Shown: positions 1-64,000 of the stretch, piece after piece
Layout: the number at the start of each line of letters is the position of its first letter
Position numbering within the stretch: the first letter of the stretch is position 1
NCBI GenBank assembly: GCA_026706485.1
Contig: JAPOYR010000013.1
Span: 62,001 to 126,000, forward strand
From: Chloroflexota bacterium
Lineage (GTDB): Bacteria > Chloroflexota > UBA11872
Length of the DNA stretch: 64,000 nucleotides
Direction: 5' to 3'
Program-made: the position numbers and the translations under genes
The notes under the pieces: model-generated
Told to the model about the DNA's origin: nothing
Database searches by the model: none
The model's input: the letters and a program-made list of their open reading frames with translations, nothing else

Positions 1-467
1 GCGCTGAGATAGGTGCACAGCACAAGGCTTACCGTCCGGCCGGCGAGCAGCTCGCGCATTCGCTGAACCGGCGGCAAGTAGCGCATGTTGAATCCGGCCA
101 TGCACACGATGCCGCTGTCGCGCACGATGTGGGCCACGGTCTGCGCGTGCTCCAGGGAGTCCGCGGGCGGCTTCTCACAGAATACGGCTACGTCTCGCTC
201 GGCCGCCCGCTCGAACACTTGGCGTCGGATCCCCGGCGGCACGCAGATGAGCACGGCATCCAGCCCGCGCTCCGCGTCGAACATGGCGTCGACCGACGGA
301 TAGGTGCTGGCGCCGGCCCGGCTTGCCAGCTTGGTGGCCTGGGCGTCGTCGGCATCACACACGGCGACGACGCGATTGCCGGGAATGAACTCCAGGTTCG
401 AGTAGTGGCGGGTGCCGATGCTGCCGGCGCCAATGATGCCGATGGCGAGTTCGTCGGATGGCGTCAT
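1..467 (-). CDS. Gfo/Idh/MocA family dehydrogenase (partial, 3' end outside window)
   Basis: This is the N-terminal ~155 residues of an NAD(P)-dependent sugar or inositol dehydrogenase, and the frame runs off the left edge. The start ATG (465-467) is followed by a Rossmann motif GIIGAGSIGTRH. The family EKP motif (FCEKPPADS), whose lysine contributes to catalysis, lies near residue 100, and FNMRYLPP follows. An AGGAGA ribosome site overlaps the stop of the upstream isomerase (gap 9 nt), so the two are cotranscribed. An isomerase/epimerase next to a Gfo/Idh enzyme behind an ABC importer is typical of sugar or cyclitol catabolism. The substrate cannot be read from the sequence. Confidence 0.9.
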   Translation of the reverse strand, partial: MTPSDELAIGIIGAGSIGTRHYSNLEFIPGNRVVAVCDADDAQATKLASRAGASTYPSVDAMFDAERGLDAVLICVPPGIRRQVFERAAERDVAVFCEKPPADSLEHAQTVAHIVRDSGIVCMAGFNMRYLPPVQRMRELLAGRTVSLVLCTYLS

Positions 468-476
468 GTCAGTCTC

Positions 477-1325
477 CTATCCGCGAGGCACGCCGGCTTC
501 GCGAAATGCGCCGTCCAGGGTGGCATAGGCGAACTCGGCGGCGGCCACGGGGAGGTAGGCCGGCTTGTTCCAGACCATGCCACTCACCTCCAGGGTGATG
601 AAGTCGTCCCACCCGGCCTCATGCATGGCCCGCACATAGCCGGTGGTGTCCAAGTCGCCTTGGCCGAGCAGCAGCAGGTCGAGGCTGCCGTCGTCGTAGA
701 CGCGCGTGTCGGTGACGTGGGTATGCCCGGTGATCGGCACCAGCGCCGGAACCGCCTCCTCGACCGTCTCGCCGGCGAGAAAGAAGTGCACCATGTCGAA
801 GTGCAGTTTGACGCGCTCGTGGCCGATCTGCTCGATCAGCCACAGCGCGCGGGTGGTGCGGTCGACGGCGGCTCCGGAGTGGGCCTCGATTGCGAGGTGA
901 AAGCCCTCTCGCTCGGCGAGCTCCCCATACTCCCGGCCCGCCTCGGCCAGCGAGTCGCGGATCTTGAGCCATTCGAAGTCCCGCCCGCCGATCCCGAATG
1001 CCAATACCGGCTCGCGGTCCGGCACGAAGTCTCGCACCAGGCCATTGAGCTCGCGGGCAAATTCGAAGTTCGCGGCATGCTTGGCGGCCTCTGTTTCATG
1101 CACGTGAAGAGCCGTGGCGAACGAGGCCGGCACGCCCATGTCGTGATCGGCGAGCAATCCACGAATGGCCGCGCGTCGGCTCGGAGTCATCGCCTCCGGC
1201 AACGAACCGACGTGGCGCGGCCCAGTGCAAATCTCGACGCCGTCGTAGCCGATGTTCGCCAGGATCGGAATGGCGTCTTCGAGCGTGTGCTTCGGCATGG
1301 CGTAGGTTCCGTAGGCGATCTTCAT
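477..1325 (-). CDS. Sugar phosphate isomerase/epimerase, xylose-isomerase-like TIM barrel
   Basis: A 282-residue protein of the AP-endonuclease-2/xylose isomerase-like TIM-barrel family. I chose the ATG at 1323-1325 (MKIAYGTYAMPKH) because it begins at the first beta strand; the frame is open for 22 more codons of unlikely sequence. Likely metal-binding positions follow the family order: Glu in AIEAH, Asp in HFDMVH, His in GHTHVTD and Glu in TLEVSG. Such enzymes isomerise or epimerise sugars, inosose or keto acids. It lies between a small membrane protein and the Gfo/Idh gene, probably as the penultimate gene of the importer operon. Confidence 0.88.
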   Translation of the reverse strand: MKIAYGTYAMPKHTLEDAIPILANIGYDGVEICTGPRHVGSLPEAMTPSRRAAIRGLLADHDMGVPASFATALHVHETEAAKHAANFEFARELNGLVRDFVPDREPVLAFGIGGRDFEWLKIRDSLAEAGREYGELAEREGFHLAIEAHSGAAVDRTTRALWLIEQIGHERVKLHFDMVHFFLAGETVEEAVPALVPITGHTHVTDTRVYDDGSLDLLLLGQGDLDTTGYVRAMHEAGWDDFITLEVSGMVWNKPAYLPVAAAEFAYATLDGAFREAGVPRG

Positions 1326-1437
1326 GCGCTGAGGCTCCGTGTGCTTGGGCAGGTGGCCCGGTGGCTGCCGTCGCCCCCGAGACGAAGGCAAAGAGGTTGG
1401 CTGGATGTCTTCCGAATTGACGCCGGCAAGCCTCGCA

Positions 1438-1875
1438 TCATGACGCGGTGTGGTTGTTCAGCGGTCGACGCGCCGCGTCCACGAACTCCCGCCAGCCGCT
1501 GGCTTCCCACTCGCGCCGGCGTTCATTGATGCCCTCGATGAGGGTCTCGCGCGTGAATTCGTCGGCGACCAGACGCGTGGTCTCCACGTAGCGGACCAGT
1601 CGGTCGAGCTCGCGGCCGATCGATGAGCGAGCGAGATCTGTCGCGGCCTCGACGTCAGTCGGTGAGTCCGGCGCCCGGCGTAGCTTCGCCGCGCGCTTCC
1701 GATACATTTCGATCCATGGAAGCGGCACTTCGCCCTCATTCACGATGAGCTCGGCGAAACGATGTCGCTCTTCGATCTGGCTTGCCGCCCGCCGAATCAT
1801 CCACAAAGCCCAGAGAATCACGCCCGTGCATACGAGGGCAATGAGCAACGTCAGTGGGACGATCAACTGAAGCAT
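1438..1875 (-). CDS. Small membrane-anchored hypothetical protein
   Basis: A 145-residue protein with one N-terminal transmembrane segment (about residues 4-28, LIVPLTLLIALVCTGVILWALW). The charged cytoplasmic part is predicted helical, rich in Arg and Glu, with possible coiled-coil character in residues 30-130. I recognise no domain. It sits on the same strand 74 nt downstream of the ATPase stop and 112 nt upstream of the isomerase start, so it is probably part of the same transcript. Function unknown. Confidence 0.7.
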   Translation of the reverse strand: MLQLIVPLTLLIALVCTGVILWALWMIRRAASQIEERHRFAELIVNEGEVPLPWIEMYRKRAAKLRRAPDSPTDVEAATDLARSSIGRELDRLVRYVETTRLVADEFTRETLIEGINERRREWEASGWREFVDAARRPLNNHTAS

Positions 1876-1949
1876 GACTACCGGCTATTCGAACCGCCGA
1901 CCCGATTCGCCTCGCCAAACCCGTGCGGCGGGCAGTCGGGCAGGCGGAC

Positions 1950-3026
1950 TCAAGCGGTTACGCCGCGAAGATCGAGCTCCTCGGCAAAGTGACAGGCGGA
2001 TTCATGCCCTTCGCCAACCACGCGCAATTCCGGGGTTTCCTCGCGGCACCGGTCCTGGGCGTAGCGGCAGCGCGGGTGGAAGTAGCATCCGCTCGGCGGG
2101 TCCGCCGGGTCGGCCACCTCGCCCTCAAGCGTAATCTCTTCCAGCTTCCGCTTGGGGTCGGGTAGAGGCACCGCGGACATGAGGGCCTCGGTGTAGGGAT
2201 GCTTCGGGTTGCTGAAGAGCTCTTCCGTAGAAGCGTGCTCGACGACCTTCCCGACGTACATCACGGCGACCTCATCGGAGATGTGCTCGACGACGCTCAG
2301 GTCATGCGCGATGAACAGATAGGCAATGCCGAACTCTTCCTGCAACTCTTCCAACAGGTTGATGATCTGCGCCTGGACCGAGACGTCCAGCGCCGAGACG
2401 GCTTCGTCGCAGATGATGACCTTCGGGTTCAAGGCCAGGGCGCGCGCGATGCCGATGCGCTGACGCTGCCCGCCACTGAACGCGTGTGGATATCGCTTGA
2501 GGTAGCGGATGTCGAGGCCTACGACCTCGAGTAGCTCGCTGACCCGAGTCTCGAGCTCACGGCCTCGCGCCACGTTGTGAATCCGCAGCGGCTCGCCCAC
2601 GATGTCCAGCACGGTCTTTCGAGGGTCGAGGCTGGAATACGGGTCTTGGAAGACCATTTGCAGGTTGCGACGGTACTCGCGCAACTCGCGCGAGCCCAAC
2701 TCCGTCAGCTCGGTGTCTTGGTTGTCGACATGCATGCGAACGCTGCCGTCGGTTGGCTCGATGGCGCGGACCACGCAACGGCCGAGCGTGGTCTTGCCGC
2801 AGCCCGATTCGCCGACGAGCCCGAGCGTTTTCCCCTCGGCGATCGAAAGGCTGACGTCGTCAACGGCCCGGACGTAGCCAACGACCCGCCGCAGCAGTCC
2901 CTTCTCGATAGGGAAGTACTTCTTGAGCCCCTCGATCTCGAGAATGGTGTTGGCGGCCTGCCCGTTGGATGTCTCAGTCGACATGGGCTGGGTTGAGTCG
3001 CTCTGCATCTCTTGCTCGCTACTCAT
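1950..3026 (-). CDS. oppF: Oligopeptide/dipeptide ABC transporter ATP-binding protein, OppF/DppF type
   Basis: One of two ATPases powering an oligopeptide-type (PepT family) importer. Visible motifs are Walker [11 protein letters not shown]-loop FQDP, signature FSGGQRQR, Walker B VIICDEA and switch His in IAHDLS. The C-terminal oligo_HPY extension has a cysteine cluster ([16 protein letters not shown]), in some homologues an iron-sulfur site. I chose ATG 3024-3026, whose ATGAGTAG overlaps the OppD stop by 8 nt; a GTG three codons earlier is possible. It is the last transporter gene of the operon. Despite the name, relatives also import oligosaccharides and glycosides, which the neighbouring sugar enzymes would fit. 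Confidence 0.93.
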
Positions 3027-4056
3027 AGAGCACACACCGTACGTGGTGGCCCGGCGACGTCTCGATCATTGCTGGCACGTCGGCGTCGCAGCGGCCGGGG
3101 ATGAATTTGGGGCAGCGAGAGGCAAAGCCGCATTCCGCCGGCGGATTCAGCGGCACCGGCACCGTGCCGGCGATCGAGCTCAGCCGCTCGCCCCGCGTCA
3201 AGCCGATGCGTGGGATCGACTCCATGAGGGCCTGCGTGTATGGGTGCTGCGGTTCGCCGAAGATGGTTTCGACCGAGCCCTGCTCGACGACGCGCCCGAG
3301 GTACATCACGATCATCTGGTCGGCCATGTTCGCGATCACGCCAAGGTTGTGCGTGATGAACATGATCGACATGCCCATTTCCTTCTGCAGGTCCTGCATC
3401 AGGCGGAGAATCTGGGCCTGGATCGTCACGTCCAGCGCGGTCGTGGGCTCGTCGGCAATCAGCAGCTTGGGTCGCAGCACCAGCGCCATGGCGATCATGG
3501 CTCGCTGTCGCATTCCGCCGGAAAGCTCGTGCGGCAGCGCGTCGACCCGCCGTTCGGCTTCCGGAATGCCCACCTGGCTCAGGACCTCGATGGCACGCTC
3601 GCGGGCAGCCTGCTTCGAAACGTTCTCGTGCACCAGGATGGCTTCCATGATCTGGTTGCCAACGCTGTGGACGGGCGAGAAGGCCGTCATCGGCTCCTGG
3701 AAGATCATGGCGATGTCGCGCCCGCGAACGTCACGAATCTCCCGGCCGGATGGATGGAGCGACGCGAGATCAACGGTTTCGCCGTTGCGCCGCAACCAGA
3801 TGTTGCCTTCGGTTTCGCCGGGCTTGGGCACGATCCGGAGAATCGATTGACCCGTCACGCTCTTACCACAGCCGGACTCGCCGACGATTCCGAGCGTTTC
3901 GTTGCGCCGAACGGCGAACGAGACGCCGTCAACGGCCTTCAGCGTTCCTTCATCCAGCTCGAAGTACGTTCGGACGTCGTTCAACTCGAGGATGACGTCT
4001 TCGTCCGTGAGCGCCTCTGATTCGGGCGCGGCGACGGGTGCTTGTTCTTCTGTCAT
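3019..4056 (-). CDS. oppD: Oligopeptide/dipeptide ABC transporter ATP-binding protein, OppD/DppD type
   Basis: A 345-residue ATPase partner of the OppF-type protein. Motifs are Walker [12 protein letters not shown]-loop [10 protein letters not shown], signature LSGGMRQR, Walker [13 protein letters not shown] and switch His in ITHNLG. The C-terminal oligo_HPY region has cysteines ([15 protein letters not shown]). The start ATG is 7 nt downstream of the OppC stop, and its 3' end overlaps the next ATPase, so translation is probably coupled. Energises import across the cytoplasmic membrane. Confidence 0.93.
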
Positions 4057-4063
4057 GGCTCGC

Positions 4064-5203
4064 CTATCGGTACGGGTCTGCGGCGTCCCGCAGGCCGTCG
4101 CCCAGGAAGTTGAAGAGGAACACCGCGATGATTACGAAGAGCCCCGGAATCATCAGCCAGGGGAAGACCGCGATCACGCTTACGTTTTGCGCGTCCTGCA
4201 TGAGCGTGCCCCAACTCACGGCGGGAGCGCGGATGCCCAGGCGCAGGAAGCTCAGTGTCGTTTCAGCCAGGATCATGCTCGGCACTTGCAGCGTGAGGTG
4301 CACGATCAAGTAGCTCATGAAGCCGGGCACCAAGTGGTCGAATAGCACGCGCATGTTGCCGGCGCCGGCTACCCGGGCTGCCATTACATAGTCGTTCTCG
4401 CGCAGCTCGAGGATCTTGCCGCGCACGACGCGGGCCAAGCCGGCCCAACCGACCACCGAGAGCACGATGGTGATGGCGAAGTAGGTCTGCAGCGGCGACC
4501 AAGTGATGGGCACCGCGGCGCTCAGTGACATCCAGAGCGGAATTGTGGGGACCGAAATTACAAACTCGATGAACCGCTGGATCAGCAGGTCAACCGTGCC
4601 GCCGAAATAGCCCGAGATTCCACCGATGATGACTCCCAGCACAAAGCTGAGGATCACGCCCACCAGTCCGATTGAAAGGCTGATGCGGGCCGCGGAAAGG
4701 GTGCGCGAGAAGACATCGCGTCCCAGCTCATCGGTGCCGAAGAGGTGGATGGTCGTCTCCTCGACGCCGAAGAAATGCCGGTCCCATTCAAACAGGCCCC
4801 AGAACTTGTAGGGCGCGCCTTGGGTGAAAAGGCCGATGGGGTGGACGAGCTCGGGGTCCTCTACAAACGTCCGTTTGAACGACTGCGGATCGACAAGGGC
4901 CTGGGTGCCGTACACGAACGGCATTTGCCAAGTCCCGCTGGCGTCGATCACATGAATTCGAGTCGGCGGCGAGGACAGCTTGTCGTGCCGATCTGTGAAG
5001 TCGTAGGGGATCCAGAAGTCGTAGGTGATGGCAAAGAAGTAGCCAAGGAGCAGCAGGACGCCGCTGGCGTAGCCCAGGCGGTGGCGGCGGAACTTCCGCC
5101 ACATGAGCTGCCACTGCGAGGCGACGTAATACTGCTCTTCCTCGGTGAACTCACGGACTGAGACGCCGGATCCGGTGGTGGGTTCGAGTGAAGTTGTAGC
5201 CAT
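4064..5203 (-). CDS. oppC: Oligopeptide ABC transporter permease, OppC type
   Basis: A 379-residue inner-membrane permease. It has an N-terminal cytoplasmic/first-helix section (LGYASGVLLLLGYFFAITYDF) and a long periplasm-facing insert (about residues 70-165), then five more helices. The EAA loop is recognisable (DYVMAARVAGAGNMRVLFDHLVPG), as is the FGTDELGRDVFSR motif typical of DppC/OppC. The insert between helices 1 and 2 is longer than in E. coli OppC (about 300 aa in total), as in several Chloroflexota and archaeal relatives. It starts 3 nt after the OppB stop. Confidence 0.92.
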   Translation of the reverse strand: MATTSLEPTTGSGVSVREFTEEEQYYVASQWQLMWRKFRRHRLGYASGVLLLLGYFFAITYDFWIPYDFTDRHDKLSSPPTRIHVIDASGTWQMPFVYGTQALVDPQSFKRTFVEDPELVHPIGLFTQGAPYKFWGLFEWDRHFFGVEETTIHLFGTDELGRDVFSRTLSAARISLSIGLVGVILSFVLGVIIGGISGYFGGTVDLLIQRFIEFVISVPTIPLWMSLSAAVPITWSPLQTYFAITIVLSVVGWAGLARVVRGKILELRENDYVMAARVAGAGNMRVLFDHLVPGFMSYLIVHLTLQVPSMILAETTLSFLRLGIRAPAVSWGTLMQDAQNVSVIAVFPWLMIPGLFVIIAVFLFNFLGDGLRDAADPYR

Positions 5204-5206
5204 AAG

Positions 5207-6217
5207 CTAGGCCGCCACGGCACGCTCTTGGCGAATCCGCGGATCCACCAGCGCCAATAGGATGTCGGAAAGGAATGTTCCAAAGATCACGAGGGCCCCT
5301 TCAACCATGACGATGCTGCCGGCCAGGAACATGTCCTGGGCCCGCAGCGCCGTCAGCAGCACGGGCCCGGTCATTGGCAAACTCAGGACGATGGCGACGA
5401 TGGCATTGCCGCCGAAGATGCCCGGCAGGATGTAAGCAGTGCTGCTCACGATGGGGTTGAGCGCCAGACGCACCGGGTACTTGAAGAGCAGCTTGCGCTC
5501 GGACACGCCGCGCGCGCGGGCGGTGATCACGTACTGCTTGCCAAGCTCGTCGAGCAGCACGCCCCGCATCACCCGCATGGTGCTGGCAGTGCCGGCAGTG
5601 CCGAGCACTACCACAGGCACGATGAGGTGCTGGAGCATGTCGATGACTTTCTCGACCGACCAATCAGCCAGCGCATACTCGGGCGAAAACAGGCCGCCAG
5701 CCGTGATGTCGAAATACTTGAACAGCAGGTACATCAAGAGCAATGCCAGCATGAAGTTTGGAACCGCTAAGCCGATGAAGCCCACGGCGGTGAAGAAGTA
5801 GTCGCCGGGCCGATACTGATGCGTGGCCGAGTAGATGCCGATCGGGATGGCCACCGCAAAGGTGAAGATCAGCGCCAGCGTGGACAGGATGACCGTGAAG
5901 GGCAGGACCTCGGCCAGAATCTTCGTCACCGGCTGCTCGGCGGCGCGCCAGCTGCCGAATGAGCGGCCCAGGTCGCCGACCACAAAGCGGCCGGCCCAGT
6001 AGAAATACTGCTCGATGGGTGTGCGGTCGAGGCCGTAGTAGAGCTTGAGAGACTCGATTTCCTCGCGCTCGAGGAACGTGCCGGCCTGCTCCTGGCCGGC
6101 GATGTAGTTAGTGAGGAAGTCGCCCGGCGGAAGCTGGATGACGATAAAGACCACGACGCTCAACAGCCACCATCCGACGACCATGAATAGGAACCGTCGG
6201 ACCAGATATGCCCTCAT
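5207..6217 (-). CDS. oppB: Oligopeptide ABC transporter permease, OppB type
   Basis: A 336-residue permease with an N-terminal signal-anchor helix (MRAYLVRRFLFMVVGWWLLSV), the PPGDF motif after helix 1, a YGLDRTPIEQYFYW segment and an EAA loop (QYVITARARGVSERKLLFKYPVRLALNP). It forms the transmembrane pore with the OppC-type protein. It follows the binding protein gene after a 158-nt gap that contains a strong hairpin, and it is tightly linked to the other permease. Confidence 0.93.
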   Translation of the reverse strand: MRAYLVRRFLFMVVGWWLLSVVVFIVIQLPPGDFLTNYIAGQEQAGTFLEREEIESLKLYYGLDRTPIEQYFYWAGRFVVGDLGRSFGSWRAAEQPVTKILAEVLPFTVILSTLALIFTFAVAIPIGIYSATHQYRPGDYFFTAVGFIGLAVPNFMLALLLMYLLFKYFDITAGGLFSPEYALADWSVEKVIDMLQHLIVPVVVLGTAGTASTMRVMRGVLLDELGKQYVITARARGVSERKLLFKYPVRLALNPIVSSTAYILPGIFGGNAIVAIVLSLPMTGPVLLTALRAQDMFLAGSIVMVEGALVIFGTFLSDILLALVDPRIRQERAVAA

Positions 6218-6323
6218 GCGTTGCGTCCCTCTCTGACGCCCAACCTCAACTCGCCAGTATCGTCCTCGGTCCGGTCAGGTCGCGGTGCCCGCTACCGTAG
6301 CGCACATTCCACGACCGTTGCCA

Positions 6324-6359
6324 CCGGGAGCCGCCGACCGGATGGCCGGCGGCTCCCGG
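6324..6359 (-). terminator. Intercistronic hairpin between binding protein and permease genes
   Basis: Perfect 13-bp inverted repeat: arm 6324-6336 pairs with 6347-6359 around a 10-nt loop, all G/C-rich. No T-run follows on the minus strand, so it is not a classical intrinsic terminator. In binding-protein transporters, hairpins at this position commonly protect the upstream mRNA or partly terminate transcription, giving excess binding protein over permease. That role is inferred here. Confidence 0.6.
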
Positions 6360-6375
6360 CGACCTTAGGTCGCGA

Positions 6376-8487
6376 CTATGCGTCCGGGATGAACCACTGG
6401 AACGCGCGATAGGGCTTCGTGAAGTTGGCCCCAGCGCCGAACCACAGGTTCTCCTCGTCGTCCGGGAAGTTCTTCACCCGGTTGTTGATGATCACCGGCT
6501 GCGGGGCAAGCCCCACGGTGCCGATCACCGTCAACTGCTCCGCCTGCCACCCGAAGTACTGCCGACCGAGGTCGTCGTACTCCGCAGTGCCGGGCGCAGC
6601 CAGCTGCCAGGCGAACTTCAGGTCGGCGTTGGCCTTGATCTCCGCCGGCGGCTCCGCGCCCTCGGCGCCGTCGGTGGCGAACCATCGCGTCCAACCGCCG
6701 GCCCAGACGGCTCGCTTGCCCTTGTAGCCCCAGACCCACGGGACCCAGCGGGTGAAGTACCCGGCGGCTTCCGTGTGCTCGGTCCCGATCATGATCTCGG
6801 TGAGCTGGTCCAAGCGCTCCTCGTACAGCGGGCGCTCCATCTGGTTCCACTGGGTGTCGAGACCGACGTCACGCCAGTTCTCGGCCACCAGCTCGGCGAT
6901 CGCGTCCTTCGGGCCTTCCTGGTCACCGATCTCGAAGATCAGCGTCAGGCGCTCACCGTCCGGTCGCAGTCGCCAGCCTTCGCCGTCGCGCTGGTCGAGG
7001 CCGATGCCATCGAGCAGCTCGTTGGCCTTGGCCGGGTCGAACTCGGTGTGGATCGTGCCCCAGTGGTCCTCGTAGAACGTGTAGCTCGGGAGGATGGTCC
7101 CCTGGAACGGCGTTGCCAGACCGAAGAACACCGCGTCGTTGATGGCGTCACGGTCGATGGCCACTGACAGCGCGATGCGGAAGTCGAGCTCCTGGAAGAT
7201 CTCGGCAACCGCCGCGTCCTTGTACGTCCAGTTGGGCTGGAGCGCCAAGGCCGAGCTTCGGAGCGCCTTGCTGATCAGCGTCCGATAGTTGCCCGAGCCC
7301 TCGTTGTCGCGGTACAGCGGCATGTTGTTGAAGTCGAGCTCGAACTGCCCGAAGTCCAACGATCCCGCCGTAATGCGGATCTGGTAGACCTCTTTGTCCG
7401 ACAGCAACTCGTAGTTCAGACCGTCCACGTAGGGAAGCTGGTTCCCCTCGGTGTCGACGATGTGGTAGTACGGGTTGCGGTCGAGCGACGCGCGGTCCGC
7501 CGAGTGGGCCGTCAGCGTCCACGGCGCCAGCACCGGGCGGTTCACCGCATGCTCGGTAAACCAGGTCTGGTGCGCGCCCCAGCGCATCTTGGCCTTGAAG
7601 AGCTGCGTCCAGTCGTCGAACCCCTCGTCGGTCGCCATCTTCGGGGCGTCCGCGTTGAAGTCCGCGTGGTACTGCTCCATGTAGTGCGAGGACAGGTAGA
7701 ACCCGCGCTCGCTACCACCACGGCCCAGCCGGTCCAGCAGGATCGGCACGGGGTCCGGATAGGAGATCTCCACCGTCAGCTCGTCGGGCGTCTCGACCTT
7801 CGGCGGCTTGCCGTTGATCTTCGGGCCCGGGCCGGACGGCGAAAGCTCTTCATTCACCATGTAGTTGTCGAAGTGCCACTGGAAGTTGGCGGACGTGAAC
7901 GGCGCCCCGTCCGACCACTTGTGGCCCTTGCGCAACTCGTAGACAACGGTGGTGCCGTCGGAGCTCACGTGGTGGCTCTTGACGGCGTCGTTGACCAGCG
8001 CGGTGCCCTCCATGTTGTAGGCCACGGCGTCGGTGCGGTTGGCGTTGCCAATGTCCACCGAAATCGCCACGCTGGCCCAGTTGGTGCGGCCACCGTAGTT
8101 GCCGATCGCTTCCCACGGCTGCCAGATCAGCGGCTCGTCGGGCAGGCGCTCTTCAACCGGCGGAAGCTCGCCTGCGGCAACCATGTCGGCCAGCGCCGGC
8201 GCTTCCTTGTAGTCCTTGCCGAGTTCATACGTCATGCCCGTGTTTCGGTCGTGCTCGGGCATCGCCATGACTTCGGCCGGGGCCTCCGTCGGAGCGGCCG
8301 TCGGCGCCTCGGTCATGGCGGCAGTCGGGGCGGCTGTGGGCGCGGCAGTCGGAGCCGGCGTTGCCGGCGCCGCGGTCGCCTCGGCTACCTCTTCGGCCTC
8401 ACCACAAGCGGCCAGGACGCCAACTGCGGCGGCTCCGGCCGTGACGGCGAGCATTCGCCGTCTACTTAGCAACAGGTCCTTCGTCAT
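6376..8487 (-). CDS. ABC transporter substrate-binding lipoprotein, family 5, Tat-exported
   Basis: A 703-residue solute-binding protein (SBP_bac_5/DppA-like), larger than the usual 500-600 aa. ATG 8485-8487 has a good ribosome site (GGGGGAGAGG). The N-terminus has a twin-arginine signal (SRRRMLAVTAG) followed by a lipobox LAAC with Cys28. A low-complexity Ala/Pro/Thr linker follows (about residues 30-75, units of APTAAPT). The mature domain shows family features such as YELRKGHKWSDGAPFTSANFQWHF. It captures oligopeptides or, given the neighbours, possibly oligosaccharides outside the membrane for the OppBCDF-type permease. First gene of the operon. Confidence 0.92.
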   Translation of the reverse strand: MTKDLLLSRRRMLAVTAGAAAVGVLAACGEAEEVAEATAAPATPAPTAAPTAAPTAAMTEAPTAAPTEAPAEVMAMPEHDRNTGMTYELGKDYKEAPALADMVAAGELPPVEERLPDEPLIWQPWEAIGNYGGRTNWASVAISVDIGNANRTDAVAYNMEGTALVNDAVKSHHVSSDGTTVVYELRKGHKWSDGAPFTSANFQWHFDNYMVNEELSPSGPGPKINGKPPKVETPDELTVEISYPDPVPILLDRLGRGGSERGFYLSSHYMEQYHADFNADAPKMATDEGFDDWTQLFKAKMRWGAHQTWFTEHAVNRPVLAPWTLTAHSADRASLDRNPYYHIVDTEGNQLPYVDGLNYELLSDKEVYQIRITAGSLDFGQFELDFNNMPLYRDNEGSGNYRTLISKALRSSALALQPNWTYKDAAVAEIFQELDFRIALSVAIDRDAINDAVFFGLATPFQGTILPSYTFYEDHWGTIHTEFDPAKANELLDGIGLDQRDGEGWRLRPDGERLTLIFEIGDQEGPKDAIAELVAENWRDVGLDTQWNQMERPLYEERLDQLTEIMIGTEHTEAAGYFTRWVPWVWGYKGKRAVWAGGWTRWFATDGAEGAEPPAEIKANADLKFAWQLAAPGTAEYDDLGRQYFGWQAEQLTVIGTVGLAPQPVIINNRVKNFPDDEENLWFGAGANFTKPYRAFQWFIPDA

Positions 8488-8995
8488 CCTCTCCCCCTTC
8501 TGGTCTCTACGGTCCCTTGGCGACACTCCGGCCGCCGATTCGGCGCTCAGCGTGGCGCCAACGAACAACTGACGCACGCATGTCCTCTGCTCCCACGCGC
8601 GCCGAATCTAGAGATACGCGAACTTGCCACAGTCTGAATGGATGGCGTCGCGAACATCACGCCGAATATTGCCATATGCATCCGGCGCTGTCTGCCCCCC
8701 ACTCGCGCGCCCGTGGCCACGAGCGCGCTACCGTCGAACTCCACCTGCTGGAAAAGCCTCCCTAGCGCTCGCAGCAGATGCTGCTTACGCAGCGGCCCAA
8801 CCGGCCCGTTGGCGGTTCGGGTGCCGACGATACCCCTAAGCGAATTCGCATGTCAACGGCGCGGGACGGGGCGGCGGCTTTCCGCGCGCCCCAGGCCTCG
8901 CGGCAGTATTTCCCGCTCCGCCGATCACTCGCGCTGCCGGGAATTGGCGAGTAGCATGCCGCGGTACCGCCTGCCCCCGCACGGTGGCTTGCCGC
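8488..8995. other. Divergent intergenic region (508 nt), no gene seen
   Basis: It separates the minus-strand importer operon from the plus-strand GH42-like gene and must hold promoters for both. The best minus-strand candidate is TTGACA (8856-8851) with TATCGT 18 nt further on (8832-8827). That would give a 5' leader of about 340 nt, so I treat it as weak. A loose inverted repeat lies around 8661-8687. I see no confident plus-strand promoter. Confidence 0.4.
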
Positions 8996-11101
8996 ATGTC
9001 TGAGCCAGCCTTCGTCAGCATTCCCGACCACCCGTTTCCCGTCGGCACGGAGCACTACCGCGGGCCGATTCCCAAGCTCGACGTGTGGGACGGCGACTAT
9101 GCGCGCATCCGGGCCGCCGGGATGCGCATCGTGCGCAGCCACTCCTACTGGAACCACATGGAGCCCCGCCCCGGCCAGTACGAGCTGGACGACTTCGACA
9201 TGATGTTCGACCTGGGCGAGAAGCACGGCCTATACGTGTGGCTCGACATAATGCTCGGCACCCACGGCGCGTGCCCCGAGTGGCTGACTCGCGAACACCC
9301 CGACATGCGGGTAGTGAACTATCTGGGGCAGGCGGTGTCGTCGCACGCGAGCGGGGCCTATCCCCAGGGCGGCGTGATCCACTGCTACGACCATCCGGCC
9401 TGGCGCGAATATGGCGGCGGCCTGCTGCGGCACGTCATCAATAGATATAAGGACAGGCCGAGTCTGCTGATCTGGGGGCTCTGGGACGGCGTCAACTACT
9501 CCGCCGCCTGGAGCCCGCAGGGCGGTGGCTACCCGTGCTACTGCGACTACACCCTCGCGAAATACAAGGCGTGGTTGCGCGATCGGTACACCCTCGACGA
9601 GCTGAACGAACGCTTTCTCCGCCGCTACCGGCGCTGGGAAGACGTGGATCCGCCGCGCTCGCACAACAACGTCGTCGAGATGCTGGTCTATCGCCGGTTC
9701 CACTACGAAAACCTGGCCGACCACTTGAAGTGGATGGTGGACACGGCGAACGCCATCGACCCCCACCACGAGAAGCGGGCCCACGGCGCGTGGTTCCCGC
9801 GGCCCTGGGATGAGATTTGCGCGCCTTACGCCGACAGCTGGGGCATGTCCATGCCGTCCAACAACCTGTTGACGTCGGACGACCCCTACAAAATTGCCGA
9901 GCGGGCCTTCTCCTTCGATTGGTCGCGCAGCGTCGGCAAGAACGGTCGCTGGTGGAACGAGGAGATCTACGCGGGCATGTCACCGGGCGGCGTGACCTGG
10001 AGCAAGCAGTCGGACCCGCAAGAGACGACGACGCTTCTCTGGATGACCCTGGCCCACGGCGCCGCCGGGGCGATGTTCTGGCAATTCCGCCCCGAGTATT
10101 TGAGCTTCGAGTCGCCGGGGTATTGCCTGACCGCGCTCGACGGGCGTGACACGCCACGGCTCACATCCGCCGAGGAAGCGGTGTCGCAAATCCAGGGTTT
10201 GCGCGAGCACCTGCCGCTGGATTGTCCGCCCGCCGACGTGGCCGTGATCTATCACCCGGAATCCCAGGAGCTGTTTAACTACAACGAGGAGGGCGACCGA
10301 TTCGTGGCCGACGTGCGCGGCGTCTACCGCACGTTGTGGGCCAATGGCATCCCCGCCGACGTGCTCTCGCCCAACATGGACTGGTCCGGCTACAAGCTCG
10401 TGATCATGCCCAACGCGGCGCTCATGACCGAGGCGCTGCAACGCCGGATCGAAGCGACCCTCGAGCATTCGCCGGAGACGCGAATCGTCGCCGAGGGCAG
10501 TTTTGGCATGTACTCTGCCGACGGCCAATCGAGCTACGGCCCCCCGGAGGGGTTCGCCGAGCGGTTCGGCGTGCGCGTGGCCGACTTTTCTGGAGTCTCC
10601 GAATTCGATATCCGCGAGGGCCGCAACCAACTGACGACGGCCTATGGCGACCTTTCGATCACCTCCGAGTGCGGCTACGCCGTGCTCGAGCCGCTGGGCA
10701 CGACGAAAGCCGTGGCCACGCTGGAAGGCGAAACGGTCGCGGTGCAGACGGCGGACGCCCGCTTTACCTGGTTCGGTCTCACGACCTCGGCCGGCTTCGG
10801 CGACGTGGGAGTGCCGGAGGTGGTGCTGGGGCTGGCGCGCGACGCCGGCGTATCGGCGCCCATCGACGTCACGGGCGACCCGGTCGTGCCGGTGGCGCGG
10901 CGCTCGCGCCTTGGGGGACGTCTCCTATTCGTCTTCAACGTCGAGCGCACCGCGGCGCGATCTCGTCTGCGTCCGCGCGAAGCCGTCGTGTCGGCGCGCG
11001 ATTTGCTCACGCACACGGACCTGCCGGTGACCGACGGCGCCTTCGATCTGGAAATCGAGCCCTGGGGCCGCGCGGTCGTTCACCTGCCGGATCACGCATG
11101 A
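8996..11101 (+). CDS. Glycoside hydrolase family 42-like protein (beta-galactosidase fold)
   Basis: A 701-residue protein; I prefer ATG 8996 (MSEPAFVSIPDHPF) over the in-frame GTG at 8984. Residues 1-400 follow the GH42 TIM barrel (WDGDYARIRAAGMRIVRSHSYWNHMEPRPGQY, HPDMRVVN, LLRHVINRYKDRPSLLIW). A beta-galactosidase trimerisation-type domain follows (about 410-560, VAVIYHPESQELF, YKLVIMPNAALM), then a C-terminal beta domain. A nucleophile region with Glu322/323 is kept (RWWNEEIYAG). The acid/base motif, normally WQ-x-DNE, reads WGLWDG (160-165), with Gly where Glu should be. It may use another residue, be a non-hydrolytic binder or act on a different linkage. No signal peptide is visible. Confidence 0.82.
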   Translation: MSEPAFVSIPDHPFPVGTEHYRGPIPKLDVWDGDYARIRAAGMRIVRSHSYWNHMEPRPGQYELDDFDMMFDLGEKHGLYVWLDIMLGTHGACPEWLTREHPDMRVVNYLGQAVSSHASGAYPQGGVIHCYDHPAWREYGGGLLRHVINRYKDRPSLLIWGLWDGVNYSAAWSPQGGGYPCYCDYTLAKYKAWLRDRYTLDELNERFLRRYRRWEDVDPPRSHNNVVEMLVYRRFHYENLADHLKWMVDTANAIDPHHEKRAHGAWFPRPWDEICAPYADSWGMSMPSNNLLTSDDPYKIAERAFSFDWSRSVGKNGRWWNEEIYAGMSPGGVTWSKQSDPQETTTLLWMTLAHGAAGAMFWQFRPEYLSFESPGYCLTALDGRDTPRLTSAEEAVSQIQGLREHLPLDCPPADVAVIYHPESQELFNYNEEGDRFVADVRGVYRTLWANGIPADVLSPNMDWSGYKLVIMPNAALMTEALQRRIEATLEHSPETRIVAEGSFGMYSADGQSSYGPPEGFAERFGVRVADFSGVSEFDIREGRNQLTTAYGDLSITSECGYAVLEPLGTTKAVATLEGETVAVQTADARFTWFGLTTSAGFGDVGVPEVVLGLARDAGVSAPIDVTGDPVVPVARRSRLGGRLLFVFNVERTAARSRLRPREAVVSARDLLTHTDLPVTDGAFDLEIEPWGRAVVHLPDHA

Positions 11102-11160
11102 CTCGCACGCGGCAATCGCTGGGTATGACCGGCCGGGCCGCCGGCTAGCGCGTCACACCC

Positions 11161-13104
11161 ATGGCTGCACCTCGACGACGCCCCGTCTGGTCACGGCTCC
11201 GCGAAGGCAGCGGCGGCACGGTCACGTGCCTCGCCGCCGCGCCGATCGGCTCGGGGTCGTCGGCCGTGCTGGCGGGGACGTTGAGCGGGCTCTTTCTATC
11301 GCCGGACGGTGGGCAAAGCTGGGTGCGCGCGGCCGGCGGCATCGGCGCGCCCTACGTGCAGTCGGCGGCGGTGTCCCCGGCGTTTGCCACCGACCACACG
11401 CTGCTGGCTGGCACCGTCGACGCTTCGGCATTCGTCTCCATCGACGGCGGGGCCACGTGGCGCGACACATTCTTCTGGGGCGCCAAAGCCAGTGTCACGT
11501 CCGCCGCCTTTTCGCCGCAATACGCCCAGGATCGACTTGCGCTGGTGGGAACCGAAAGCGACGGAGTTTACGTGTCGGCCAACCTCGGTCGGACATGGAA
11601 CGCGCAAAATGACGGCCTGGACGACCAGCAGGTCCTCGCCGTGGCCGTGTCGCCGGGCCCCCCGCACCAGGAGCGCGTGCTTGCCGGAACCGCCAGCGGC
11701 CTGTACATGCGTTCCCGAGGCGCGAGCGCCTGGCAGTTGGCCGACGACTGCGCCAAGGGCCACCCCATTCAGGCGCTGGAGTTCGTGGCGCATCCGGATG
11801 CGTACACGGCCTATGCCGCCACCGAAGGCGCCGGTCTCTATCGCACGACAACCAATGGGCTCACCTGGCAGCAGGTACCCGAGGTCGGCGCCTCGACGAC
11901 CGTGAACGCTCTGGTGATCTCTCCCAACTACGGCCAAGACGGCATGGTCGTCATCGCATCCGCCGAGCGCGGCTTGCTGCGGACGAGTGACCGCGGGGAG
12001 ACCTGGGAGCAAGTCGGCAACATCGACGGGCGCCTGGTCTTGACCCTGGCCGCCGTGGAATCCGGCGGCGGATGGGCGCTATTGGCCGGCCTCTATGAGG
12101 GCGGTGTCTGGCGTTCCGACGATCATGGTGAGACGTGGCGGCGCAGCGACGACGGCCTCGCCAGTCGTCCGCTGCTTGCGCTGGCCGCCTCCCCGGCCTT
12201 CGCGGACGACGGCACCCTGATCGCCGGCACCGCCGACGAAGGGCTGCTGTGTTCGCACGACGCCGGTCGCACCTGGTCCCCGCCGGCTGCGTCGCCCGAC
12301 GAGCCGACGATCTCCACGCTGGCCATGTCGCCCGACTTCGGCAACGACAAGCGTGTGCTCGCCATTGCTGGAGCAGACGTTCAGCAAAGCACCGACGGCG
12401 GTCGGCACTGGGACGCATTGACCGGCCTGCCTGAAGCCCTTTCCCCCGCGAGCCTCACGATCGGGGCCGGGGGACGCCTGGCGGTCGGCGGCGCGGGCGG
12501 TGAGTTGCACCTTTCGGACGATGGCGGATCAACATGGCGCCAGGTTGCGGAGCGATTCGGCAACGGGCGCGTGGTGGCGATTGCCTTTTCGCCGCGGGTG
12601 GCCAACGACGGGACGATCTTCGTCACCTCCATTGCGGAGGGACGCATTCGCCTCTATCACACGCGCGACGCCGGGGTGACCTGGGTGCGGGTATTCGAGA
12701 GGGGCGCGCGCGGGCAATTGGCTCCGATCGCCATGCCATCCAACTACCGCGATGCGCGCGCGTTCGTGGGCGTGGTTGCCGGGCGCGATGTCTTCACGCC
12801 CAACGGCCCGCGCATGGCGTCATGGGTCGAAGGCCGGGTGAGCGTCGATCGGCTAGCGGCGGTTACGAGCCTGGTGGTGTCGCCGAACTTCGGGCGCACG
12901 GGCCGATTCTATGCCGGCACGGGCCTGGGGCTGTTCTACTCGCGCGACAAAGGGCACACCTGGAGTTCAACCGGCGGCCGCGACGCTCCCGCAAACGTGA
13001 CCTGCGTCACTGCGGCCACGGAAGCCTCCGGCGCCGAGGCGGTGTTCGCCGGAACGCTGGACGGCGATGTCTGGCGCCGAGGTCCGCGCGAAGCGACCGA
13101 CTAA
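11161..13104 (+). CDS. BNR/YCF48-like multi-repeat beta-propeller protein (VPS10/GH74-like architecture)
   Basis: A 647-residue protein built from about thirteen tandem units of 45-50 residues. Each contains a strand such as AGT-x-GL followed by S-x-D-x-G-x-TW Asp-box motifs (SPDGGQSW, SIDGGATW, TSDRGETW, SDDHGETW, SHDAGRTW, SDDGGSTW, SRDKGHTW). That number suggests two seven-bladed propellers, as in sortilin-type or GH74 xyloglucanase folds. No signal peptide or membrane segment is visible, so it is probably cytoplasmic, odd for a glycan-degrading propeller. It follows the GH42-like gene on the same strand after 59 nt. The propeller is clear; enzymatic function is not. Confidence 0.8.
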   Translation: MAAPRRRPVWSRLREGSGGTVTCLAAAPIGSGSSAVLAGTLSGLFLSPDGGQSWVRAAGGIGAPYVQSAAVSPAFATDHTLLAGTVDASAFVSIDGGATWRDTFFWGAKASVTSAAFSPQYAQDRLALVGTESDGVYVSANLGRTWNAQNDGLDDQQVLAVAVSPGPPHQERVLAGTASGLYMRSRGASAWQLADDCAKGHPIQALEFVAHPDAYTAYAATEGAGLYRTTTNGLTWQQVPEVGASTTVNALVISPNYGQDGMVVIASAERGLLRTSDRGETWEQVGNIDGRLVLTLAAVESGGGWALLAGLYEGGVWRSDDHGETWRRSDDGLASRPLLALAASPAFADDGTLIAGTADEGLLCSHDAGRTWSPPAASPDEPTISTLAMSPDFGNDKRVLAIAGADVQQSTDGGRHWDALTGLPEALSPASLTIGAGGRLAVGGAGGELHLSDDGGSTWRQVAERFGNGRVVAIAFSPRVANDGTIFVTSIAEGRIRLYHTRDAGVTWVRVFERGARGQLAPIAMPSNYRDARAFVGVVAGRDVFTPNGPRMASWVEGRVSVDRLAAVTSLVVSPNFGRTGRFYAGTGLGLFYSRDKGHTWSSTGGRDAPANVTCVTAATEASGAEAVFAGTLDGDVWRRGPREATD

Positions 13105-13119
13105 CGCGGTCGCCGGCCC

Positions 13120-14895
13120 CTAGCCGGGCGTGTCGTAGGAGAAGTCCCAGTCACCCAGCGTCGTCAGCGTGTGCTGCGGCGCTGAAAGGTCCGGTTTTCC
13201 TGCCGCATGCCAGGCCTCGACATCTTCGCGGTGCCCCAGTGAGCGCAGGCCCTTAAAGGAATCGTGTGCCGTGGTGCAGTCCCAGAAGAACAGCCGCTCG
13301 ACGCCCGTGCGATAGATGCGCGCCGCGGCGTGCTGGTATTCCTCCGGCGTCATGGACCGCGGCAGCACGCTCGCGGCCAACTCGACCGGCGTGTCACGCA
13401 CCAGGTCCAAGAAGAATTCGAGCTGCCGCTCGGGTTCGTCCCAGGCGGGCACCCGGCTGTTGAGCTCCGGCGCCGAGGTGTAGGGAATGATCGTGTCGAT
13501 CAGGCCCTCGGACACCCAGGCTTGCAGATCCAGGGCGCGGTGCAGGTTCTCGGCCTCGTCCTTCATCACGATCGCGGAGACGCTGATCGGCTTGTCACGA
13601 CCGGTGGCCGCGGCCACCTCCGCCAGCCCGGCTCGCAGCTCGCGCATGAAGTCGGTCATCACGCGCGCTCTGAATCGCAGCCAGTCCGGGTCGTGCTCGT
13701 CAAGCTCGCGCGGGTCATGGCCCGAGGCGGCCTTGAAGGCCTCGACGATATGCGGCTCGTATTCCGTGAACGGCGGCCGGCGGTTGTAGAGCAGGCACAC
13801 GCCGTCAACCGGCTTCTCGGCCATCTCCCTCAATAGAGAGATAGCAAATGCGCGGAAGCCCGGATAGGCGTAGGAGAGCCGCGGCGTGATCCGACCCTCG
13901 CGATCCACGCTGCGCCACTCGGGATGCGCCTCGAACACTCCGTCGCCCGAATTGAAGTGATCGTTGGGCGGCGGATAGTGGAAGCCCGTCACGCGCCACG
14001 AGGCGTGAATCTCCAGGCCCATGTCGTGGGCGTGCTCGATGGCGACGTCGTAGGGGTCGACGCCCTGGTCCCGGAAGATCCTCCAGGCCTCTGACTGCTT
14101 CCGGTAGCCAACGTGTGAGAAGTCCTCGTGAGCGTCCAGCGTGTGATCGCGGGCGATCTTGGTGAAGTAGTTCAGCAGGTCGCCGCCGCCGGTTTCGAGA
14201 TAGATCCGCTCGAAGTCGGTGTTGCGGTACGGCTCGAGGTGCCCCTGAACGTCCTCCGGCGTGTGCGCTCGGATATGGCCCATCCAGCCGTGGTTGTCGT
14301 CGTGGGCGTAGAGGCGCTTGGTGTCCGTGCGCGCGCGGTCGGCCTTCAGCGCCGCCACCTCGCTGTCGGTGAGGGGCACGAGCTTGACGTAGGCCGGCCG
14401 GGCCGGCTCGCAGTCGCAGATGCCGTCCGGCTGGTTGACGTCCGCCGACACGGCGATCTGCTTGAACTGCATGTCCTGACCGGTGAGGTCGGCGATCTTG
14501 AAGAACGTCTCCGCCAGCAGCACGCCGCCGCCGGGCTGCGGGTTGATGCGCGGCGGGAGATGCATATTGGTGAAGCCGCGTTCGCCGCTGAGCTTCGCCA
14601 GCAGGTTGCCGCTCCACTCGTAGAGCTCGTGGTCGTGCACCATCTGGCCGATCGAGATCGCGTGCCAGCCGCTCACGCCGAGCGGCAAGGTGACCTCCGG
14701 CGCCGCCGTGTTGTCGCCGGCGTAGAGCAGCGTGCCGCTCAGGTCGGCCGTGGAATAGGCAAACGCGCGCCAGCGGCCCGTCTTGGACTCGCTCGACAGC
14801 GCGTCCGCCGGCTGGCAGCGGTCGAGATTCGTCAGATAGATCGGCGGCTGGGACAGACCGAGATCGCCGATGTGTGCGGTGCCTGCTGTGGACAT
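13120..14895 (-). CDS. GH10-like/family-10-type TIM-barrel glycosyl hydrolase-like protein
   Basis: A 591-residue protein. I chose ATG 14893-14895 (MSTAGTAHIGDLGLSQPPIY) because the 58 upstream codons look non-coding. The N-terminal ~190 residues look like a beta-sandwich. The remainder resembles the bacterial family-10-like hydrolases that read YNRRPPF and RELRAGLAEVAAATGRDKPISVSAIV, ending in ARIYRTGVERLFFWDC. It contains HASWRVTGFHYP and a Glu/Asp-rich central region. It probably acts on a polysaccharide or glycoside, but no catalytic pair can be assigned. It is convergent with the propeller gene and divergent from the aldolase, whose start is about 106 nt away. Confidence 0.65.
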   Translation of the reverse strand: MSTAGTAHIGDLGLSQPPIYLTNLDRCQPADALSSESKTGRWRAFAYSTADLSGTLLYAGDNTAAPEVTLPLGVSGWHAISIGQMVHDHELYEWSGNLLAKLSGERGFTNMHLPPRINPQPGGGVLLAETFFKIADLTGQDMQFKQIAVSADVNQPDGICDCEPARPAYVKLVPLTDSEVAALKADRARTDTKRLYAHDDNHGWMGHIRAHTPEDVQGHLEPYRNTDFERIYLETGGGDLLNYFTKIARDHTLDAHEDFSHVGYRKQSEAWRIFRDQGVDPYDVAIEHAHDMGLEIHASWRVTGFHYPPPNDHFNSGDGVFEAHPEWRSVDREGRITPRLSYAYPGFRAFAISLLREMAEKPVDGVCLLYNRRPPFTEYEPHIVEAFKAASGHDPRELDEHDPDWLRFRARVMTDFMRELRAGLAEVAAATGRDKPISVSAIVMKDEAENLHRALDLQAWVSEGLIDTIIPYTSAPELNSRVPAWDEPERQLEFFLDLVRDTPVELAASVLPRSMTPEEYQHAAARIYRTGVERLFFWDCTTAHDSFKGLRSLGHREDVEAWHAAGKPDLSAPQHTLTTLGDWDFSYDTPG

Positions 14896-15001
14896 TCGGA
14901 ACCACCTTTGCGGCAAGCGGGCGGGACATTCGGCCGCGGTGGGCGGCCGCCACGGTGCCGCAGTATGCTCCGGTCGGCACGACCTCGCCAAAACGAACGC
15001 G

Positions 15002-15757
15002 GTGATCTTCCCCAATCCGGTCAAAGAGAAGCTCGCGCGGGGCGAGGTGTCGATCGGCTCCTGGCTCAACCTGGCCTCGCCGCTGGCGGCGGAGGTGCTG
15101 GCCGAGGCCGGCTATGAATGGCTCGCCATCGACGCCGAGCACACACCGTGGGACCTCGGCGAAATCACGCACGCCGTGCGGGCGATCGAGGCCCGGGGCG
15201 CGGTGCCGATGGCTCGCGCCTGGTCGCACGAACCCGAGGGAATCGGACGCATCCTGGACACCGGCGTGATGGGCCTGATCGTGCCGCACGTGAGCACGGT
15301 GGAACAGGCGGAGGCCATTGCCGATGCGGTGCGCTTCGCGCCGCGCGGCCATCGGTCGGGCGGCAACTCGCGCGCGGCGATCTCCGCCGACTACGTGTCA
15401 GGCATCAACGACAACCTGCTCGTGTGCCCGCAGATCGAGGACCGCGAAGGCGTCGACAACATCGCCGAGATCATGGCGGTGGACGGCATGGACGTCGCGT
15501 TCATCGGTCCGAATGATCTCGTCGTCGCGATGGGCTACACGCGCGCCGACGTCTATCGCGTGCCGGAGCACTTGGAAGCCATGGCCCGAATCCTCGCCGG
15601 CGCGCAGACCAACGGCAAGCCCGCGGGAACGCCGGCCCCGACGGTCGCGCACGCGCGGCAATTCATCGCGCAAGGGTTCACCTTCATCGATCTCTCCAGC
15701 GACCTGCGCATGCTGGCCCAGGTCGCGTCGCAGGAACTGCAGGCGGCCCGCGCCTGA
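15002..15757 (+). CDS. HpcH/HpaI family aldolase (2-keto-3-deoxy acid aldolase-like)
   Basis: A class II metal-dependent aldolase of 251 residues from GTG 15002 (length matches the ~255-aa family); the frame is open further upstream but reads as non-coding. Catalytic features in family order: His47 in DAEHTPWD, Arg72 in MARAW, metal ligands Glu146 (CPQIEDREG) and Asp172 (FIGPNDL). These enzymes cleave 2-keto-3-deoxy acids to pyruvate plus an aldehyde, as in HpaI or rhamnonate/galactarate pathways. It precedes an Asp-box protein and an isomerase on the same strand (gaps 16 and 7 nt), so a sugar-acid catabolic operon is likely. Confidence 0.88.
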   Translation: MIFPNPVKEKLARGEVSIGSWLNLASPLAAEVLAEAGYEWLAIDAEHTPWDLGEITHAVRAIEARGAVPMARAWSHEPEGIGRILDTGVMGLIVPHVSTVEQAEAIADAVRFAPRGHRSGGNSRAAISADYVSGINDNLLVCPQIEDREGVDNIAEIMAVDGMDVAFIGPNDLVVAMGYTRADVYRVPEHLEAMARILAGAQTNGKPAGTPAPTVAHARQFIAQGFTFIDLSSDLRMLAQVASQELQAARA

Positions 15758-15773
15758 GCTGAAAGGACGACCC

Positions 15774-17111
15774 ATGGCTCCCGCATCGACCGCCGCCGAA
15801 CGTTGGGCCGACGCTCACGTGAGCGACCCGGACTTCGTGGTCTACATCCCGCAGGACGGCGACACGCCGGCGCATCGCGAGGCGTCGGAGAACGGGCCGT
15901 GGGACGCGGGCAACGTGCACTTCGTGGTCACCGCCACGACGACCGGCGCGTTGCTGGGAACCTGGACCCAGGCAGACGCCGACAGCTTTCACGGACCCAA
16001 CGCCCGCGTGGCCGTGGCGCGCAGCGAAGACCGGGGCCGCACCTGGAGCCGGCCGACGGTGCTCGACGCGCCGCCCGCAGGCACGGAGCAAACCGCGGTG
16101 TGGTCGGTTCCGGTCGTCGTGCCGCACTCAGGCCGCGTGTGGATCTTCTATCACCGCAACACCGGTCCGGTGGACTTCGATCGCGGCATGACCGGCGTGC
16201 TGGCCTGGCGCGTCTCGGACGACGATGGCCACACCTGGGGACCGCGGCACGATACCGCTATCGGCCGCGGCGCCATCGACGATCCAAACCCTGACATGCT
16301 CAGCAGTTGGGTCACCTCAGGCTGGCAGGCGCCCATCGTCACCCGGCGCGGCAGCGTGATGTGCCCGATCACGCGTTGGGCGGGCAACGCCTTCCAAGGG
16401 CAGTTCGAGACCGTCACGCCCGAGATCGGCTTCAACCAGCGACACCACGAGGCGTGGTTCCTGCGCTTCGACAACGTGATGACGGTGGACGATCCGGCCG
16501 ACCTGGTGGTGACCACCTGGCCGGACGCCGACCACGGCATCCGCGTGCCCCAGCCGCGGGATCCGCGCATGAGCACGGCGATGGAACCGAGCATTCAGCC
16601 CCTCGGCGACGGGCGCATCGTCTGCGTGCTGCGGACCATGACCGGGTACATCTGGTACTCGGTGTCGAGCGACGACGGACAGTCCTGGTCCGAGGCCGAG
16701 ATGCTGCGTTTCCAGCCCGGCGGCCCGCCCGTTCCCCACCCGTCGGCGCCGTGTCCGCTCTACAAACTGCGGGACGGGCGCTATCTGCTGTTCTTCCACA
16801 ACAACGACGGCACCGGCAACGGCGGCACCGGACCGGGCAGCGGCGAGTCTCGCCGACCGATATTCGTCAGCGTCGGGCGCGAGATCGACAATCCCGGCGG
16901 CCAGCCGCTGGTTTTCGGGCGTCCGCACCTCATCGTCGACAACGCCTGGGCGACCTCGGTGACTCGTGGGCGTCCGGGTGGCCTCGCCGCCTACGGTAGC
17001 CTGACCGACTTCGCCGACGAAGTCATCCTCTGGTACTGCGACCGCATGCAGTATTTGCTCGGCCGGCGGTTGACCGACGTGATGCTCGACGACACCTGGC
17101 TCCCGCGGTGA
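15774..17111 (+). CDS. Sialidase-like Asp-box (BNR) protein
   Basis: A 445-residue beta-propeller of the exo-sialidase superfamily; the start is ATG 15774 with an AAAGGACG ribosome site. Asp boxes: SEDRGRTW, SDDDGHTW and SSDDGQSW. Family-like loops include AMEPSIQPLGDGRIVCVLRT and CPLYKLRDGRYLLFFHNNDG. No signal peptide. It closely resembles the 23068-24363 protein along its length, including the C-termini (RMQYLLGRRLTDVML versus RKLFGLGRYITDEML). True sialidase activity is not shown; many such bacterial proteins have unknown substrates. It lies between the aldolase and an isomerase, which suggests a cytoplasmic role in breaking down an imported glycoside. Confidence 0.82.
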   Translation: MAPASTAAERWADAHVSDPDFVVYIPQDGDTPAHREASENGPWDAGNVHFVVTATTTGALLGTWTQADADSFHGPNARVAVARSEDRGRTWSRPTVLDAPPAGTEQTAVWSVPVVVPHSGRVWIFYHRNTGPVDFDRGMTGVLAWRVSDDDGHTWGPRHDTAIGRGAIDDPNPDMLSSWVTSGWQAPIVTRRGSVMCPITRWAGNAFQGQFETVTPEIGFNQRHHEAWFLRFDNVMTVDDPADLVVTTWPDADHGIRVPQPRDPRMSTAMEPSIQPLGDGRIVCVLRTMTGYIWYSVSSDDGQSWSEAEMLRFQPGGPPVPHPSAPCPLYKLRDGRYLLFFHNNDGTGNGGTGPGSGESRRPIFVSVGREIDNPGGQPLVFGRPHLIVDNAWATSVTRGRPGGLAAYGSLTDFADEVILWYCDRMQYLLGRRLTDVMLDDTWLPR

Positions 17112-17118
17112 GCCCAGC

Positions 17119-18102
17119 GTGAGCAACTGCGACTGGCGGCCACGGTTTTCGGACGGTCTCTACCGGCACTTTCAGACGCGTCACGTCGATGGGCCGTCGA
17201 ACGACGAGATCGACGCCGCGTTCCGGCACATGGACGGTGTGCCGGACGTCGAGGGCGTGGAGTGCTTCAGCCGCACGACCGTCACGCTGGAGAACGCCGC
17301 GCACGTCAAACGGCGGCTGGACGAGCGCGGGCTGGTCTGCGCCATGGTGTCGCACGGCGAGACCGTCGCGCGCGGGTTCCCCAAGGCGCTCTGGACGTCG
17401 CCCGAAGCGGTCGACCGGCGAATCGCGATCGACATGGCGCTGTACTCGATCGAGGTGGCTCGCGCCCTCGATGCGAGGGGCATCTATCTGTTCACCGCCC
17501 TCGATGGGCCTGACTATCCATTCCAGCAAGACTTTCGGCGCGCGCGCCGATTCACCCTGGAGGCGCTGCGCGAGATCTGCGACGCGGCGGGCGACCTGCT
17601 CGTGGCGCTCGAATACCGCATTCACACGCCCAAGGGCTGGTCCAACATCGGCTCGATGGCGGCCACGCTGGACCTGGCCAACGAGGTCGGACGCCCGAAC
17701 CTCGGCGCGCAGCTCGAGGTGGCCCACACGCTGCTCAGCCACGAAAACCTCGGCCAGGCCGCCTGGGACGCGGCGCGCCTGGGACGGCTGCATCACCTGC
17801 ACCTCAACGACACCCAGCTGCCGACCGACATCGGCACGATCTTCGCCAGCCAGCACTTTTGGGAGTGCCTGGAGTTGCTCTACTGGCTGCGCGAGGCCGA
17901 CTACGGCGGATTCCTGGGGATCGATTGCTTCTGGTGGCAGGTCGACTCGGCGTTGAACGCCGCGCAACAGGTCCACAACATCCACTTCATGCTGCGGGTG
18001 CTGGACGCCCTGGACGACTCGGCCTTTCGCGAGGCGATGGGCGACCAGGACATCCTGGCGACCCAGCGCATGCTGTGGGAGGCGCTGCGGCAGGCGAGGT
18101 AG
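17119..18102 (+). CDS. Sugar phosphate isomerase/epimerase, TIM barrel
   Basis: A 327-residue xylose-isomerase-like protein starting at GTG 17119, 7 nt after the Asp-box gene stop. Likely metal-site segments are LVALEYRIHTPKG, AQLEVAHTLLSHEN, HHLHLNDTQLP and FLGIDCFWW. It belongs to the same superfamily as the 477-1325 protein but is longer and clearly not a recent duplicate. It probably interconverts a keto/aldo sugar or sugar acid feeding the HpcH-type aldolase two genes upstream. Last gene of that operon; repeats follow it. Confidence 0.86.
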   Translation: MSNCDWRPRFSDGLYRHFQTRHVDGPSNDEIDAAFRHMDGVPDVEGVECFSRTTVTLENAAHVKRRLDERGLVCAMVSHGETVARGFPKALWTSPEAVDRRIAIDMALYSIEVARALDARGIYLFTALDGPDYPFQQDFRRARRFTLEALREICDAAGDLLVALEYRIHTPKGWSNIGSMAATLDLANEVGRPNLGAQLEVAHTLLSHENLGQAAWDAARLGRLHHLHLNDTQLPTDIGTIFASQHFWECLELLYWLREADYGGFLGIDCFWWQVDSALNAAQQVHNIHFMLRVLDALDDSAFREAMGDQDILATQRMLWEALRQAR

Positions 18103-18375
18103 GGGCGGCCTACCCGGATAACCCGAAGACCGCGGACGGGCGCCCACCAGGGGCGCCCCTACAGGGAATCCGGAAGCTGCCCGATTTTGGTCACCGCGAA
18201 TTGGCGGCAATGTTAGCCCCGAGCGGGGGAAAGGCGCTGCCAACGGGGACGGTCCCACGCTGCGCGCAGCGTGGGCCACCGGATACCGAAGGCGGATCGG
18301 GTGTCCACCAGAGGCGCCCCTACACGGGATTGGGGTTTTGAGGGGCGGCCGGGATTTGGGATTGTAGGGGCAGCC
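18103..18375. repeat. Cluster of interspersed palindromic repeats
   Basis: Gene-free 273 nt between convergent genes. It holds two near-identical copies of CCACCAG(G/A)GGCGCCCCTACA (18146 and 18308 areas), a TAGGGGCAGCCC...GGCTGCCC hairpin (18364-18390, running into the VOC gene end), and a perfect 22-nt palindrome at 18254-18275 (CCCACGCTGCG and its complement). The GGGGCG/CGCCCC units recur near 24531 and 29912. They are REP/BIME-like elements that may terminate transcription from both sides. Confidence 0.65.
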
Positions 18376-18864
18376 CTAGTGGCTGCCCGAATCCACCTGG
18401 CTGTCCCCCGGATGCCGCACGTCGGGCAGCCGTTCGTTGAACTCCACCACGTTTCCCTCGGGGTCCTTGGCGTAGAGCACGCGGCGCCAGAGACGGGGCC
18501 AGTCCACCGGCCCGCCCCACACGTCCAGGCCCTCCGCGCGCAGCGCGTCGACAATTGGATCCAACTCATCAACCACGAACTGCACGTGATTCGGACCGCT
18601 GCCTGATGGCCCCCGGGCGGGTGTCGCATCGGGATGGTTGTGGTACTTGAGCAGCTCCAGGGCTTCGGGACGCTCCGCCGTGCCCAGGAAGACGGCTTCG
18701 AGCACGACGCCCGATAGCCCGGTCAATTCGTCGATGTGCGGACCCTCGAGGGTCGCGCGGCGCGTTTCCCGCAGGCCCGCCACGCGTATGTAGAAATCGC
18801 GCATGCGGTCCATGTCCCGGACCACCAGGCCAACGTGACCTACGGTAGGGGCGCTGGGGGACAT
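18376..18864 (-). CDS. VOC (glyoxalase/extradiol dioxygenase superfamily) protein
   Basis: A 162-residue protein with start ATG 18862-18864 (MSPSAPTVGHVGLVVRD). It shows the paired beta-alpha-beta-beta-beta pattern of the VOC fold: His in GHVGLVVRD, then PNHVQFVVDELDP, and a metal-type acidic residue near DPEGNVVEFNE. Members include glyoxalase I, methylmalonyl-CoA epimerase and ring-cleavage dioxygenases, so the substrate is not assignable. It stands alone, divergent from the membrane protein gene at 18966. Confidence 0.85.
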   Translation of the reverse strand: MSPSAPTVGHVGLVVRDMDRMRDFYIRVAGLRETRRATLEGPHIDELTGLSGVVLEAVFLGTAERPEALELLKYHNHPDATPARGPSGSGPNHVQFVVDELDPIVDALRAEGLDVWGGPVDWPRLWRRVLYAKDPEGNVVEFNERLPDVRHPGDSQVDSGSH

Positions 18865-18965
18865 TGCCGACCTCAAGAGAACGGGGCGGCATTCTTGCAT
18901 GAAGCGCCGACCGCGATGCGAGACTTGAAGACGTTGGGGATCACGAGACGCATCGAGCCTCGGCC

Positions 18966-20204
18966 ATGAGCTACGACCTCGCCGAGAACTACGACCTCAC
19001 CGACCGACTGAGAGGCTGGACGGGGTTTCGGATCGGCGCCGTGGCCGGCCTGGTGATCGCCGTCGCCTGGATCCATCAAGTCGGCCTGGCGCCGGCCGTG
19101 CTCGCGGGCGACACCTTTGCCCTGGGCATCGGCCTTCACACGGTCATCTTTGGGTTGCTGCTGGCCGGCTGGATCTGGGGGCTGCTGTTCCGCCTGCGCG
19201 GCGGCTTTTCCTGGGCGGCCGGGCTGGCGGTGGCGCTTGGCCTGGTGACTGGACTCATTGCCTGGCTCGACACCTTCATTGGTTGGGGGCTCGATTGGCA
19301 GATCGGGGAGCGCGCCCTGCTCGTGCCCGCGGAGGCCCGTCCGAAGGGCTTTGGACTGGCCTTGCTCGCCGGCACGCTGTGGGCGGTCGCCAGCGCCGCA
19401 TTCGTGTTTGTCTTCGCGATTGTCGCGGCGCTCATCGGTGCTACTACGCTGCGGCGCTTGGTCGAGCCGTGGGCCGGGCGCGTGTTCCCCCGGATCGTGG
19501 ATGGGCTGCCTGACTTCTGGCACGCATTCCTCGCGGCTCGCGGAAACGACGAGGCCCCACAGCGAGCGAGCCCGGCGCTGAGAGCCCAGCGTCGTCTCCC
19601 CGAGCGCGCACAAGCGTGGCGGACGGTCTATGGGCGCGCGGTGCTGATCCTGGCGTACGGCGCGGCCGTGCTCACGCAATTGTGGATCGAGCCCGCCGAG
19701 CGTGCGGACGCGGCGTTCATGTTCGGCATGTTCGCGATGGCCGACGGCGCGTTGCTGTTGGTGCTCGCAGACCGGAGCCGCGCCTTCGCGCCCGCCCGGC
19801 GCCAACTACGCCTCGAAGCGGCGGTATCGATCGTGATTGGGCTCATCGCCGCCGTCATCTCGTTTGGCCTCGGCCGCCCAATGCCTTTCGAGCTGTTCTA
19901 TGGACTGGTTGCCGTGTGGGCGATGCTGACGGCCACGGCGCAGTTTTCGGTGTCATTTACCATGCGCCACGGCGATTCCGCGCACCTCGTCATCCTCTAT
20001 ACGATCTTTATCGCCGTGACCCGGCTCGTCTACGGCGTCGAAGCCGCGGCCGCTCCCGAGGTCGTGCGCCTGGCCAACACCCAGAGCGTGATTCTCATGG
20101 CCGTCGTGGTGCTGACGGCCATGCTCTACGTGCTCCTCGCGAATGTCCTGCGGGAGTGGCCGCGATCGGAGTTCGAAGCGGCGGGGCGATCCGCGCGCAC
20201 CTGA
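18966..20204 (+). CDS. Multi-pass membrane protein with C-terminal DUF308-like repeat region
   Basis: A 412-residue integral membrane protein with about ten hydrophobic segments: four in residues 20-155, a polar cytoplasmic linker (about 165-215), then six more. The C-terminal half (GMFAMADGALLLVLADRSRAF, LVAVWAMLTATAQFSV, RLVYGV) closely parallels the whole of the 22240-22965 protein (GIFALADGALALAVALG, GTWAFLSGLLHAAVA, RMAYGV). Both resemble HdeD/DUF308 proteins, for which an acid-resistance role is known in enterobacteria only. I infer a fusion of a unique N-terminal membrane domain to a DUF308-like domain. Function unknown. Confidence 0.75.
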   Translation: MSYDLAENYDLTDRLRGWTGFRIGAVAGLVIAVAWIHQVGLAPAVLAGDTFALGIGLHTVIFGLLLAGWIWGLLFRLRGGFSWAAGLAVALGLVTGLIAWLDTFIGWGLDWQIGERALLVPAEARPKGFGLALLAGTLWAVASAAFVFVFAIVAALIGATTLRRLVEPWAGRVFPRIVDGLPDFWHAFLAARGNDEAPQRASPALRAQRRLPERAQAWRTVYGRAVLILAYGAAVLTQLWIEPAERADAAFMFGMFAMADGALLLVLADRSRAFAPARRQLRLEAAVSIVIGLIAAVISFGLGRPMPFELFYGLVAVWAMLTATAQFSVSFTMRHGDSAHLVILYTIFIAVTRLVYGVEAAAAPEVVRLANTQSVILMAVVVLTAMLYVLLANVLREWPRSEFEAAGRSART

Positions 20205-20277
20205 GGTCGTTGGCCTCGGCCGTAGCCCGGTGTCACACTGCGCGCCGGATGTCGCGTCAAGGTTTTCGGGGGCAGGC

Positions 20278-21189
20278 ATGAGTCGCGGACAAGACGTGCT
20301 CGCGCGGATGAAGGGCCCGGTCGTTCCAATCAACTTGTGCTTCAACTTCGACGGCACTCCCGACTATCCGTCGATCGCGCGCTACGTGGACTGGCTCGCG
20401 GACGAGGGCACGCCGATCCTCATGCTCACGGCCGGCAGCAGCGAATTCGCCAGCCTGAGCGACGACGAGATCTGGCGGCTCACGGCAGTCGTGGCGGAAG
20501 CCAACCAGGGGCGCGCGGTGTTCATCGCTTCGTCCGGTCTATGGAAACCGTCGGTGACGCGCGAGTTCCTGGTCCACGCCGACCGCGTGGGCGCCGACGC
20601 CGTCAAGCTGCAGTTCAGCAGCTGGCTCACGCTGAGCCGCGAGGTCGTGGTGCGCTACTTCGACCTGGTGCAGGACGCCGCGGACGTGCCGCTGCTGCTG
20701 CTGTCGGGGCCGAACTTTCCGCTTGACGCGGCCGTCGAGCTGGCCGCGCGGCCCAACATGATCGGCATCAAAAACGACGGCCATCCGTTCTACGACTACT
20801 ACGAGCTGATTCGCGGTACCGCCGACGAGGATTTTGGCGTCATCAGCGGCGGGCAAATGCGCAACTTCATGTTCGGGTACCCGCTGGGCTCGCCGGCCTA
20901 CCTCTGTCCCATCGCGCCAATTCGGCCGCGCCTGGCCAACGAGTTCTACGACCACGTGGCGGCCGGCCGCACCGACGAAGCCTGGGAGTTCGTCTTCAAA
21001 TACGAAGACCCGTGGCTCCAGTGGGCCTCGAGCCAAAACTGGCTGGCGTCGCTCAAGGCGGCGATCCACCTGCAAGGGCTCTATCCAAACAACCTGCTGG
21101 GACACGCCTACCCGCACCCGGCGCCCGACGTCGTCGACAAGGTTCGGGACAAGCTGATCGAGGTGTTCGGCAGCGCGACGGTGGAGTAG
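20278..21189 (+). CDS. Dihydrodipicolinate synthase/N-acetylneuraminate lyase family protein
   Basis: A 303-residue class I aldolase-fold protein from ATG 20278 (MSRGQDVLARMKGPVVPINL). The Schiff-base lysine is Lys165 in RPNMIGIKNDG. The usual YNVPGRTG block, which supplies the catalytic tyrosine, reads LLSGPNFPL, with Leu142 where Tyr is expected. The GTTGE loop is GSSEF. It is therefore unlikely to be a housekeeping DapA. It probably acts on another keto acid, or is a lyase or hydratase of sugar-acid catabolism. It stands alone on its strand, ending at an inverted repeat. Confidence 0.85.
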   Translation: MSRGQDVLARMKGPVVPINLCFNFDGTPDYPSIARYVDWLADEGTPILMLTAGSSEFASLSDDEIWRLTAVVAEANQGRAVFIASSGLWKPSVTREFLVHADRVGADAVKLQFSSWLTLSREVVVRYFDLVQDAADVPLLLLSGPNFPLDAAVELAARPNMIGIKNDGHPFYDYYELIRGTADEDFGVISGGQMRNFMFGYPLGSPAYLCPIAPIRPRLANEFYDHVAAGRTDEAWEFVFKYEDPWLQWASSQNWLASLKAAIHLQGLYPNNLLGHAYPHPAPDVVDKVRDKLIEVFGSATVE

Positions 21190-21252
21190 GGGCGAGGCTG
21201 CGTCGCGAGAACCGCGCCGTGCCTGCGACTGGCATCTCGAGCCATTTACTGC

Positions 21253-21331
21253 CATTCCGAACGAAGTGAGGAATCTAAGGACGCAGGGATATCTCCGCAC
21301 CCCTTAGATTCCTCGCCCTCGGCTCGGAATG
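21253..21331. repeat. Long imperfect inverted repeat between convergent genes
   Basis: The left arm begins CATTCCGAACGAAGTGAGG (21253) and the right arm ends CCTCGGCTCGGAATG (21331), with AATCTAAGG/CCTTAGATT next to a 21-nt centre. This is a widespread interspersed element type (CATTCCGAGCGAAGCGAGGAATCT). It lies between the DHDPS-family and PhyH genes, which converge on it, and could act as a bidirectional terminator. A degenerate partial copy lies at about 50752-50776. Confidence 0.6.
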
Positions 21332-21403
21332 ACGGATCCGGGCGGCCTACTCAGGCCGCCCGGCGGCCCGGGCTGCGTGCAGCCGAGGAGCCAGCCGAAA
21401 CCG

Positions 21404-22180
21404 CTACGCGAACGCCAGGTTGCGCTTCTGACCGCGCAGAATCAGGCCGTTGACGCCGGAGTTGTGCCCGCCCGTCTGCACGTTGTGAGGATCGCGGTAG
21501 CCGGTGCGAACCAGGCGCCGCCACCCATTGGTGCGGTTCGGATCCGAGCCGTGGATCGTCAGGTAGCTCATGAAGACCACGTCGCCGGCGTTGGCCGGCA
21601 CGGGCGTGGCGTCAGCCAGCCGGTATTCGTCCACCGGCAGGTGCGGGCGGGTGTCCTTGGAGTCAACGCGCCCGATGTGTTCCAGCGGGCCGAGCTTGTG
21701 GCTGCCGGGCAGAAACTTCAGGCAGCCGTTGGCCTCGGTGGCGTCGTCGATATGGAGCAGCGCGTCGATGTAGCCCGGCCCCTCGTGCGCATAGAACGGA
21801 TAGTCCTGGTGCATCGGGAACGGCGTGCCCATCTCCGGTCCCTTGGCGTGCAGCATGGTGTGGTGGTACTCGACGCCGGTGCCCAGCAGGTCCGCCACCG
21901 CGCCGACGAGCTTGTCGTCGGTGACGGCGCGGAAGAACTCCTCGGAGTAGCCGGGGAGATTGCCAAGAATGTCTAATCTCGCACGTTGGTCTTCCTCGGC
22001 GGTCATATATGCTTGCCGCCATGGCCCTTTCCACCCCGGACCTTGCGTGGCCCACTCTTGCATGAGCCGCTCCAGCTCTTCCGACTGCCGGGCGACGGTT
22101 TCGGCGTCAAAGACCTCTTCCAACCTCAGATAGCCAAGCTCGTTGAAGGCGTCGACTTGATCCTGCGTCAGCGTTTCCAT
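21404..22180 (-). CDS. Phytanoyl-CoA dioxygenase (PhyH) family oxygenase
   Basis: A 258-residue Fe(II)/2-oxoglutarate-dependent dioxygenase from ATG 22178-22180 (METLTQDQVDAFNELGYLRL). The iron triad is clear: His124 and Asp126 in PMHQDYPF and His210 in TIHGSDPN. Arg222 or Arg225 in RRLVRTGY would bind 2-oxoglutarate. The family hydroxylates lipids, ectoine precursors, phosphonates or natural products. PhyH genes are strikingly expanded in marine and sponge-associated Chloroflexota and Poribacteria. No neighbouring gene points to a substrate. Confidence 0.9.
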   Translation of the reverse strand: METLTQDQVDAFNELGYLRLEEVFDAETVARQSEELERLMQEWATQGPGWKGPWRQAYMTAEEDQRARLDILGNLPGYSEEFFRAVTDDKLVGAVADLLGTGVEYHHTMLHAKGPEMGTPFPMHQDYPFYAHEGPGYIDALLHIDDATEANGCLKFLPGSHKLGPLEHIGRVDSKDTRPHLPVDEYRLADATPVPANAGDVVFMSYLTIHGSDPNRTNGWRRLVRTGYRDPHNVQTGGHNSGVNGLILRGQKRNLAFA

Positions 22181-22239
22181 GCGCACACCTCTGGCTGCGA
22201 CTCTGAAGTCTACCGTCCATTGACTTGCCGGCGTCCCCG

Positions 22240-22965
22240 ATGACGGCTGAAGCGCCCGCCGCCACGGGGCGCGCGGTCGGGGTTCCACGATCCCGGTGGT
22301 GGCTGCTCCTGGTGCGCGCCGTGGTGCCGCTGATCTATGCCAACGCGCAGATCGGCCTTCTCTGGCCCGAGGACCTGAAGGCGCCGCCGGCCATTATCTT
22401 TGGCATCTTTGCTCTCGCGGACGGTGCGCTGGCTCTGGCCGTGGCGCTGGGCGTGCGCGAGTTTCGGCCCGCGCGCGGTTTGATCCTGACAGATGCCGCG
22501 CTGGGAGCCGTTGCGGGAATCGCCGGCTTTGCCCTGTGGCTGGTGGTGTGGTCCGAAACCGTCGTCCCCGCCGCCGCTTACGTCGGGCTCGCGGGGACCT
22601 GGGCCTTTCTGAGCGGCCTGCTGCACGCTGCCGTCGCCATACCGCTGCGACGCATTGAGGGCGCGCAGATTCCGCTGCTGTTCATCATCGTGAGCGGCTT
22701 GGTGCGCATGGCCTATGGCGTACCGACCGGGATGTCGGCCCTCGTGGTGCTTAATTTCACCGGGTTCCGCCGATTCCTCTCGGTCCAGCAGTGGTTTGTG
22801 CTGCTCCACGGGATCAGCTACCTGCTGTTCTACGGCGGGCTCGCCGAAGTGTGGCGGGGACGGCGGCAGGCCGAGGTGGCGACGCAAGAGCGGATCGCCC
22901 GCAAGAATCTCCAGGTGCGGCGGGCGCGCGAGCGCCGCGCGGCGCAGGGGCTCCGCACGGCCTAG
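22240..22965 (+). CDS. DUF308-like multi-pass membrane protein
   Basis: A 241-residue protein from ATG 22240 (an in-frame TTG lies 5 codons earlier). About six transmembrane segments span residues 17-205, with a basic cytoplasmic tail (RRQAEVATQERIARKNLQVRRARERR). It is homologous to the C-terminal half of the 18966-20204 protein, sharing the F-A-(M/L)-A-D-G-A-L helix and an R-(L/M)-(V/A)-YGV motif. It begins 59 nt from the divergent PhyH start. Function unknown. Confidence 0.75.
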   Translation: MTAEAPAATGRAVGVPRSRWWLLLVRAVVPLIYANAQIGLLWPEDLKAPPAIIFGIFALADGALALAVALGVREFRPARGLILTDAALGAVAGIAGFALWLVVWSETVVPAAAYVGLAGTWAFLSGLLHAAVAIPLRRIEGAQIPLLFIIVSGLVRMAYGVPTGMSALVVLNFTGFRRFLSVQQWFVLLHGISYLLFYGGLAEVWRGRRQAEVATQERIARKNLQVRRARERRAAQGLRTA

Positions 22966-23067
22966 CGATCGGGCGACCGCGGGCGTGGGATATGATCCCG
23001 CACTCGCCGCTGGACCGGGGCTCGAACTCGACCGTCGGGAACGGCGCCCGGACAAAGGAGGCGCGCG

Positions 23068-24363
23068 GTGATGATTGACGAGAGCCAGCACCAGACCTAT
23101 TCGGACGATTGGCGGCGCACCAACCCCGATCTGGTGTTCTTCCTGCCGCCCGCGCCCCCGGAGTGGCAGGAGTCGGTGGACCACGTCCTGGTCAGCCTCA
23201 CCCGCGAGGGCGCGCTGCTGGCCATCTGGACGTACTGCACCCAGGAACACGCCGCCGACGAGGCGATCATGGTGCGCCGCAGCGAGGACGGCGGGCGCAC
23301 CTGGACCGGCCCCGACGTGCTGGCCGGACAGGACCGCTATCCCGGCCAGGTCGCGTCGTTCGGCTTCCCCGTGATGAGCCAAAACGGGCGCATCTATTGC
23401 TTCTACAACCGCAGCACAGGCCTGGGCGACAGCTACACCAACGCGTTCCTCGAGTGCAAGGTTTCGGACGACGACGGTCGCACCTGGGTCGACGGCAACG
23501 TGCAGATTCCATTCCGGCACACCCGTTTCGACCTGCCCGATCCCAAGGCCGGCGCCTCGTGCATCGTGTGGCAGAAGCCGATTCGTGATCGCAACAACAA
23601 ACACATCGTGGGCATCACCCGTTGGACCTCCGAGCGCGTCCGGCGCCGCACGCCGGCCTCCGCCAAAGCGCCGCGCGGCGTCGGCGATTGCCACGTCGAG
23701 TTCCTGCGCTTCGAGAACATCGACGACGAGCCAGACCCGCGCGACCTCGAGCTGACCTGGCTGCCCGACAGCGACGATCTCGTGTCGTCACCGGTCATGT
23801 TCGACACCGAGGTCACCGCCGGATATTCCTTCTGCCAGGAGCCTGGCCTGGTGCTGCTGCCGGACGGACGGCTGTTCGCCAGCATGCGCACGCCCAACGG
23901 GCAGATCTGGTACACGGTTTCCGCCGATGACGGCCACTCGTGGCGCCCGAGCGAAATGCTCCGGTTTCGCGACGGCGGCGCCCCGATGGAGAACCCGGTT
24001 TCGCCCACGCCGCTCTACCGACTTCACGATGGGCGCTACATCCAGCTGCTGCAAAACCACGACGGTTGGGGCTACAACGGCTTCGGTCCGCTCAACAGCG
24101 ACAGCCGGCGGCCGCAGTTCCTGGCGGTCGGCGAATTCCGCCCAAACGCCCACCAACCCTTGTGGTTCAGCGAGCCGCTGCTGCTGTTCGACACCGACGG
24201 CGTGGGAGTGGCGCCGCACTATCGGCCGTGGCTGTCGATGTATTCCAGTCTCACCGAGCGCGAGGGCGAGCGCATCCTGTGGTATTCCGACCGCAAGCTG
24301 TTCGGGCTGGGCCGCTACATCACCGACGAGATGCTGGCGCCGCTGACGGTGCCCGAGGCGTAG
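23068..24363 (+). CDS. Sialidase-like Asp-box (BNR) protein, paralogue of 15774-17111
   Basis: A 431-residue beta-propeller. A strong AAAGGAGG site (23055-23062) serves a GTG at 23068 or the adjacent ATG at 23071. Asp boxes: SEDGGRTW, SDDDGRTW and SADDGHSW. Segment LPDGRLFASMRTPNGQIWYTVSADDGHSW matches the 15774 protein almost residue for residue, so the two are duplicates in separate operons. No signal peptide. It may hydrolyse or bind a glycoside inside the cell; sialidase activity is unproven. Confidence 0.82.
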   Translation: MMIDESQHQTYSDDWRRTNPDLVFFLPPAPPEWQESVDHVLVSLTREGALLAIWTYCTQEHAADEAIMVRRSEDGGRTWTGPDVLAGQDRYPGQVASFGFPVMSQNGRIYCFYNRSTGLGDSYTNAFLECKVSDDDGRTWVDGNVQIPFRHTRFDLPDPKAGASCIVWQKPIRDRNNKHIVGITRWTSERVRRRTPASAKAPRGVGDCHVEFLRFENIDDEPDPRDLELTWLPDSDDLVSSPVMFDTEVTAGYSFCQEPGLVLLPDGRLFASMRTPNGQIWYTVSADDGHSWRPSEMLRFRDGGAPMENPVSPTPLYRLHDGRYIQLLQNHDGWGYNGFGPLNSDSRRPQFLAVGEFRPNAHQPLWFSEPLLLFDTDGVGVAPHYRPWLSMYSSLTEREGERILWYSDRKLFGLGRYITDEMLAPLTVPEA

Positions 24364-24585
24364 ACGGGAAGCGTCGCTGGCGCATTCTGATCTCAATCAA
24401 TGTCATTGACATTGACTATGATTACACGCCATGATTCTGAAGAGACTCTTGCGTAATCCCTCCGTCATTCCGGCGGAGGCCGGAATCCAGTCCGGGCGAA
24501 TCTTGAGGTGGGCCGGACGCTCGGCGTCGGGCGGGTCTCAGACCCGCCCCTACCGGATTCGGCAATGGTCTCGGGAAGGTGTGCC
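24364..24585. repeat. Intergenic repeats upstream of the toxin-antitoxin pair
   Basis: A 222-nt gap containing three elements: a 19-bp perfect palindrome at 24397-24415 in an AT-rich patch, an interspersed repeat at 24462-24493 (CGTCATTCCGGCGGAGGCCG type) and a GCGGGTCT-C-AGACCCGC palindrome at 24531-24547 followed by CCCCTAC. No coding signal is seen. Confidence 0.6.
24397..24415. promoter_or_regulatory. 19-bp perfect palindrome, possible operator
   Basis: TCAATGTCATTGACATTGA has 9-bp arms around one central T and lies in an AT-rich island. A TTGACA (24406-24411) is embedded in it, with CATGAT 18 nt downstream (24430-24435), so it could overlie a promoter facing the RHH/ParE genes. Those genes start ~150 nt further on, so the link is uncertain. 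Confidence 0.4.
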
Positions 24586-24807
24586 ATGACGCAGATCACC
24601 GCGCGCGTGCCGGACGAGCTGGCGGAATCGCTGGACGCGGCCGCGGCGATGCTCAAGCGCAGCCGCGCCGCGGTAGTCCGCCAGGCGTTGGAGCAATACC
24701 TGGAAGACTTCGACGACCTGTCCGTCGCGCTGGACCGGCTGCGGGATCCCGCGGACCCCGTGCTGGACTGGGACGAGGTCAGGCGTGACCTACTCGGTTC
24801 GGATTAA
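24586..24807 (+). CDS. Ribbon-helix-helix (CopG/ParD-like) antitoxin
   Basis: A 73-residue protein from ATG 24586. The N-terminal ribbon and two helices follow the RHH pattern (TQITARVPDELAESLDAAAAMLKRSRAAVVRQALEQYLED), and the acidic tail (PADPVLDWDEVRRDLLGSD) would wrap the toxin. It overlaps the downstream RelE/ParE-type gene by 23 nt. It should neutralise the toxin and repress the operon. Confidence 0.88.
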   Translation: MTQITARVPDELAESLDAAAAMLKRSRAAVVRQALEQYLEDFDDLSVALDRLRDPADPVLDWDEVRRDLLGSD

Positions 24808-25045
24808 GCGCAGCGCGTCGCGAGAACTGGCCCGTATTCCCCAGCCGGCAAGGGCGCGCTTGATCCGAGCTATTGACGGTCTCGGCAAGCAGCCGTTCAG
24901 CGGCAGCGTCCTCAAGGGAGGGCTTCGCGGCCTGCGGCGCGTGCGCGTCGGCGACTACCGCATCGTGTACGAGGTGCTCGACGATGAGTTGGTCGTCCTC
25001 GTGATTCGCGTCGCTCGGCGTGGAGCCGCCTACCGACCAATCTGA
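24785..25045 (+). CDS. RelE/ParE family toxin
   Basis: An 86-residue basic protein starting at GTG 24785, inside the antitoxin 3' end. The family fold is recognisable: SVRIKRSASRELARIPQPARARLIRAIDGL, then LRGLRRVRVGDYRIVYEVLDDELVVLVIRVARRGAAYR. The GDYRIVYEV and RVARRGAAY motifs are typical of RelE-type mRNA interferases. It likely forms an intact type II module with the preceding RHH gene. ParE-type gyrase inhibition is the alternative activity. Confidence 0.88.
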   Translation: MTYSVRIKRSASRELARIPQPARARLIRAIDGLGKQPFSGSVLKGGLRGLRRVRVGDYRIVYEVLDDELVVLVIRVARRGAAYRPI

Positions 25046-25176
25046 CCCCGCTCGTACATCGGCGCCCCGCGCGTCCTCCCCACGGCCGGTCCGAGCTCCT
25101 GGAATTCCTGCCCACGTCGCGCGGGCATAAACTGTCGGGCGTGCACGCTGGGTGCGCTCAGTGAGGGGATAGTTCC

Positions 25177-26190
25177 TTGGCCACCGTTGCGTTCATCACC
25201 GAGTCCGAAGCCAAGCATCGAATGCCCTATGCCGAGGCCATCCGCGACGTGGAGCGGATCGAGGCCGCGCACGTGGTCGACGACGGCGATGACGGCCTGC
25301 TCGGCGTCGTCGGTTCGAAGCTCGTGGGCCGGCACACGTCCGTGGACGGCTTGCTTGCGGCGGTGCGCCCGGACATGGCCATCGTGTCGCTGGTGGCGTC
25401 CAACTCGCCGCCCGCAATCGAGGCGCTGCTCAACGCTGGAATACCGATCATGGCGGAGAAGCCGGCCTGTGTGGATCCCGAGGACTTCGCCCCACTGGCG
25501 CGACTCGCCGACGAGAAGGGTGTGCCGCTCATGCTGGCGCTGGCCAACCGCATGCGCCCGGACATGACCGACGCCCGGCGCATCATCGCCGAGGGCGGCA
25601 TCGGGGAGCTATACGCCGTTCGGGCGACGCAGGTGGCGGACCAGACGCGCATCCAGGAGCTCACCGCGCCCGACTGGACCTTCGAGCGGGCAAGGGGCGG
25701 CGGCGGACACCTGGTCTGGTTGGGCATTCACTTCGTAGACGTGATTCGCTACGTCACCGGCCGCGACATCGAGCAGGTGCAGGCGCTGACGGGCGTCGTG
25801 GGCGGCGCGCCGATCGACGTCGAGGACCTGGCCCTGGTGAACATGCGGCTGTCCGGCGGCGCGCTGGTGTCGCTGTTCTCCGGCTACCTGATGGAGGAGA
25901 ACGGACACCAGGGATTGACCATCTACGGCTCGCGCGGCTGGCTGCAAACCGACGCCGCCGCCTCGCCGAAATTGATGTGGTGCTCGGGCCGCGGCGACAA
26001 CGCCAAGGTGCGGCGCACGCTCTACGAGGACCGCGGCGCGCCATACACGAGCTGGGTGGACTTGACGCTGCGCGCCTGCCTGGGCGAGATCGAGCCGCCG
26101 TTGTCGGCTTCCGACGGCCTGGCGGCGCTGCGCGCGGTGCACGCGGCATATGCTTCGGCCGCGCACGGCCGGCCGGAGTCGCTGGCGTAG
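25177..26190 (+). CDS. Gfo/Idh/MocA family oxidoreductase
   Basis: A 337-residue NAD(P)-dependent dehydrogenase starting at TTG 25177 with a GAGGGG ribosome site. Residues 1-120 form the nucleotide-binding domain, though the usual GxGxxG is replaced by ITESEAKH. The EKP motif is intact (IMAEKPACVD). The C-terminal half is the alpha/beta substrate domain (GGGGHLVWLGIHFVDVIRYVTG). The weak dinucleotide motif suggests an atypical cofactor pocket. It precedes the DMFase-like gene on the same strand by 109 nt. Confidence 0.85.
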   Translation: MATVAFITESEAKHRMPYAEAIRDVERIEAAHVVDDGDDGLLGVVGSKLVGRHTSVDGLLAAVRPDMAIVSLVASNSPPAIEALLNAGIPIMAEKPACVDPEDFAPLARLADEKGVPLMLALANRMRPDMTDARRIIAEGGIGELYAVRATQVADQTRIQELTAPDWTFERARGGGGHLVWLGIHFVDVIRYVTGRDIEQVQALTGVVGGAPIDVEDLALVNMRLSGGALVSLFSGYLMEENGHQGLTIYGSRGWLQTDAAASPKLMWCSGRGDNAKVRRTLYEDRGAPYTSWVDLTLRACLGEIEPPLSASDGLAALRAVHAAYASAAHGRPESLA

Positions 26191-26299
26191 GCCGTCCACG
26201 CCCGAGCGTCGACAACGCGTGATCGGGCGTTCTGCGGCATGCTTGGCTCCGCGCTCGGCGGATGACTCGGCGCACCTTGCGGCAAAGGACCGGTAAGCC

Positions 26300-28627
26300 A
26301 TGAAGATCGTCGGCTATTGCGATCCCCTGCACGTCGCGCCCGGCGACACGGTGCGCTTCATGGTCAGCAGCGCCCACCCAAGCTATCGGGCCGATCTCGT
26401 CCGGATCGTGCACTGCGACAACAATCCCCGCGGGCCCGGATTCAAGGCGCCGATGGTCGAATCCAGCATCAGCGGCGAGCACGCCGGCCGCGAGCAGGAA
26501 ATCCGGACCGGCTCCAGCGTGCAGATCCCCTACGCCGACGCACTGGGCCAGCTCGATAGCTTCACGGTCACGGCCTGGATCATGCCCACGATGCCGGAAA
26601 GGGAGGAGCCGCAAGCCGTCGTCACCCATGGTCTCGAAGCGCCAGAAAGCGCCGGGTACGGACTCTTCGTCGGCAGCGGCGGCCAGCTCGTCGGCCAGGT
26701 CGGGGACGGCGCGGGAGGCATCACCGTGGCCGGCCCCAGCGCGCCGCTTGCCGAACATCAGTGGACGTTCGCGGCCATGACCTATGACGCGGACTCGGGG
26801 CGGCTGGCGGTATATCAGCTTCCGAAGCACCCGTGGCCGGTTGAGCGCGGACGCGGGGTCGCGGTGACAACCGCGCCCGGCTCGCGCCCTTCGGAGGGCG
26901 CGCCGATGGTGATGGCCGCCGCGGTCGAGTCGCGCGAAGGCGGCAAGCTGCTCACGCACTCGCATTTCAACGGCAAGATCGACGCGCCGCGCGTCTACGA
27001 CCGCGCGCTCTCCAGCGACGAGATCGAAGCCCTGGCGCGCGGCGCCGACTCGCCGGCGGTCGAGGGGTTGGTGAGCGCCTGGGATTTCAGCCAGGACATC
27101 AGCACCTGCCACGTAACCGACGCCGGCCCACGCGGCCTCCACGGCCGCGCGGTGCAGATGCCCACCCGCGGCGTCACCGGCCACAACTACACCGGACAGG
27201 AGACGAGCTTTCGGCTCGCGCAGGACGAATACGGCGCCATCCACTTCCACGACGACGACCTCGAGGATGCCGGTTGGGAGGTCGATTTCGAGCTGACGGT
27301 GCCTGGCGACCTGCGCAGCGGCGTTTACGCCGCCTGGGTGCGGTCGGGCGACGATGAGGACTACATCACTTTCTTCGTGCGACCCGCCGACGATGCCGAG
27401 ACGGCTCCGATCGGCGTGTTGATGTCGACCGTCTCATACGTCACCTATGCCAACTTCCGCGACGTGGACGGTGGATTCTGGAGCCCGGAGCGCGTTCCCA
27501 ACGCGGATCCCAGCCTGAACCCGGCGGCGCACGAGTTCCTGCGGGCGAACCCGATGCCGGGGCTGTACGACTTTCACTCAGACGGGACGGGCGCGGCGCT
27601 GTGCTCGTGGCGCCGGCCGATCCTGAACATGCGCGCCACCTACCGCTACCGCGTCTGGTCGGCGCCGTCGCGGTTCCCGGCGGACCCCTACGTGATCGAC
27701 TGGCTGGAGGCCCGCGGCCTGGAATACGACGTGATCACCGACCACGACGTCCACGCCCAGGGCGCGGACCTGCTCAAGCGGCACCGCGTCATCATCTCCG
27801 CCTCGCATCCGGAGTACTGGACCTCGCCGATGATCGAGGGTCTCGAGGCCTATCTGAACGACGGCGGGCGCATGATGTATCTGGGCGGCAACGGCTTCTT
27901 CGGCGTGGCCGCCGTCGATCCAAACCGACCGCACGTCGTGGAGGTGCGGCGCTGGGGCACGAGCTGGCCCTTCGAGCATCCGCCGGCGGAACGAGTGCTC
28001 GCCACTACCGGCGAACTTGGCGGCGCCTGGCGCAACCGCGGCCGTCCGCCGCAGGCCCTGGTGGGCATCGGCTGCGGCTCGGCGGGCTTCGACAAGGGGG
28101 CGCCCTACGTCCGGCAGCCGGACAGCCACGATCCGCGCGCGGCGTTCATCTTCGAGGGCATTGGTGACGACGAGCCCATCGGCGATGTCCCGTCGCTAGT
28201 GGTCAATCACGGCGCCGCCGGCTACGAGATGGACCGGCTGGATTTCAGCCTCGGCACGCCGCCGCACACGCTGCTGCTGGCAACGTCGCTGGGGCACTCC
28301 GACAAGTACGTCGGGCTGGCCGACGAGGCGCTCTGGTACACGCGCGGCATCGACGGCGTGTCGGTGGGGGATCCGACAACCCCCGGCGAGTACCACCCGT
28401 TCATTCGCGCCGACATGACCTATTTCGAGACTCCCAATGGCGGCGGCGTGTTTTCGGTTGGCTCCATCGCCTGGCGCTCGTGCCTTTCCTACAACGACTA
28501 CGACAACACGGTTTCGCGCGTGACCGAGAACGTCGTGCGACGGTTCGCGTCGCCGGAGCCGCTGGCCGATCCGTCGGCCAATCCGGCTGTCATGTCGATG
28601 GCCGGCAAGTCTCGCCGAGAGGAGTAG
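26300..28627 (+). CDS. N,N-dimethylformamidase large-subunit-like protein with LamG-type domain
   Basis: A 775-residue protein from ATG 26300 with an AAAGGA site. Its length and order match the DMFase large subunit: an N-terminal beta region, a concanavalin/LamG-like domain (about 65-250; DSFTVTAWIMP, HFNGKIDAPRVYDRALSSDEI), then the DMFase/amidohydrolase-like core (about 370-750; VSYVTYANFRD, RYRVWSAPSRFPADPYVIDWLEARG, SASHPEYWTSPMIEGLEAYLNDGGRMMYLGGNGFF). Known DMFases bind iron through two Tyr and one Glu; Tyr380/383, Tyr448/450 and Glu505 are candidates. No small subunit is adjacent. Its stop is 4 nt from the decarboxylase start, implying a joint role in C-N bond cleavage of an amide or amine. 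Confidence 0.82.
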   Translation: MKIVGYCDPLHVAPGDTVRFMVSSAHPSYRADLVRIVHCDNNPRGPGFKAPMVESSISGEHAGREQEIRTGSSVQIPYADALGQLDSFTVTAWIMPTMPEREEPQAVVTHGLEAPESAGYGLFVGSGGQLVGQVGDGAGGITVAGPSAPLAEHQWTFAAMTYDADSGRLAVYQLPKHPWPVERGRGVAVTTAPGSRPSEGAPMVMAAAVESREGGKLLTHSHFNGKIDAPRVYDRALSSDEIEALARGADSPAVEGLVSAWDFSQDISTCHVTDAGPRGLHGRAVQMPTRGVTGHNYTGQETSFRLAQDEYGAIHFHDDDLEDAGWEVDFELTVPGDLRSGVYAAWVRSGDDEDYITFFVRPADDAETAPIGVLMSTVSYVTYANFRDVDGGFWSPERVPNADPSLNPAAHEFLRANPMPGLYDFHSDGTGAALCSWRRPILNMRATYRYRVWSAPSRFPADPYVIDWLEARGLEYDVITDHDVHAQGADLLKRHRVIISASHPEYWTSPMIEGLEAYLNDGGRMMYLGGNGFFGVAAVDPNRPHVVEVRRWGTSWPFEHPPAERVLATTGELGGAWRNRGRPPQALVGIGCGSAGFDKGAPYVRQPDSHDPRAAFIFEGIGDDEPIGDVPSLVVNHGAAGYEMDRLDFSLGTPPHTLLLATSLGHSDKYVGLADEALWYTRGIDGVSVGDPTTPGEYHPFIRADMTYFETPNGGGVFSVGSIAWRSCLSYNDYDNTVSRVTENVVRRFASPEPLADPSANPAVMSMAGKSRREE

Positions 28628-28631
28628 CCCC

Positions 28632-29852
28632 GTGGCCCAGGAGTTCGAGCGACACACGCCACACGACCCGCTGCCCATGCCGCCGCCGATGGACTTTCCG
28701 GAGGACGGCGCAGCCGAATCGGAGGTCCTGGGCGACGTGCACGCGCGGATCGCGGAGGATCCCTTCTCGGTCGAGCGCAACTTCGGCATCACCTACGTCG
28801 GGCCGCCGCATCCCATCGCAGAGCGCGTGGCGACGCTGACCCGGGGCACCTATTTCGTGGAGTGGGCGCGGCAGATGAATCCCGGCGCCTACGCCTTCGA
28901 GAAGGAAGCCATCCGCATGATGGCCAGCCTGCTTGGCCGGCCCGAGGCCACCGGCTTCATCACCAGTGGCGGCACCGAGTCCAACATGTCGGCCATGCGG
29001 CTGGCGCGCAACCTGGGCGGCAAGGCCGAACCCGAGATCGTCATGCCCACGTCGGCGCACTACAGCTTTCGGCTGGGCGCCGAATTGCTCGGCATCAAGC
29101 TGATAGAGACGCCGGTGGACGAGCGAATGGCGCCCGACATGGATGCGGTCAAGCGCGCCATCACGCCCAACACCGTCGGATTGATCTGCTCCGCGCCCGA
29201 GGGGAACTTCGGTCAGCTCGATCCAATCCCCGAGTTCGCCAGGCTGGCCCTGGAGCACGACCTGTATCTGCACGTCGACGGGGCGTTCGGCGGCTTCATC
29301 CTGCCGTTCATGCGCGAGCTTGGTCATGACCTCTGCGACTTCGATCTCAGCGTGCCGGGCGTCAGCTCATTCATGACCGACGGCCACAAGCTGGGCCAGT
29401 TGCCCGTGGCGACCGGATTCTTTCTGATCAGCGACGCGAGCCTGCTGGAGGCGGTGCCGCTGGATTGGACGTTCATCCACACCCTCACCGCCACCAAGCC
29501 CGGCGACCACGCCGCGACGGCCTGGGCCGTGATGCGGCACCTGGGACGCGCCGGCTACCGCGCCGCCACCGCGCGGCTGCTGGAGTCGGTGCGCATCGTG
29601 GTCGAGGGCATCGAGGCCATCGACGAGCTGCGGCTGATGGTGAAGCCGTTGATTAGCGTGATCAACTTCACCTCGGACACGGTGGACATGGAGCAGGTCT
29701 TCAACGAGCTCTCACGGCGCGGCTGGGGCAGCACCTTCGGCCACATGAACGGCCACGCCCGCATCCGCCTGTCGCTCCACCCCTACCGAGACGCCGACCA
29801 CGCCCACGGGTTCGTACAGGCGCTGGGAGAGTCGGTCCAAGCCGCCCGGTAG
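28632..29852 (+). CDS. PLP-dependent group II decarboxylase family protein (glutamate/aspartate decarboxylase-like)
   Basis: A 406-residue PLP enzyme starting at GTG 28632, its GAGGAG site overlapping the preceding stop. Hallmarks are SGGTESNMSAM (phosphate cup), the HxxH-like SAHYSF segment, HVDGAFGGF (Asp contacting the pyridine N) and Lys253 in TDGHKLG for the Schiff base. It is close to archaeal and bacterial MfnA-type tyrosine/aspartate decarboxylases and sphingosine-1-phosphate lyase relatives. With the DMFase-like partner it may process an N-acyl or formamide-type amino compound. The substrate is unknown. Confidence 0.87.
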   Translation: MAQEFERHTPHDPLPMPPPMDFPEDGAAESEVLGDVHARIAEDPFSVERNFGITYVGPPHPIAERVATLTRGTYFVEWARQMNPGAYAFEKEAIRMMASLLGRPEATGFITSGGTESNMSAMRLARNLGGKAEPEIVMPTSAHYSFRLGAELLGIKLIETPVDERMAPDMDAVKRAITPNTVGLICSAPEGNFGQLDPIPEFARLALEHDLYLHVDGAFGGFILPFMRELGHDLCDFDLSVPGVSSFMTDGHKLGQLPVATGFFLISDASLLEAVPLDWTFIHTLTATKPGDHAATAWAVMRHLGRAGYRAATARLLESVRIVVEGIEAIDELRLMVKPLISVINFTSDTVDMEQVFNELSRRGWGSTFGHMNGHARIRLSLHPYRDADHAHGFVQALGESVQAAR

Positions 29853-29911
29853 AAGGGTCCTCGCCCACATACACTCGTAGTCCCCGCGGCGCGAAACCTC
29901 TGCGTGCACGC

Positions 29912-29935
29912 AGGGGCGGTTCGCGAACCGCCCCT
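29912..29935. repeat. 24-nt perfect GC palindrome of the GGGGCGG family
   Basis: AGGGGCGGTTCG and its exact complement are joined without a loop and followed by ACTCGG. The same element type occurs at 18103-18390 and 24531-24554. It lies between convergent genes, where it may stop transcription or be a mobile REP-like unit. Confidence 0.6.
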
Positions 29936-29982
29936 ACTCGGACGATTCGTCACGGGCTGACCTAGCTCCGGTTGTCCACTCG

Positions 29983-30078
29983 TTAGTCACAGACCTCGCC
30001 TGGTGAGTAGTCGTATATTTCGGCTACCGAATAGTCATCGATTTCGACTAGCGAGTAGTAACAGACCTCGACTGGCGA
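29983..30078 (-). repeat. Four in-frame 24-bp tandem repeats (octapeptide tail)
   Basis: Units 30055-30078, 30031-30054, 30007-30030 and 29983-30006 encode SPVEVCYY, SLVEIDDY, SVAEIYDY and SPGEVCD-stop. The DNA copies differ mainly by substitutions, with no indels, and the last unit uses its final codon as the stop. Acidic and tyrosine-rich. Confidence 0.85.
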
Positions 30079-31137
30079 AGACCGACCTCTAAACCAATCG
30101 ATCGCCCTCTGTAGCGCGGAGCCGGCGGCGTCCTGGAAGTTCTCGAACAGCGTCGCCGATCTTGCCCAGACTTGCTTGGAAATCTCCTTCGACGTGTCCC
30201 AGGCGCCCAGCAGCGGATCGAAGCCAGCGTCCTTCCAACTCTTGGCCGCGGTGTAGAACTGGTAGCCCAGAAAGGCAAAGCCAACAAAGGCCAATGGCAA
30301 TACAAATGGGCTAATAACCGCCGTCAGCGCGGGGAAGATCATCACCAAACCGGCAATGATTCCGGTGATGCCGATCCCAACGGCAGTCCCCACGCCTAAC
30401 TCCTTCCATACCAGGTCAAAAAGCTCGCTTTGATCAATTTCGCCCTCTTGATACGACAGTCCGTGCTCCATGACGGCGAATACCCCGGCCGTAACAGGCC
30501 CAACCAGAGCCCCGGCCACCGTTACTCTCGCTGTCTGCCTGATGGCATCCTTCACGGCTTGCGTCCGCAGTGCCATTCGTGCCGCTTCAATCTCAGTGGC
30601 AGTCATTGGCTTCGCGCCTCTGGATCGATTCAGCACCGAGTCCTCGAAGATGCCCTCACTGGCGCTGTCGCCGCCGCCGAGGATGCGGGGAATGAAGTGG
30701 CTCCAGTCCCGGCTGCTGTGAAATCGCCGCAACGCTTCCGGCCCGCCCATGCGGATTTGACGCGGAATCGTCTCCCAAATCGCCTGCGCGCCAGCCCGAT
30801 CACGGTATGCGGCTCCTGCTCGACGGTAGTAGTCGGCCAAGTCCCGTGGCACGGAAATGAACTCGAGGTTCGCGCGCCAAACGTTGACAAACAACCCCGC
30901 GACCCAGAACGGTAAGGCGCCAGTGCGGACGTATTGCTGCACCTCCGGGTCTTTGGCGGCCTCCGTCAGGCCGTCGATGACGATTAGGTCCGACTCTTCG
31001 CTGACGGGGTCGGGCTCTTGGGCAAGAGCAGGGCGATCAAGAGCAACGTCTAGCCCGCCGGCCGCGAGGCTCGCAACTGAGAGCTGCAGGAAGCGTCTGC
31101 GGTTTAGCTCTGCGCGCTCGACAGCTTTGGACACCAT
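29983..31137 (-). CDS. Tat-exported orphan membrane protein with C-terminal octapeptide repeats
   Basis: A 384-residue protein of unknown family with lower GC than its neighbours. The N-terminus has a twin-arginine signal (ELNRRRFLQLSVASLAAGG), probably cleaved after ALAQ or kept as an anchor. The middle is helical (VPRDLADYYRRAGAAYRDRA). Hydrophobic segments lie at about 205-230 and 265-310 (VGIGITGIIAGLVMIFPALTA). The last 32 codons are four tandem 8-residue repeats of pattern S-x-x-E-(V/I)-x-(D/Y)-Y, the fourth ending at the stop. The start is convincing because of the Tat motif. Flanked by convergent and repeat-rich DNA, it may have been acquired horizontally. Confidence 0.75.
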   Translation of the reverse strand: MVSKAVERAELNRRRFLQLSVASLAAGGLDVALDRPALAQEPDPVSEESDLIVIDGLTEAAKDPEVQQYVRTGALPFWVAGLFVNVWRANLEFISVPRDLADYYRRAGAAYRDRAGAQAIWETIPRQIRMGGPEALRRFHSSRDWSHFIPRILGGGDSASEGIFEDSVLNRSRGAKPMTATEIEAARMALRTQAVKDAIRQTARVTVAGALVGPVTAGVFAVMEHGLSYQEGEIDQSELFDLVWKELGVGTAVGIGITGIIAGLVMIFPALTAVISPFVLPLAFVGFAFLGYQFYTAAKSWKDAGFDPLLGAWDTSKEISKQVWARSATLFENFQDAAGSALQRAIDWFRGRSSPVEVCYYSLVEIDDYSVAEIYDYSPGEVCD

Positions 31138-31141
31138 TGGC

Positions 31142-32233
31142 TCAGGCCCACGGATCGAGGGCGACTTTGATCACTCCGTCGGCGGGCATGGCTGAGCGGA
31201 CGAGCTCGATGCCCTGCGCGGCCTGGGCCAATGGCAGGCGGTGGGTGAGCATGCGGTCGAGCGGATAGCGCCCCGATTCGGCCAACTGGACGGCCGCGCG
31301 GACGGTCTGGGTCTCGTGACTGTTGACGCCGAGTACGCGGACCTCGCGGGCTACCAGCCGGTCCCAGGGCAGCTCGACCGGCGCGCCGCCTTTCGACCCG
31401 GCCATAACGAACGTGCCGAGTGGCCGCACCACCGAGGCCGCTTGGCCGGCCGCATGAGGACTGGCGGTTACGTCAATCGCGACGTCCACCAGGCGGCCTT
31501 CGGTGAGCGCCGCGATCTCGGCGAAGGTCGAATCGGAGGCAATCAGCGTGTCGGTGGCGCCAAACTCGCAGGCAAGCTCGAGCCGGGCGCGGTCCCGCAA
31601 CAAGCCCACCACGATGATCTGCCCGGCGCCAGCCGCGTGGGCCGCGATGGTGCAGGCCAGCCCCTGCGGTCCAGGTCCAAAGACGACGACCGTGTCGCCG
31701 ATGCCGGCATTCCCCAGCGTTTGCACCCAGCGGATGCCGTTGGCGAGCACCGCGCCGATCACGACGCCGACTTCGGGCGTGATCCGCTCAGAGACGCGAT
31801 GCACGCGGGCGCGCGGCGGCAGGTAGAGGAACTGGCCGTAGGCGCCCCAGAGGTGGGGCGGCTCGGCGGCGGAGACGCGACCGCCGTAGCCCTGCTCGTC
31901 GGCACACATCTGGTAGGAGCCGCGGCGGCACCACTCGCAGCGGCCGCAACCGAAGCTGGCCTCGACGATGACGCGGTCGCCGACGGCTGCCTGCCAGCGT
32001 TTGGCGGCGTCCGCGCCCACCCGTTCGATGCGGCCCACGATCTCGTGGCCCAGCAGGGCGGGGACGTTGCGGATGACGGCGGAGTGGCCGTCCCAGTGGT
32101 GGATGTCGCTGCCGCAGATGCCAGCAAGCTCGACGCGCAGCAGGCCGTCGTCGTCGCCGGTTTCGGGGAGTGGGAAGTCGCGCGGCTCGATGCGGTGCGG
32201 GGCCACGAGCACGGCGCCGCGGCTGACGGTCAC
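31142..32233 (-). CDS. Zinc-dependent alcohol dehydrogenase (medium-chain dehydrogenase/reductase)
   Basis: A 363-residue MDR enzyme starting at GTG 32231-32233. Catalytic zinc residues: Cys in GICGSDIHHW, His-Glu in LLGHEIVG and a third ligand downstream. The structural zinc has its four cysteines in CGRCEWCRRGSYQMC. The NAD(P)-binding motif is VVVFGPGPQGL. It resembles threonine/sorbitol-type dehydrogenases and probably oxidises a polyol or secondary alcohol. An interspersed repeat lies just upstream of its start. The next gene on the strand is unrelated. Confidence 0.9.
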   Translation of the reverse strand: MTVSRGAVLVAPHRIEPRDFPLPETGDDDGLLRVELAGICGSDIHHWDGHSAVIRNVPALLGHEIVGRIERVGADAAKRWQAAVGDRVIVEASFGCGRCEWCRRGSYQMCADEQGYGGRVSAAEPPHLWGAYGQFLYLPPRARVHRVSERITPEVGVVIGAVLANGIRWVQTLGNAGIGDTVVVFGPGPQGLACTIAAHAAGAGQIIVVGLLRDRARLELACEFGATDTLIASDSTFAEIAALTEGRLVDVAIDVTASPHAAGQAASVVRPLGTFVMAGSKGGAPVELPWDRLVAREVRVLGVNSHETQTVRAAVQLAESGRYPLDRMLTHRLPLAQAAQGIELVRSAMPADGVIKVALDPWA

Positions 32234-32243
32234 GTTGACTCGC

Positions 32244-32279
32244 CGGACTGGATTCCGGCCTCCGCCGGAAAGACGGAGG
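32244..32279. repeat. Interspersed CGTCATTCCGGCGGAGG-type repeat (inverted copy)
   Basis: Reads on the minus strand as CCGTCTTTCCGGCGGAGGCC followed by GGAATCCAGTCC, near-identical to the copy at 24462-24493. It lies immediately upstream of the alcohol dehydrogenase start, so it lies in the 5' leader or promoter. Confidence 0.6.
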
Positions 32280-32300
32280 GGGCGGCCGTTCGCCCGCCTT

Positions 32301-33323
32301 TCACGGGCGGCTTGCCAGGCAGCCGATGATGGTGTCCATGTGGACCACGAACTCCGCCGTCAGCTCGATGGCCTCGCCCAGCGTGGCTTGAGGATCCCAG
32401 GACCACGAGCCGTCCGGCTGTTGCGTCTCGACGAACCAGTCGCCCACGCGCACCGTCCAGTCGCGGTATTCGGCGTCTCCCGTGAGCTGATAGAGCAGCG
32501 CCGAGCCCCAGCCGCTCTTGCAGACCTGGGCATAGTCAAACTGGCGCGGCGTGCATTGCATCGAGAACGCCATGTAGTCCCGCGCGAGCGACAGATAGCC
32601 CGGTTGCGGGTCGACCATGTGCAGCCGGCAGAGGAAGGCTGCGGCAATGCCGCCCACCGTCCAGCGTTGCTTGCGGGCGGCTTGGGCCTCAACGGTGAAC
32701 CACGACTCCTCGCCTGCCTCGGCGATGACCAGCGCCTGACGCTCCCGTGACCAGGCATAGTGCAGCCGGTCGGGAAGTTCGCGCTGCGCCGCCCGCCAGA
32801 TCTGCTCCAGGAAGGCATGCACGGCTCGCGCTTCGTCGAGGCGCCCCAGGGCAATGCAGGCCAGACCGCAGCCGCAGGCGTACGGAACGTCCATCACGTC
32901 GCTCGGCGTGCCGTCGGCATCCAGGTCATTGATGAAGCCACCGGACTCCGGGTCCTGCAGCGTGAGGACAAAGTCGAGGCCGCGGCTGCTCAGGTCGAAC
33001 TGTCGCGCCATGTGCGCGCCGTAGACCAGCGTGGCGTTGCGATAGGCATAGGCGTCGGTCAACACCCGGCGCCCGCCGTCGAAATCGCCCTCCGGGGTGA
33101 ACATGTGCCCGCGAATCCAGCCACACAGCGCCGTGGCCGCGGCGGTTTCGCCGGCCACGGTGAAGGTCCACGGCACGCGGTAGAACCGGAAGCCATGCGA
33201 CGGGTCGCCGATGGAGCCGTCGGGATGCATGTGCCCAAGCAGCCAATCCACGCCGCGTCGCTTGGCGCCCGCGTACGACGCCAAGCGAGCGCGCAGATCG
33301 ATCGGCGAGGTGCTGGTCGTCAC
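32301..33323 (-). CDS. Alpha/alpha-toroid (terpenoid cyclase/prenyltransferase-like) protein, function unknown
   Basis: A 340-residue protein from GTG 33321-33323 (VTTSTSPIDLRARLASYAGAKRRGVDWLLGHMHPDGSIG). The frame continues upstream, but those codons (MVRQAHHERT) are the translated interspersed repeat, so I trimmed them. Repeated helix pairs with QxPxSGG/QQPDGSW-like turns (LTLQDPESGGF, VETQQPDGSW) suggest a toroid as in squalene cyclase or N-acylglucosamine epimerase folds. Histidines and tryptophans are plentiful, but no DxDD or equivalent motif is seen. Neighbours do not define a role. Confidence 0.68.
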   Translation of the reverse strand: MTTSTSPIDLRARLASYAGAKRRGVDWLLGHMHPDGSIGDPSHGFRFYRVPWTFTVAGETAAATALCGWIRGHMFTPEGDFDGGRRVLTDAYAYRNATLVYGAHMARQFDLSSRGLDFVLTLQDPESGGFINDLDADGTPSDVMDVPYACGCGLACIALGRLDEARAVHAFLEQIWRAAQRELPDRLHYAWSRERQALVIAEAGEESWFTVEAQAARKQRWTVGGIAAAFLCRLHMVDPQPGYLSLARDYMAFSMQCTPRQFDYAQVCKSGWGSALLYQLTGDAEYRDWTVRVGDWFVETQQPDGSWSWDPQATLGEAIELTAEFVVHMDTIIGCLASRP

Positions 33324-33366
33324 GGACTTGTGGCCCCTGTCACTCTCGGCGAACTCCGGCACCGTC

Positions 33367-33443
33367 CGTTCGTGGTGAGCTTGTCGAACCACGCACCTTC
33401 GGCGAGTTCGGAAGACGCCCTTCGACAGGCTCAGGGCGAACGG
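33367..33443. repeat. Interspersed hairpin repeat pair (GTTCGTGGTGAGC type)
   Basis: Two hairpin units, 33367-33393 (CGTTCGTGG...CCACG) and 33416-33443 (CGCCCTTCGACAGG...GGGCG), separated by 22 nt. This element is common in diverse environmental bacteria. In the minus frame it encodes the spurious MVRQAHHER peptide. It sits between divergent genes, so it may influence their promoters. Confidence 0.7.
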
Positions 33444-33599
33444 GATATTGACCGCACCACAACAATGATGCTGTACCAGTCATCGGCGGCCAGCTTATCC
33501 CCAGGCTCGGCGCGTCGACAGCGGATGCGCGGTCGCGCTACGGTCACAAACTCCTCAAGCTCGCAGCGGAAGCTGTCTGCGGATGTGCAAGGGAGCCGA

Positions 33600-34766
33600 A
33601 TGACGCTGGCCATCGACGCCTTCTATGGCGGCCACGTGGAGATGCCGAACCCGGGATTTCGGGGGCCGCCGGCGCACACGCGGCGGATGAGCGACGCACA
33701 CCTGGCCACGGTGTACGACGAGGCCTTGCGCTTCGCCGAGCTGATGGAGCGCACCAGCTACGACACCCTCTGGCTGGCCGAGCATCACTTTCAGCGCGAG
33801 GGCTACGGCTGCATCGGCAACGTGCCGCTGCTGAGCCTGTACCTGGCGCACCACACGAAGCGGCTCAAGTTCGGCGCGTTCTTCAACACGGTCACCGCCT
33901 GGCACCCGCTGCGGCTGGCCGAGGACTACGCCACCGTGGACGTGCTCACCGGCGGGCGGCTGCGCTTCGGCATCGGGCGCGGCTATGTCGCGCGCGAGGT
34001 CGAGACCCTCGGCGGACCCCTGCTCGACGACGCGGCCAACCGCGACCTGTTCGAAGAGCAGGTCGAGATCATGCTGAAGGCGTGGCACGAGCCGGAGTTC
34101 GCCCACGCGGGCCCGGCCTATCGCGTGCCCGCCGACGTGCCGCACATGTTCGACAACCTTGTTGACATAACGCTCGTGCCGCGGCCGGCGCACCTGCCGG
34201 TCGAAATCTGGCAGCCCATCACCAGCACCAAGCGGCGCGGCCTGGACTTCATGGCCCGGCATGGCATCAAGGGCGTGATCGCCGGCGGAACCGCGCCGGG
34301 CGGCCGCGCCGAGCAGGCGGCGGCGGTCTATCGCGACGCCCTGGCGCGGGCGGGGCGCGAGACGGAGCTTGGTGAGGGACTGGCGGTCGGATTCCAGATT
34401 CACCTCGCCGACAGCCGCGAGTCCGCCCTGCGCGAAGCGACCCCGTGGTGCGAGGAGCACCTCAAGGGGCTCGCGCCGTTGGGGCGGTATCCGCAGCTCA
34501 GCGAGGCCCAAATCCGGTCCACGGCCCAGGGCGAAGCGGCCTATGACGCGGGGCTGCCCACCATTCACGATCTGGATGCCGAGGGCACCTGGGTATGCGG
34601 GACACCCGAGCACGTACGCGACCATCTGAGCGGTTTGCTCGAACGCCTGCCCGGCCTGCGCCGCGTGTTCATACAGACCGGATCCCTGGGCGTGCCGCCG
34701 TTGGCCATGCGGGCCGACATCGAGTGGTTCGCGCAGGACGTGATGCCCGAGTTCGTCGCCGCATAG
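33600..34766 (+). CDS. LLM-class flavin-dependent (bacterial luciferase-like) monooxygenase
   Basis: A 388-residue protein from ATG 33600 with an AAGGGAG ribosome site; the frame is open far upstream but reads as shadow there. Luciferase-like TIM-barrel signatures: RTSYDTLWLAEHHFQREGYGCIGNVPLL, HPLRLAEDYATVDVLTGGRLRFGIGRGY, LPVEIWQPITSTKRRGLDFMARHGI and a C-terminal WVCGTPEHVRDHL. It uses FMNH2 or F420 to oxygenate an unidentified substrate such as an alkane, sulfonate, nitrilotriacetate or xenobiotic. Such enzymes are a known expansion in SAR202 Chloroflexota. Single-gene unit. Confidence 0.9.
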   Translation: MTLAIDAFYGGHVEMPNPGFRGPPAHTRRMSDAHLATVYDEALRFAELMERTSYDTLWLAEHHFQREGYGCIGNVPLLSLYLAHHTKRLKFGAFFNTVTAWHPLRLAEDYATVDVLTGGRLRFGIGRGYVAREVETLGGPLLDDAANRDLFEEQVEIMLKAWHEPEFAHAGPAYRVPADVPHMFDNLVDITLVPRPAHLPVEIWQPITSTKRRGLDFMARHGIKGVIAGGTAPGGRAEQAAAVYRDALARAGRETELGEGLAVGFQIHLADSRESALREATPWCEEHLKGLAPLGRYPQLSEAQIRSTAQGEAAYDAGLPTIHDLDAEGTWVCGTPEHVRDHLSGLLERLPGLRRVFIQTGSLGVPPLAMRADIEWFAQDVMPEFVAA

Positions 34767-34794
34767 GGCCGACCGCTCCTCGGTCAGGCGCCGC

Positions 34795-35898
34795 TCACGA
34801 GATCCGCAGGCGATACCAGCGGATGTTGTAGACCTCGTCCTCTTCGCACCAGAAGGCCACGTAGACGTCGCCGTCCGGAAGTAACGCCAGGCTGGGAAAG
34901 CCAAATGGGAGGTCGACCAGTTCCTGCCCGCTGCTCGCCGTGGCGCCGGTCATGCTCGAGGATGCGCCCTCCCACAGGGGCGCTTCGGCCAGATTGACCC
35001 AGTCGTCGCCATCCAGCCGCGAGAGATTGGCCCAGAGGCCCGGCCGCTGGTCGTGGCGGTAGACGAACAGGATGCGGTCGTCGGGCAGCGCCAGCAGCTT
35101 GCCCGTCTGGCCGTGGATGCCGGTGGACCGTGGCTCGGAGAACGTCCGACCGTCGGCTGAGATGGCATACGGATTGGGCTCGGTGCCGCCGGTGGCGGAG
35201 TCGAAGGCCCAGGCGGTGGCCAGCAGCCGACCGTCGCTCAGCTGGCGCAGCGACACCTCCCACGAAAAGACGCCCCGGTGGGTCTCATCGATCAGCACAA
35301 GGTGTTCGGGCCAGGTCCGACCGCGGTCGTGGGACACGAACGCCAGCGCCAGGGCCCCGATCGGTTCCTCGCCGTCCCAGCCGCGCCAGGGGGCCATGGG
35401 CGCCAGCCAGCGGCCGTCGGCCAGCTCCACGATGTGGTGACACACCTCCCACGCCGGACTCCACACGGGAGGCTGGAGGATCTCGGGCGTGCTCCAGGTG
35501 TGGCCGCGGTCGGAGCTGGACACCGTGATGAGGTCCATGGGTGCGTGGCCAAGGTTCTCGCGATTGACGAGCTGACCGCCGTGAACGTCGCGGTAGGTGC
35601 GGCCGCCGATGCCGACCAGCGTGCCGTCGCGCAGCAGGCTCACGCGGATGCCGCCGGTCGTCGGTCGGGTGGTGGAGAGCTCGACCAGCAGCTCGGGCGT
35701 CGACCAGGTCACGCCGCCGTCGGACGAGCGGGCCTTGTAGGTCCGGTAGTCCAACGCTTCCACGCCCGAGGCGAGATCGAAGCTGGCGAACAGCTCGCCG
35801 TCGTCGAGCACGATGATTGAGGGATGCCAGGCGTGGATGGCGCGCCGCTCCGGCTCCGGATTGCGATAGACCAGGCCGGTGGCCAGCACGTCAATCAT
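34795..35898 (-). CDS. Sialidase-like Asp-box (BNR) protein
   Basis: A 367-residue beta-propeller from ATG 35896-35898 (MIDVLATGLVYRNPEPERRAIHAWHP). Asp boxes: SSDGGVTW, SSDRGHTW and SHDRGRTW. HPSIIVLDDGELFASFD and GFPSLALLPDGDVYVAFW are typical inner strands. It is more divergent than the 15774/23068 pair. It has no signal peptide and diverges from the aminotransferase gene, with 94 bp between starts. Substrate unknown. Confidence 0.8.
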   Translation of the reverse strand: MIDVLATGLVYRNPEPERRAIHAWHPSIIVLDDGELFASFDLASGVEALDYRTYKARSSDGGVTWSTPELLVELSTTRPTTGGIRVSLLRDGTLVGIGGRTYRDVHGGQLVNRENLGHAPMDLITVSSSDRGHTWSTPEILQPPVWSPAWEVCHHIVELADGRWLAPMAPWRGWDGEEPIGALALAFVSHDRGRTWPEHLVLIDETHRGVFSWEVSLRQLSDGRLLATAWAFDSATGGTEPNPYAISADGRTFSEPRSTGIHGQTGKLLALPDDRILFVYRHDQRPGLWANLSRLDGDDWVNLAEAPLWEGASSSMTGATASSGQELVDLPFGFPSLALLPDGDVYVAFWCEEDEVYNIRWYRLRIS

Positions 35899-35992
35899 GG
35901 GCAAGCTCCGGCTGCCATAATCCGGGCTGACTCGCGGTCGAATCACCCGGCGCCCGATTCGAGATTGCCCGACGGTGCGCAGGGAGCATGCG

Positions 35993-37336
35993 ATGCCTTC
36001 GGTCGAAGCCCTGGTGGATGCCCGCCGAAGCATAGAAGCCCGCTATCGCGCGCGCACGCCCGAATCGCGGGCGCTGCACGACCGAGCGCTGCAGTCGCTG
36101 CCGGGCGGCGAGTCGCGCACGGCGACTTGGTTTGCGCCCTACCCGACCTATATCGCTACCGGCCTGGGCTCGACCCTGACCGATGTTGACGGCAATGCGC
36201 TGGTGGACTTCACCTTCAACTCCACGTCGGTCATCCACGGCCACGCCCATCCCGAGATCGTGGCGGCCGTTCAGCGCCGCGTGGCCGAGGGCACCGCGTG
36301 GAACGCGCCCAACGCGGGCCAGGTCGAGTTGGCCGAGACCCTCTGTGCGCGGGTGCCGTCACTCGATCAGGTGCGCTTCTGCGCCTCCGGCACCGAGGCG
36401 AACATGCAGGCGATCAAGGCCGCGCGGGCGTTCACCGACCGCGACCTGATTATCAAAATGGACCTGGCCTACCACGGAACCTATGAGGGCGTGGAGATTC
36501 ACCAAGGGGCGGACGGTTGGGGCGGACCAGGTGCGCCCGTGTCGCGGGGCGTGCCCAGCAATGCCCTGGACAATGTGCTGATCGCCCCCTTTGACGACGC
36601 GGAAATCGTGGAGTGGCTGCTCGAAACCCATCCCGGGCAGGTGGCCGCCATCGTGGTCAACCCGGCCCAGACCCAGGGCGGCCTGCGGGCGCCGTCGCCG
36701 GGCTATCTGAAGGCCCTGCGCGATGCCGCGGACGCGCACGGCACGCTGCTGGTGTTCGACGAAGTCATCACGCTGCGCTTGGCACGGGGCGGCGGCCAGG
36801 AGTTATTCGGCGTGCTGCCGGACCTCACGGCGATGGGCAAGATCATCGGCGGAGGGCTGCCCGTTGGCGGCTTCGGCGGTCGGGCGGAGGTGATGGAGAT
36901 CTTTGCCGACCGGCAGCCGCCGGTGCTGCCGCACGCGGGCACCTTCAACGGCAACCCGGCCACCGTGGCCGCGGGTATCACGGCCATGCGAATGCTCGAC
37001 GCGCCGGCGTTCGAGCTTCTGGCGGAGCTTGGCGAGGCGTTGGGGCGGGGGTTGGTCGAAGCCTCGCAACGGGCCGGCGTGGCGCTGGACGTGACGCAAA
37101 TCGCATCGGTGATCGGTGTCGACGTTCCTCTGGCCGGCGCATCCGCCGGAGAGATCATGGAGCTGATCGTCCTCGAGCTGTTGAACCGCGGATTCAAGGC
37201 GGCATCGATGATGACCGTGTCCACGGCGACGGTCGCCGAAGAGATTCATGCGCTGACCGAAGCACTGACGGACGTCCTGCGACAGCTGCGTCCCGCCATC
37301 GCCGAGGCCGCGCCCGCGGCAGTGCTCACCACGTAG
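35993..37336 (+). CDS. Class III aminotransferase, glutamate-1-semialdehyde aminomutase-like
   Basis: A 447-residue PLP enzyme from ATG 35993 with AGGGAG 6 nt upstream. Features: GESRTATWFAPYPTYIATGLGSTLTDVDGNALVDF, SGTEANMQAIKAARAFT (phosphate-binding), VFDEVITLRLARGG (Asp contacting PLP) and Lys283 in MGKIIGGGLPVGGFGG. It resembles HemL, but paralogues of this type in heterotroph islands usually transaminate other omega-amines or amino sugars. There are no haem biosynthesis neighbours, so I do not call it hemL. Confidence 0.87.
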   Translation: MPSVEALVDARRSIEARYRARTPESRALHDRALQSLPGGESRTATWFAPYPTYIATGLGSTLTDVDGNALVDFTFNSTSVIHGHAHPEIVAAVQRRVAEGTAWNAPNAGQVELAETLCARVPSLDQVRFCASGTEANMQAIKAARAFTDRDLIIKMDLAYHGTYEGVEIHQGADGWGGPGAPVSRGVPSNALDNVLIAPFDDAEIVEWLLETHPGQVAAIVVNPAQTQGGLRAPSPGYLKALRDAADAHGTLLVFDEVITLRLARGGGQELFGVLPDLTAMGKIIGGGLPVGGFGGRAEVMEIFADRQPPVLPHAGTFNGNPATVAAGITAMRMLDAPAFELLAELGEALGRGLVEASQRAGVALDVTQIASVIGVDVPLAGASAGEIMELIVLELLNRGFKAASMMTVSTATVAEEIHALTEALTDVLRQLRPAIAEAAPAAVLTT

Positions 37337-37480
37337 GCGCCGGAGGGCGATCCAGCGGTAGCGTTCATTACTTGACCGACGTGGCGACGGCCGTCACGAT
37401 AGGTGGCTAGTCGAGCCGGTTTATGGTGCCCTGCCGCCGGTTTCGCGAATCGTCGTCTGCAGGAATAGGAGCCGCGTGCC

Positions 37481-38749
37481 GTGGCTGCCATCGCAACCAA
37501 CGTTCGTCGCTTGCCGGGTCCGATTCAGGCCCTCATCGGGTCCCTCATTTTCGTTGCCCTGGCACTTCTGATTCTCCGGGTCGCTCTCGACCCGAACGAA
37601 GAAAGGATGCAGGCCAGCGCCGAGGCGGCGCGACCTCAGCGCGAGGCGGTCCAGGTCCGCACCCGGGCGCCGACGGATGCTTCGACGACCACCGAATCGA
37701 CGGCGGCAACGGACGCCGCCGCGGACAGCGGCCTGCCGGGCGTTGGCGACACCCATATCACGACGGACGAACTGTCGGTCACGCTGCTTGCGGTAGAAGA
37801 TTTGTCGGTGCTGCCGCAGCTGGTGGGCGACCCGGTCGATCCGCGCCGAGACTACTTCCGGATCGTCACCATTGAATTTGAGAACAACAGCTCCGACCCG
37901 ACCACCGTGCAGAACACCAACATCTGGCTGGTGAAGGACGACGGCTCCCGCATCGTCGTCGATGCAAACTCCCTCGACAGGCTCATTTCCGCACCGCCGC
38001 TGGCTTACGAAAGCCGGCCGCTGTTTCTGGCGGAATCGGTGCCGGTGGACAAATCGATCGTGGTGTCGGTGTCGTTCGACGTCAGGGAGAGCGACACGGT
38101 CACCAAGCTCGACGTCGAAGGCCTTGAATTCGCGATGCCTGCGGTCAATCTCGATGCCGGCACGGCGGTGGCGGAGGCCGAGACCGAGGCCGAGACCACG
38201 GCTGCGGCCGACGCCACGCCGGATGCCGAAACACGCGACACCCGCGCCGGGAGTTCGCTGGACACCGCCGTGAACCGGGGGCGAGCGCGCATCGAGGCGG
38301 AGGAGCAAACGGCCGTGTCGCGCACCGGACTTCCCACAGTGGGCGACGCCCAGCTTGGCGGAGACGGGCTCGAGGTGACGCTCGTTTCGGTGCAGCGGTT
38401 CGAAGAGTTGACGCAAGTTCACGGCACGCCGTTCAGGCCCAAGAAGGGCTCGTTCCAACTCGTGACCATTACGTTCAACAACACCAACGACAGCGGCAAC
38501 ATCGTTGTCTCCAAGGCGAACATCTACCTGATCCAGCCGGACGGCAGCGAAATCGCTGTGGACTCGCCGGGTGTCAACGCGCTCATCGGTATGGCCACGA
38601 CGGCGACGGAAGGTCGACCGCTGTTCCTGGTCGAGAGCGTGCCCAACGGGAAGTCGGCGACGGTCGCCGTGGTGTTTGATGTCGATCCAGGCTTGGTTGA
38701 CCTGCTCATCGACATCGAGGGCTTCCAGTTCGAGGTTCCCAACCCTTAG
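37481..38749 (+). CDS. Membrane-anchored protein with two DUF4352-like domains
   Basis: A 422-residue protein from GTG 37481 with a TAGGAG site. A single N-terminal transmembrane anchor (about residues 17-36) is followed by a Thr/Ala linker. Two similar immunoglobulin-like beta domains follow (about 85-225 and 290-420). Each has the pattern VTLLAVEDLSVLP...FRIVTIEFENNSSDPTTV...IWLVKDDGSRIVVDANSL...RPLFLAESVP. An Ala/Glu-rich linker joins them. The domain duplication is clear. DUF4352 proteins are extracytoplasmic and may bind polymers or sense stress; the role here is unknown. Confidence 0.78.
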   Translation: MAAIATNVRRLPGPIQALIGSLIFVALALLILRVALDPNEERMQASAEAARPQREAVQVRTRAPTDASTTTESTAATDAAADSGLPGVGDTHITTDELSVTLLAVEDLSVLPQLVGDPVDPRRDYFRIVTIEFENNSSDPTTVQNTNIWLVKDDGSRIVVDANSLDRLISAPPLAYESRPLFLAESVPVDKSIVVSVSFDVRESDTVTKLDVEGLEFAMPAVNLDAGTAVAEAETEAETTAAADATPDAETRDTRAGSSLDTAVNRGRARIEAEEQTAVSRTGLPTVGDAQLGGDGLEVTLVSVQRFEELTQVHGTPFRPKKGSFQLVTITFNNTNDSGNIVVSKANIYLIQPDGSEIAVDSPGVNALIGMATTATEGRPLFLVESVPNGKSATVAVVFDVDPGLVDLLIDIEGFQFEVPNP

Positions 38750-38782
38750 GACTCGCCGCGTAGCCCACGGTAGGCCGAGGGC

Positions 38783-39352
38783 ATGACCGAACCTTCGGGC
38801 GGGTCTGGATTTCCGCGCACCATCCGCACGCGGCGTCTCGCGCTCCGTCCGTTCCGGCTTTCGGACGTGAGCGCCGTGCTGGGGTATGAGTCGGACGCAA
38901 CCTATGGGGAGTTTCTTGGCGTTCGGCAGCCATACCGGCGATCGGACGCCGAGCGCAGCGTCGCTTCGCGCATGCAGTGCGACTGGACGCGGTCGGCGAT
39001 GTGGGCCGTGGACCTCGACGGCGAGGCCGTTGGGCACGTCGGCATGACGCTGTACCCCGGCCATGGGCGCATCGACCTCTATTACGGCCTCGCGCCGGCG
39101 CATTGGGGCAACGGGTATATGACGGAGGCCGTGCGCGCCGCCATCGACGCCGCCTTCACCGCGTTTCCGGACGTCAACCGCATTCAGGCCGATGCCAACC
39201 CCAAGAATCCGGCCTCGCTGCGCGTCATGGCAAAGGCCGGAATGACTCCCGAGGGCCTGCTGCGCCAATACGTCGTCATGCACGGCGTCGCCACCGACCA
39301 GGTCATGTGCAGCATCCTGCGCCGCGAGTGGGAGGCTTCGCGAAAGCCGTAG
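38783..39352 (+). CDS. GNAT family N-acetyltransferase, RimJ/RimL type
   Basis: A 189-residue protein from ATG 38783. The N-terminal TIRTRRLALRPFRLSDVSAV and the acetyl-CoA pyrophosphate loop in LAPAHWGNGYMTEAVRAAID are characteristic, as is the C-terminal NPKNPASLRVMAKAGM segment. It acetylates a primary amine, in RimJ/L the N-terminus of a ribosomal protein; here the substrate is unknown. Single gene, convergent with the SnoaL-SDR pair. Confidence 0.9.
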   Translation: MTEPSGGSGFPRTIRTRRLALRPFRLSDVSAVLGYESDATYGEFLGVRQPYRRSDAERSVASRMQCDWTRSAMWAVDLDGEAVGHVGMTLYPGHGRIDLYYGLAPAHWGNGYMTEAVRAAIDAAFTAFPDVNRIQADANPKNPASLRVMAKAGMTPEGLLRQYVVMHGVATDQVMCSILRREWEASRKP

Positions 39353-39408
39353 GAGTCCCGCCACGTCCGCGGAGAGTCGATAGTGCTTGCGGGCCTAGGC
39401 CGTGCCTG

Positions 39409-39819
39409 TCACCGCGAGATCCGGCCGCCGATTTGCTCCAGCACGCGCAGGGTGTCGGCCACCGCCCAGGTCTCCACGATGCGCCCGTCCACGACGCGCC
39501 GGATGGCGATCACCTCCCCGCTCACCGCCTCGCCCGTGGCCGGCATGCCGAGATAGGTCCCCAGGTGTGTCCCGCGCCAGGTGGCGTGCGTGATGACGAA
39601 CTCGCCGTCTTCCAGCTGTCGCTCGATGGTCCAGCGCAGGTCCGGAAAGGCCTGCAAGCGGTCGCAATGCACGTCCTTGATCGCCGCGGGCGTCACGCTC
39701 TCGCCGGCGCGGTGCACCAGTCCCGACGGATCGTGCAACGCATCGAACACGTCCCAGTTCCGACCGTTGAACGCCTCGTCGGCCAGACGTTGCACGATTG
39801 CCGCATTGCGACCGGTCAC
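39409..39819 (-). CDS. SnoaL-like/NTF2-fold ester cyclase-type protein
   Basis: A 136-residue cone-shaped NTF2-like protein (MTGRNAAIVQRLADEAFNGRNWDVFDAL, FPDLRWTIERQLEDGEFVITHATWRGTHLGTYLGMPATGEAV). Its start is 3 nt after the SDR stop, so the two are cotranscribed. The family covers polyketide cyclases, isomerases and dehydratases with poorly known substrates. It may act on the product of the SDR. Confidence 0.83.
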   Translation of the reverse strand: MTGRNAAIVQRLADEAFNGRNWDVFDALHDPSGLVHRAGESVTPAAIKDVHCDRLQAFPDLRWTIERQLEDGEFVITHATWRGTHLGTYLGMPATGEAVSGEVIAIRRVVDGRIVETWAVADTLRVLEQIGGRISR

Positions 39820-39822
39820 CGG

Positions 39823-40593
39823 CTACTCGTCCTCGGGCATGAAGCCGGCGTTGATGAAGCCGCCATCGATCGTGATGGCGGTGCCGCTGATGTAGGTCGA
39901 TCCGTCGCCGCACAGGAACACCGTGAGATCCGCAATCTCCTCCGGCACCGCCTCGCGCTTCATGGGGAAGCGTCGAATGCGCTGATCCCGCAGCTCCGGG
40001 CGGCGCCTGTAGATTTCCTGCACCATCGGTGTTCGCGTGACGCCGGGACAGATCGCGTTCACGTTGATGTCGTAGGGCGCCCACTCGATGGACAGCATTT
40101 GAGCCAGCGCAATCAACCCGGCCTTGGCCGGACTGTAGGCGCCGCGATCCGGCACGGGCACCATGGCGCCGACCGACGAGATCAGCACCACGCGTCCGCC
40201 CTCGCCCTGCCGAACGAGCTGGCGTCCGATGGCCTGGCAGAGCAGAAAGCCTCCGGTGAGATGCGTGTCCAGGACCGAGCGCCAGTCCTCCTCGGCCAGC
40301 TCGAGCAGCGGGGCAATGGCGGTGTTGCCGGCGCCGTGAACCAGGAAATCGCAGCGGCCGAAGTGGTCGACGACCTCGTCGACGGCCTGCTGAACCGAGG
40401 CGCTGGAGGCGGAATCGAGGTCCACGGGCAGGGCCCGCCCGCCGCCCTCGACGATCTCGTCGGTGAGCGCTTCGCTCCGGCCGCGGTCGATGTCGGCGAT
40501 CGCCACGGCCGCGCCGTCGCGCACGAAGCGCCGGCAGATCGCCGCTCCCAGACCGCCCGCGCCACCGCTCACGAATGCCACCTTGCCCGTCAT
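39823..40593 (-). CDS. Short-chain dehydrogenase/reductase (SDR)
   Basis: A 256-residue classical SDR. The cofactor motif is VSGGAGGLGAAICRRF, ADIDR after beta2 suggests NAD preference, and HGAGN, catalytic Ser in ISSVGAM and Tyr-x3-Lys (GAYSPAKAG) are all present. The C-terminal INGTAITIDGGF-like end is ISGTAITIDGGFINAG. It heads a two-gene unit with the SnoaL-like protein. The substrate (alcohol, ketone or sugar) is unknown. Confidence 0.92.
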   Translation of the reverse strand: MTGKVAFVSGGAGGLGAAICRRFVRDGAAVAIADIDRGRSEALTDEIVEGGGRALPVDLDSASSASVQQAVDEVVDHFGRCDFLVHGAGNTAIAPLLELAEEDWRSVLDTHLTGGFLLCQAIGRQLVRQGEGGRVVLISSVGAMVPVPDRGAYSPAKAGLIALAQMLSIEWAPYDINVNAICPGVTRTPMVQEIYRRRPELRDQRIRRFPMKREAVPEEIADLTVFLCGDGSTYISGTAITIDGGFINAGFMPEDE

Positions 40594-40734
40594 GGAGTTG
40601 CCCTTTCCCAGGTTGGCCGCGCGAGTCGCCGTATGGCGCGCGAACGGTCAGCCGGAACATCAAGAATCGCGTTCGCGCCGCAGCCTATCGCTAAGCGGCG
40701 CGCTTGGGCGAAAGCTCGGTCGCGCGCCGTCGAA

Positions 40735-41517
40735 TCAGCAGCGCCGCATGAAGTCCGTGATGAGCCGTGCGACCTCGTGCGGGCACTCAAGCGGCAGCGA
40801 GTGCGAAGCCCCCGCCAGCCAGCGCAGCTCGATGTTGTCACGACGCGGGATATGCAGCTGTTCGTGCGTCGCGGGCTCGCGTCCGCGGTCGCCGTAGAGC
40901 TCGAGGATCGGCAGGTCGGTTCGCTGAAGGATGTCTAAGCCGTCCCAGGTTCTCCAGATGGCGGCAAAGTCGAGCCGTTGCCGGTCGGTCCACCGGTGCA
41001 ATACCTCATGGCGCAGCTGCTCGCGTTGCTCCAATTGCTCGGCGGACAGCGTGCTCATGGTGTCGTCCCGGAACGCATCGCGTTGCGCGTGATGGTTGGT
41101 CCAGCCCTCGATCGAAATCACACCTTCCAAGATCCGCGGTCGCACCCGCGCGATCTCAATCGCGATCATGCCGCCGATGCTGTGGCCGCCGACGAAGCAC
41201 GGGCCGAGCCGCAGCCCATCCAGGACCTGCAGCACATCCCGCGCGAACAGCTCGATGGACCCATTCACCGGCGGCGGCCAGCTGCCGCCGTGGCCCCGGA
41301 GCTCGACGACGACAACATGCAGTGCCGCGTCCAGGTGATCGATGATGTCCTTGAACGCCCCAGCCGCGTTGAAGCTTCCGGGAATGAGGACCAGTGGCGG
41401 CCCGCATCCGTCGCGCTCATAGTGGGCGAGTGTCGCGCCCGGCGCCTCGATCGTGCGCTGGACAAATGCCTGTCCCAGGCCACCGGCTGGACCAGGATGC
41501 TCGGCGCTTGGCCTCAC
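40735..41517 (-). CDS. Alpha/beta hydrolase fold protein
   Basis: A 260-residue hydrolase whose GTG start overlaps the preceding stop (GTGA, 41514-41517), implying translational coupling. Nucleophile elbow GGHSIGG, oxyanion PGSFNAAG, acidic residue near LELYGDRG and catalytic His in GASHSLPLE are all present. The ELRGHGGS segment is typical. It follows the Asp-box gene in the same transcript, which suggests sequential hydrolysis of a decorated sugar or ester, by inference. Confidence 0.88.
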   Translation of the reverse strand: MRPSAEHPGPAGGLGQAFVQRTIEAPGATLAHYERDGCGPPLVLIPGSFNAAGAFKDIIDHLDAALHVVVVELRGHGGSWPPPVNGSIELFARDVLQVLDGLRLGPCFVGGHSIGGMIAIEIARVRPRILEGVISIEGWTNHHAQRDAFRDDTMSTLSAEQLEQREQLRHEVLHRWTDRQRLDFAAIWRTWDGLDILQRTDLPILELYGDRGREPATHEQLHIPRRDNIELRWLAGASHSLPLECPHEVARLITDFMRRC

Positions 41518-42665
41518 CGAGCCGGCCCCAGCGGCGGATTGCGCACCCCTTCGAGATCGATAAGCCGCACCCGCAACACCTCCACCGTCTGCTTGCCGCC
41601 GGCAAAGGCAATGAAGAGATGGGCGCCATGCTCGATCACGTGCGGATAGTCCACCCAGCGTCCGCCCACCAGGTAGGCCATGGTGTGAAAGACCAGGCCG
41701 TCGTCACTGATCGAAATCGCCAGCGGATCGCGTCGCTTTGGATTGGGGTTCGACACCAGCACGTAGCGACCGTCGGCCAGCCGCAACCCGCTGAACTTGG
41801 ACGTGGCGTCCGGGAAGTTCGTGCGCACCGGGCGGCTCCAGGTGCGCCCGCCGTCCGCGGAAATCGCGCGGTAGATGAACCCGCTGCGGCGACCGTCCCG
41901 AAACAGCGCCGCCAGCCTCCCGTCGGGCAGTGCCCACCAGTGCGGCTCCTCCGCCGAGAGCTCGGTGTTCGACCCCAGCACGGGAACCGATGTCCACTCG
42001 TCGATCGCGTCCACGCCGCCGACCAGAAAGTCAACGCCGACCTCGCGGTAGTTGTGGCGGCGCCGGGACATCATCCATTGGCCGTCCGGCAGCCGCTCGG
42101 GCGGGAAGTTGTTGATGGCGTCGCGGCAGACGATGCCCGCGGGTTCCCACGCGTCGTCCGTCGGATCGAGCCGAAACGCGTGCAGCGCCAGGCTCGGGCC
42201 GAAGAATCCTGCCGCCTCGTCCAGCGACGCCAGGGCCAGCAGCTCGCCGTCCCGCCGCCAGAACCCGCGCGAGATATAGCGCAGACCTTGATCGGTGCGC
42301 TGGCCATACAGCGGCGAGGATGGACCCGATCCCGGCGGCGCGGGCGTGAGGTACCGAGGGCTCGACCACCGAAGTCCATCGGGGCTCGTGGCGAACTTCA
42401 CCTGCTGCCCCACGCGGTCCTCGATGCCGGGGCCGTCGCTCCACATCACCCAAAACTTCCCGTCGTAATGCGCCAGGTAGTTGTGCTGGTTGACGCCGCC
42501 CCGGTCGCGGTCGAGATCGCTGCCGTGGCGCGCCTCGGCGCGCACGTCGCTCACCATGACGTGCTCCGACGGCACCCGCGGAAGCGATGCAAAGTCGATT
42601 TGGTGTGAGCCGTCGGGCGCCCACGGACCGGCGAGCATGATTCTGGCTGCGTGGAGTGTTGACAT
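41514..42665 (-). CDS. Sialidase-like (BNR) propeller protein
   Basis: A 383-residue predicted beta-propeller with a recognisable Asp box (SADGGRTW) and degenerate ones (SPDGLRWSS, SDDGLVFH). Strand patterns such as HYDGKFWVMWSDGP, RDGELLALASLDE, LPDGQWMMSRRRHNYRE and LADGRYVLVSNPN support it. It is the most divergent of the five Asp-box proteins in the window. It lacks a signal peptide and is coupled by a 4-nt overlap to an alpha/beta hydrolase. Catalytic residues cannot be assigned. Confidence 0.75.
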   Translation of the reverse strand: MSTLHAARIMLAGPWAPDGSHQIDFASLPRVPSEHVMVSDVRAEARHGSDLDRDRGGVNQHNYLAHYDGKFWVMWSDGPGIEDRVGQQVKFATSPDGLRWSSPRYLTPAPPGSGPSSPLYGQRTDQGLRYISRGFWRRDGELLALASLDEAAGFFGPSLALHAFRLDPTDDAWEPAGIVCRDAINNFPPERLPDGQWMMSRRRHNYREVGVDFLVGGVDAIDEWTSVPVLGSNTELSAEEPHWWALPDGRLAALFRDGRRSGFIYRAISADGGRTWSRPVRTNFPDATSKFSGLRLADGRYVLVSNPNPKRRDPLAISISDDGLVFHTMAYLVGGRWVDYPHVIEHGAHLFIAFAGGKQTVEVLRVRLIDLEGVRNPPLGPAR

Positions 42666-42692
42666 GCCCTTCAGGGCGACGCCTTTCTTCGC

Positions 42693-43490
42693 CTAGAAAT
42701 GATCTGGCACGACCAAGTTCCACATACAGGTGCACCAATCAGCTGTACACACGCTCTCGGGAATCGGCCAATCCTTGACTGCTTCACCAATCGGGAAACG
42801 CCGACCATTGAAAGCACGGCAGCCGTCGCAATCGTCGGCCATGATCTCCAGCGTATCGAGGCCTCTCTGTGCATAGCTCTGGGCATACGCCTTGTCGGCT
42901 TCCCTCTTTAGGTGCCAATAGGAACGACCTTGCTCATTGAGCCAGCGAGCCTGCTTGAAGTAGATCATTGACAGAGAGTGCCAGTCCGAGCTGTCCATCC
43001 GGCCCTTCATCAAGCTTGTCGCGCGTTCGTTCGCCAAGACCCAGAACACATCACCAGGGCCTGCCCCTGGCATCTCCTTCTGTAGCGTTTCCTCTCGTGC
43101 TTCGAATGCCTGGCGATTGATCCCGATGCCTTCGGCTGCCCGGATGGCCCTATTGCGCAAGACTTCTCGTGCACGCTCTTGGTCAAATGCGGCAACCTGA
43201 GCGTCGGTCATGTAGACCTTTTGTCGTCGGCGTGTCCGTACGACGATTCTCTCGCGACACTCGGGGCACTTTCGAGTTCGCATCGGTGGAGGACTGAGAA
43301 TCACGCCGCAGTGTGGACAAGCAACTGGCGTTTGCGGTGGTTCCGGTTTCCGTTTCCTGGCGGTCGAATTGGCCTGACGCGATTGAGCCGCCTCCTGAAC
43401 TGCCGAACCTGCTGTAGGTTGCCGACGCTTAGCAGAAGCACTTTCCTGACCGTCCTTTTTCCGACCGAACAGTCGCTTCAGAATGCTCAT
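42693..43490 (-). CDS. Orphan zinc-ribbon protein with Cys-rich C-terminus
   Basis: A 265-residue basic protein of lower GC than its surroundings. After a Lys/Arg/Ser-rich N-terminus (1-50), residues 55-85 form a four-cysteine zinc ribbon (CPHCGVIL...KCPEC). A helical segment follows (about 95-200). The C-terminus reads DDCDGCRAFNGRRFPIGEA...PESVCTADWCTCMW, reminiscent of the Cys/His-terminated tail of phage Mu F/SPP1 gp7-type head proteins. That resemblance is only suggestive and no phage gene is nearby. Possibly acquired horizontally; function unknown. Confidence 0.7.
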   Translation of the reverse strand: MSILKRLFGRKKDGQESASAKRRQPTAGSAVQEAAQSRQANSTARKRKPEPPQTPVACPHCGVILSPPPMRTRKCPECRERIVVRTRRRQKVYMTDAQVAAFDQERAREVLRNRAIRAAEGIGINRQAFEAREETLQKEMPGAGPGDVFWVLANERATSLMKGRMDSSDWHSLSMIYFKQARWLNEQGRSYWHLKREADKAYAQSYAQRGLDTLEIMADDCDGCRAFNGRRFPIGEAVKDWPIPESVCTADWCTCMWNLVVPDHF

Positions 43491-43617
43491 CCTGCTCCTT
43501 TTCGAAATCGGCTCTCCATTGCTCCCATGCTGCAGTGCGGATTCAACTCAAACTCGTCTATCGGCAAGCGAAACCCCTTCCGTTGCTTCGGCTCCAATTC
43601 GGCGCCGTTCGCATCCT

Positions 43618-45225
43618 TCAAGCGGGACCCCTGTCAGAGGCCAGATTCGCCACCACTTGCCCCTGAGCGGCGAGCAAGCGCTGAAGCTCACCCACCGGCA
43701 CCCGGCGCGGCGTCACGTTGTACCGCAGCGCGAGGTGCGCCGCGGTTCCCGCCGCTTGGCCCAGCGCCATCCACGTGGGCTCCATGCGGATCGAGGAGTA
43801 GGCCACGTGCGTGGTTGACGCCGCGACCGGGACGATGAGGTTTTCGACTTCCACCGGAATCATGATGCGATACGGAATCTCGTAGGGCCGCGTCACCGCG
43901 TCCAGCATGCCCAGATAGCCTTCCAGCACCAGCGTGTCCGTCGGCTGGCGCTTGCGGCAGGGGAAGCTGTCGATGGGAAACTCTCCCACCGCGATCGCGT
44001 CCTCGTGCCGCCGCGAGCCGGTGGTCATGTCGTGCTCAGTGAGGGTGTAGTCCCCCACGAGCCTGCGGCCCTCGCGCACGTAGAGCTGGAAGGGGAAGTG
44101 ACCGTTGTCGGTGAACTCGTCGCGCGGCAGGTGATAGCCGTTGGCGATGCGCCGGTGCTTGGCGGGAACCTGCTCGTCGTGCTGCAGGAACCACAGCAGT
44201 CCCAGTGACAGGTCGCGGTGTCTCTGGCGAATGCGCTGCCGGGTCGCGTCGTCGCCCTCGATATAGCCCCGGTTTTCCTCGGGAAAAGGAAACGCCAGCG
44301 GCCGCGGGTTGATGTTGACGTCGGTTTTCCGATTGGGAATCTCGGTCACCGATAGCGCCCGCACCAGCGTGTCGAAGTGGGCGGGGTTGTAGCCGCGCCC
44401 GGGCTTGAGCGTCTTGGGTCCGCTGAGCCGTCCGGCCGCAAGATCATCGAAATAGCCCGCATACTCGGCGCGGTCGTAACCGGGCGGTGGATCGGTCAGC
44501 CGGTGGGCGTTGGCCGGGTCCGTGGTCAGGCACAGCCGGTAGGTATAGGCCGGCAGCCGGCCATCCGCGGCTCCGGTTGTGCCCGGCAGGAATTCCCCCT
44601 CCTGGTAGTCGTAGTAGACCACGCCGGCGTGCGGCTCGTTGAACTCCTCGTGCGCCTCCCGCCCAAGACGGAAGGCGGCGCCCGCCGCCGCGAAGAGATC
44701 GCCCTCGTAGGTGGCGTCGATGAACTGGCGGCCGTGGATCGTCGCGGGGCGCCCGCTGCGCCGATCGACGATCTCGATCGCCGTCACGGCCAAATCCGAG
44801 CAAGTCACTTCGGTCAGCCGGGCGCCGCGGATCAGGCCAATGCGGCGTTGCTCGCCGACCATGCCCTCGAACACCGCCTCAGCCACCGACGGCTCGTAGT
44901 AGTAGCCGTCGTCGCACAGGCGCACGTTGTCCGAGTCCGCGCCGTGGCGCGCCACGTAGGCGGCCAGCACGCGCTCCGTGAACTCCCGGAACAGGCCGCC
45001 GATGAGCTCCCGATGCTCGATGTCGCTTTTGCCCAGCCCGCTGGCCGCCATGCCGCCGATGTGCCGGTGGTATTCGATCAGCGAGACCGAGTGTCCCAGG
45101 CGCGCGGCGGCCACGGCGGACGCGATGCCGCCCGGCGTCGCGCCGAGCACGACGACGTCCGCCTGCTGAGGCCCACGCGGTACTGGGCCGGCGTCGGTCG
45201 GCTTTCGGTTGGGGTGTGCGGTCAC
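43618..45225 (-). CDS. FAD-dependent oxidoreductase (PF12831-like)
   Basis: A 535-residue flavoprotein. The dinucleotide fold is VVVLGATPGGIASAVAAARLGHSVSLIE. The family-specific GGMAASGLGKSDI follows, then DATYEGDLFAAAGAAFRLGRE. The C-terminal second FAD contact is PVAASTTHVAYSSIRMEPTWMALGQAAG. Relatives are often annotated as xanthan-lyase or putative sugar oxidoreductases and co-occur with sialidase-like and GH genes in Planctomycetes and Chloroflexota. It probably oxidises a carbohydrate-derived substrate. Single gene. Confidence 0.86.
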   Translation of the reverse strand: MTAHPNRKPTDAGPVPRGPQQADVVVLGATPGGIASAVAAARLGHSVSLIEYHRHIGGMAASGLGKSDIEHRELIGGLFREFTERVLAAYVARHGADSDNVRLCDDGYYYEPSVAEAVFEGMVGEQRRIGLIRGARLTEVTCSDLAVTAIEIVDRRSGRPATIHGRQFIDATYEGDLFAAAGAAFRLGREAHEEFNEPHAGVVYYDYQEGEFLPGTTGAADGRLPAYTYRLCLTTDPANAHRLTDPPPGYDRAEYAGYFDDLAAGRLSGPKTLKPGRGYNPAHFDTLVRALSVTEIPNRKTDVNINPRPLAFPFPEENRGYIEGDDATRQRIRQRHRDLSLGLLWFLQHDEQVPAKHRRIANGYHLPRDEFTDNGHFPFQLYVREGRRLVGDYTLTEHDMTTGSRRHEDAIAVGEFPIDSFPCRKRQPTDTLVLEGYLGMLDAVTRPYEIPYRIMIPVEVENLIVPVAASTTHVAYSSIRMEPTWMALGQAAGTAAHLALRYNVTPRRVPVGELQRLLAAQGQVVANLASDRGPA

Positions 45226-45279
45226 TCTTGGACTGCGGCGCGGCCGCGCGGTGCAGGTCAGCCCAGGGAAGAGTACGCG

Positions 45280-46389
45280 CTAGGTGACTGAGGCGAGGCG
45301 CGCGGCGTGGCGCCCCGGTTCGGTCAGTTGCAGGCGGTCGGCATCCCGCGTGACCAAGCCGCGGTCGGCCGCCGACTGCACCACGCGTTCGGCGAAGTCG
45401 GGCTGCCACCGCATGTGTCGCTGCATGTGGTCGATTCGGCTCTCGTCGTCGGCAGCGGGCGTTCCCTCGTGCGTCGCCAGATGGATCAGGAGCAACTGTC
45501 GGGCGAAGTCCCAGCGCTGGCGCCCGCGGCGCCGCGCCGTGACCAGCAGGCCACGCTGAGGCGCCAGCAGCAAGGCGAGCACGAACACCGCGCCGACGAC
45601 CGTGGCCATGGCGCCGGCGATGTTGGCGTCAAGGGCGCGTGCCAGCCAGTACCCGCCGATCGCGCAGACGGCTCCAATGGCCACGCTGAGCCCGAGCAGG
45701 CGCGGCAGTCGATCGGTGAGCAGGTAGGCCGCCGCGGGAGGACCGATCATCAGCGCCACCACCAGGATGCTGCCAACGGCGTCGAACGCGCCGACGGCCG
45801 TGACCGACACCATGCCCATCAAGCCGTAATGAATCAACGCGGGCGAAAACCCGAGCGCCGTCGCCAGCCCGGCGTCGAATGTGGCCACCTTGAGCTCCTT
45901 GTAGAACGCGCCGCAGACCGCCAGGTTGATGAGCAAGATGCCGCCCATCACCCACAGCGCCACCGGCCCCAGGTCCAGGCCGAACGGGGTGAAGCGGTTG
46001 AACGGGGCAAACGCTAGCTCGCCGAGCAGCACGGCGTCGCTGTCGAGGTGCACGTCCCCCGCCAGGGCCGAGATCAGAATCACGGCGATGGAGAACAGGG
46101 CGGGGAACACCAGCCCAATCGCCGTGTCCTCGCGAACCAGCCCGGTCCGGTTGACCACCTCCACCAGCGCCACTGTCGCCAGCCCCACGATGGCCGCGCC
46201 GGCAATCAGCAGCGGCGACCGCAGATCGGCCACGATGAAAAACGCCAGCACGATGCCCAACAAGACCGTGTGGCTGATGGCGTCGCTCATCATGGACATG
46301 CGTCGCAACATCAGAAACGCGCCGGGAATCGCGCACGCGGCGGCCACGACGACCGCGACAAGTTGAACTTCGAGCTGCGCGGGCGTCAC
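45280..46389 (-). CDS. Metal (Zn/Mn) ABC transporter permease with C-terminal winged-helix domain
   Basis: A 369-residue protein starting at GTG 46387-46389, overlapping the upstream permease stop by 4 nt. Residues 1-280 are a ZnuB/MntB-type ABC-3 permease with 8-9 helices (AFLMLRRMSMMSDAISHTVLLG, YKELKVATFDAGLATALGFSP, VVALMIGPPAAAYLL). About residues 295-369 (RQLLLIHLATHEG...RHMRWQPDFAERVVQSAADRGLVTRDADRLQLTEPGRHAARLA) look like a DtxR-type winged helix. Permease-HTH fusions are known in some Planctomycetes and Chloroflexota; here both permeases have one. Last gene of the operon. Confidence 0.88.
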   Translation of the reverse strand: MTPAQLEVQLVAVVVAAACAIPGAFLMLRRMSMMSDAISHTVLLGIVLAFFIVADLRSPLLIAGAAIVGLATVALVEVVNRTGLVREDTAIGLVFPALFSIAVILISALAGDVHLDSDAVLLGELAFAPFNRFTPFGLDLGPVALWVMGGILLINLAVCGAFYKELKVATFDAGLATALGFSPALIHYGLMGMVSVTAVGAFDAVGSILVVALMIGPPAAAYLLTDRLPRLLGLSVAIGAVCAIGGYWLARALDANIAGAMATVVGAVFVLALLLAPQRGLLVTARRRGRQRWDFARQLLLIHLATHEGTPAADDESRIDHMQRHMRWQPDFAERVVQSAADRGLVTRDADRLQLTEPGRHAARLASVT

Positions 46390-47519
46390 GGGGCGCTGGC
46401 CTCGGCCGCGCGTAGGCGCGCTGCCCGGGAGGCTCTCTCACGCCCCAGGTCGGTTAGCGTCCAGGCGTCGCCGGCGGTGCGACGAGCGAGACCCTGCGCT
46501 GCAAGCTCCGCCAGCGCGCGATCAACGACCGCACGACCGCGGATCGCGTACAGCGCCGCCACGTGGTGCGCGTGGGCGGGATTGCGGGTGTGCTGTGCCG
46601 AAAGCGCCGCCAGGTCACCAAGCACGGCCTCGAGGGCCAGCAGCCGGCGGTGGCGCCAGGCGCGGAATCGCGCCCAGGCGATCCCGCGGCGCGGTGCAAA
46701 GAGCAGTGAAACGGCCACAAATCCCGTCGCAACCAGGACGATCGTTGGCCCCGTGGCGGTGTGGGCCGTCGTGCTGATGACCGAGCCGGCCACGCCGGCG
46801 GCCGCGCCGAGCACGGCCGACAGGATCACCATCACACCGAGGCGGTCGGTCCACTGGCGCGCGGCGGCCCCGGGCGCGACCACCATGGCGCTCATCAGCA
46901 CCACGCCGACCGTCTTGAGCCCCACCACGATGGCGACGACCAGCAGACTCGTGAGCAGCACGTCCAGCCGGCGAACGGGATATCCCAGCGAGGCGGCGAA
47001 GTCCGGATTGAAGCTCAGCAGCTTGAACTCCTTCCAGAGCACCAGCAGGATCAGCACCGCGACGGCTCCCACGGCCGCCATGGTGATCACGTCGACTTCG
47101 AGCAGCGCGGCCGCCTGGCCAAAGAGATATCGATCCAGCCCGGCCTTGCCGGCCGCCGGCTGTCGTTGAATGAACGTGAGGACCACGAGCCCGGCGCCGA
47201 AGAACACGCTGAGGATCAGGGCCATGGCGGCGTCGGCCTTGACCCGCGACGCGCGGACGATCCCAATGACGGCCAACGCCGCCACCCAACCGGCCAGCGC
47301 CGCTCCGATCATCAGCACCAGCGGTGTCCGACTGCCGGTGATGAGGAACGCGAGCGCCACGCCGGGCAACGCGGCATGCGACATCGCGTCGCCCAGCAGC
47401 GCCTGCCGCCGCAGCACGGCGAATGCGCCCACGGCCCCACTCACGACGCCCAGCGCCGCCGAACCCAGCGCCACCGTGCGCAGCGTGTAGTCGAACAGCA
47501 GATCGCTGAGGACGTCCAC
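46386..47519 (-). CDS. Metal (Zn/Mn) ABC transporter permease with C-terminal winged-helix domain
   Basis: A 377-residue protein from GTG 47517-47519. Residues 1-290 are an ABC-3 permease (GAFAVLRRQALLGDAMSHAALPGVALAFL, WKEFKLLSFNPDFAASLGYPV, VVLMSAMVVAPGAAARQW). The extension (about 300-377; LEAVLGDLAAL...HHVAALYAIRGRAVVDRALAELAAQGLARRTAGDAWTLTDLGRERA) again reads as a winged helix. It likely forms a heterodimeric pore with the second permease. The domain could link metal flux to DNA binding or simply be a soluble regulatory tail. Confidence 0.88.
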   Translation of the reverse strand: MDVLSDLLFDYTLRTVALGSAALGVVSGAVGAFAVLRRQALLGDAMSHAALPGVALAFLITGSRTPLVLMIGAALAGWVAALAVIGIVRASRVKADAAMALILSVFFGAGLVVLTFIQRQPAAGKAGLDRYLFGQAAALLEVDVITMAAVGAVAVLILLVLWKEFKLLSFNPDFAASLGYPVRRLDVLLTSLLVVAIVVGLKTVGVVLMSAMVVAPGAAARQWTDRLGVMVILSAVLGAAAGVAGSVISTTAHTATGPTIVLVATGFVAVSLLFAPRRGIAWARFRAWRHRRLLALEAVLGDLAALSAQHTRNPAHAHHVAALYAIRGRAVVDRALAELAAQGLARRTAGDAWTLTDLGRERASRAARLRAAEASAP

Positions 47520-47553
47520 GGGGACGACCGTCAGCTCCGCCGGCCGGAGGCGT

Positions 47554-48369
47554 TCACGGAGTCGATTTCGGGCTGGACCCGTTGGCGTGTCCGCCGGCGA
47601 TGCCCGAGACGCGCCCGCCGTAGGTCTCCCGCAGGTTCTCCTCGGTGAACACGTCCGCGACCGGTCCGGCGGCGATGCGGCGCACGTTGAGCAGCGTGAC
47701 CCAATCGAAATACTCCGCCACGGTCTGCAGGTCGTGGTGCACCGCGACCACGGTCTTGCCTTCGGCGCGCAGGGTTCGCAGCAGGCTCACGATTGCCCGC
47801 TCGGTGGTGGCGTCCACGCCCTGGAAGGGTTCGTCCATCAAGTAGACCTCGGCGTCCTGCACCAGCGCGCGGGCCAGGAACACGCGCTGCTGTTGACCGC
47901 CGGAGAGTTGGCTGATCTGACGATCGGCGTAGCTCTCCATGCCAACCTGCTGCAGCGCGGCCAGCGATCGCCGGCGTTCGTTCGCGCCGGGGCGCCGGAT
48001 CCAGCCCAGCCGCCCGTAGGTCCCCATGGCGACGACGTCGCGCACCGTGGTGGGAAAGTCCCAGTCCACGCTGCTGCGCTGCGGCACATAGGCCACCAGG
48101 TGGCGTTGCACGCGATAGGGCCGCCCCAGGATGCGCACCCGCCCGGCAGCGGGCCGGAGCAGACCGAGAATGGTCCGCAGCAGGGTCGTCTTCCCCGCGC
48201 CGTTGGGGCCCACGATGGCCATCAGGACGCCGCGCGGCACCTCCAGGTCCACGTCCCACAGCGCGGGGCGTTGGTGATAGGCCAGCGTGACGTCGGTGGC
48301 CTCGACCGCCGGCGGGGCGTCAGACTCGGTCGGGTCGGCCAGCGGCGCGCGCGCGGCTGTTGCGCTCAT
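47554..48369 (-). CDS. Metal (Zn/Mn) ABC transporter ATP-binding protein
   Basis: A 271-residue ATPase. Motifs are Walker [14 protein letters not shown]-loop [13 protein letters not shown], signature [15 protein letters not shown], Walker [13 protein letters not shown] and switch His in VAVHHDL. The [13 protein letters not shown] segment is typical of manganese/zinc (MntA/ZnuC/SitB) ATPases. Its ATG overlaps the binding-protein stop (ATGA, 48366-48369), and 34 nt separate it from the first permease. Confidence 0.93.
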
Positions 48370-49331
48370 TCGCCCGTCAGCCCGCTGACAATCGTGTCGA
48401 TGTTGTGGCGGATCATGCCAAGATAGGTGCCTTCCGGCGTGCCCGAGGCGCCCATGGCGTCGGAGAAAATCTCGCCCCCGACGACCACCGTGTGCCCGCG
48501 CGCGCCCGCGGCTTCGATGACGGCCTGCACGCCCTGATCGGGCACCGAGGACTCGATGAAGACGGCGCGAATCCCGCGGTCGCTGATGAACCGCGCCAGG
48601 GCTTGCACGTCCGCGGTGCTCGCCTCGCTCTCGGTGCTGATGCCCTGGAGGCCCCGCACCTCGAAGCCGTAGCGTTGGGCGAAGTAGTTGAACGCGTCGT
48701 GGGCGGTGACCAGGGCGCGGATGTCCGCATCCAGCGTGTCGGCCTGCTCGGTGACATAGGCGTCCAGGGCTTCGATTTCGGCGATGTAGGCCTCGGCGTT
48801 GGCGCGATAGGTCGCCGCTCGATCGGGATCCATGTCGACCAAGGCGTCACGGACGCTCGCGACGACGACTGTCCATAGGCCGAGGTCAAACCACACATGC
48901 GGGTCGTAGGCTCCTTCGAACTCGGGGGGCGCCAGCAGTTGGCCGCGGTCGATGCCGTCGGTCACGCGCACCGACCGCACCCCCAGATCCTCCATGCGCT
49001 CCAGGACGCCGGTCATGCCTGCCTCGAGGTGCAGGCCGTTCCAGAACACGGCGTCGGCCGACTCAAGACGGGTGATGTCGCTCTCGCTGGCGCGGTACAG
49101 GTGCGGATCGACGCCAGGCCCCATGAGAGCGTGAACCTCGACGGCGTCCCCACCGACCCGGCGCACGGCGTCGGCGATCTGCCCGGTCGTGGCCACAATG
49201 CGCAGTCGAGGGTCATCCGCGCCATCGGGCTCCGGAGCGCTGCCGTTACAGGCGGCAAGGAGGAGCAGGGCGGCGGCGAGACTCCCATTCAGGCAGCAAA
49301 CCAGCGCCGTTTGGACGGCTCCCGAACGCAG
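48366..49331 (-). CDS. Zn/Mn ABC transporter substrate-binding lipoprotein, apparent CTG start
   Basis: A 321-residue cluster A-I (ZnuA/TroA-like) binding protein. The first ordinary start, GTG at 49194-49196 ([15 protein letters not shown]), would lack a signal. Reading upstream in frame reveals a full lipoprotein signal, QTALVCC...LLLLAAC with Cys28, before a stop at 49335-49337. No ATG, GTG or TTG occurs in that stretch; CTG 49329-49331 lies 9 nt after AGGGG. Predicted metal ligands: His in VDPHLY, His in YDPHVWFD, His in TAHDAFNYF and Asp in [10 protein letters not shown], a His3-Asp set as in TroA (Zn or Mn). First gene of a four-gene importer operon. Confidence 0.85.
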
Positions 49332-49410
49332 CGGTCACATCCCCTGAGGAATCGTCGGCGCCTAATGGTTTCATGAATCGAGCCGTTAAGTCAATCAGCC
49401 CAATACAAAA

Positions 49411-49425
49411 GTTGAATTATTCAAC
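49411..49425 (-). promoter_or_regulatory. 7-1-7 inverted repeat, candidate Fur/Zur-family operator
   Basis: GTTGAAT-T-ATTCAAC is a perfect 7-1-7 palindrome, the spacing recognised by Fur-family repressors (Fur, Zur, PerR). A second overlapping dyad, TTCAA-CAA-TTGAA, covers 49420-49432. They lie 80-100 nt upstream of the metal-binding-protein start in an AT-rich patch, so metal-dependent repression of the operon is plausible. No regulator gene is in the window. Confidence 0.55.
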
Positions 49426-49519
49426 AATTGAATCCGTCACCCCCCAGCCTCACGGATTTGGCCAGTCCGGCGCTGGGTTGAAAGGCTCGGTATTCGTGGC
49501 GGCACATGCTGGTGACATC

Positions 49520-49548
49520 TTGACATCACCTAAGAGAGACATCACGAT
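49520..49548 (+). promoter_or_regulatory. Candidate promoter of the vapBC operon (possibly leaderless)
   Basis: TTGACA at 49520-49525 and CACGAT at 49543-49548 are 17 nt apart. Transcription would begin close to the VapB ATG (49555), and no Shine-Dalgarno sequence is present there. The stretch GGTGACATC-TTGACATCACC (49511-49530) has GGTGA/TCACC ends and may be the autoregulatory operator. The -10 match is weak. Confidence 0.35.
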
Positions 49549-49554
49549 GCCCTC

Positions 49555-49812
49555 ATGCGAACTACGCTGACGCTCGACGCGGACGTCGCCGACTTTCTGC
49601 GCGAGCAGGCCCGACTCCAGAACCGGCCGTTCAAGCAGGTCGTGAACGACACCTTGCGCCGAGGGATGTCGCCCGCGGCCGGCGAGGAACGCCCGGCCTA
49701 TCGGGTTAAGCCGCTCCGCGGCGGCTTCCGTCCCGGCGTGGATCCGCTCAAGCTAAATCAGCTCAACGACGAGCTGGAGACGCAGGAGTTCATCGGCCGG
49801 GACGGCGAGTGA
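49555..49812 (+). CDS. vapB: VapB-type antitoxin
   Basis: An 85-residue protein starting at ATG 49555 (MRTTLTLDADVADFLREQARLQNRPFKQVVNDTLRRGM), a ribbon-helix-helix DNA-binding domain. A Pro/Arg-rich linker follows, then an acidic tail (LNQLNDELETQEFIGRDGE) that should embrace the toxin. Its stop overlaps the VapC GTG start by 4 nt (GTGA). It would repress its own promoter together with VapC. Confidence 0.87.
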   Translation: MRTTLTLDADVADFLREQARLQNRPFKQVVNDTLRRGMSPAAGEERPAYRVKPLRGGFRPGVDPLKLNQLNDELETQEFIGRDGE

Positions 49813-50234
49813 TCGTTCCGGACCTGAACCTGCTGCTCTACGCCTACAACGACGGCGCGCCCTTCCACGACGCGGCCCGACGGTGGTGGGAAGCGTCGGT
49901 CAACGGGACGGAGCGGGTCGGGGTGCCGTGGGCGGTGTCCACCGGCTTCGTCCGGCTCATGACCCATCCGCGGGTGCTCGCGGACCCCACCACGCCGACG
50001 ACGGCAGCGGGCTACGTGGACGAATGGTTCCGCGTGCCCAACGTCATTCCCCTGAACCCTGGCCGGGACCACCTCGCCCACTTCCGACGCTGCCTCGAAG
50101 CTGCGGGCGTCGGCGCCAACCTCGTGACAGACGCCCACCTGGCGGCCCTGGCCATGGAATACCAGGCGGAGCTGCACTCCACCGACACGGACTTCAGCCG
50201 CTTCCCTGGCCTCCGCTGGCGCAATCCACTCTGA
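49809..50234 (+). CDS. vapC: VapC-type PIN-domain ribonuclease toxin
   Basis: A 141-residue PIN-domain toxin starting at GTG 49809. The acidic metal site is visible as Asp5 (VPDLNLLLYAYN), Asp108 (NLVTDAHLAALA) and Asp126/128 (STDTDF). The PWAVSTGFVRLMTHPRV segment is typical of this VapC subfamily. It cleaves RNA, commonly tRNA or 23S rRNA in the family, when free of antitoxin. The module appears intact. Confidence 0.9.
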   Translation: MIVPDLNLLLYAYNDGAPFHDAARRWWEASVNGTERVGVPWAVSTGFVRLMTHPRVLADPTTPTTAAGYVDEWFRVPNVIPLNPGRDHLAHFRRCLEAAGVGANLVTDAHLAALAMEYQAELHSTDTDFSRFPGLRWRNPL

Positions 50235-50546
50235 GGCGGCCTCGGAACAACTCCTCGGTCATCCCCGCGCCCAATCCGTCATTTCCGCGAAGTAGACCCT
50301 TGCGTAGCCCTTCGTCATTCCCGCGACGGCGGGAATCCACCCGTCATTGAACCTGAGGGCGGATAGGGTTCGCCCCCTCATCCTCGAGCTTGGCCGGGCT
50401 TTGCAAGAGTCACCGAAGGCGGGAATCCACGCCCGTTCATGGTTCGACACGCCCACCATGAACGGGCAGATGCCCCTCCGTCCTTCAGGCGTCCGACGGA
50501 ATCCAGAGCCGCTCACCCTTGCCGTGTCTGCATGTACCGTTGAAGC
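50235..50546. repeat. Intergenic repeat accumulation after vapBC
   Basis: 312 nt with no credible gene. It contains several degenerate copies of the CGTCATTCCCGCG...GGGAATCCAC element (50311-50340 complete; fragments near 50275, 50425 and 50487). Nested insertions or recombination among copies probably built the segment. Confidence 0.6.
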
Positions 50547-50777
50547 ATGTCGCGCACCACCTTCGATATCGACGAAGAGGCCTCTGCCGAGGTAATGCGG
50601 CGCTATCGACTCGCCACCAAGCGCGAGGCGATCAACTACGCGCTGCGGACGCTGGCGGCCGAACCACTATCCGTTGTCGAGGCCCGAGCGCTTCGCGGGA
50701 TCGGCTGGGAAGGTGATCTCGACGACATGCGCTCCAACTGTCAATCAATATCATTTCGAGCGCAGCGAGAATTCTGA
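50547..50777 (+). CDS. Orphan VapB-like antitoxin with repeat-derived C-terminus
   Basis: A 76-residue protein with a canonical VapB N-terminus and core (SRTTFDIDEEASAEVMRRYRLATKREAINYALRTLAAEP) and the usual terminal motif GIGWEGDLDDMRS. Instead of stopping, it continues with NCQSISFRAQREF, encoded by the interspersed CATTTCGAGCGCAGCGAGAA element, whose TGA ends the frame. No VapC follows in the next 115 nt. Likely a remnant of a second vapBC module whose toxin was lost when the repeat inserted. Confidence 0.7.
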   Translation: MSRTTFDIDEEASAEVMRRYRLATKREAINYALRTLAAEPLSVVEARALRGIGWEGDLDDMRSNCQSISFRAQREF

Positions 50778-50892
50778 AGGCGCTCATCGCTTGCCGCGCC
50801 ACAGGCATTCGGCAGCCGCGACGACGAGTCACGATCAACCGCGCAGCGCCGAGTAAGATCCTTCGACTCTGAAGTCCTGACCTGTCGAGCCT

Positions 50893-51366
50893 CTACTCGT
50901 CCCCGTCCGACGTGTCCTCGCCCGCCAGGGCCGTGCTCTCCGCGAAGACCTTGAACGATTCCATGATCTTGAGCGACTGGCGCTTGAACAGCGGACGCAT
51001 GAACCATGCGGCAACGCGCATGACGCCGCCGAACTCGAAGACGTTGTGCGCGATCCACTGGGTAGCGTTGGGGCCGTCTTCGACGAACCAGTTCTCGATG
51101 ACGTTGCGCACGCCCTCGGTTTCATAGGTGCCGCTGATCTCGTCCGGCAGGTTGTAGCGTGTGAGCGTTTCGATCATGTCGAACGTCGTGCCGTTGTCGC
51201 GCGCGAAGGTCAGGCGCGACGTGGCGCCGGGCTCTCCGGGCGTGCCGCTGACGTGCTCGAAGCTCTGCAGGCCCTCCATCCACTTGAGCATGTTGTCGGG
51301 GTCGTCGAACAGCTTGACCATCGGCTCGCGCGCCACATTAATGACCAACTTGCAGGTGTACTTCAC
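50893..51366 (-). CDS. SRPBCC superfamily (START/polyketide cyclase-like) protein
   Basis: A 157-residue protein with the helix-grip pattern: MKYTCKLVINVAREPMVKLFDDPDNMLKWMEGLQSFEHV, TFDMIETLTRYNLPDEISGTYETEGV and a long C-terminal helix (LFKRQSLKIMESFKVFAEST). The family binds hydrophobic ligands. It lies 40 nt downstream of the methyltransferase gene on the same strand and may be cotranscribed. Ligand unknown. Confidence 0.85.
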   Translation of the reverse strand: MKYTCKLVINVAREPMVKLFDDPDNMLKWMEGLQSFEHVSGTPGEPGATSRLTFARDNGTTFDMIETLTRYNLPDEISGTYETEGVRNVIENWFVEDGPNATQWIAHNVFEFGGVMRVAAWFMRPLFKRQSLKIMESFKVFAESTALAGEDTSDGDE

Positions 51367-51406
51367 ATAACAATCCCAGGTCGGCGACGGACCATGCTAC
51401 CGCGGG

Positions 51407-52225
51407 TCAGCGCTGCACCGTGAAGCGGATCGCGCTCTTGGGAAGGCGCAGCACGCCGTGGCGGTCGATCTCGCGCTGGATCAGATCGGACATCTCAAGC
51501 GCGATCGCGGCGCGGTGGCTGTTGTCCGTGGGGCGGTCGGCGATGGAGTCGATGGGCCCCGTCGTGTAGTAGCGCAACGCGTCGTCCGCGGTCGGAAACA
51601 GGAAGGCGTCGTCCCAGGTGTCGAGCCGGCAGTGCGCGAATTCGGAGGCGACGATGCGCTCGTCCAGCTCGGTGAACCGCAGCGTGCGCCGCGGACGCGG
51701 CGAATAGCCCGCCGCCCGCGCGGCCAGGCCGTGCAGCTCGATCAGCACCGCCTGGCTGTCCGAGGCGTTGGTCGTCAGCACGGCACGGCCGCCCGGCCGC
51801 AGCACGCGCCAGATTTCGCGCAGGGCCAGCGCTAGGTTCGGCACGTGAAAAAGCACGTAGTTGGCGAAGACGCGATCCATAGAACCGTCGGCAATGGGAA
51901 GTGCCTGGAGATCACCGACGCCAAGGCCCAAAGGAAACCCCGTGCAACCGGGCCGCGGAGCCATTCCCACCATCGCCGCCGAGCGGTCGATGCCGACGAT
52001 TCGAGCGCCGCGCCGCCGCAACTCATCGAAGCACGCCCCGTAGCCGCAACCCGCATCCAGCACGAGGTCGTCGGATCGCAGCGCCAGGCCGTCAACCACC
52101 CAGGCCATGAACGAATCGGCCCGCTCGGAGAAGCGCCGGTGGGCCTCGATGCGCGTTTGCAGGCGCGACGTGTCCGAGTACTGCTCGTGCAGCTGGGCGG
52201 CGTCGGCCGCCGTCTGGCCAGTCAT
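51407..52225 (-). CDS. Class I SAM-dependent methyltransferase
   Basis: A 272-residue protein from ATG 52223-52225 (MTGQTAADAAQLHEQY; another ATG lies 3 codons earlier). SAM motif I is VLDAGCGYGACFDEL, motif II VGIDRSAAMV, and the later motifs are DRVFANYVLFHVPN and LRPGGRAVLTTN. The Methyltransf_11 type methylates small molecules such as quinones, lipids or natural products. Upstream of the SRPBCC gene; substrate unknown. Confidence 0.9.
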   Translation of the reverse strand: MTGQTAADAAQLHEQYSDTSRLQTRIEAHRRFSERADSFMAWVVDGLALRSDDLVLDAGCGYGACFDELRRRGARIVGIDRSAAMVGMAPRPGCTGFPLGLGVGDLQALPIADGSMDRVFANYVLFHVPNLALALREIWRVLRPGGRAVLTTNASDSQAVLIELHGLAARAAGYSPRPRRTLRFTELDERIVASEFAHCRLDTWDDAFLFPTADDALRYYTTGPIDSIADRPTDNSHRAAIALEMSDLIQREIDRHGVLRLPKSAIRFTVQR

Positions 52226-52443
52226 GGCCTGCAAGCCACGGAATCTTCAGTCGCCGGCGTCAGCCGATCGCGGTCACGTCGGACGCTCATCCGTCGAGCG
52301 CGCCGGTCTTTACATTTACGCCCCACGGAGACTGCGCCTTCCCACAACGTCGAACGCAACGGTGGCTGGTGGCGAAGTGCGCCCAGTGCCCAGGCCGCGC
52401 GATTCTGCAATTATGGCCGCAGCGCGGACGGAGGAGGCTGACC

Positions 52444-53991
52444 ATGGCTGAGGGAACGCGAGTCGTCGTCATCGGCGCCGGGCACAACGGCCTCGTCGCC
52501 GCCGGCTACCTGGGGCGGGCCGGCCTGGACGTGCAGGTCCTGGAACGCCGGGACGTCGTCGGCGGAGCGGCGGTCACCGAGGAGTGGTTTCCCGGCTTCA
52601 ACATCTCCACCTGTTCCTACGTCTGCCACATCCTGCAGCAGAAGGTCATTGACGAGCTCGAGCTGCGCCGTCACGGTTTCCACGTCTACCCCATCGACCC
52701 GTCGCGCGTCCATCCCCACCCCAATGGCACGGCCCTGACGCTTTGGCACGACGACGAGCAGACGGTCGAGGAGATTCGCAAGATCTCGCCCGAGGACGCC
52801 GACGCCTGGATGGATTGGGCCGACTTTTGGCATCGCGCCGTCGGCATCCTCAGCGACTATTACCTGCGCCCGCCGCCCTCGCTGGCCGAGCTTTCCGAGA
52901 GGTTTCGCCGCGAGGGCGAGGAGGAGTTGCTCGAGACCCTGCTGACCGTCCCGTTCAGAGACCTGATCGAGCAGTATTTCGTTTCGGACCAGGTCAGGGC
53001 GGCGATGAGCACCAGCACGTGGGACATGGGCGACATCAGCGCGCCGGGCAGCGCCTACATCACGGCGCTCTACCGGTTCAGCGCGTTCCGGGAGGACACG
53101 GAAAACTACGGCATCGTCCGCGGCGGCATGGGCGGTATCACCCAGGCGCTAGCCCGCTCCGCCGAAGCAGCGGGCGTGTCGATCAGGACCGGCGCCGAGG
53201 TGCGGCGCATTTTGGTCGAGCGAGGTCGCGCCGTGGGCGTCCAGCTGCACGATGGGGAGGTGGTCGAAGCCGACGTCGTGCTGTCGAATGCGGATCCCAA
53301 GCGGACCTATCTCAAGCTGTTGGAGGAGACCGACCTGGATCCGGGCTTTCGCGAGGCGGTCGAGGCGCTGAAAACCGAATCGGCCTCGGCCAAGTTCCTG
53401 TGCGCGCTGCGCGAGCTGCCCGATTTCTCCGCCTATCTGGGCGACGACTATGACCCCAAGCACCTGGCGATGATCAATCTCTGCCCGTCGCTAGAGAATC
53501 CTCAGCGCAGCTGGAACGATGCCAAGCACGGGCGCGTGCCCACCACGCCGATCGTGCAGGTCCAGATTCCGACCGTCTACGACCCGACGATCGCTCCCGA
53601 AGGCCGCCACATCCTGTCGATGTGGGTCTTCTTCGTCCCGCCGCACATCAAGGACGGCTCCTGGTCGGACATGCGCCAACCGTTTGGCGAGTGGCTGATC
53701 GACGAGCTGACCGCCTACGCGCCGAACTTCAGGGACGCGATCATCGACTGGACGCTGTTGACGCCGGAAGACATCGAGGAGCGCATTGGCCTCACCGACG
53801 GCAACATTCGGCACATCGATCTCATTCCGCAGCAAATCCTCTCGCGTCGACCGCTGCCCGGGTGGTCCGACTACCGCACGCCGATCGAGGGTCTCTTCCT
53901 CTGCGGCGCCGGCACGCATCCCGGCGGTGAGGTGACCGGCGCGCCAGGGCACAACGCGGCGCACGTGGTGTTGGAGCAACTGAGCCGGTAA
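52444..53991 (+). CDS. FAD-dependent phytoene-desaturase-like oxidoreductase (PYROXD2/CrtI-like)
   Basis: A 515-residue flavoprotein from ATG 52444 (frame open upstream but non-coding). The FAD fold is VVVIGAGHNGLVAAGYLGRAGLDVQVLERRDVVGGAAVTEEWFPGF. Mid-protein GGMGGITQALARSAEAAGVSIRTGAEV and the C-terminal GLFLCGAGTHPGGEVTGAPGHNAA are characteristic of the CrtI/PYROXD2 group. No carotenoid genes are adjacent, so a carotenoid role is not supported. It probably oxidises an unidentified amine, lipid or isoprenoid. A strong hairpin follows the stop. Confidence 0.88.
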   Translation: MAEGTRVVVIGAGHNGLVAAGYLGRAGLDVQVLERRDVVGGAAVTEEWFPGFNISTCSYVCHILQQKVIDELELRRHGFHVYPIDPSRVHPHPNGTALTLWHDDEQTVEEIRKISPEDADAWMDWADFWHRAVGILSDYYLRPPPSLAELSERFRREGEEELLETLLTVPFRDLIEQYFVSDQVRAAMSTSTWDMGDISAPGSAYITALYRFSAFREDTENYGIVRGGMGGITQALARSAEAAGVSIRTGAEVRRILVERGRAVGVQLHDGEVVEADVVLSNADPKRTYLKLLEETDLDPGFREAVEALKTESASAKFLCALRELPDFSAYLGDDYDPKHLAMINLCPSLENPQRSWNDAKHGRVPTTPIVQVQIPTVYDPTIAPEGRHILSMWVFFVPPHIKDGSWSDMRQPFGEWLIDELTAYAPNFRDAIIDWTLLTPEDIEERIGLTDGNIRHIDLIPQQILSRRPLPGWSDYRTPIEGLFLCGAGTHPGGEVTGAPGHNAAHVVLEQLSR

Positions 53992-53996
53992 ACGGG

Positions 53997-54032
53997 GAAG
54001 CGCCGCGACCTGTTGCGGGGTCGCGGCGCTTC
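53997..54032 (+). terminator. Strong stem-loop after the CrtI-like gene
   Basis: A 14-bp perfect stem (GAAGCGCCGCGACC with its complement, 53997-54010 and 54019-54032) around an 8-nt loop, starting 5 nt after the stop codon. The downstream sequence is GTTGCGCC, not a U-run, so termination may be Rho-assisted or the stem may protect the mRNA end. Confidence 0.65.
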
Positions 54033-55059
<1,027 letters not shown>

Positions 55060-55096
55060 ATGGCGACCAGTATAGGCGAGTCTGACCCCGGCCCGG

Positions 55097-55999
55097 CTAG
55101 ACGAGCCTTCGTTCGGGGTCGAGGGCCTCTCTGACCGGTTCCCAGGCCTCGGAAGGCGGCGCGGTCTCCGGTGGGCGGTCGATTGCCGCCCAGCCGCCGC
55201 GACCCTGAATCTCGGCCTTCACGGCATCCGCCGTGTGCCGGTCCGGACAGCCGATGATGGCGCGGGCGCCGTCGGGGCTGACGACCCGTGGCACCGCGGG
55301 GGCGATGTCTTCCCAGTCGGCCTTACTCCATCCTGACGGCAATCCCTCGGCGCGCACGTCGACGGGCGACGCAAGCACCTGGCTGAATTCCGTACTTGCG
55401 TCGGCGTCGATCGAATCACCCGGCACGGCATGGCGCAGGCGCAGCGTCACCTCGACGAGAGCGCCCAGGCGTCCGGCGGAGCCCCACATGGCGTGGGTGA
55501 GCCCATATCCAGCCGAGAATTTGACCGTGGCGCCCCCGACGTGAATGGTCTCGCCGGCGGCCAGCACCACCGTGGCGCCCAGGATCCAGCGTCGCGCCGG
55601 CGCGTCATCCTCGCGCACCGCCGATCCGCGACCGGACGCGATCAGCCCGCCCACGGTCCCGCCCGGCTCCAGACGCTCGACCGGCCACACCAGCCCATGC
55701 TCCCGAAGGCGTTGCCGCAAATCGGCAAGCGTGACGCCGGCCTGGACGCGCGCGATCAGGTCGAGCGGCTCGATCTGGAGCTCAGTTAGGGCAGCGGTCG
55801 AGACCGTGAGCGCGTTGGGCGGTGGTGGCGGCGTGCGCGAGTCCAGGCTCTGCGTGCCGACGATGCGCACATGGCGGGCCTCGGCCAGCGCGGCGGCCAG
55901 CGCGGCTATGGTGGGCGGCGTCAGATCGGCCGGCGGATGGCGCATGCGGGCAAAGGGTAGCGCGAGGGCCGTCCACGGCCCAGAATCGGCCATGAGCAT
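55097..55999 (-). CDS. FAD-binding (PCMH/GlcE-type) oxidase subunit-like protein
   Basis: A 300-residue protein from ATG 55997-55999 (another ATG at 55991-55993). The FAD_binding_4 signature is clear: LIARVQAGVTLADLRQRLREHGLVWPVERLEPGGTVGGLIASGRGSAVR, then WILGATVVLAAGETIHVGG and FSAGYGLTHAMWGSAGRLGALVEVTLRL. Length and motifs match the glycolate oxidase GlcE subunit, but no glcD or glcF is present in the window. It diverges from murT with 36 nt between starts. Confidence 0.82.
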   Translation of the reverse strand: MLMADSGPWTALALPFARMRHPPADLTPPTIAALAAALAEARHVRIVGTQSLDSRTPPPPPNALTVSTAALTELQIEPLDLIARVQAGVTLADLRQRLREHGLVWPVERLEPGGTVGGLIASGRGSAVREDDAPARRWILGATVVLAAGETIHVGGATVKFSAGYGLTHAMWGSAGRLGALVEVTLRLRHAVPGDSIDADASTEFSQVLASPVDVRAEGLPSGWSKADWEDIAPAVPRVVSPDGARAIIGCPDRHTADAVKAEIQGRGGWAAIDRPPETAPPSEAWEPVREALDPERRLV

Positions 56000-56035
56000 C
56001 GGACGAATGGTCGCGCGGCGATCGGTTGCCGGATC

Positions 56036-57430
56036 TTGAGACGACGGATCCAACGCGCAGCGGCGACGACGGCCGCGCGCGCGGCGGCCGCCGTGTCCCG
56101 TTTGACGCGACGCGGCGGGGGAACCGCGATCAGTGGGCTCGTGGCCCAGGCCGTATGGCCGCACTATGTGCCCGATGGCCTCAACAGCCTGTCGCGGCTG
56201 GTGCTCGTCAGCGGCACCAATGGCAAGACCACGACCACGGCGCTGATCGCGGCGGCGTTGCGCGCGGCGGGTCACGAGGTCTGGACGAACCCGACCGGAT
56301 CGAATCTGGAACGCGGCATCGCCGCGGCGCTGGCGCGACGCGCCGCGTGGCATGGCGGACAACGTCGCGAACGGTCGGCGGTTGGCGTATTCGAGGTGGA
56401 TGAATGGGCGCTCGCGTCCCTGCTGCCGCGCCTATCGCCGACGCTTGTGGTGCTGTTGAACCTGTTTCGCGATCAGCTCGACCGCTACGGCGAGATCGAC
56501 ACGACCGCCGGCGCCTGGCGCCAGGTCGTTGCCGGGCTGCCCGACACGACAACCGTCCTCGCCAACGCCGACGATCCACTGGTCGCGTCGGTGGCTGAGG
56601 CACACCCCGGGCGCGTCGATTGGTTCGGCAGCGACCGCCTGGGCGCGGCGGCCGACCTGGACCCCTGGGCCGACGTTCGCGGCTGTCCCACGTGCGGTGA
56701 GCCGCTGGTCTACGACGCCGTCGCCTTTGCGCACCTGGGCCGCTGGCGCTGTCCGACCGGCGACCTCGTGCGCCCTTCGCCCGACGTGGCCATCGCGGCC
56801 GCCCAGCCCCGCGGAGTCGACAGGTTGGCGCTGACACTCACCGCCGACGGCTGGCAATGCGAGGCGGATGTGCCGCTGCCGGGGCTCTACAGCGCCTACA
56901 ACGTCGCCGCCGCAGTCGCCGCCGCACGGGCCCTCGGCATTGGACCGGCGCAGGCGCTGGACGCGGTGGCCCAAACCGGTCCGGCCTTTGGCCGCGCGGA
57001 GGTAATCCCGACTCCGCACGGGGAGATCGTGCTGCTGCTCACCAAGAATCCCACCAGCGCCAATCAGGTGTTGGACCTGCTAGCCGCCGAGCCGGAGCAG
57101 CTGGATACGCTGGTGCTGCTGAACGACGGCGTCGCCGACGGAGAGGACGTCTCGTGGATCTGGGACGTGGAGTTCGAACGCCTGCGACCGCGGCGGCTCA
57201 CGCTCGGCGGTCGACGGGCCCATGACCTGGAGTTGCGCGTGAAGTACGCCGGGGTCCAGCCGTTGGACGGAAGCGTCGCCGTCGAGCCGGGCATCGCCAA
57301 ACCGCTCGACCGGGCGCTGAGCCGCGCCGACGGGCGGATGGCGGTCGTGGCCACCTACACCGCAATGCTGGACGTGCGCGCCGTGTGCGTCGCGCGGGGT
57401 TGGACGACCCCGTACTGGAGCGACGCGTGA
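56036..57430 (+). CDS. murT: Lipid II isoglutaminyl synthase, MurT (Mur ligase-like) subunit
   Basis: A 464-residue Mur ligase-like ATPase starting at TTG 56036. An N-terminal extension precedes the ATP motif VSGTNGKTTTT (residues 58-68). Further along are FEVDEWALASLLPRLSPTLVVLLNLFRDQLDRYGEID, a MurT-type cysteine insert (CPTC...RCP), and a C-terminal DUF1727 domain (LLLTKNPTSANQVL, LLNDGVADGEDVSWIWDVEFE). It activates the D-Glu carboxylate of lipid II for amidation by GatD. Its stop overlaps the GatD start (GTGA), matching the conserved gene pair. This indicates an amidated peptidoglycan. Confidence 0.93.
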   Translation: MRRRIQRAAATTAARAAAAVSRLTRRGGGTAISGLVAQAVWPHYVPDGLNSLSRLVLVSGTNGKTTTTALIAAALRAAGHEVWTNPTGSNLERGIAAALARRAAWHGGQRRERSAVGVFEVDEWALASLLPRLSPTLVVLLNLFRDQLDRYGEIDTTAGAWRQVVAGLPDTTTVLANADDPLVASVAEAHPGRVDWFGSDRLGAAADLDPWADVRGCPTCGEPLVYDAVAFAHLGRWRCPTGDLVRPSPDVAIAAAQPRGVDRLALTLTADGWQCEADVPLPGLYSAYNVAAAVAAARALGIGPAQALDAVAQTGPAFGRAEVIPTPHGEIVLLLTKNPTSANQVLDLLAAEPEQLDTLVLLNDGVADGEDVSWIWDVEFERLRPRRLTLGGRRAHDLELRVKYAGVQPLDGSVAVEPGIAKPLDRALSRADGRMAVVATYTAMLDVRAVCVARGWTTPYWSDA

Positions 57431-58179
57431 CCGCCGACGGACCGACCCTGCGGCTGGCGTACCTCTATCCGGACCTGATGAATCTCTACGCGGACCGGGG
57501 CAACGTGACGTGTCTGCAGCGGCGCTGCGCCTGGCGCGGCATCGAGCTCCGCGTGACGACGGTGGCCTGGGGCGATTCGCTGGACGAGCCGCAGGACATC
57601 TACGTGATCGGCGGCGGGCAGGACCGGCAGCAGCGAGCCGCTAGCGAGGGCCTGTCGCGGCGGCATGCCGACCGCATCGGACGCGACGTCGCCGACGGCG
57701 CCGCCATGCTGGCCGTGTGCGGCGGCTATCAGCTGATGGGGCGGTCCTATCGCGACGCCGACGGCACCGTCATGCAGGGACTTGGCATCTTTGACATGGA
57801 AACCGTTCACCCCGGGCCCAAGGTGGCGCGCTGCATCGGCAACATCGCTTGCCGGTGGGAGGGCGCGCACCTGATCGGGTTCGAGAACCACGGCGGACGG
57901 ACCTATCTGGGCGCCGGCGCGCGACCGCTGGCCGCGGTCGTCAAGGGGTTCGGCAACAACGGCAAGGACGGCGGCGAAGGGGCTGTGGCGGGTGCTGCCA
58001 TCGGCACGTATATGCATGGGGCGTTGTTGCCGAAGAACCCGCACCTGGCCGACCACCTGCTCGCCATGGCGCTGCGGCGGATGGCCCCTGAGTACACGCT
58101 GGGGCCACTCGATGACGACGTCGAGTGGCGGGCCCATCGGACCGCGCTGCGGATCGTCGGGGTGTCGGGGCGCCGCTAG
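57427..58179 (+). CDS. gatD: Lipid II isoglutaminyl synthase, GatD glutamine amidotransferase subunit
   Basis: A 250-residue class I (CobB/CobQ-like) glutaminase from GTG 57427, overlapping murT by 4 nt. The nucleophile is Cys98 in LAVCGGYQLMG and the catalytic His is in GTYMHGALLPKNP. Typical GatD segments are LYPDLMNLYADRGNV, YVIGGGQDRQQ and GFENHGGRTYLG. It supplies ammonia to MurT to convert D-Glu of the stem peptide to D-isoGln. Its 3' end overlaps the convergent hydrolase gene at CTAG. Confidence 0.93.
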   Translation: MTADGPTLRLAYLYPDLMNLYADRGNVTCLQRRCAWRGIELRVTTVAWGDSLDEPQDIYVIGGGQDRQQRAASEGLSRRHADRIGRDVADGAAMLAVCGGYQLMGRSYRDADGTVMQGLGIFDMETVHPGPKVARCIGNIACRWEGAHLIGFENHGGRTYLGAGARPLAAVVKGFGNNGKDGGEGAVAGAAIGTYMHGALLPKNPHLADHLLAMALRRMAPEYTLGPLDDDVEWRAHRTALRIVGVSGRR

Positions 58180-59111
58180 GCGGGCCGCGCTTCTTCACCG
58201 TCGTTCATGGCCGTCCGAATCGCTCCCGCCACGGCGTCCGGTTCGTCAAGCTGCACGGAATGCCCGGCGCCGGCAATTACCCGCAGGCGACCGTTGGGCA
58301 CACGCGCCGCGACCTCCCGGCCCAGCGCAACGGACAGCGTGCGGTCGCCGGCGCCCCAAAGGACCAGCACCGGCGCCTGCACGTCGGCCAGTTGCTCGCG
58401 CAGGTCGTCGACCGGTGGCTGGATGTAGCCGTCGCGGATGCCATCCAGGAAGCCGGGCGTTTGGGTCTGGCGGTAGAGGTCGTCTACGCGGCCGCGTGGC
58501 AATCGGTGGGGGCGGGTCATCTGCTGCCGCTGACGCCACGCGAGCCACCTGCGGCTGAACATGCTGCGCTCGAAGAGCCACACCACCATCGGCCAGGTCC
58601 ACGCGTCGCGCGCCGGGTATGGGTCCGGCTCGCGGGCGAACGGCGCGACGAGGACCAGATTCCTTACCCGCGCCGGATAACGGCTGGCGAAGGCCAGCGC
58701 CGTCTGCCCGCCCATGGAGGCGCCGACCAGCGTCACCGCATCGAGGCACAAGGCGTCCAGCAGGTCCCGCAGCCACTCCGCGCGTCCCCACACGCCGGCG
58801 GGCACCGTCGTGCCCTTGGCCGAGCGACCGAACCCAGGCAGGTCCACCGCCACGCATCGAAAATCTTGGCCCAGGCGATCGATGACCGGATCCCACACGC
58901 CGGCCGTGCTCAGAAAGCCGTGCAGAAACACCACCGACGGGCCGTCGCCCGTCGTTCGCGCGTGGTAGGCCGCGCCGTCCACCTTGATGAATCCGGCCCC
59001 TTTGGCCGCGGGGCCGGCTGGCGTGGGCTCGCTGGGCGGTCGCAAGCGACGCCAGGCGGCAATCACCGCGGCGGCCGCCGCCAGCACCGCCGCAAGCACC
59101 ACCTGACGCAT
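58176..59111 (-). CDS. Membrane-anchored alpha/beta hydrolase
   Basis: A 311-residue hydrolase from ATG 59109-59111 with an N-terminal hydrophobic anchor (about residues 2-19, QVVLAAVLAAAAAVIAAW). Core motifs: FLHGFLST oxyanion region, VDLPGFGRS, nucleophile GASMGGQTA, acid in LWGAGDRT and His in GAGHSVQLDEP. It resembles epoxide hydrolase/haloperoxidase-like esterases; substrate unknown. It converges on gatD, sharing 4 nt at the stops. Confidence 0.86.
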   Translation of the reverse strand: MRQVVLAAVLAAAAAVIAAWRRLRPPSEPTPAGPAAKGAGFIKVDGAAYHARTTGDGPSVVFLHGFLSTAGVWDPVIDRLGQDFRCVAVDLPGFGRSAKGTTVPAGVWGRAEWLRDLLDALCLDAVTLVGASMGGQTALAFASRYPARVRNLVLVAPFAREPDPYPARDAWTWPMVVWLFERSMFSRRWLAWRQRQQMTRPHRLPRGRVDDLYRQTQTPGFLDGIRDGYIQPPVDDLREQLADVQAPVLVLWGAGDRTLSVALGREVAARVPNGRLRVIAGAGHSVQLDEPDAVAGAIRTAMNDGEEARPA

Positions 59112-59288
59112 CGGAAGTCCGCGGGCAACGTTACCTCGGCACGCTAGCACCTCCCGCCGGCGCGCGACCGACAGGCGCTCGCCGTGCCAACGCCTACACT
59201 GGAACCGAGTGAATTGGCCGTGGCCGCCGCCCAGTCACGGCCCCGAGGGTCCTGCGTGACACCGCCTCCAAGTGACGACGCTGCCGCC

Positions 59289-59777
59289 ATGCGTGACGCG
59301 CCCGGTGAGCGCCGCTCGCGCCGGTGGTGGTTGCGGCGGAGTTTTCTGCCGCCTCTCGTGGCCGCGCTTGGCGCCATCGGCATCGGCGCCGCCTGGCGTC
59401 TCGCCTGGACGCCTGCGGCGACGCGCTTCGGCGGCACGATTCGCGTGGGGCGGCCCGATGACTATCAGGTTGGCGAGTCGCGCCACTGGGCGGACGGCCA
59501 GTTCCACTTGGTGCGGCTTCCCGACGGATTCCTGGCGCTCTACGAGCGTTGTCCGCATCTGGGCTGCCCAATTCCGCCGCCGCGGGACGGCATATTCGAG
59601 TGCCGCTGCCATTTCTCGCGCTTCGCCCTCAGCGGCGAGCGGCTGACGGGACCCGCCGAGCGCCCGATGGATGTTTTTCCGGTTGGCCTCAGCGGCGAGG
59701 CGCTGGTGGTGCGCACTGGCCTTTCGGCCGTCCAACAGCGCGACGCCTACGACCCCAGCCAGGCGCTCCGGCCCTAG
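59289..59777 (+). CDS. Rieske [2Fe-2S] protein, membrane-anchored
   Basis: About 162 residues from ATG 59289 (in-frame GTGs at 59184 and 59256 are alternatives). A basic, twin-Arg-like N-terminus (RRSRRWWLRRSFLPPL) and one transmembrane segment precede a Rieske domain. The cluster ligands are Cys and His in ERCPHLGCPIP and Cys and His in CRCHFSRF; the second box lacks the usual proline-glycine context. Small for a bc1/b6f Rieske subunit, and no cytochrome b gene is adjacent. It may serve a complex encoded elsewhere or an arsenite-oxidase-like role. Confidence 0.82.
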   Translation: MRDAPGERRSRRWWLRRSFLPPLVAALGAIGIGAAWRLAWTPAATRFGGTIRVGRPDDYQVGESRHWADGQFHLVRLPDGFLALYERCPHLGCPIPPPRDGIFECRCHFSRFALSGERLTGPAERPMDVFPVGLSGEALVVRTGLSAVQQRDAYDPSQALRP

Positions 59778-59836
59778 CTCCGTGGCATGATGCGCGGCAA
59801 GTCGGTCGAACAACCGCGTGAGGAGCGTTTACCCGC

Positions 59837-60319
59837 ATGAGACACCCCTCCTATGACCCCGCCTGCGACGTGTGCCACGCCAATGCCGGCGAGGCCCCGA
59901 GCCCCGGCGGCGTGATCTTTGCCAACGACCTGTGGTTCGTGCGCCACACGCCCCCGCCGGCCCCGCTGGCGGGCTGGATGATGCTGCATCCCCAGCGCCA
60001 CGTGCAGGGCCCGGCGCACTTCACCGACGAGGAGACGGAGAATTTTGGACCGGTGCTGCGGCATCTCACGCGCACGCTCGAAGAGGTGACCGGCGCGCTG
60101 CGGATCTACGTCGTCGCGTTCGGCGAGAGCGTGCCCCACATGCACGCCCATCTGGCGCCGCGCTACGCCCAGATGCCGAACGACGCGGTGGCGTGGAGCC
60201 TCAGCGACACCTTTCGCCAGGTTGCCGGCGGCGAGCTGCCGGGCGCCGATCAAGGCGATGTCGACCGCATCATTGCGGACTACCGCGCGGCGTTGGAGGC
60301 CGATCCACCGCCGCGATAG
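59837..60319 (+). CDS. HIT family protein
   Basis: A 160-residue histidine-triad protein from ATG 59837. The catalytic motif is HMHAHLAPR. An N-terminal Cys pair (CDVC) and WMMLHPQRHVQGP fit the HIT fold. These are nucleotide hydrolases or transferases acting on AMP-linked substrates. It is the first of two HIT proteins in the window; the other (63416) has a different N-terminus. Confidence 0.88.
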   Translation: MRHPSYDPACDVCHANAGEAPSPGGVIFANDLWFVRHTPPPAPLAGWMMLHPQRHVQGPAHFTDEETENFGPVLRHLTRTLEEVTGALRIYVVAFGESVPHMHAHLAPRYAQMPNDAVAWSLSDTFRQVAGGELPGADQGDVDRIIADYRAALEADPPPR

Positions 60320-60380
60320 GTGTGGCGTCTCCGGCCTCCGTGTTTACATAAGTCGCGTAACCGCTTCCGGCTCCCGAGTC

Positions 60381-60407
60381 CGTCATTCCCGCGGAGGCGG
60401 GAATCCA
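60381..60407. repeat. Interspersed CGTCATTCCCGCGGAGG repeat
   Basis: The cleanest copy of the family: CGTCATTCCCGCGGAGGCGG followed by GAATCCA, containing the inverted repeat TTCCCGC/GCGGGAA. It lies between convergent genes (HIT and DUF402). Related copies are at 24462, 32244 and 50311. Confidence 0.7.
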
Positions 60408-60461
60408 CCCCTGGCTTTCGAGACGCCAGGCGCGAGCTGGGTGCCGCAGGCTTCGGACCGA

Positions 60462-61487
60462 CTAGAACCACGACGCCGCGACGAATCGCGGCACGGTGAC
60501 GATGCCGCGCGAGGGAATGCCCAACCGTCGCAGTGCCTTGTCCAGTTGCATGGTCAGCGTCTGCTCGGACTCATCCAACGCCGCGTGGAACTCGGCCAGC
60601 GGATCCGCCTCGTCTTCCAGGGCCAGCGCCAGCGTCACCAGCGTGCGACCCCCATAGATGCCCAGGGCGGCGCGCGCGTGCGGCACCAGCCGGTCAAGCT
60701 CGTCCGGCGCTCCGGCGATGAGCACGCCATCCCGCGGCGGCGCGCTCTCCGGCAGCACCATCAGGGGATTCGCGGATGCTGCGTGCACCGAGACCGGGTC
60801 CAGGCGATCCAGCATGCGCTCGACCGACGAGCGTCCCGCGCCGTCGACGTCGCCGATCACCGCCAGCCCATCGCCCGCGCCGGGAATCAGCCAAAAGCGC
60901 GACTCCTCCGAGCCGTAAAGCGTATCTGAGGCGACCCGGCGGAACGGCGGACTCGCGGCCCTGATGTCGTCCACGATTGCGGCGATCTCCTGCCGTACGC
61001 GCTCGAAGTCCGCGGCAGGCAGCGCCGGTCGAGCGTGCACCAGCTCCGGAATGTCCGCGATGTGATAGGCGCCGTCGGGATACGCTTCGACGTCCACGAT
61101 CAAGTCGCGCCAGGTCACGACGCCGTCGCTGATCTCGACCGGTCGAATGACGTTCACGTACCAGTGCCGGCCCGGCGTCGGCAGCTCCATCACCTGGCGC
61201 CACGCGCCGCGCCGGTAGCGGTCCAGGCTGTCGTCCCGGCCGGACCACGAGGAGCCGTCGGCCATCCGGAACGTCGTGCCGGCGGGAACCGAAACACTGA
61301 ATTCCTCCGCCGTCACCTCGTGCACCTGCGCCCGGCACTCCCACTTGGGCGTGTCCGAATTCCACGGCAGCTTGCGCACGGTGACTTGCTGTCCCGGCCG
61401 AAGGCCGGGATGGGCGTCTGTCTCGCCGATCGAGAACTCCTTGCATGCGGCGACGTGCGGCACATCCGCCCGGCAGTCTAGGCGCAA
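60462..61487 (-). CDS. DUF402 domain protein with unique C-terminal region
   Basis: Up to 341 residues; an in-frame GTG at 61377-61379 would start right at the domain and is a fair alternative. Residues 40-155 match DUF402 (PKWECRAQVHEV, SWSGRDDSLDRYRRGAWRQVMEL, WYVNVIRPVEISDGVVTWRDLIVDVEAYPDG). Some members are nucleoside di-/triphosphatases. Residues 160-341 form an alpha/beta region with no family I recognise (ESRFWLIPGAGDGLAVIGDVDGAG, GVLIAGAPDELDRLVPHARAALG), about twice the usual protein length. It lies 27 nt downstream of the convergent ABC-F gene end on the same strand. Confidence 0.75.
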   Translation of the reverse strand: MRLDCRADVPHVAACKEFSIGETDAHPGLRPGQQVTVRKLPWNSDTPKWECRAQVHEVTAEEFSVSVPAGTTFRMADGSSWSGRDDSLDRYRRGAWRQVMELPTPGRHWYVNVIRPVEISDGVVTWRDLIVDVEAYPDGAYHIADIPELVHARPALPAADFERVRQEIAAIVDDIRAASPPFRRVASDTLYGSEESRFWLIPGAGDGLAVIGDVDGAGRSSVERMLDRLDPVSVHAASANPLMVLPESAPPRDGVLIAGAPDELDRLVPHARAALGIYGGRTLVTLALALEDEADPLAEFHAALDESEQTLTMQLDKALRRLGIPSRGIVTVPRFVAASWF

Positions 61488-61514
61488 CCGGACAGACGCT
61501 CGCGGAGGCCGCGG

Positions 61515-63131
61515 CTACACGAGATCCACGCGGCGCAGGTGACGTTCGTGGAAGGCTTCCAGGCGCTCCTCGGGCATAAGCAGCACCAGGTCGGGCTCAA
61601 GGCCGGCCACGAAGCCAACGTCATGGGAGACCACCACCAGCGCCGCCGCGTAGCTGCGCAGCGCTTCCACAAGCCAAGCCTGCGTGGTTTGGTCGAGGTT
61701 GCTGTTGGGCTCGTCGAGCAATAGGAGGTTGCGCCGCTGGAGCATGAGCCGGGCGATGGCGAGGCGCGCCCGCTCGCCGGCAGAGAGCGTGTGCAGCGGT
61801 CGAAAGATGTGGTCCTCATTGAACAGTAGGGTGGCGAGAAAGCCCCGAACGCCGCTCTCGGTGGGGCTGGTGAGCGGTCGAATGGCGTCGTAGGCGGATC
61901 GCGCCGCCAGCGCCGTATCGAGGGTGTGCGCGAAGTGAGCCGCGTCGACGTTGTGCCCGTGCGTCACGGTGCCCTGCCGGGCCTGCAGCTTGCCGGCCAG
62001 GATGTTGAGCAGGGTGGACTTGCCGGCGCCGTTGCGGCCAATGACCGCCAGCCGCTGGCCACGCTCCAGGGAGAAGCGAACCTGGTGCAGGACCGGCACG
62101 GTCCCGTACGCATGGGCGACGTCGCGCACGTCCAGCACTAGGCGTCCCGACCGCGGCGCCTGCCCGACGCGCATGCCGATCTCGCCCGGCTTGAGGGGCA
62201 GCTCGACCACCTGCTCGCGCATGCGATCGAGCCGGCGGTCCATGACCTTGACGCGGCGGGCGAGCTTTTCGCTCTTGAAGGCATGGGCGCGCAGCCGGTC
62301 GGTGGTAGCTTCGAAGCGCTTGATCTCGCGCTGCTGCCGCGCGTGGGTCGTCTCTAGCGTGGCCCGGCGCGCCTCGCTCCAGGCCAGGTAGTCGGAGTAG
62401 CCGCCCTTGAACTCCGTGAGTCTGCGCGACCGGCCATCGAGCTCGTAGACGCGCGATATGGCGTGGTCAAGCAGGCGCAGGTCGTGGGACACGATCAGCA
62501 CTGCCGCTTCGGTCCGAGCCAGAAAGTCCATGAGCCAGCGCGTGGCGTCAACATCGAGGTGGTTGGTCGGCTCGTCAAGCAGCAACAGGTCGGCGCCGCT
62601 GGCCAGCACGCGCGCCATCTCCAGCCGGGTGCGTTGCCCGGCAGACAGGGTGCGCACGGCTCGGCCCGCCAGGCCCGCCGGCAGCCCAAGACCGTTGAGC
62701 ACGGTGGCCGCGGTGGCATGTGCCGCGTAGCCGCCGGAATCGCGGAATTCCTCTTCGACGCGGCTGTAGGTCTCCACGGCGGCGTCAAGATCGGGACCGG
62801 CCGCGCCGGCGAGCGCTCGCTCGGCCTGGGCCAGCCGGCCGGCCAATGGTGCCGTGGGACCACTGGATATCACGACGTCGATGAGTGTTGCGTCGGGCGA
62901 CAGCGCGTCGGAGAGCTCCGGCTCCTGCGGCAGATGGCCGATGCGTCGCGGGCGAGCCACCCCTCCGGCGTCGGGGGGCAGGGTCCCGGCGGCGACGTGC
63001 AGCAGCGTGGACTTGCCGGCGCCGTTCACTCCGGCCAGTCCCACCTTCTCACCGCGCCCGACGAACAGCGACGCGCCGCGCAGGACCTCCTGGGGGCCCC
63101 AGGCGTATGAAAAGTTGGTGATGCTCAACAT
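61515..63131 (-). CDS. ABC-F family ATPase (ribosome-associated; possible ribosome protection)
   Basis: A 538-residue soluble protein with two ABC domains and no membrane segments. Domain 1: Walker A GVNGAGKSTL, signature LSAGQRTRLEMARVL, Walker B LLLLDEPTNHLD. Linker about 240-315 is basic and helical (RQQREIKRFEATTDRLRAHAFKSEKLARR). Domain 2: GRNGAGKSTL, LSAGERARLAIARLM, LLLLDEPNSNLD, where NSNLD replaces the usual TNHLD. The N-terminal domain lacks an arm insertion of EttA type. ABC-F proteins act in the ribosomal E site and either tune translation or displace antibiotics. The attenuator upstream favours the inducible resistance or stress type. Confidence 0.9.
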   Translation of the reverse strand: MLSITNFSYAWGPQEVLRGASLFVGRGEKVGLAGVNGAGKSTLLHVAAGTLPPDAGGVARPRRIGHLPQEPELSDALSPDATLIDVVISSGPTAPLAGRLAQAERALAGAAGPDLDAAVETYSRVEEEFRDSGGYAAHATAATVLNGLGLPAGLAGRAVRTLSAGQRTRLEMARVLASGADLLLLDEPTNHLDVDATRWLMDFLARTEAAVLIVSHDLRLLDHAISRVYELDGRSRRLTEFKGGYSDYLAWSEARRATLETTHARQQREIKRFEATTDRLRAHAFKSEKLARRVKVMDRRLDRMREQVVELPLKPGEIGMRVGQAPRSGRLVLDVRDVAHAYGTVPVLHQVRFSLERGQRLAVIGRNGAGKSTLLNILAGKLQARQGTVTHGHNVDAAHFAHTLDTALAARSAYDAIRPLTSPTESGVRGFLATLLFNEDHIFRPLHTLSAGERARLAIARLMLQRRNLLLLDEPNSNLDQTTQAWLVEALRSYAAALVVVSHDVGFVAGLEPDLVLLMPEERLEAFHERHLRRVDLV

Positions 63132-63164
63132 AGGTCTGGTCTGTTCCTTTTGATCCGCCCAAAC

Positions 63165-63204
63165 AAAAAACCGCGGACGATGTGGTGTGGTGGCCCGTCC
63201 GCGG
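63165..63204 (-). terminator. Intrinsic terminator in the ABC-F 5' leader (attenuator)
   Basis: On the minus strand a 9-bp perfect stem, CCGCGGACG (63204-63196) with CGTCCGCGG (63179-63171), encloses a 16-nt loop and is followed directly by TTTTTT (63170-63165). It lies between the leader ORF stop (63228) and the ABC-F start (63131), so it would stop transcription before the gene unless prevented. Confidence 0.88.
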
Positions 63205-63227
63205 CTGGCGTTGCTGGTGGTTGCCGG

Positions 63228-63323
63228 TCAGGTCGGAGGGCGCACTCCACCTAGGGCAGCCCGGCGCACGGAGCAGCGGCGCCGCAATTCGGGTCGGACG
63301 GTGGGAACGATTAATCCGCGCAT
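63228..63323 (-). CDS. 31-residue leader peptide upstream of the ABC-F gene
   Basis: ATG at 63321-63323 and TGA at 63228-63230, inside the ABC-F leader and ending 24 nt before the terminator stem. The peptide starts MRGLIVPTVRPELRRRC, is Arg-rich and ends VRPPT. No ribosome-binding site precedes it, but the promoter would start transcripts within about 0-3 nt of the ATG, so it may be translated leaderlessly. A short translated ORF before a terminator is the standard set-up for drug- or stress-sensed ribosome stalling. Translation is inferred, not shown. Confidence 0.6.
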   Translation of the reverse strand: MRGLIVPTVRPELRRRCSVRRAALGGVRPPT

Positions 63324-63330
63324 GACTTTG

Positions 63331-63358
63331 AGCATAGGCACGCCCATTTCGCTGTCAA
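63331..63358 (-). promoter_or_regulatory. Sigma-70-type promoter for the ABC-F operon
   Basis: Minus strand: TTGACA (63358-63353), 16-nt spacer, TATGCT (63336-63331). The -35 is perfect and the -10 is 4 of 6. The predicted start of transcription is around 63323-63325, on or next to the leader ORF ATG. This is the best promoter match I found in the window. Confidence 0.75.
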
Positions 63359-63415
63359 GCCGACGTGGTGAGCGAGAGCGCTCGGCGCCGCGCGCCGTCA
63401 GGGCCATACTGACGC

Positions 63416-63901
63416 ATGGAAAACCGCTTGACCTACGCGCCACCGGGCTACGACTGCCCGTTCTGCCGCATCGCCCGCGGGGTGTTTGGCGGCCCGGTGC
63501 GCGGCGGCGCGGAAGCCGACGTGCTGCGGACGCCAGACGTGACGGCGTTTGTCGGCTCCCACTGGTGGCCGCGAAACGAGGGGTCGGTGATCGTGATCCC
63601 CAACGCCCACTACGAGTCGATATTCGACCTGCCCGCCGAGGCCGCGGCGCGGATTCACGCGGTGGCGCAGCGCGTCGCCGTGGCCATGACCCGCGTCTAT
63701 CGTTGCGAAGGCGTCTCCACGCGTCAGCACAACGGCCCCGGGGGCGGCCAGGAGGTCTGGCACTACCACCTCCACGTGTTGCCGCGGTGGCCCAACGACC
63801 AGCTCTACGAGCGCACGGCGGAACGCTTCAGGGCGCCGCCGGACGAACGGGCGCGGCGGGCCGCCATGCTGCGGGCCGCGCTCGACTCCGACCGCGGCTG
63901 A
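63416..63901 (+). CDS. HIT domain protein (histidine triad)
   Basis: A 161-residue protein from ATG 63416. N-terminal CPFC (with His-rich context) is the zinc pair of Hint/Fhit-like proteins. ETD-type nucleotide contacts are followed by VIVIPNAHYESIFDLP, and the catalytic triad motif is HYHLHVLPR. The QHNGPGGGQEVWHYHLHV block is typical. It likely hydrolyses nucleotide conjugates such as AppppA or AMP-lysyl species. It diverges from the ABC-F leader promoter, with about 60 bp between the promoter and its start codon. Confidence 0.9.
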   Translation: MENRLTYAPPGYDCPFCRIARGVFGGPVRGGAEADVLRTPDVTAFVGSHWWPRNEGSVIVIPNAHYESIFDLPAEAAARIHAVAQRVAVAMTRVYRCEGVSTRQHNGPGGGQEVWHYHLHVLPRWPNDQLYERTAERFRAPPDERARRAAMLRAALDSDRG

Positions 63902-64000
63902 GCGCTGAGGCCAGGGCGGGCGTTCGCCCATCCCCGTCTCCGTGGGCGGCCAGGGTCTCCGACCCGCGGCGCCGCTGCGTCACAATGGCTGCCGCCGTTA

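Follow-up and report, generated by a model that had tools for sequence, protein, structure and literature searches.

Gene and insertion site

The window, a stretch of 64,000 nucleotides from a Chloroflexota bacterium, carries on its reverse strand an ORF of 384 aa (29983-31137; ATG at 31137, TAA at 29983-29985), the start codon of which lies 4 nt past the stop of an alcohol-dehydrogenase-like (ADH) gene (31142-32233). The gene is single-copy in the window genome and, as a preliminary description had claimed, differs in composition from its neighbours, its GC (0.600) and GC3 (0.70) being below those of all eight flanking ORFs (GC 0.667-0.714, GC3 0.85-0.90). The features of the locus are as follows.

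29853..31141, no strand: insertion of 1289 bp between a PLP-decarboxylase-like gene and the ADH gene, from ORF coordinates in L057, L060 and L062 and the empty sites of G004 and G005
29983..31137, reverse strand: ORF of 384 aa with Tat-like signal, HNH-like core, hydrophobic hairpin and octapeptide tail, from the ORF call and homologues
31018..31137, reverse strand: Tat-like signal, residues 1-40, NRRRFLQLSVASLAAGGLDVALDRPALA-Q, from sequence, with Pfam TAT_signal at 11.8 bits against a cut-off of 22.7
30601..30711, reverse strand: HNH-like motif RDWSHFIPRILGGGDSASEGIFEDSVLNRSRGAKPMT, residues 143-179, from an 18-sequence alignment and profile-profile comparison with canonical HNH
30466..30528, reverse strand: first hydrophobic segment, residues 204-224, from Kyte-Doolittle hydropathy over 1.5 (window 19)
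30259..30402, reverse strand: hydrophobic segment of 48 residues, 246-293, from hydropathy, conserved in all homologues
29983..30078, reverse strand: octapeptide tail of four 24-nt units, SPVEVCYY, SLVEIDDY, SVAEIYDY and SPGEVCD-stop, net charge -8, from TRF, a repeat finder and shuffles, conserved in G002
30061..30063, reverse strand: codon of Cys359 in tail unit 1, conserved in G002 as C386
29989..29991, reverse strand: codon of Cys383 in tail unit 4, conserved in G002 as C410

The gap between the ADH and decarboxylase genes measures 1289 bp in the window and 2318 bp in the congeneric genome G002 (L057 6845-9162), against 15 bp in G003 and G004 (by ORF ends, 3010/3026 in L060 and 6568/6584 in L062), and it is likewise short in G005. 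Because of these short gaps and the presence of the gene in only two of six congeneric genomes (G002 being the sole one of five congeners with an orthologue, 68% identical), we conclude that this is a single-gene insertion of an accessory kind, and at its edges we identified neither repeats nor target duplications.

Several further observations concern the surroundings of the gene. In G002, the gap holds an endonuclease/exonuclease/phosphatase-like gene in addition to the homologue, and in G001 a different sequence follows the ADH gene. A perfect 24-nt palindrome, AGGGGCGGTTCGCGAACCGCCCCT, is located at window 29912-29935, between the repeat-tailed gene and the decarboxylase gene; a similar sequence, GGTTCGCGAACC, lies 3' of the ADH gene in G001 and may represent a dispersed element or a terminator. 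Elsewhere in the window (24508-25045), two adjoining small ORFs resemble by eye a RelB/RelE-type toxin-antitoxin pair (ribbon-helix-helix-like, then RelE-like), the first of which had no counterpart in the compared stretches of G002 or G004.

The octapeptide tail

The four units of the tail lie in frame at 30055-30078, 30031-30054, 30007-30030 and 29983-30006 (reverse strand), the last ending GAC-TAA with the stop in place of the final Tyr codon, just as initially described. A 24-nt period was reported by TRF and by a second repeat finder, and the best 24-nt periodic match was 49/72, against a mean of 29.7 and a maximum of 39 in 2000 codon shuffles of the gene; for periods of 6 to 60 nt, none attained 49 in 500 shuffles. 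Another array in the window (8271-8355), with a 12-nt period, gives 48/72 at 24-nt spacing, about the strength of the tail. A degenerate unit pattern found only this gene in G000 and G002, ruling out that the tail is a dispersed genomic repeat; two further genomes of the family gave one more match apiece, that in L054 being an internal, unrepeated SPGEIDDF.

We found that G002 retains the tail as ISSGDICDY, SLVEIDDY, SVAEIYAF and SPVEICD-stop, with four units in the same order as in the window, although the linker ahead of them is 29 residues longer in G002. The two proteins share 68.8% identity in the tail and 67.8% in the body; four synonymous changes were counted in units 2 and 3, which agree in 14 of 16 residues, and divergence is seen in units 1 and 4. 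Variation in unit number, earlier put forward as a possible sign of a surface or phase role, was not found, with four units each in the window and G002. As to whether homologues lack the tail throughout, the sole congeneric homologue keeps all four units, but the octapeptide tail is missing in the nine other close homologues.

The tail seems to be a recent addition, born perhaps when the final 24 bp of the gene were duplicated in tandem, in an event that would be older than the split of the two species in the genus, with the four units and the cysteines in units 1 and 4 kept since. The C-termini of the homologues in G217 and G083 read ...WLRETFSPV(V/A)P-stop and fit the start of the first unit, SPVE, suggesting that the SPV seed is probably the old C-terminus. 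In addition, unrelated but significant C-terminal repeats with periods of 33 nt (G040, G120 and Binatia) and 21 nt (Entotheonella) suggest that proteins of this family are apt to lengthen at this end through tandem duplication. The same repeats, of 11 or 7 residues, imply that the end tolerates repeats, and so would also fit an alternative in which the gene is loosely constrained, its final codons were copied by replication slippage and the added residues are idle. That the tail is carried by two species only, that its dN/dS is about 0.47 (on few sites, namely 32 codons and one congeneric orthologue) and that units 1 and 4 have diverged are likewise consistent with an idle tail; however, unit number and frame are equal and both cysteines are kept despite the altered linker, and the near identity of units 2 and 3 at the protein level in spite of synonymous changes also argues against it, so that we consider this alternative possible but doubtful.

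If the tail was instead retained for a function, the best concrete clue to its role, judging from the sequence, appears to be the cysteine pair, since Cys359 and Cys383 are the only cysteines of the window protein and both are kept in G002. The tail would then be an acidic, Tyr-rich appendage that determines binding or placement and not catalysis; were it to lie outside, a C359-C383 disulfide might close it. It would also offer a clean case of a new C-terminal appendage that arose from duplication at a stop codon and was kept with its own cysteine pair.

Distribution and allele replacement

The protein had been taken for an orphan with a body of no nameable family. The first of these claims does not hold, as we found ten close homologues (39-68% identity) in Chloroflexota, Entotheonella, Binatia and Nitrospirales MAGs, together with remote plasmid-borne kin. 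The second is true of curated libraries, since searches of Pfam, NCBIfam, PHROGs and PADLOC gave no match that was over a curated cut-off or convincing by E-value, but homologues do exist. A match to MgtE (E 8e-4 to 1e-4, under the cut-off) was dismissed as compositional because it spans the hydrophobic part only; PDB sequence searches returned chance matches only, no defence-system model matched the protein convincingly, and a literature search yielded nothing on its family. Phages and viral contigs had no relatives, by which a phage or viral origin was ruled out.

The gene family is very rare. A profile search of 400 Chloroflexota genomes retrieved G000, G002, five genomes of another family in the same class (six full genes, two of them in G040) and the remote member in G050, and the Binatia, Entotheonella and Nitrospirales MAGs came from a scan of about 85,000 species genomes. 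Of the genomes searched by phylum, the gene was found in one of 198 in the Binatia phylum, one of five in that of Entotheonella and, as a full gene, one of 148 in that of Nitrospirales. In a tree, the window gene groups with that of G002 and, weakly (80/85), with the site-A alleles of genus g7. The Nitrospirales and Entotheonella copies share 85% identity, and the former, located on a 2.9-Mb record, has a GC of 0.646 where its flanks have 0.543, an indication of transfer between phyla. Entotheonella are described as sponge symbionts (PMC10227082), and sponge MAG sets contain Chloroflexota, Nitrospirota and Entotheonella together (PMC8163846); as none of the papers found names the MAGs of this analysis, a shared habitat of the carriers is a lead.

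Two divergent members were also observed. In Entotheonella (G401), L063 6282-6812 encodes a second member, truncated to the C-terminal region and a portion of the hydrophobic one, that is 87% identical to the Binatia protein and adjoins antiporter-like genes. The remote member in G050 (L061 5656-7329, 557 aa) has a long N-terminal extension with a possible lipoprotein start, VGLLLGAC, and a hydrophobic part like MamC (NCBIfam E 9e-5, under the cut-off).

The gene evolves fast. Between the window and G002 it is 67.9% identical, against 89.0-97.7% for six flanking genes, and simple Nei-Gojobori estimates of codon distances give a dN/dS of about 0.30, against 0.04-0.16 for flanking genes. A stronger contrast was seen at site A of genus g7, where the gene lies between an aldehyde dehydrogenase (ALDH) gene and a small ORF in four genomes: for the gene, five of six pairs show identities of 42.7-57.1% and pS of 0.71-0.77, whereas identities of 88.8-96.5% and pS of 0.26-0.42 were obtained for the SBP and ALDH genes that flank it. 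Such saturated synonymous sites inside unsaturated flanks mean that whole alleles have been replaced, rather than fast amino-acid change alone. The sixth pair, G083 and G217, looks orthologous (79%, pS 0.36), and at the second g7 site (G040 and G120) the gene behaves as an ordinary orthologue (78%), yet is less conserved than its neighbours.

HNH-like core, membrane segments and a possible envelope role

The preliminary description had the protein secreted by the Tat pathway. The start does carry RRRFLQ ... ALA-Q, and the RR motif is kept in the clade of the window gene, formed by the g1 and g7 site-A homologues of G002, G040 (site A), G157, G217 and G083, the last two with a lipobox-like end to the signal. 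However, the Pfam TAT_signal score is below threshold, the RR motif is missing in the other five close homologues, and the Binatia, Entotheonella, Nitrospirales and g7 site-B members have no signal, so that Tat export is suggestive, and for one clade. The broader description, of a membrane-associated protein of exported type with a foreign-looking composition and a repeat tail both real and retained, is supported at the level of sequence. Which side of the membrane the tail lies on depends on the number of predicted helices, which hydropathy allows to be read either way: the segment at residues 246-293 has the length to form a hairpin of two helices, with the conserved P269 at its turn, and with three membrane helices in all the tail would be cytoplasmic and a disulfide unlikely.

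Residues 143-179 contain the motif DWSHFIPRILGGGDSASEGIFEDSVLNRSRG, and the core pattern of the family is SH-x(n)-E-x4-N-x2-RG followed by the hydrophobic hairpin, with S146, H147, E165, N170 and R173 invariant in 18 aligned sequences from five phyla. When the core profile was compared by hhalign with canonical HNH domains drawn from the same group of genomes, it scored 28.6, while none of 150 column-shuffled controls exceeded 14.1 and the reversed profile gave 9.5; the alignment pairs SHFIPRILGG...LNRSRG with DHIIPRSKGG...CNRLKG, with H147 opposite the catalytic His and N170 opposite the final Asn. With Pfam HNH (PF01844), the window protein was not reported and relatives reached 13.1-17.0 bits, all under the cut-off of 21.4 (E=0.0068 for the isolated core of one relative and 0.04-0.11 for whole relatives). 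The final His/Asn metal ligand of HNH is present as the invariant N170; the residue ahead of the catalytic His is the equally invariant S146 rather than a metal ligand (D/E/H), and the middle Asn after the GG turn is not conserved (S-E-G in the window, DN in cyanobacterial relatives, variable in the close family). Because of this Ser and the middle Asn not being kept, we call the core HNH-like rather than a member of HNH, and catalysis may have been lost. AlphaFold models (pLDDT 44 and 51) were too poor to judge the fold and had no strands or beta-beta-alpha in the core region.

These substitutions, the strong divergence of alleles and the several kinds of C-terminal repeats would suit a pseudoenzyme, in which an HNH-derived scaffold without catalysis serves as a variable envelope receptor, decoy or adhesin and the repeats form a binding surface; the invariance of the five core residues across phyla instead suggests a working site, and we regard a pseudoenzyme as unlikely. 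A free-standing HNH homing-type selfish gene, which settles in the gaps between chromosomal genes and maintains itself by cleaving unoccupied sites, might likewise explain an HNH-like core in a single-gene insertion of low GC with short empty sites and transfer across phyla. Nevertheless, the export signal of the window clade, the membrane hairpin of all members, the non-canonical motif, the different neighbours at the three Chloroflexota sites and the insertion edges, where neither repeats nor target duplications were identified, make homing very improbable.

The explanation that we prefer, tentatively and with rather less than even confidence, is that of a horizontally exchanged, fast-evolving, single-gene accessory insertion encoding a membrane-anchored protein with an envelope role and a duplicated, retained tail, in which a compact HNH-like core (SH...E....N..RG) precedes a hydrophobic hairpin. 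In the window clade, the twin-arginine-type or lipoprotein-type signal should put the core outside the cytoplasm, and the most likely job of the protein would be an action at the cell envelope, on nucleic acid or on a partner, directed either against neighbours in competition or against incoming DNA. Since replacement of whole alleles at fixed chromosomal sites may be the product of an arms race, a role in envelope defence or competition is possible. A bolder proposal, which we consider quite unlikely as it stands, is that these proteins form a polymorphic family of HNH-like effectors or defence proteins anchored in the envelope, the genes of which pass singly between bacteria of at least four phyla possibly sharing a habitat, with whole alleles swapped at fixed sites; each lineage would make anew its C-terminal repeats of 7, 8 or 11 residues, to serve as interchangeable tails for specificity or docking. 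If borne out, these ideas would reveal in uncultured bacteria a very rare and so far unrecognised gene family, marked by replacement of alleles at fixed chromosomal sites and by spread across phylum borders, the pattern expected of defence or competition genes.

Among known systems, EndA and NucA are membrane-bound DNA-entry nucleases with a DRGH motif, and a nuclease domain anchored on the outside of the membrane would resemble them in function; however, their motif and anchoring are different, and no sequence match to them was found here. The remote kin are proteins of Nostocales, Leptolyngbyales and Pseudanabaenales plasmids (WP_179076706.1, WP_011316578.1, WP_224346758.1 and WP_281009653.1), annotated as hypothetical or, in two cases in RefSeq, as HNH endonuclease. 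They share both the HNH-like core and the hydrophobic region (tblastn matches to residues 120-290 of the window protein), but at about 20% identity, with no RR signal in their N-termini and no octapeptide tail. Compared with the HNH superfamily (PF01844, PF14279), the window family is under Pfam cut-offs, has Ser for Asp/His before the catalytic His, does not keep the middle Asn, has no CxxC zinc knuckle and is fused to a membrane hairpin, whereas the order H-I-x-P-R-S-x-G-G ... N-x-x-(R/K)-G, a profile-profile score twice that of the best shuffled control and the RefSeq name of the two plasmid relatives speak for the likeness.

Follow-up and report, generated by a model that had tools for sequence, protein, structure and literature searches.

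A candidate attenuator upstream of an ABC-F gene

The window, by which we mean the whole 64,000-nt stretch of DNA analysed, has at its right end a short ORF lying between a promoter and a terminator, upstream of a gene for an ABC-F ATPase. The features run along the minus strand in the order promoter, leader ORF, terminator and ABC-F gene, as follows.

63353..63358, minus strand: -35 box TTGACA, found by promoter scan, N16 to the -10 box
63331..63336, minus strand: -10 box TATGCT, 7 nt before the leader ATG
63228..63323, minus strand: leader ORF MRGLIVPTVRPELRRRCSVRRAALGGVRPPT with its stop, 31 codons; ATG at 63323-63321, the predicted transcript 5' end, and TGA at 63230-63228
63171..63205, minus strand: intrinsic terminator hairpin with arms CCGCGGACG (63204-63196) and CGTCCGCGG (63179-63171)
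63165..63170, minus strand: T6 tract of the terminator, read from the sequence
61515..63131, minus strand: ABC-F ATPase gene, 538 aa, identified with NCBIfam, Pfam and a structure model

A sigma-70-like scan of 60000-64000 returned this promoter as its sole site (0.2 in shuffles), and when widened to 45000-64000 it again gave one site, against 1.3 in shuffles. The pattern TTGACA-N15-18-TANNNT occurs twice in the window where 0.16 occurrences are expected. The terminator combines nine Watson-Crick pairs with two G.U pairs around a loop of 14 (-20.1 kcal/mol), and its T6 tract is separated from the ABC-F ATG (63131) by 33 nt. The standard terminator scan listed none in 60000-64000, missing this hairpin because it allows loops of 3-8 only. 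Folding of the whole window leader was not unusual (z -1.57, with 14/200 shuffles equally good), and folding of this single leader was rejected as uninformative proof of structure. The earlier note had described the same promoter, 31-codon ORF, 9-bp terminator with T6 and 33-nt gap to the ABC-F start, all of which are found in the window sequence; its placing of the DNA in a Chloroflexota host is supported, if indirectly.

The protein scored 334.1 bits with the NCBIfam model ribo_prot_ABC_F, below the cut-off of 380, and matched Pfam ABC_tran in two stretches together with the ABC_tran_Xtn linker. Its nearest solved relatives by sequence are YbiT (266 bits) and PoxtA (256 bits). Foldseek ranked the hits to a structure model (pLDDT 86.5, pTM 0.70) by E-value as PoxtA (TM 0.85), EttA crystal structures (TM ~0.4) and YbiT (0.84). 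Judged by sequence and model, the gene product is an ABC-F protein; since 334.1 bits falls short of 380, membership of the antibiotic-resistance (ARE) group is not claimed.

The leader is conserved across the family

The real test of the observation is conservation, which we assessed in the family of 19 genomes, comprising the window's genus (6 genomes) and one other (13). The ABC-F gene is present in 11/19, at 70-77% identity to that of the window and as partial copies in G010 and G015; three of the eight genomes lacking it are less than 90% complete. Upstream DNA is readable for 10 of the 11 genes, the contig of G015 having none, and the leader is present in 9/10 of these orthologous regions. 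The exception is G006, whose ABC-F is 77% identical to the window's, yet whose readable upstream region has no leader.

All nine leaders have a TANNNT -10 box and a gap of 7 nt from it to the ATG, even though the 7-mers themselves differ. Among the eight relatives the -35 box is TTGACG at N16 in three and GTGACG at N16-17 in two, whilst G008, G009 and G011 show none of the scanned forms (G008 has ATGACG by eye). The final stop falls in one alignment column in 9/9 leaders, although the window uses TGA there and the eight relatives use TAG. A 15-nt deletion in the G018 leader, the only one of its kind, keeps the frame.

The 31-codon ORF put forward in the earlier note is undivided in the window. 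In 8/8 relatives it is split by an in-frame TAG-ATG into an intact six-codon first ORF, MN[GE]V[MVL][TGS], which ends at the TAG, and a second ORF, 19-24 codons long, which opens in frame at the ATG immediately behind it. What is likely to surprise a specialist most is that every relative keeps a six-codon ORF, predicted to be leaderless, and an in-frame restart directly after it. The second ORF ends in RGV[CR]PLR before its stop, and the undivided window ORF in GGVRPPT. Variable columns in the second ORF number 9/9/6 on codon positions 1/2/3. There is thus no third-position bias and selection on a peptide is not demonstrated in these leaders; no conserved arrest peptide is claimed. The comparison of related genomes that the earlier note had called for came out mixed: the reading frame is kept in the relatives and the terminator is conserved in 9/9 leaders, but all eight relatives split the frame into two ORFs and the alignment does not show a conserved peptide. 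The most variation-poor block of the ORF (3/33 columns variable) coincides with the antiterminator described below, and the common ending GV[CR]Px[RT] before the stop may reflect RNA pairing.

Arginine is frequent in the leader peptides of the nine genomes and no conserved run of one amino acid was seen. An amino-acid attenuator of the ilvL or trpL type was rejected, there being no codon cluster for a controlling amino acid and the target not being biosynthetic.

Terminator and antiterminator exclude each other on paper

The RNAalifold consensus of the nine leaders did not pick the terminator. It picked a competing pairing of the last ORF codons and stop (CCCTCTGAGGTAGCG in the relatives) with the 5' arm of the terminator. 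In the window the elements concerned are as follows.

63234..63240, minus strand: antiterminator 5' strand CCCTCCG, codons 28-30 of the leader ORF (RNAalifold consensus, nine leaders)
63194..63201, minus strand: antiterminator 3' strand CGGACGGG, overlapping the terminator 5' arm (RNAalifold consensus, nine leaders)
63231..63251, minus strand: hairpin GGTGGAG/CTCC-G-ACC spanning the final codons of the leader ORF, a predicted protector (anti-antiterminator) taken from the window leader's minimum-energy fold

Over the nine leaders, 156/162 pair cells of the antiterminator consensus are standard pairs, and 13 of the 18 consensus pairs form in the window leader. The nine counted stem pairs of the terminator form in 9/9 leaders; the inner two are C-G and G-C in the window where the relatives have U.G and G.U. 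On paper, terminator and antiterminator are mutually exclusive, the latter overlapping the end of the ORF. The antiterminator is strong in the relatives and weaker in the window.

Nascent RNA was modelled by cutting the RNA just before the 3' arm of the terminator and treating the ribosome as a blocked footprint; the rows of G000x and G001-G005, six leaders from the window's genus that had been cut out of frame, were left out, and the stop of G018 is indexed five codons late, with no effect on its profile. With no ribosome, or with one in about the first 18 codons, the 5' arm was sequestered to 0.68-0.81 (nine-base mean) in 9/9 leaders. Sequestration fell, unevenly, once the ribosome stood on or just past the end of the ORF. 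In the window a ribosome at the stop codon left the arm sequestered (0.88), and release came only a few codons further on.

In the complete RNA, an early ribosome left the terminator mostly off in 7/8 relatives (G008 was mixed); once the ribosome covered the end of the ORF, the terminator was mostly on in 6/8. G010 and G011 hardly switched at equilibrium. Untranslated RNA of the relatives should read through, so that this design gives the same outcome for 'no translation' as for 'stalled'. In the window the terminator was favoured (0.99 free) almost regardless of where the ribosome stood, and only a ribosome at codons 18-19 changed this (0.44 and 0.06). This dominance is in keeping with the extra hairpin over the antiterminator strand, which would act as its protector, and the window's version of the switch looks biased towards off.

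The leader ORF is likely leaderless

We began with the predicted long ORFs of the window's own genome, of which 5/279 start 6-8 nt after a -10 box, with no excess. We think far-upstream starts dominate such a count at 68% G+C. After this negative result the method was changed, and a scan outward from -10 boxes replaced the long-ORF count. In 864 kb of this genome, ORFs of at least 120 codons have their ATG 6-7 nt after a TANNNT in 23 cases (13 and 10); the expectation is 7.7 when derived from neighbouring offsets 0-15 (P 6.5e-6) and 11.7 when derived from offsets 0-30 (P 2.3e-3). When a TTG -35 box was required, 4/11 ATG matches lay at 6-7 nt. The peak is modest, offset 16 also reaching 13. 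It nearly vanishes when GTG starts are added: offsets 6 and 7 then have 21 and 17, the other near offsets (0-15) have 8-17, and offsets 16 and 25 reach 27.

A 7-nt spacing is thus likely how a leaderless ATG start looks in this genome. Because the spacing found in 9/9 leaders equals the offset at which ATGs cluster after -10 boxes, translation of the leader ORF is likely leaderless. Transcription starting at the usual distance after the -10 box would leave no room for a Shine-Dalgarno sequence. In a published survey, leaderless genes were detected in 4/12 Chloroflexi genomes, where they made up ~4.7% (PMC3160421).

A second candidate attenuator precedes a DrrA-like ABC gene

The pattern CCGCGG-N12-40-CCGCGGTTTT was searched in the 41 genomes of the class. 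Its 32 matches comprise the nine ABC-F leaders, a locus in G034, four unrelated sites (a second site in G003, and G030, G033 and G040) and 18 sites of a second attenuator. The latter is found in 18/19 family genomes, 6/6 in the window's genus and 12/13 in the other. In the window's own genome it lies outside the window.

G000:C13:154083-154125: second attenuator of the window genome, by pattern match

The pattern run backward as a control gave 16 matches in the 41 genomes against 32. The pattern alone therefore proves nothing, and the second attenuator rests on its fixed place before the same genes. Each of the 16 sites read, out of 18, stands just before an ABC ATPase gene (the ORF was called by script in 15, and in G011 the same start was seen by eye). 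The best NCBIfam match of this gene is DrrA, over a 90-residue piece at 62.8 bits with a cut-off of 312, a match that suggests an exporter-like protein. A covariance-model search beyond the ABC-F leaders returned only four weak matches (E 0.033-0.54), two of which are the second attenuator.

For these sites the -10 box was taken as the hexamer 16 nt behind the -35 box. In the window's genus the uORF reads MG[TA]...GG[VLM]CP[EDN]R before the stop and starts 40 nt after the -10 box in 6/6 genomes. In the other genus it reads [MV]R...TPA[MT]P[GS]R...[SG]SAV[PL] before the stop and starts 50-54 nt after the -10 box in 9/9 measured; G006 has a shorter uORF. At 40 or 50-54 nt from the -10 box these uORFs are likely not leaderless, whilst the ABC-F leader of the same genomes likely is. 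The ending GG[VLM]CPxR in the window's genus resembles the RGV[CR]PLR and GGVRPPT of the ABC-F leaders, each before its stop. Variable columns number 8/4/8 and 10/8/8 in the uORFs of the second attenuators, again with no third-position excess.

Should both assignments be right, an uncultured Chloroflexota family runs two attenuators, a leaderless one for ABC-F and one that is not leaderless for a DrrA-like ABC gene. They would form a natural pair for asking what initiation at the 5' end adds to ribosome sensing.

Upstream regions of ABC-F genes in the wider phylum

Among the 81 ABC-F-like matches listed in the phylum, two lie at contig ends without upstream sequence (G015 and G379), leaving 79 regions for a loose terminator scan. 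This flagged 21, ten of them with the CCGCGG...CCGCGGTTTTTT form (the nine family leaders and G034). G034, of another family, is laid out much like the family leaders, with TATAAT followed by a GTG after 6 nt, an ATG after 9 nt and a terminator; folding gave no antiterminator there.

In family f21, 8/22 searched loci have uORFs resembling MKRALPLAVYxAx before the stop, placed well downstream of the promoter. Their variable columns number 4/5/10, a coding signature. By eye, several have AAGG or AGGA before the ATG. Also by eye, two f42 genomes have uORFs 9-10 nt after TACAAT that end in PASDSRPD before the stop. A phylum-wide 'VCP' motif read by eye in the leaders of other families was dropped, its frames and starts being inconsistent. 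Attenuation of ABC-F genes may occur across the phylum, with leader ORFs that differ.

A ribosome-mediated attenuator is the favoured reading

On balance, we consider it fairly probable that this locus controls the ABC-F gene by ribosome-mediated transcription attenuation and that its leader ORF is translated from a leaderless transcript. The reading builds on the elements themselves, on their conservation in the family and on the exclusivity, on paper, of the two hairpins. Transcription would start at, or about one base from, the leader ATG, and a ribosome would load on the emerging 5' end. If translation proceeds, the ribosome reaching the stop would cover the last codons, which hold the antiterminator 5' strand; the terminator (63204-63171 with T6) would form and transcription would end. 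If the ribosome is held back, for instance stalled by a putative inducing drug that targets ribosomes, the end of the ORF would pair with the terminator 5' arm and RNA polymerase would read through. ABC-F would then be made and the ribosome relieved, with resistance as a possible outcome. A switch in which a stalled or slow ribosome favours the antiterminator and a finishing one the terminator is of classic design. The attenuator that the earlier note had proposed gains from the conserved terminator, the antiterminator overlapping the ORF end and the second attenuator of the same design, and its leaderless ORF is backed by the invariant 7-nt spacing and the genome's ATG peak at 6-7 nt, all as judged from the DNA.

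Leaderless initiation could itself be part of the sensor, the switch reporting 70S initiation, termination and reinitiation and not stalling at one peptide. We regard this extension as tentative and somewhat unlikely. In the relatives, 70S ribosomes would read the six-codon leaderless ORF as far as its TAG, which the in-frame ATG follows directly; to reach the second ORF and the antiterminator strand, a ribosome would have to initiate, terminate and restart without delay.

The locus could instead be an attenuator that is not strictly leaderless, transcription starting some bases upstream or the internal ATG of the relatives being the true leader start, with leaderlessness incidental. The internal ATG right after the TAG invites this view, as do the second attenuators with ORFs 40 nt (6/6) or 50-54 nt (9/9 measured) from the -10 box, the f21 uORFs placed well downstream of their promoters, several with AAGG/AGGA before the ATG, and the modest size of the leaderless peak. 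We nevertheless hold it unlikely, as a start at the usual distance leaves no Shine-Dalgarno room, the spacing does not vary in 9/9 leaders and the first ORF is intact in 8/8 relatives.

A terminator responding to a metabolite or protein, like a riboswitch, with the ORF a by-product of GC-rich sequence, would account for the coincidence of the most conserved ORF block with the antiterminator and for the lack of coding bias across codon positions. It fits poorly with a stop that keeps its position despite the change of stop codon, with the in-frame 15-nt deletion and with the placement of the ATG. The targets, ABC-F and a DrrA-like ABC ATPase, are moreover of kinds known to be served by ribosome attenuation, and the search of Rfam gave no match, one hit reaching E 4.7 and 13.6 bits against a gathering score of 45. 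We judge it decidedly improbable. A constitutive weak promoter with a leaky terminator, setting a low basal level without any switch, would suit the window terminator that wins at equilibrium in nearly all ribosome positions, but is very improbable given that the antiterminator strands are kept in nine leaders and sequester the 5' arm in nascent RNA, and that the design recurs at a second locus.

Relation to known attenuators

Attenuated ABC-F genes in the literature found come from Firmicutes and Actinobacteria: vmlR of B. subtilis (PMC9226507), msrD of streptococci (PMC10314930) and lmrC of Streptomyces lincolnensis (PMC8546547). They share with the present locus a short upstream ORF, an intrinsic terminator, a competing structure and an ABC-F target. 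vmlR is described with anti-antiterminator, antiterminator and terminator hairpins (PMC9226507), msrD with a leader MYLIFM and stalling at its stop codon (PMC10314930) and lmrC with a premature terminator in an actinomycete (PMC8546547). By these accounts the vmlR uORF has an upstream Shine-Dalgarno sequence and that of msrD a strong ribosome binding site, whereas the present ORF opens at the predicted transcript 5' end. The present leader differs from all three in belonging to another phylum, and no likeness of its peptide to theirs was seen.

Leaderless attenuator ORFs are themselves known. ilvL of the Corynebacterium glutamicum ilvBNC operon begins one base from the transcript start and trpL of Sinorhizobium meliloti at it, both in transcription attenuation (PMC11857589, PMC7298713), and in this they resemble the present leader, with its ATG at or near the predicted 5' end. 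The poly-cysteine uORFs of mycobacteria are of the leaderless attenuator kind, to go by a cited title. As far as these sources go, the three are tied to amino-acid operons, whereas the leader here serves ABC-F and lacks any conserved run of a single amino acid. The whiB7/wblC leader of actinobacteria is an antibiotic-responsive uORF with a terminator controlling resistance (PMC4128351, PMC13236596); it differs from the present leader in acting on a transcription factor and in having a Shine-Dalgarno motif ahead of the whiB7 uORF.

The open-licence literature, so far as it was available, yielded no report joining a leaderless leader ORF to an ABC-F attenuator, nor of an ABC-F attenuator in Chloroflexota. 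The earlier note's 'new' thus holds for the combination and not for leaderless attenuator ORFs, which are described for amino-acid operons (PMC11857589, PMC7298713). Within the same partial coverage, no description was found of ABC-F control by sensing of 70S initiation, termination and reinitiation. The uORF4u tool includes a Shine-Dalgarno search before prokaryotic uORFs (PMC10219788), and leaderless uORFs may be overlooked for that reason.

The gene and its switch seem to come and go together

In the sister species G002, a DUF402 match and a HIT match lie 135 bp apart, where the window has ~1.98 kb (61398-63380).

61398..63380, no strand assigned: stretch with gene, attenuator and promoter, missing as a unit from the matching place in G002

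There was no ABC-F homologue at the DUF402-HIT place in any of five genomes (G001-G005). The gene and its switch are apparently gained or lost as a unit. An adjoining HIT match is missing in G003; the DUF402-HIT gap measures 804 bp in G004, 973 bp in G001 and 1516 bp in G005.

The leader ORF and the ABC-F ATG share a reading frame in the window (63132-63323, minus strand), lying 192 nt apart with a TGA as the sole stop between them. This shared frame looks accidental, because the corresponding distance in relatives is 181, 196 or 197 nt. A pattern scan of the whole window for TTGACA-N15-18-TANNNT found only one site besides the leader promoter, TTGACA-N18-TATCGT at 8827-8856 (minus strand), and it has no ATG directly downstream.

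The site between the DUF402 and HIT genes (window 61398-63380; loci L283-L287) differs among genomes. It holds ABC-F in the window and is nearly empty in the sister species G002, whereas the congeneric G001, G003 and G004 carry different ORFs there, a few of which resemble RelE on visual inspection. In the family genome G006, ABC-F has no attenuator and its ATG follows CACAAT after 6 nt (L016, bases just before 1501); judging from this spacing, the gene may itself be leaderless.

Upstream ORFs (uORFs) were also seen at other ABC-F loci. Elsewhere in the phylum, those read by eye at L132 and L133, MDAIGFVQASALPASDSRPD* and MNAIGYLLTTGSPASDSRPD*, start 9-10 nt after TACAAT and are thus nearly leaderless; a hairpin possibly spans their stop codons. 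In family f21, a uORF encoding MKRALPLAVYxAx* is conserved far 5' of ABC-F-like genes (L153, L156, L161, L163, L164, L167, L170 and L171). Its variation is third-position-biased (4/5/10), and its product is a candidate arrest peptide.

Outside the window, at G000:C13:154083-154125 (locus L275) in the same genome, another CCGCGG-type attenuator precedes a DrrA-like ABC ATPase gene. It occurs in 17 further family genomes and has its own, non-leaderless uORF.
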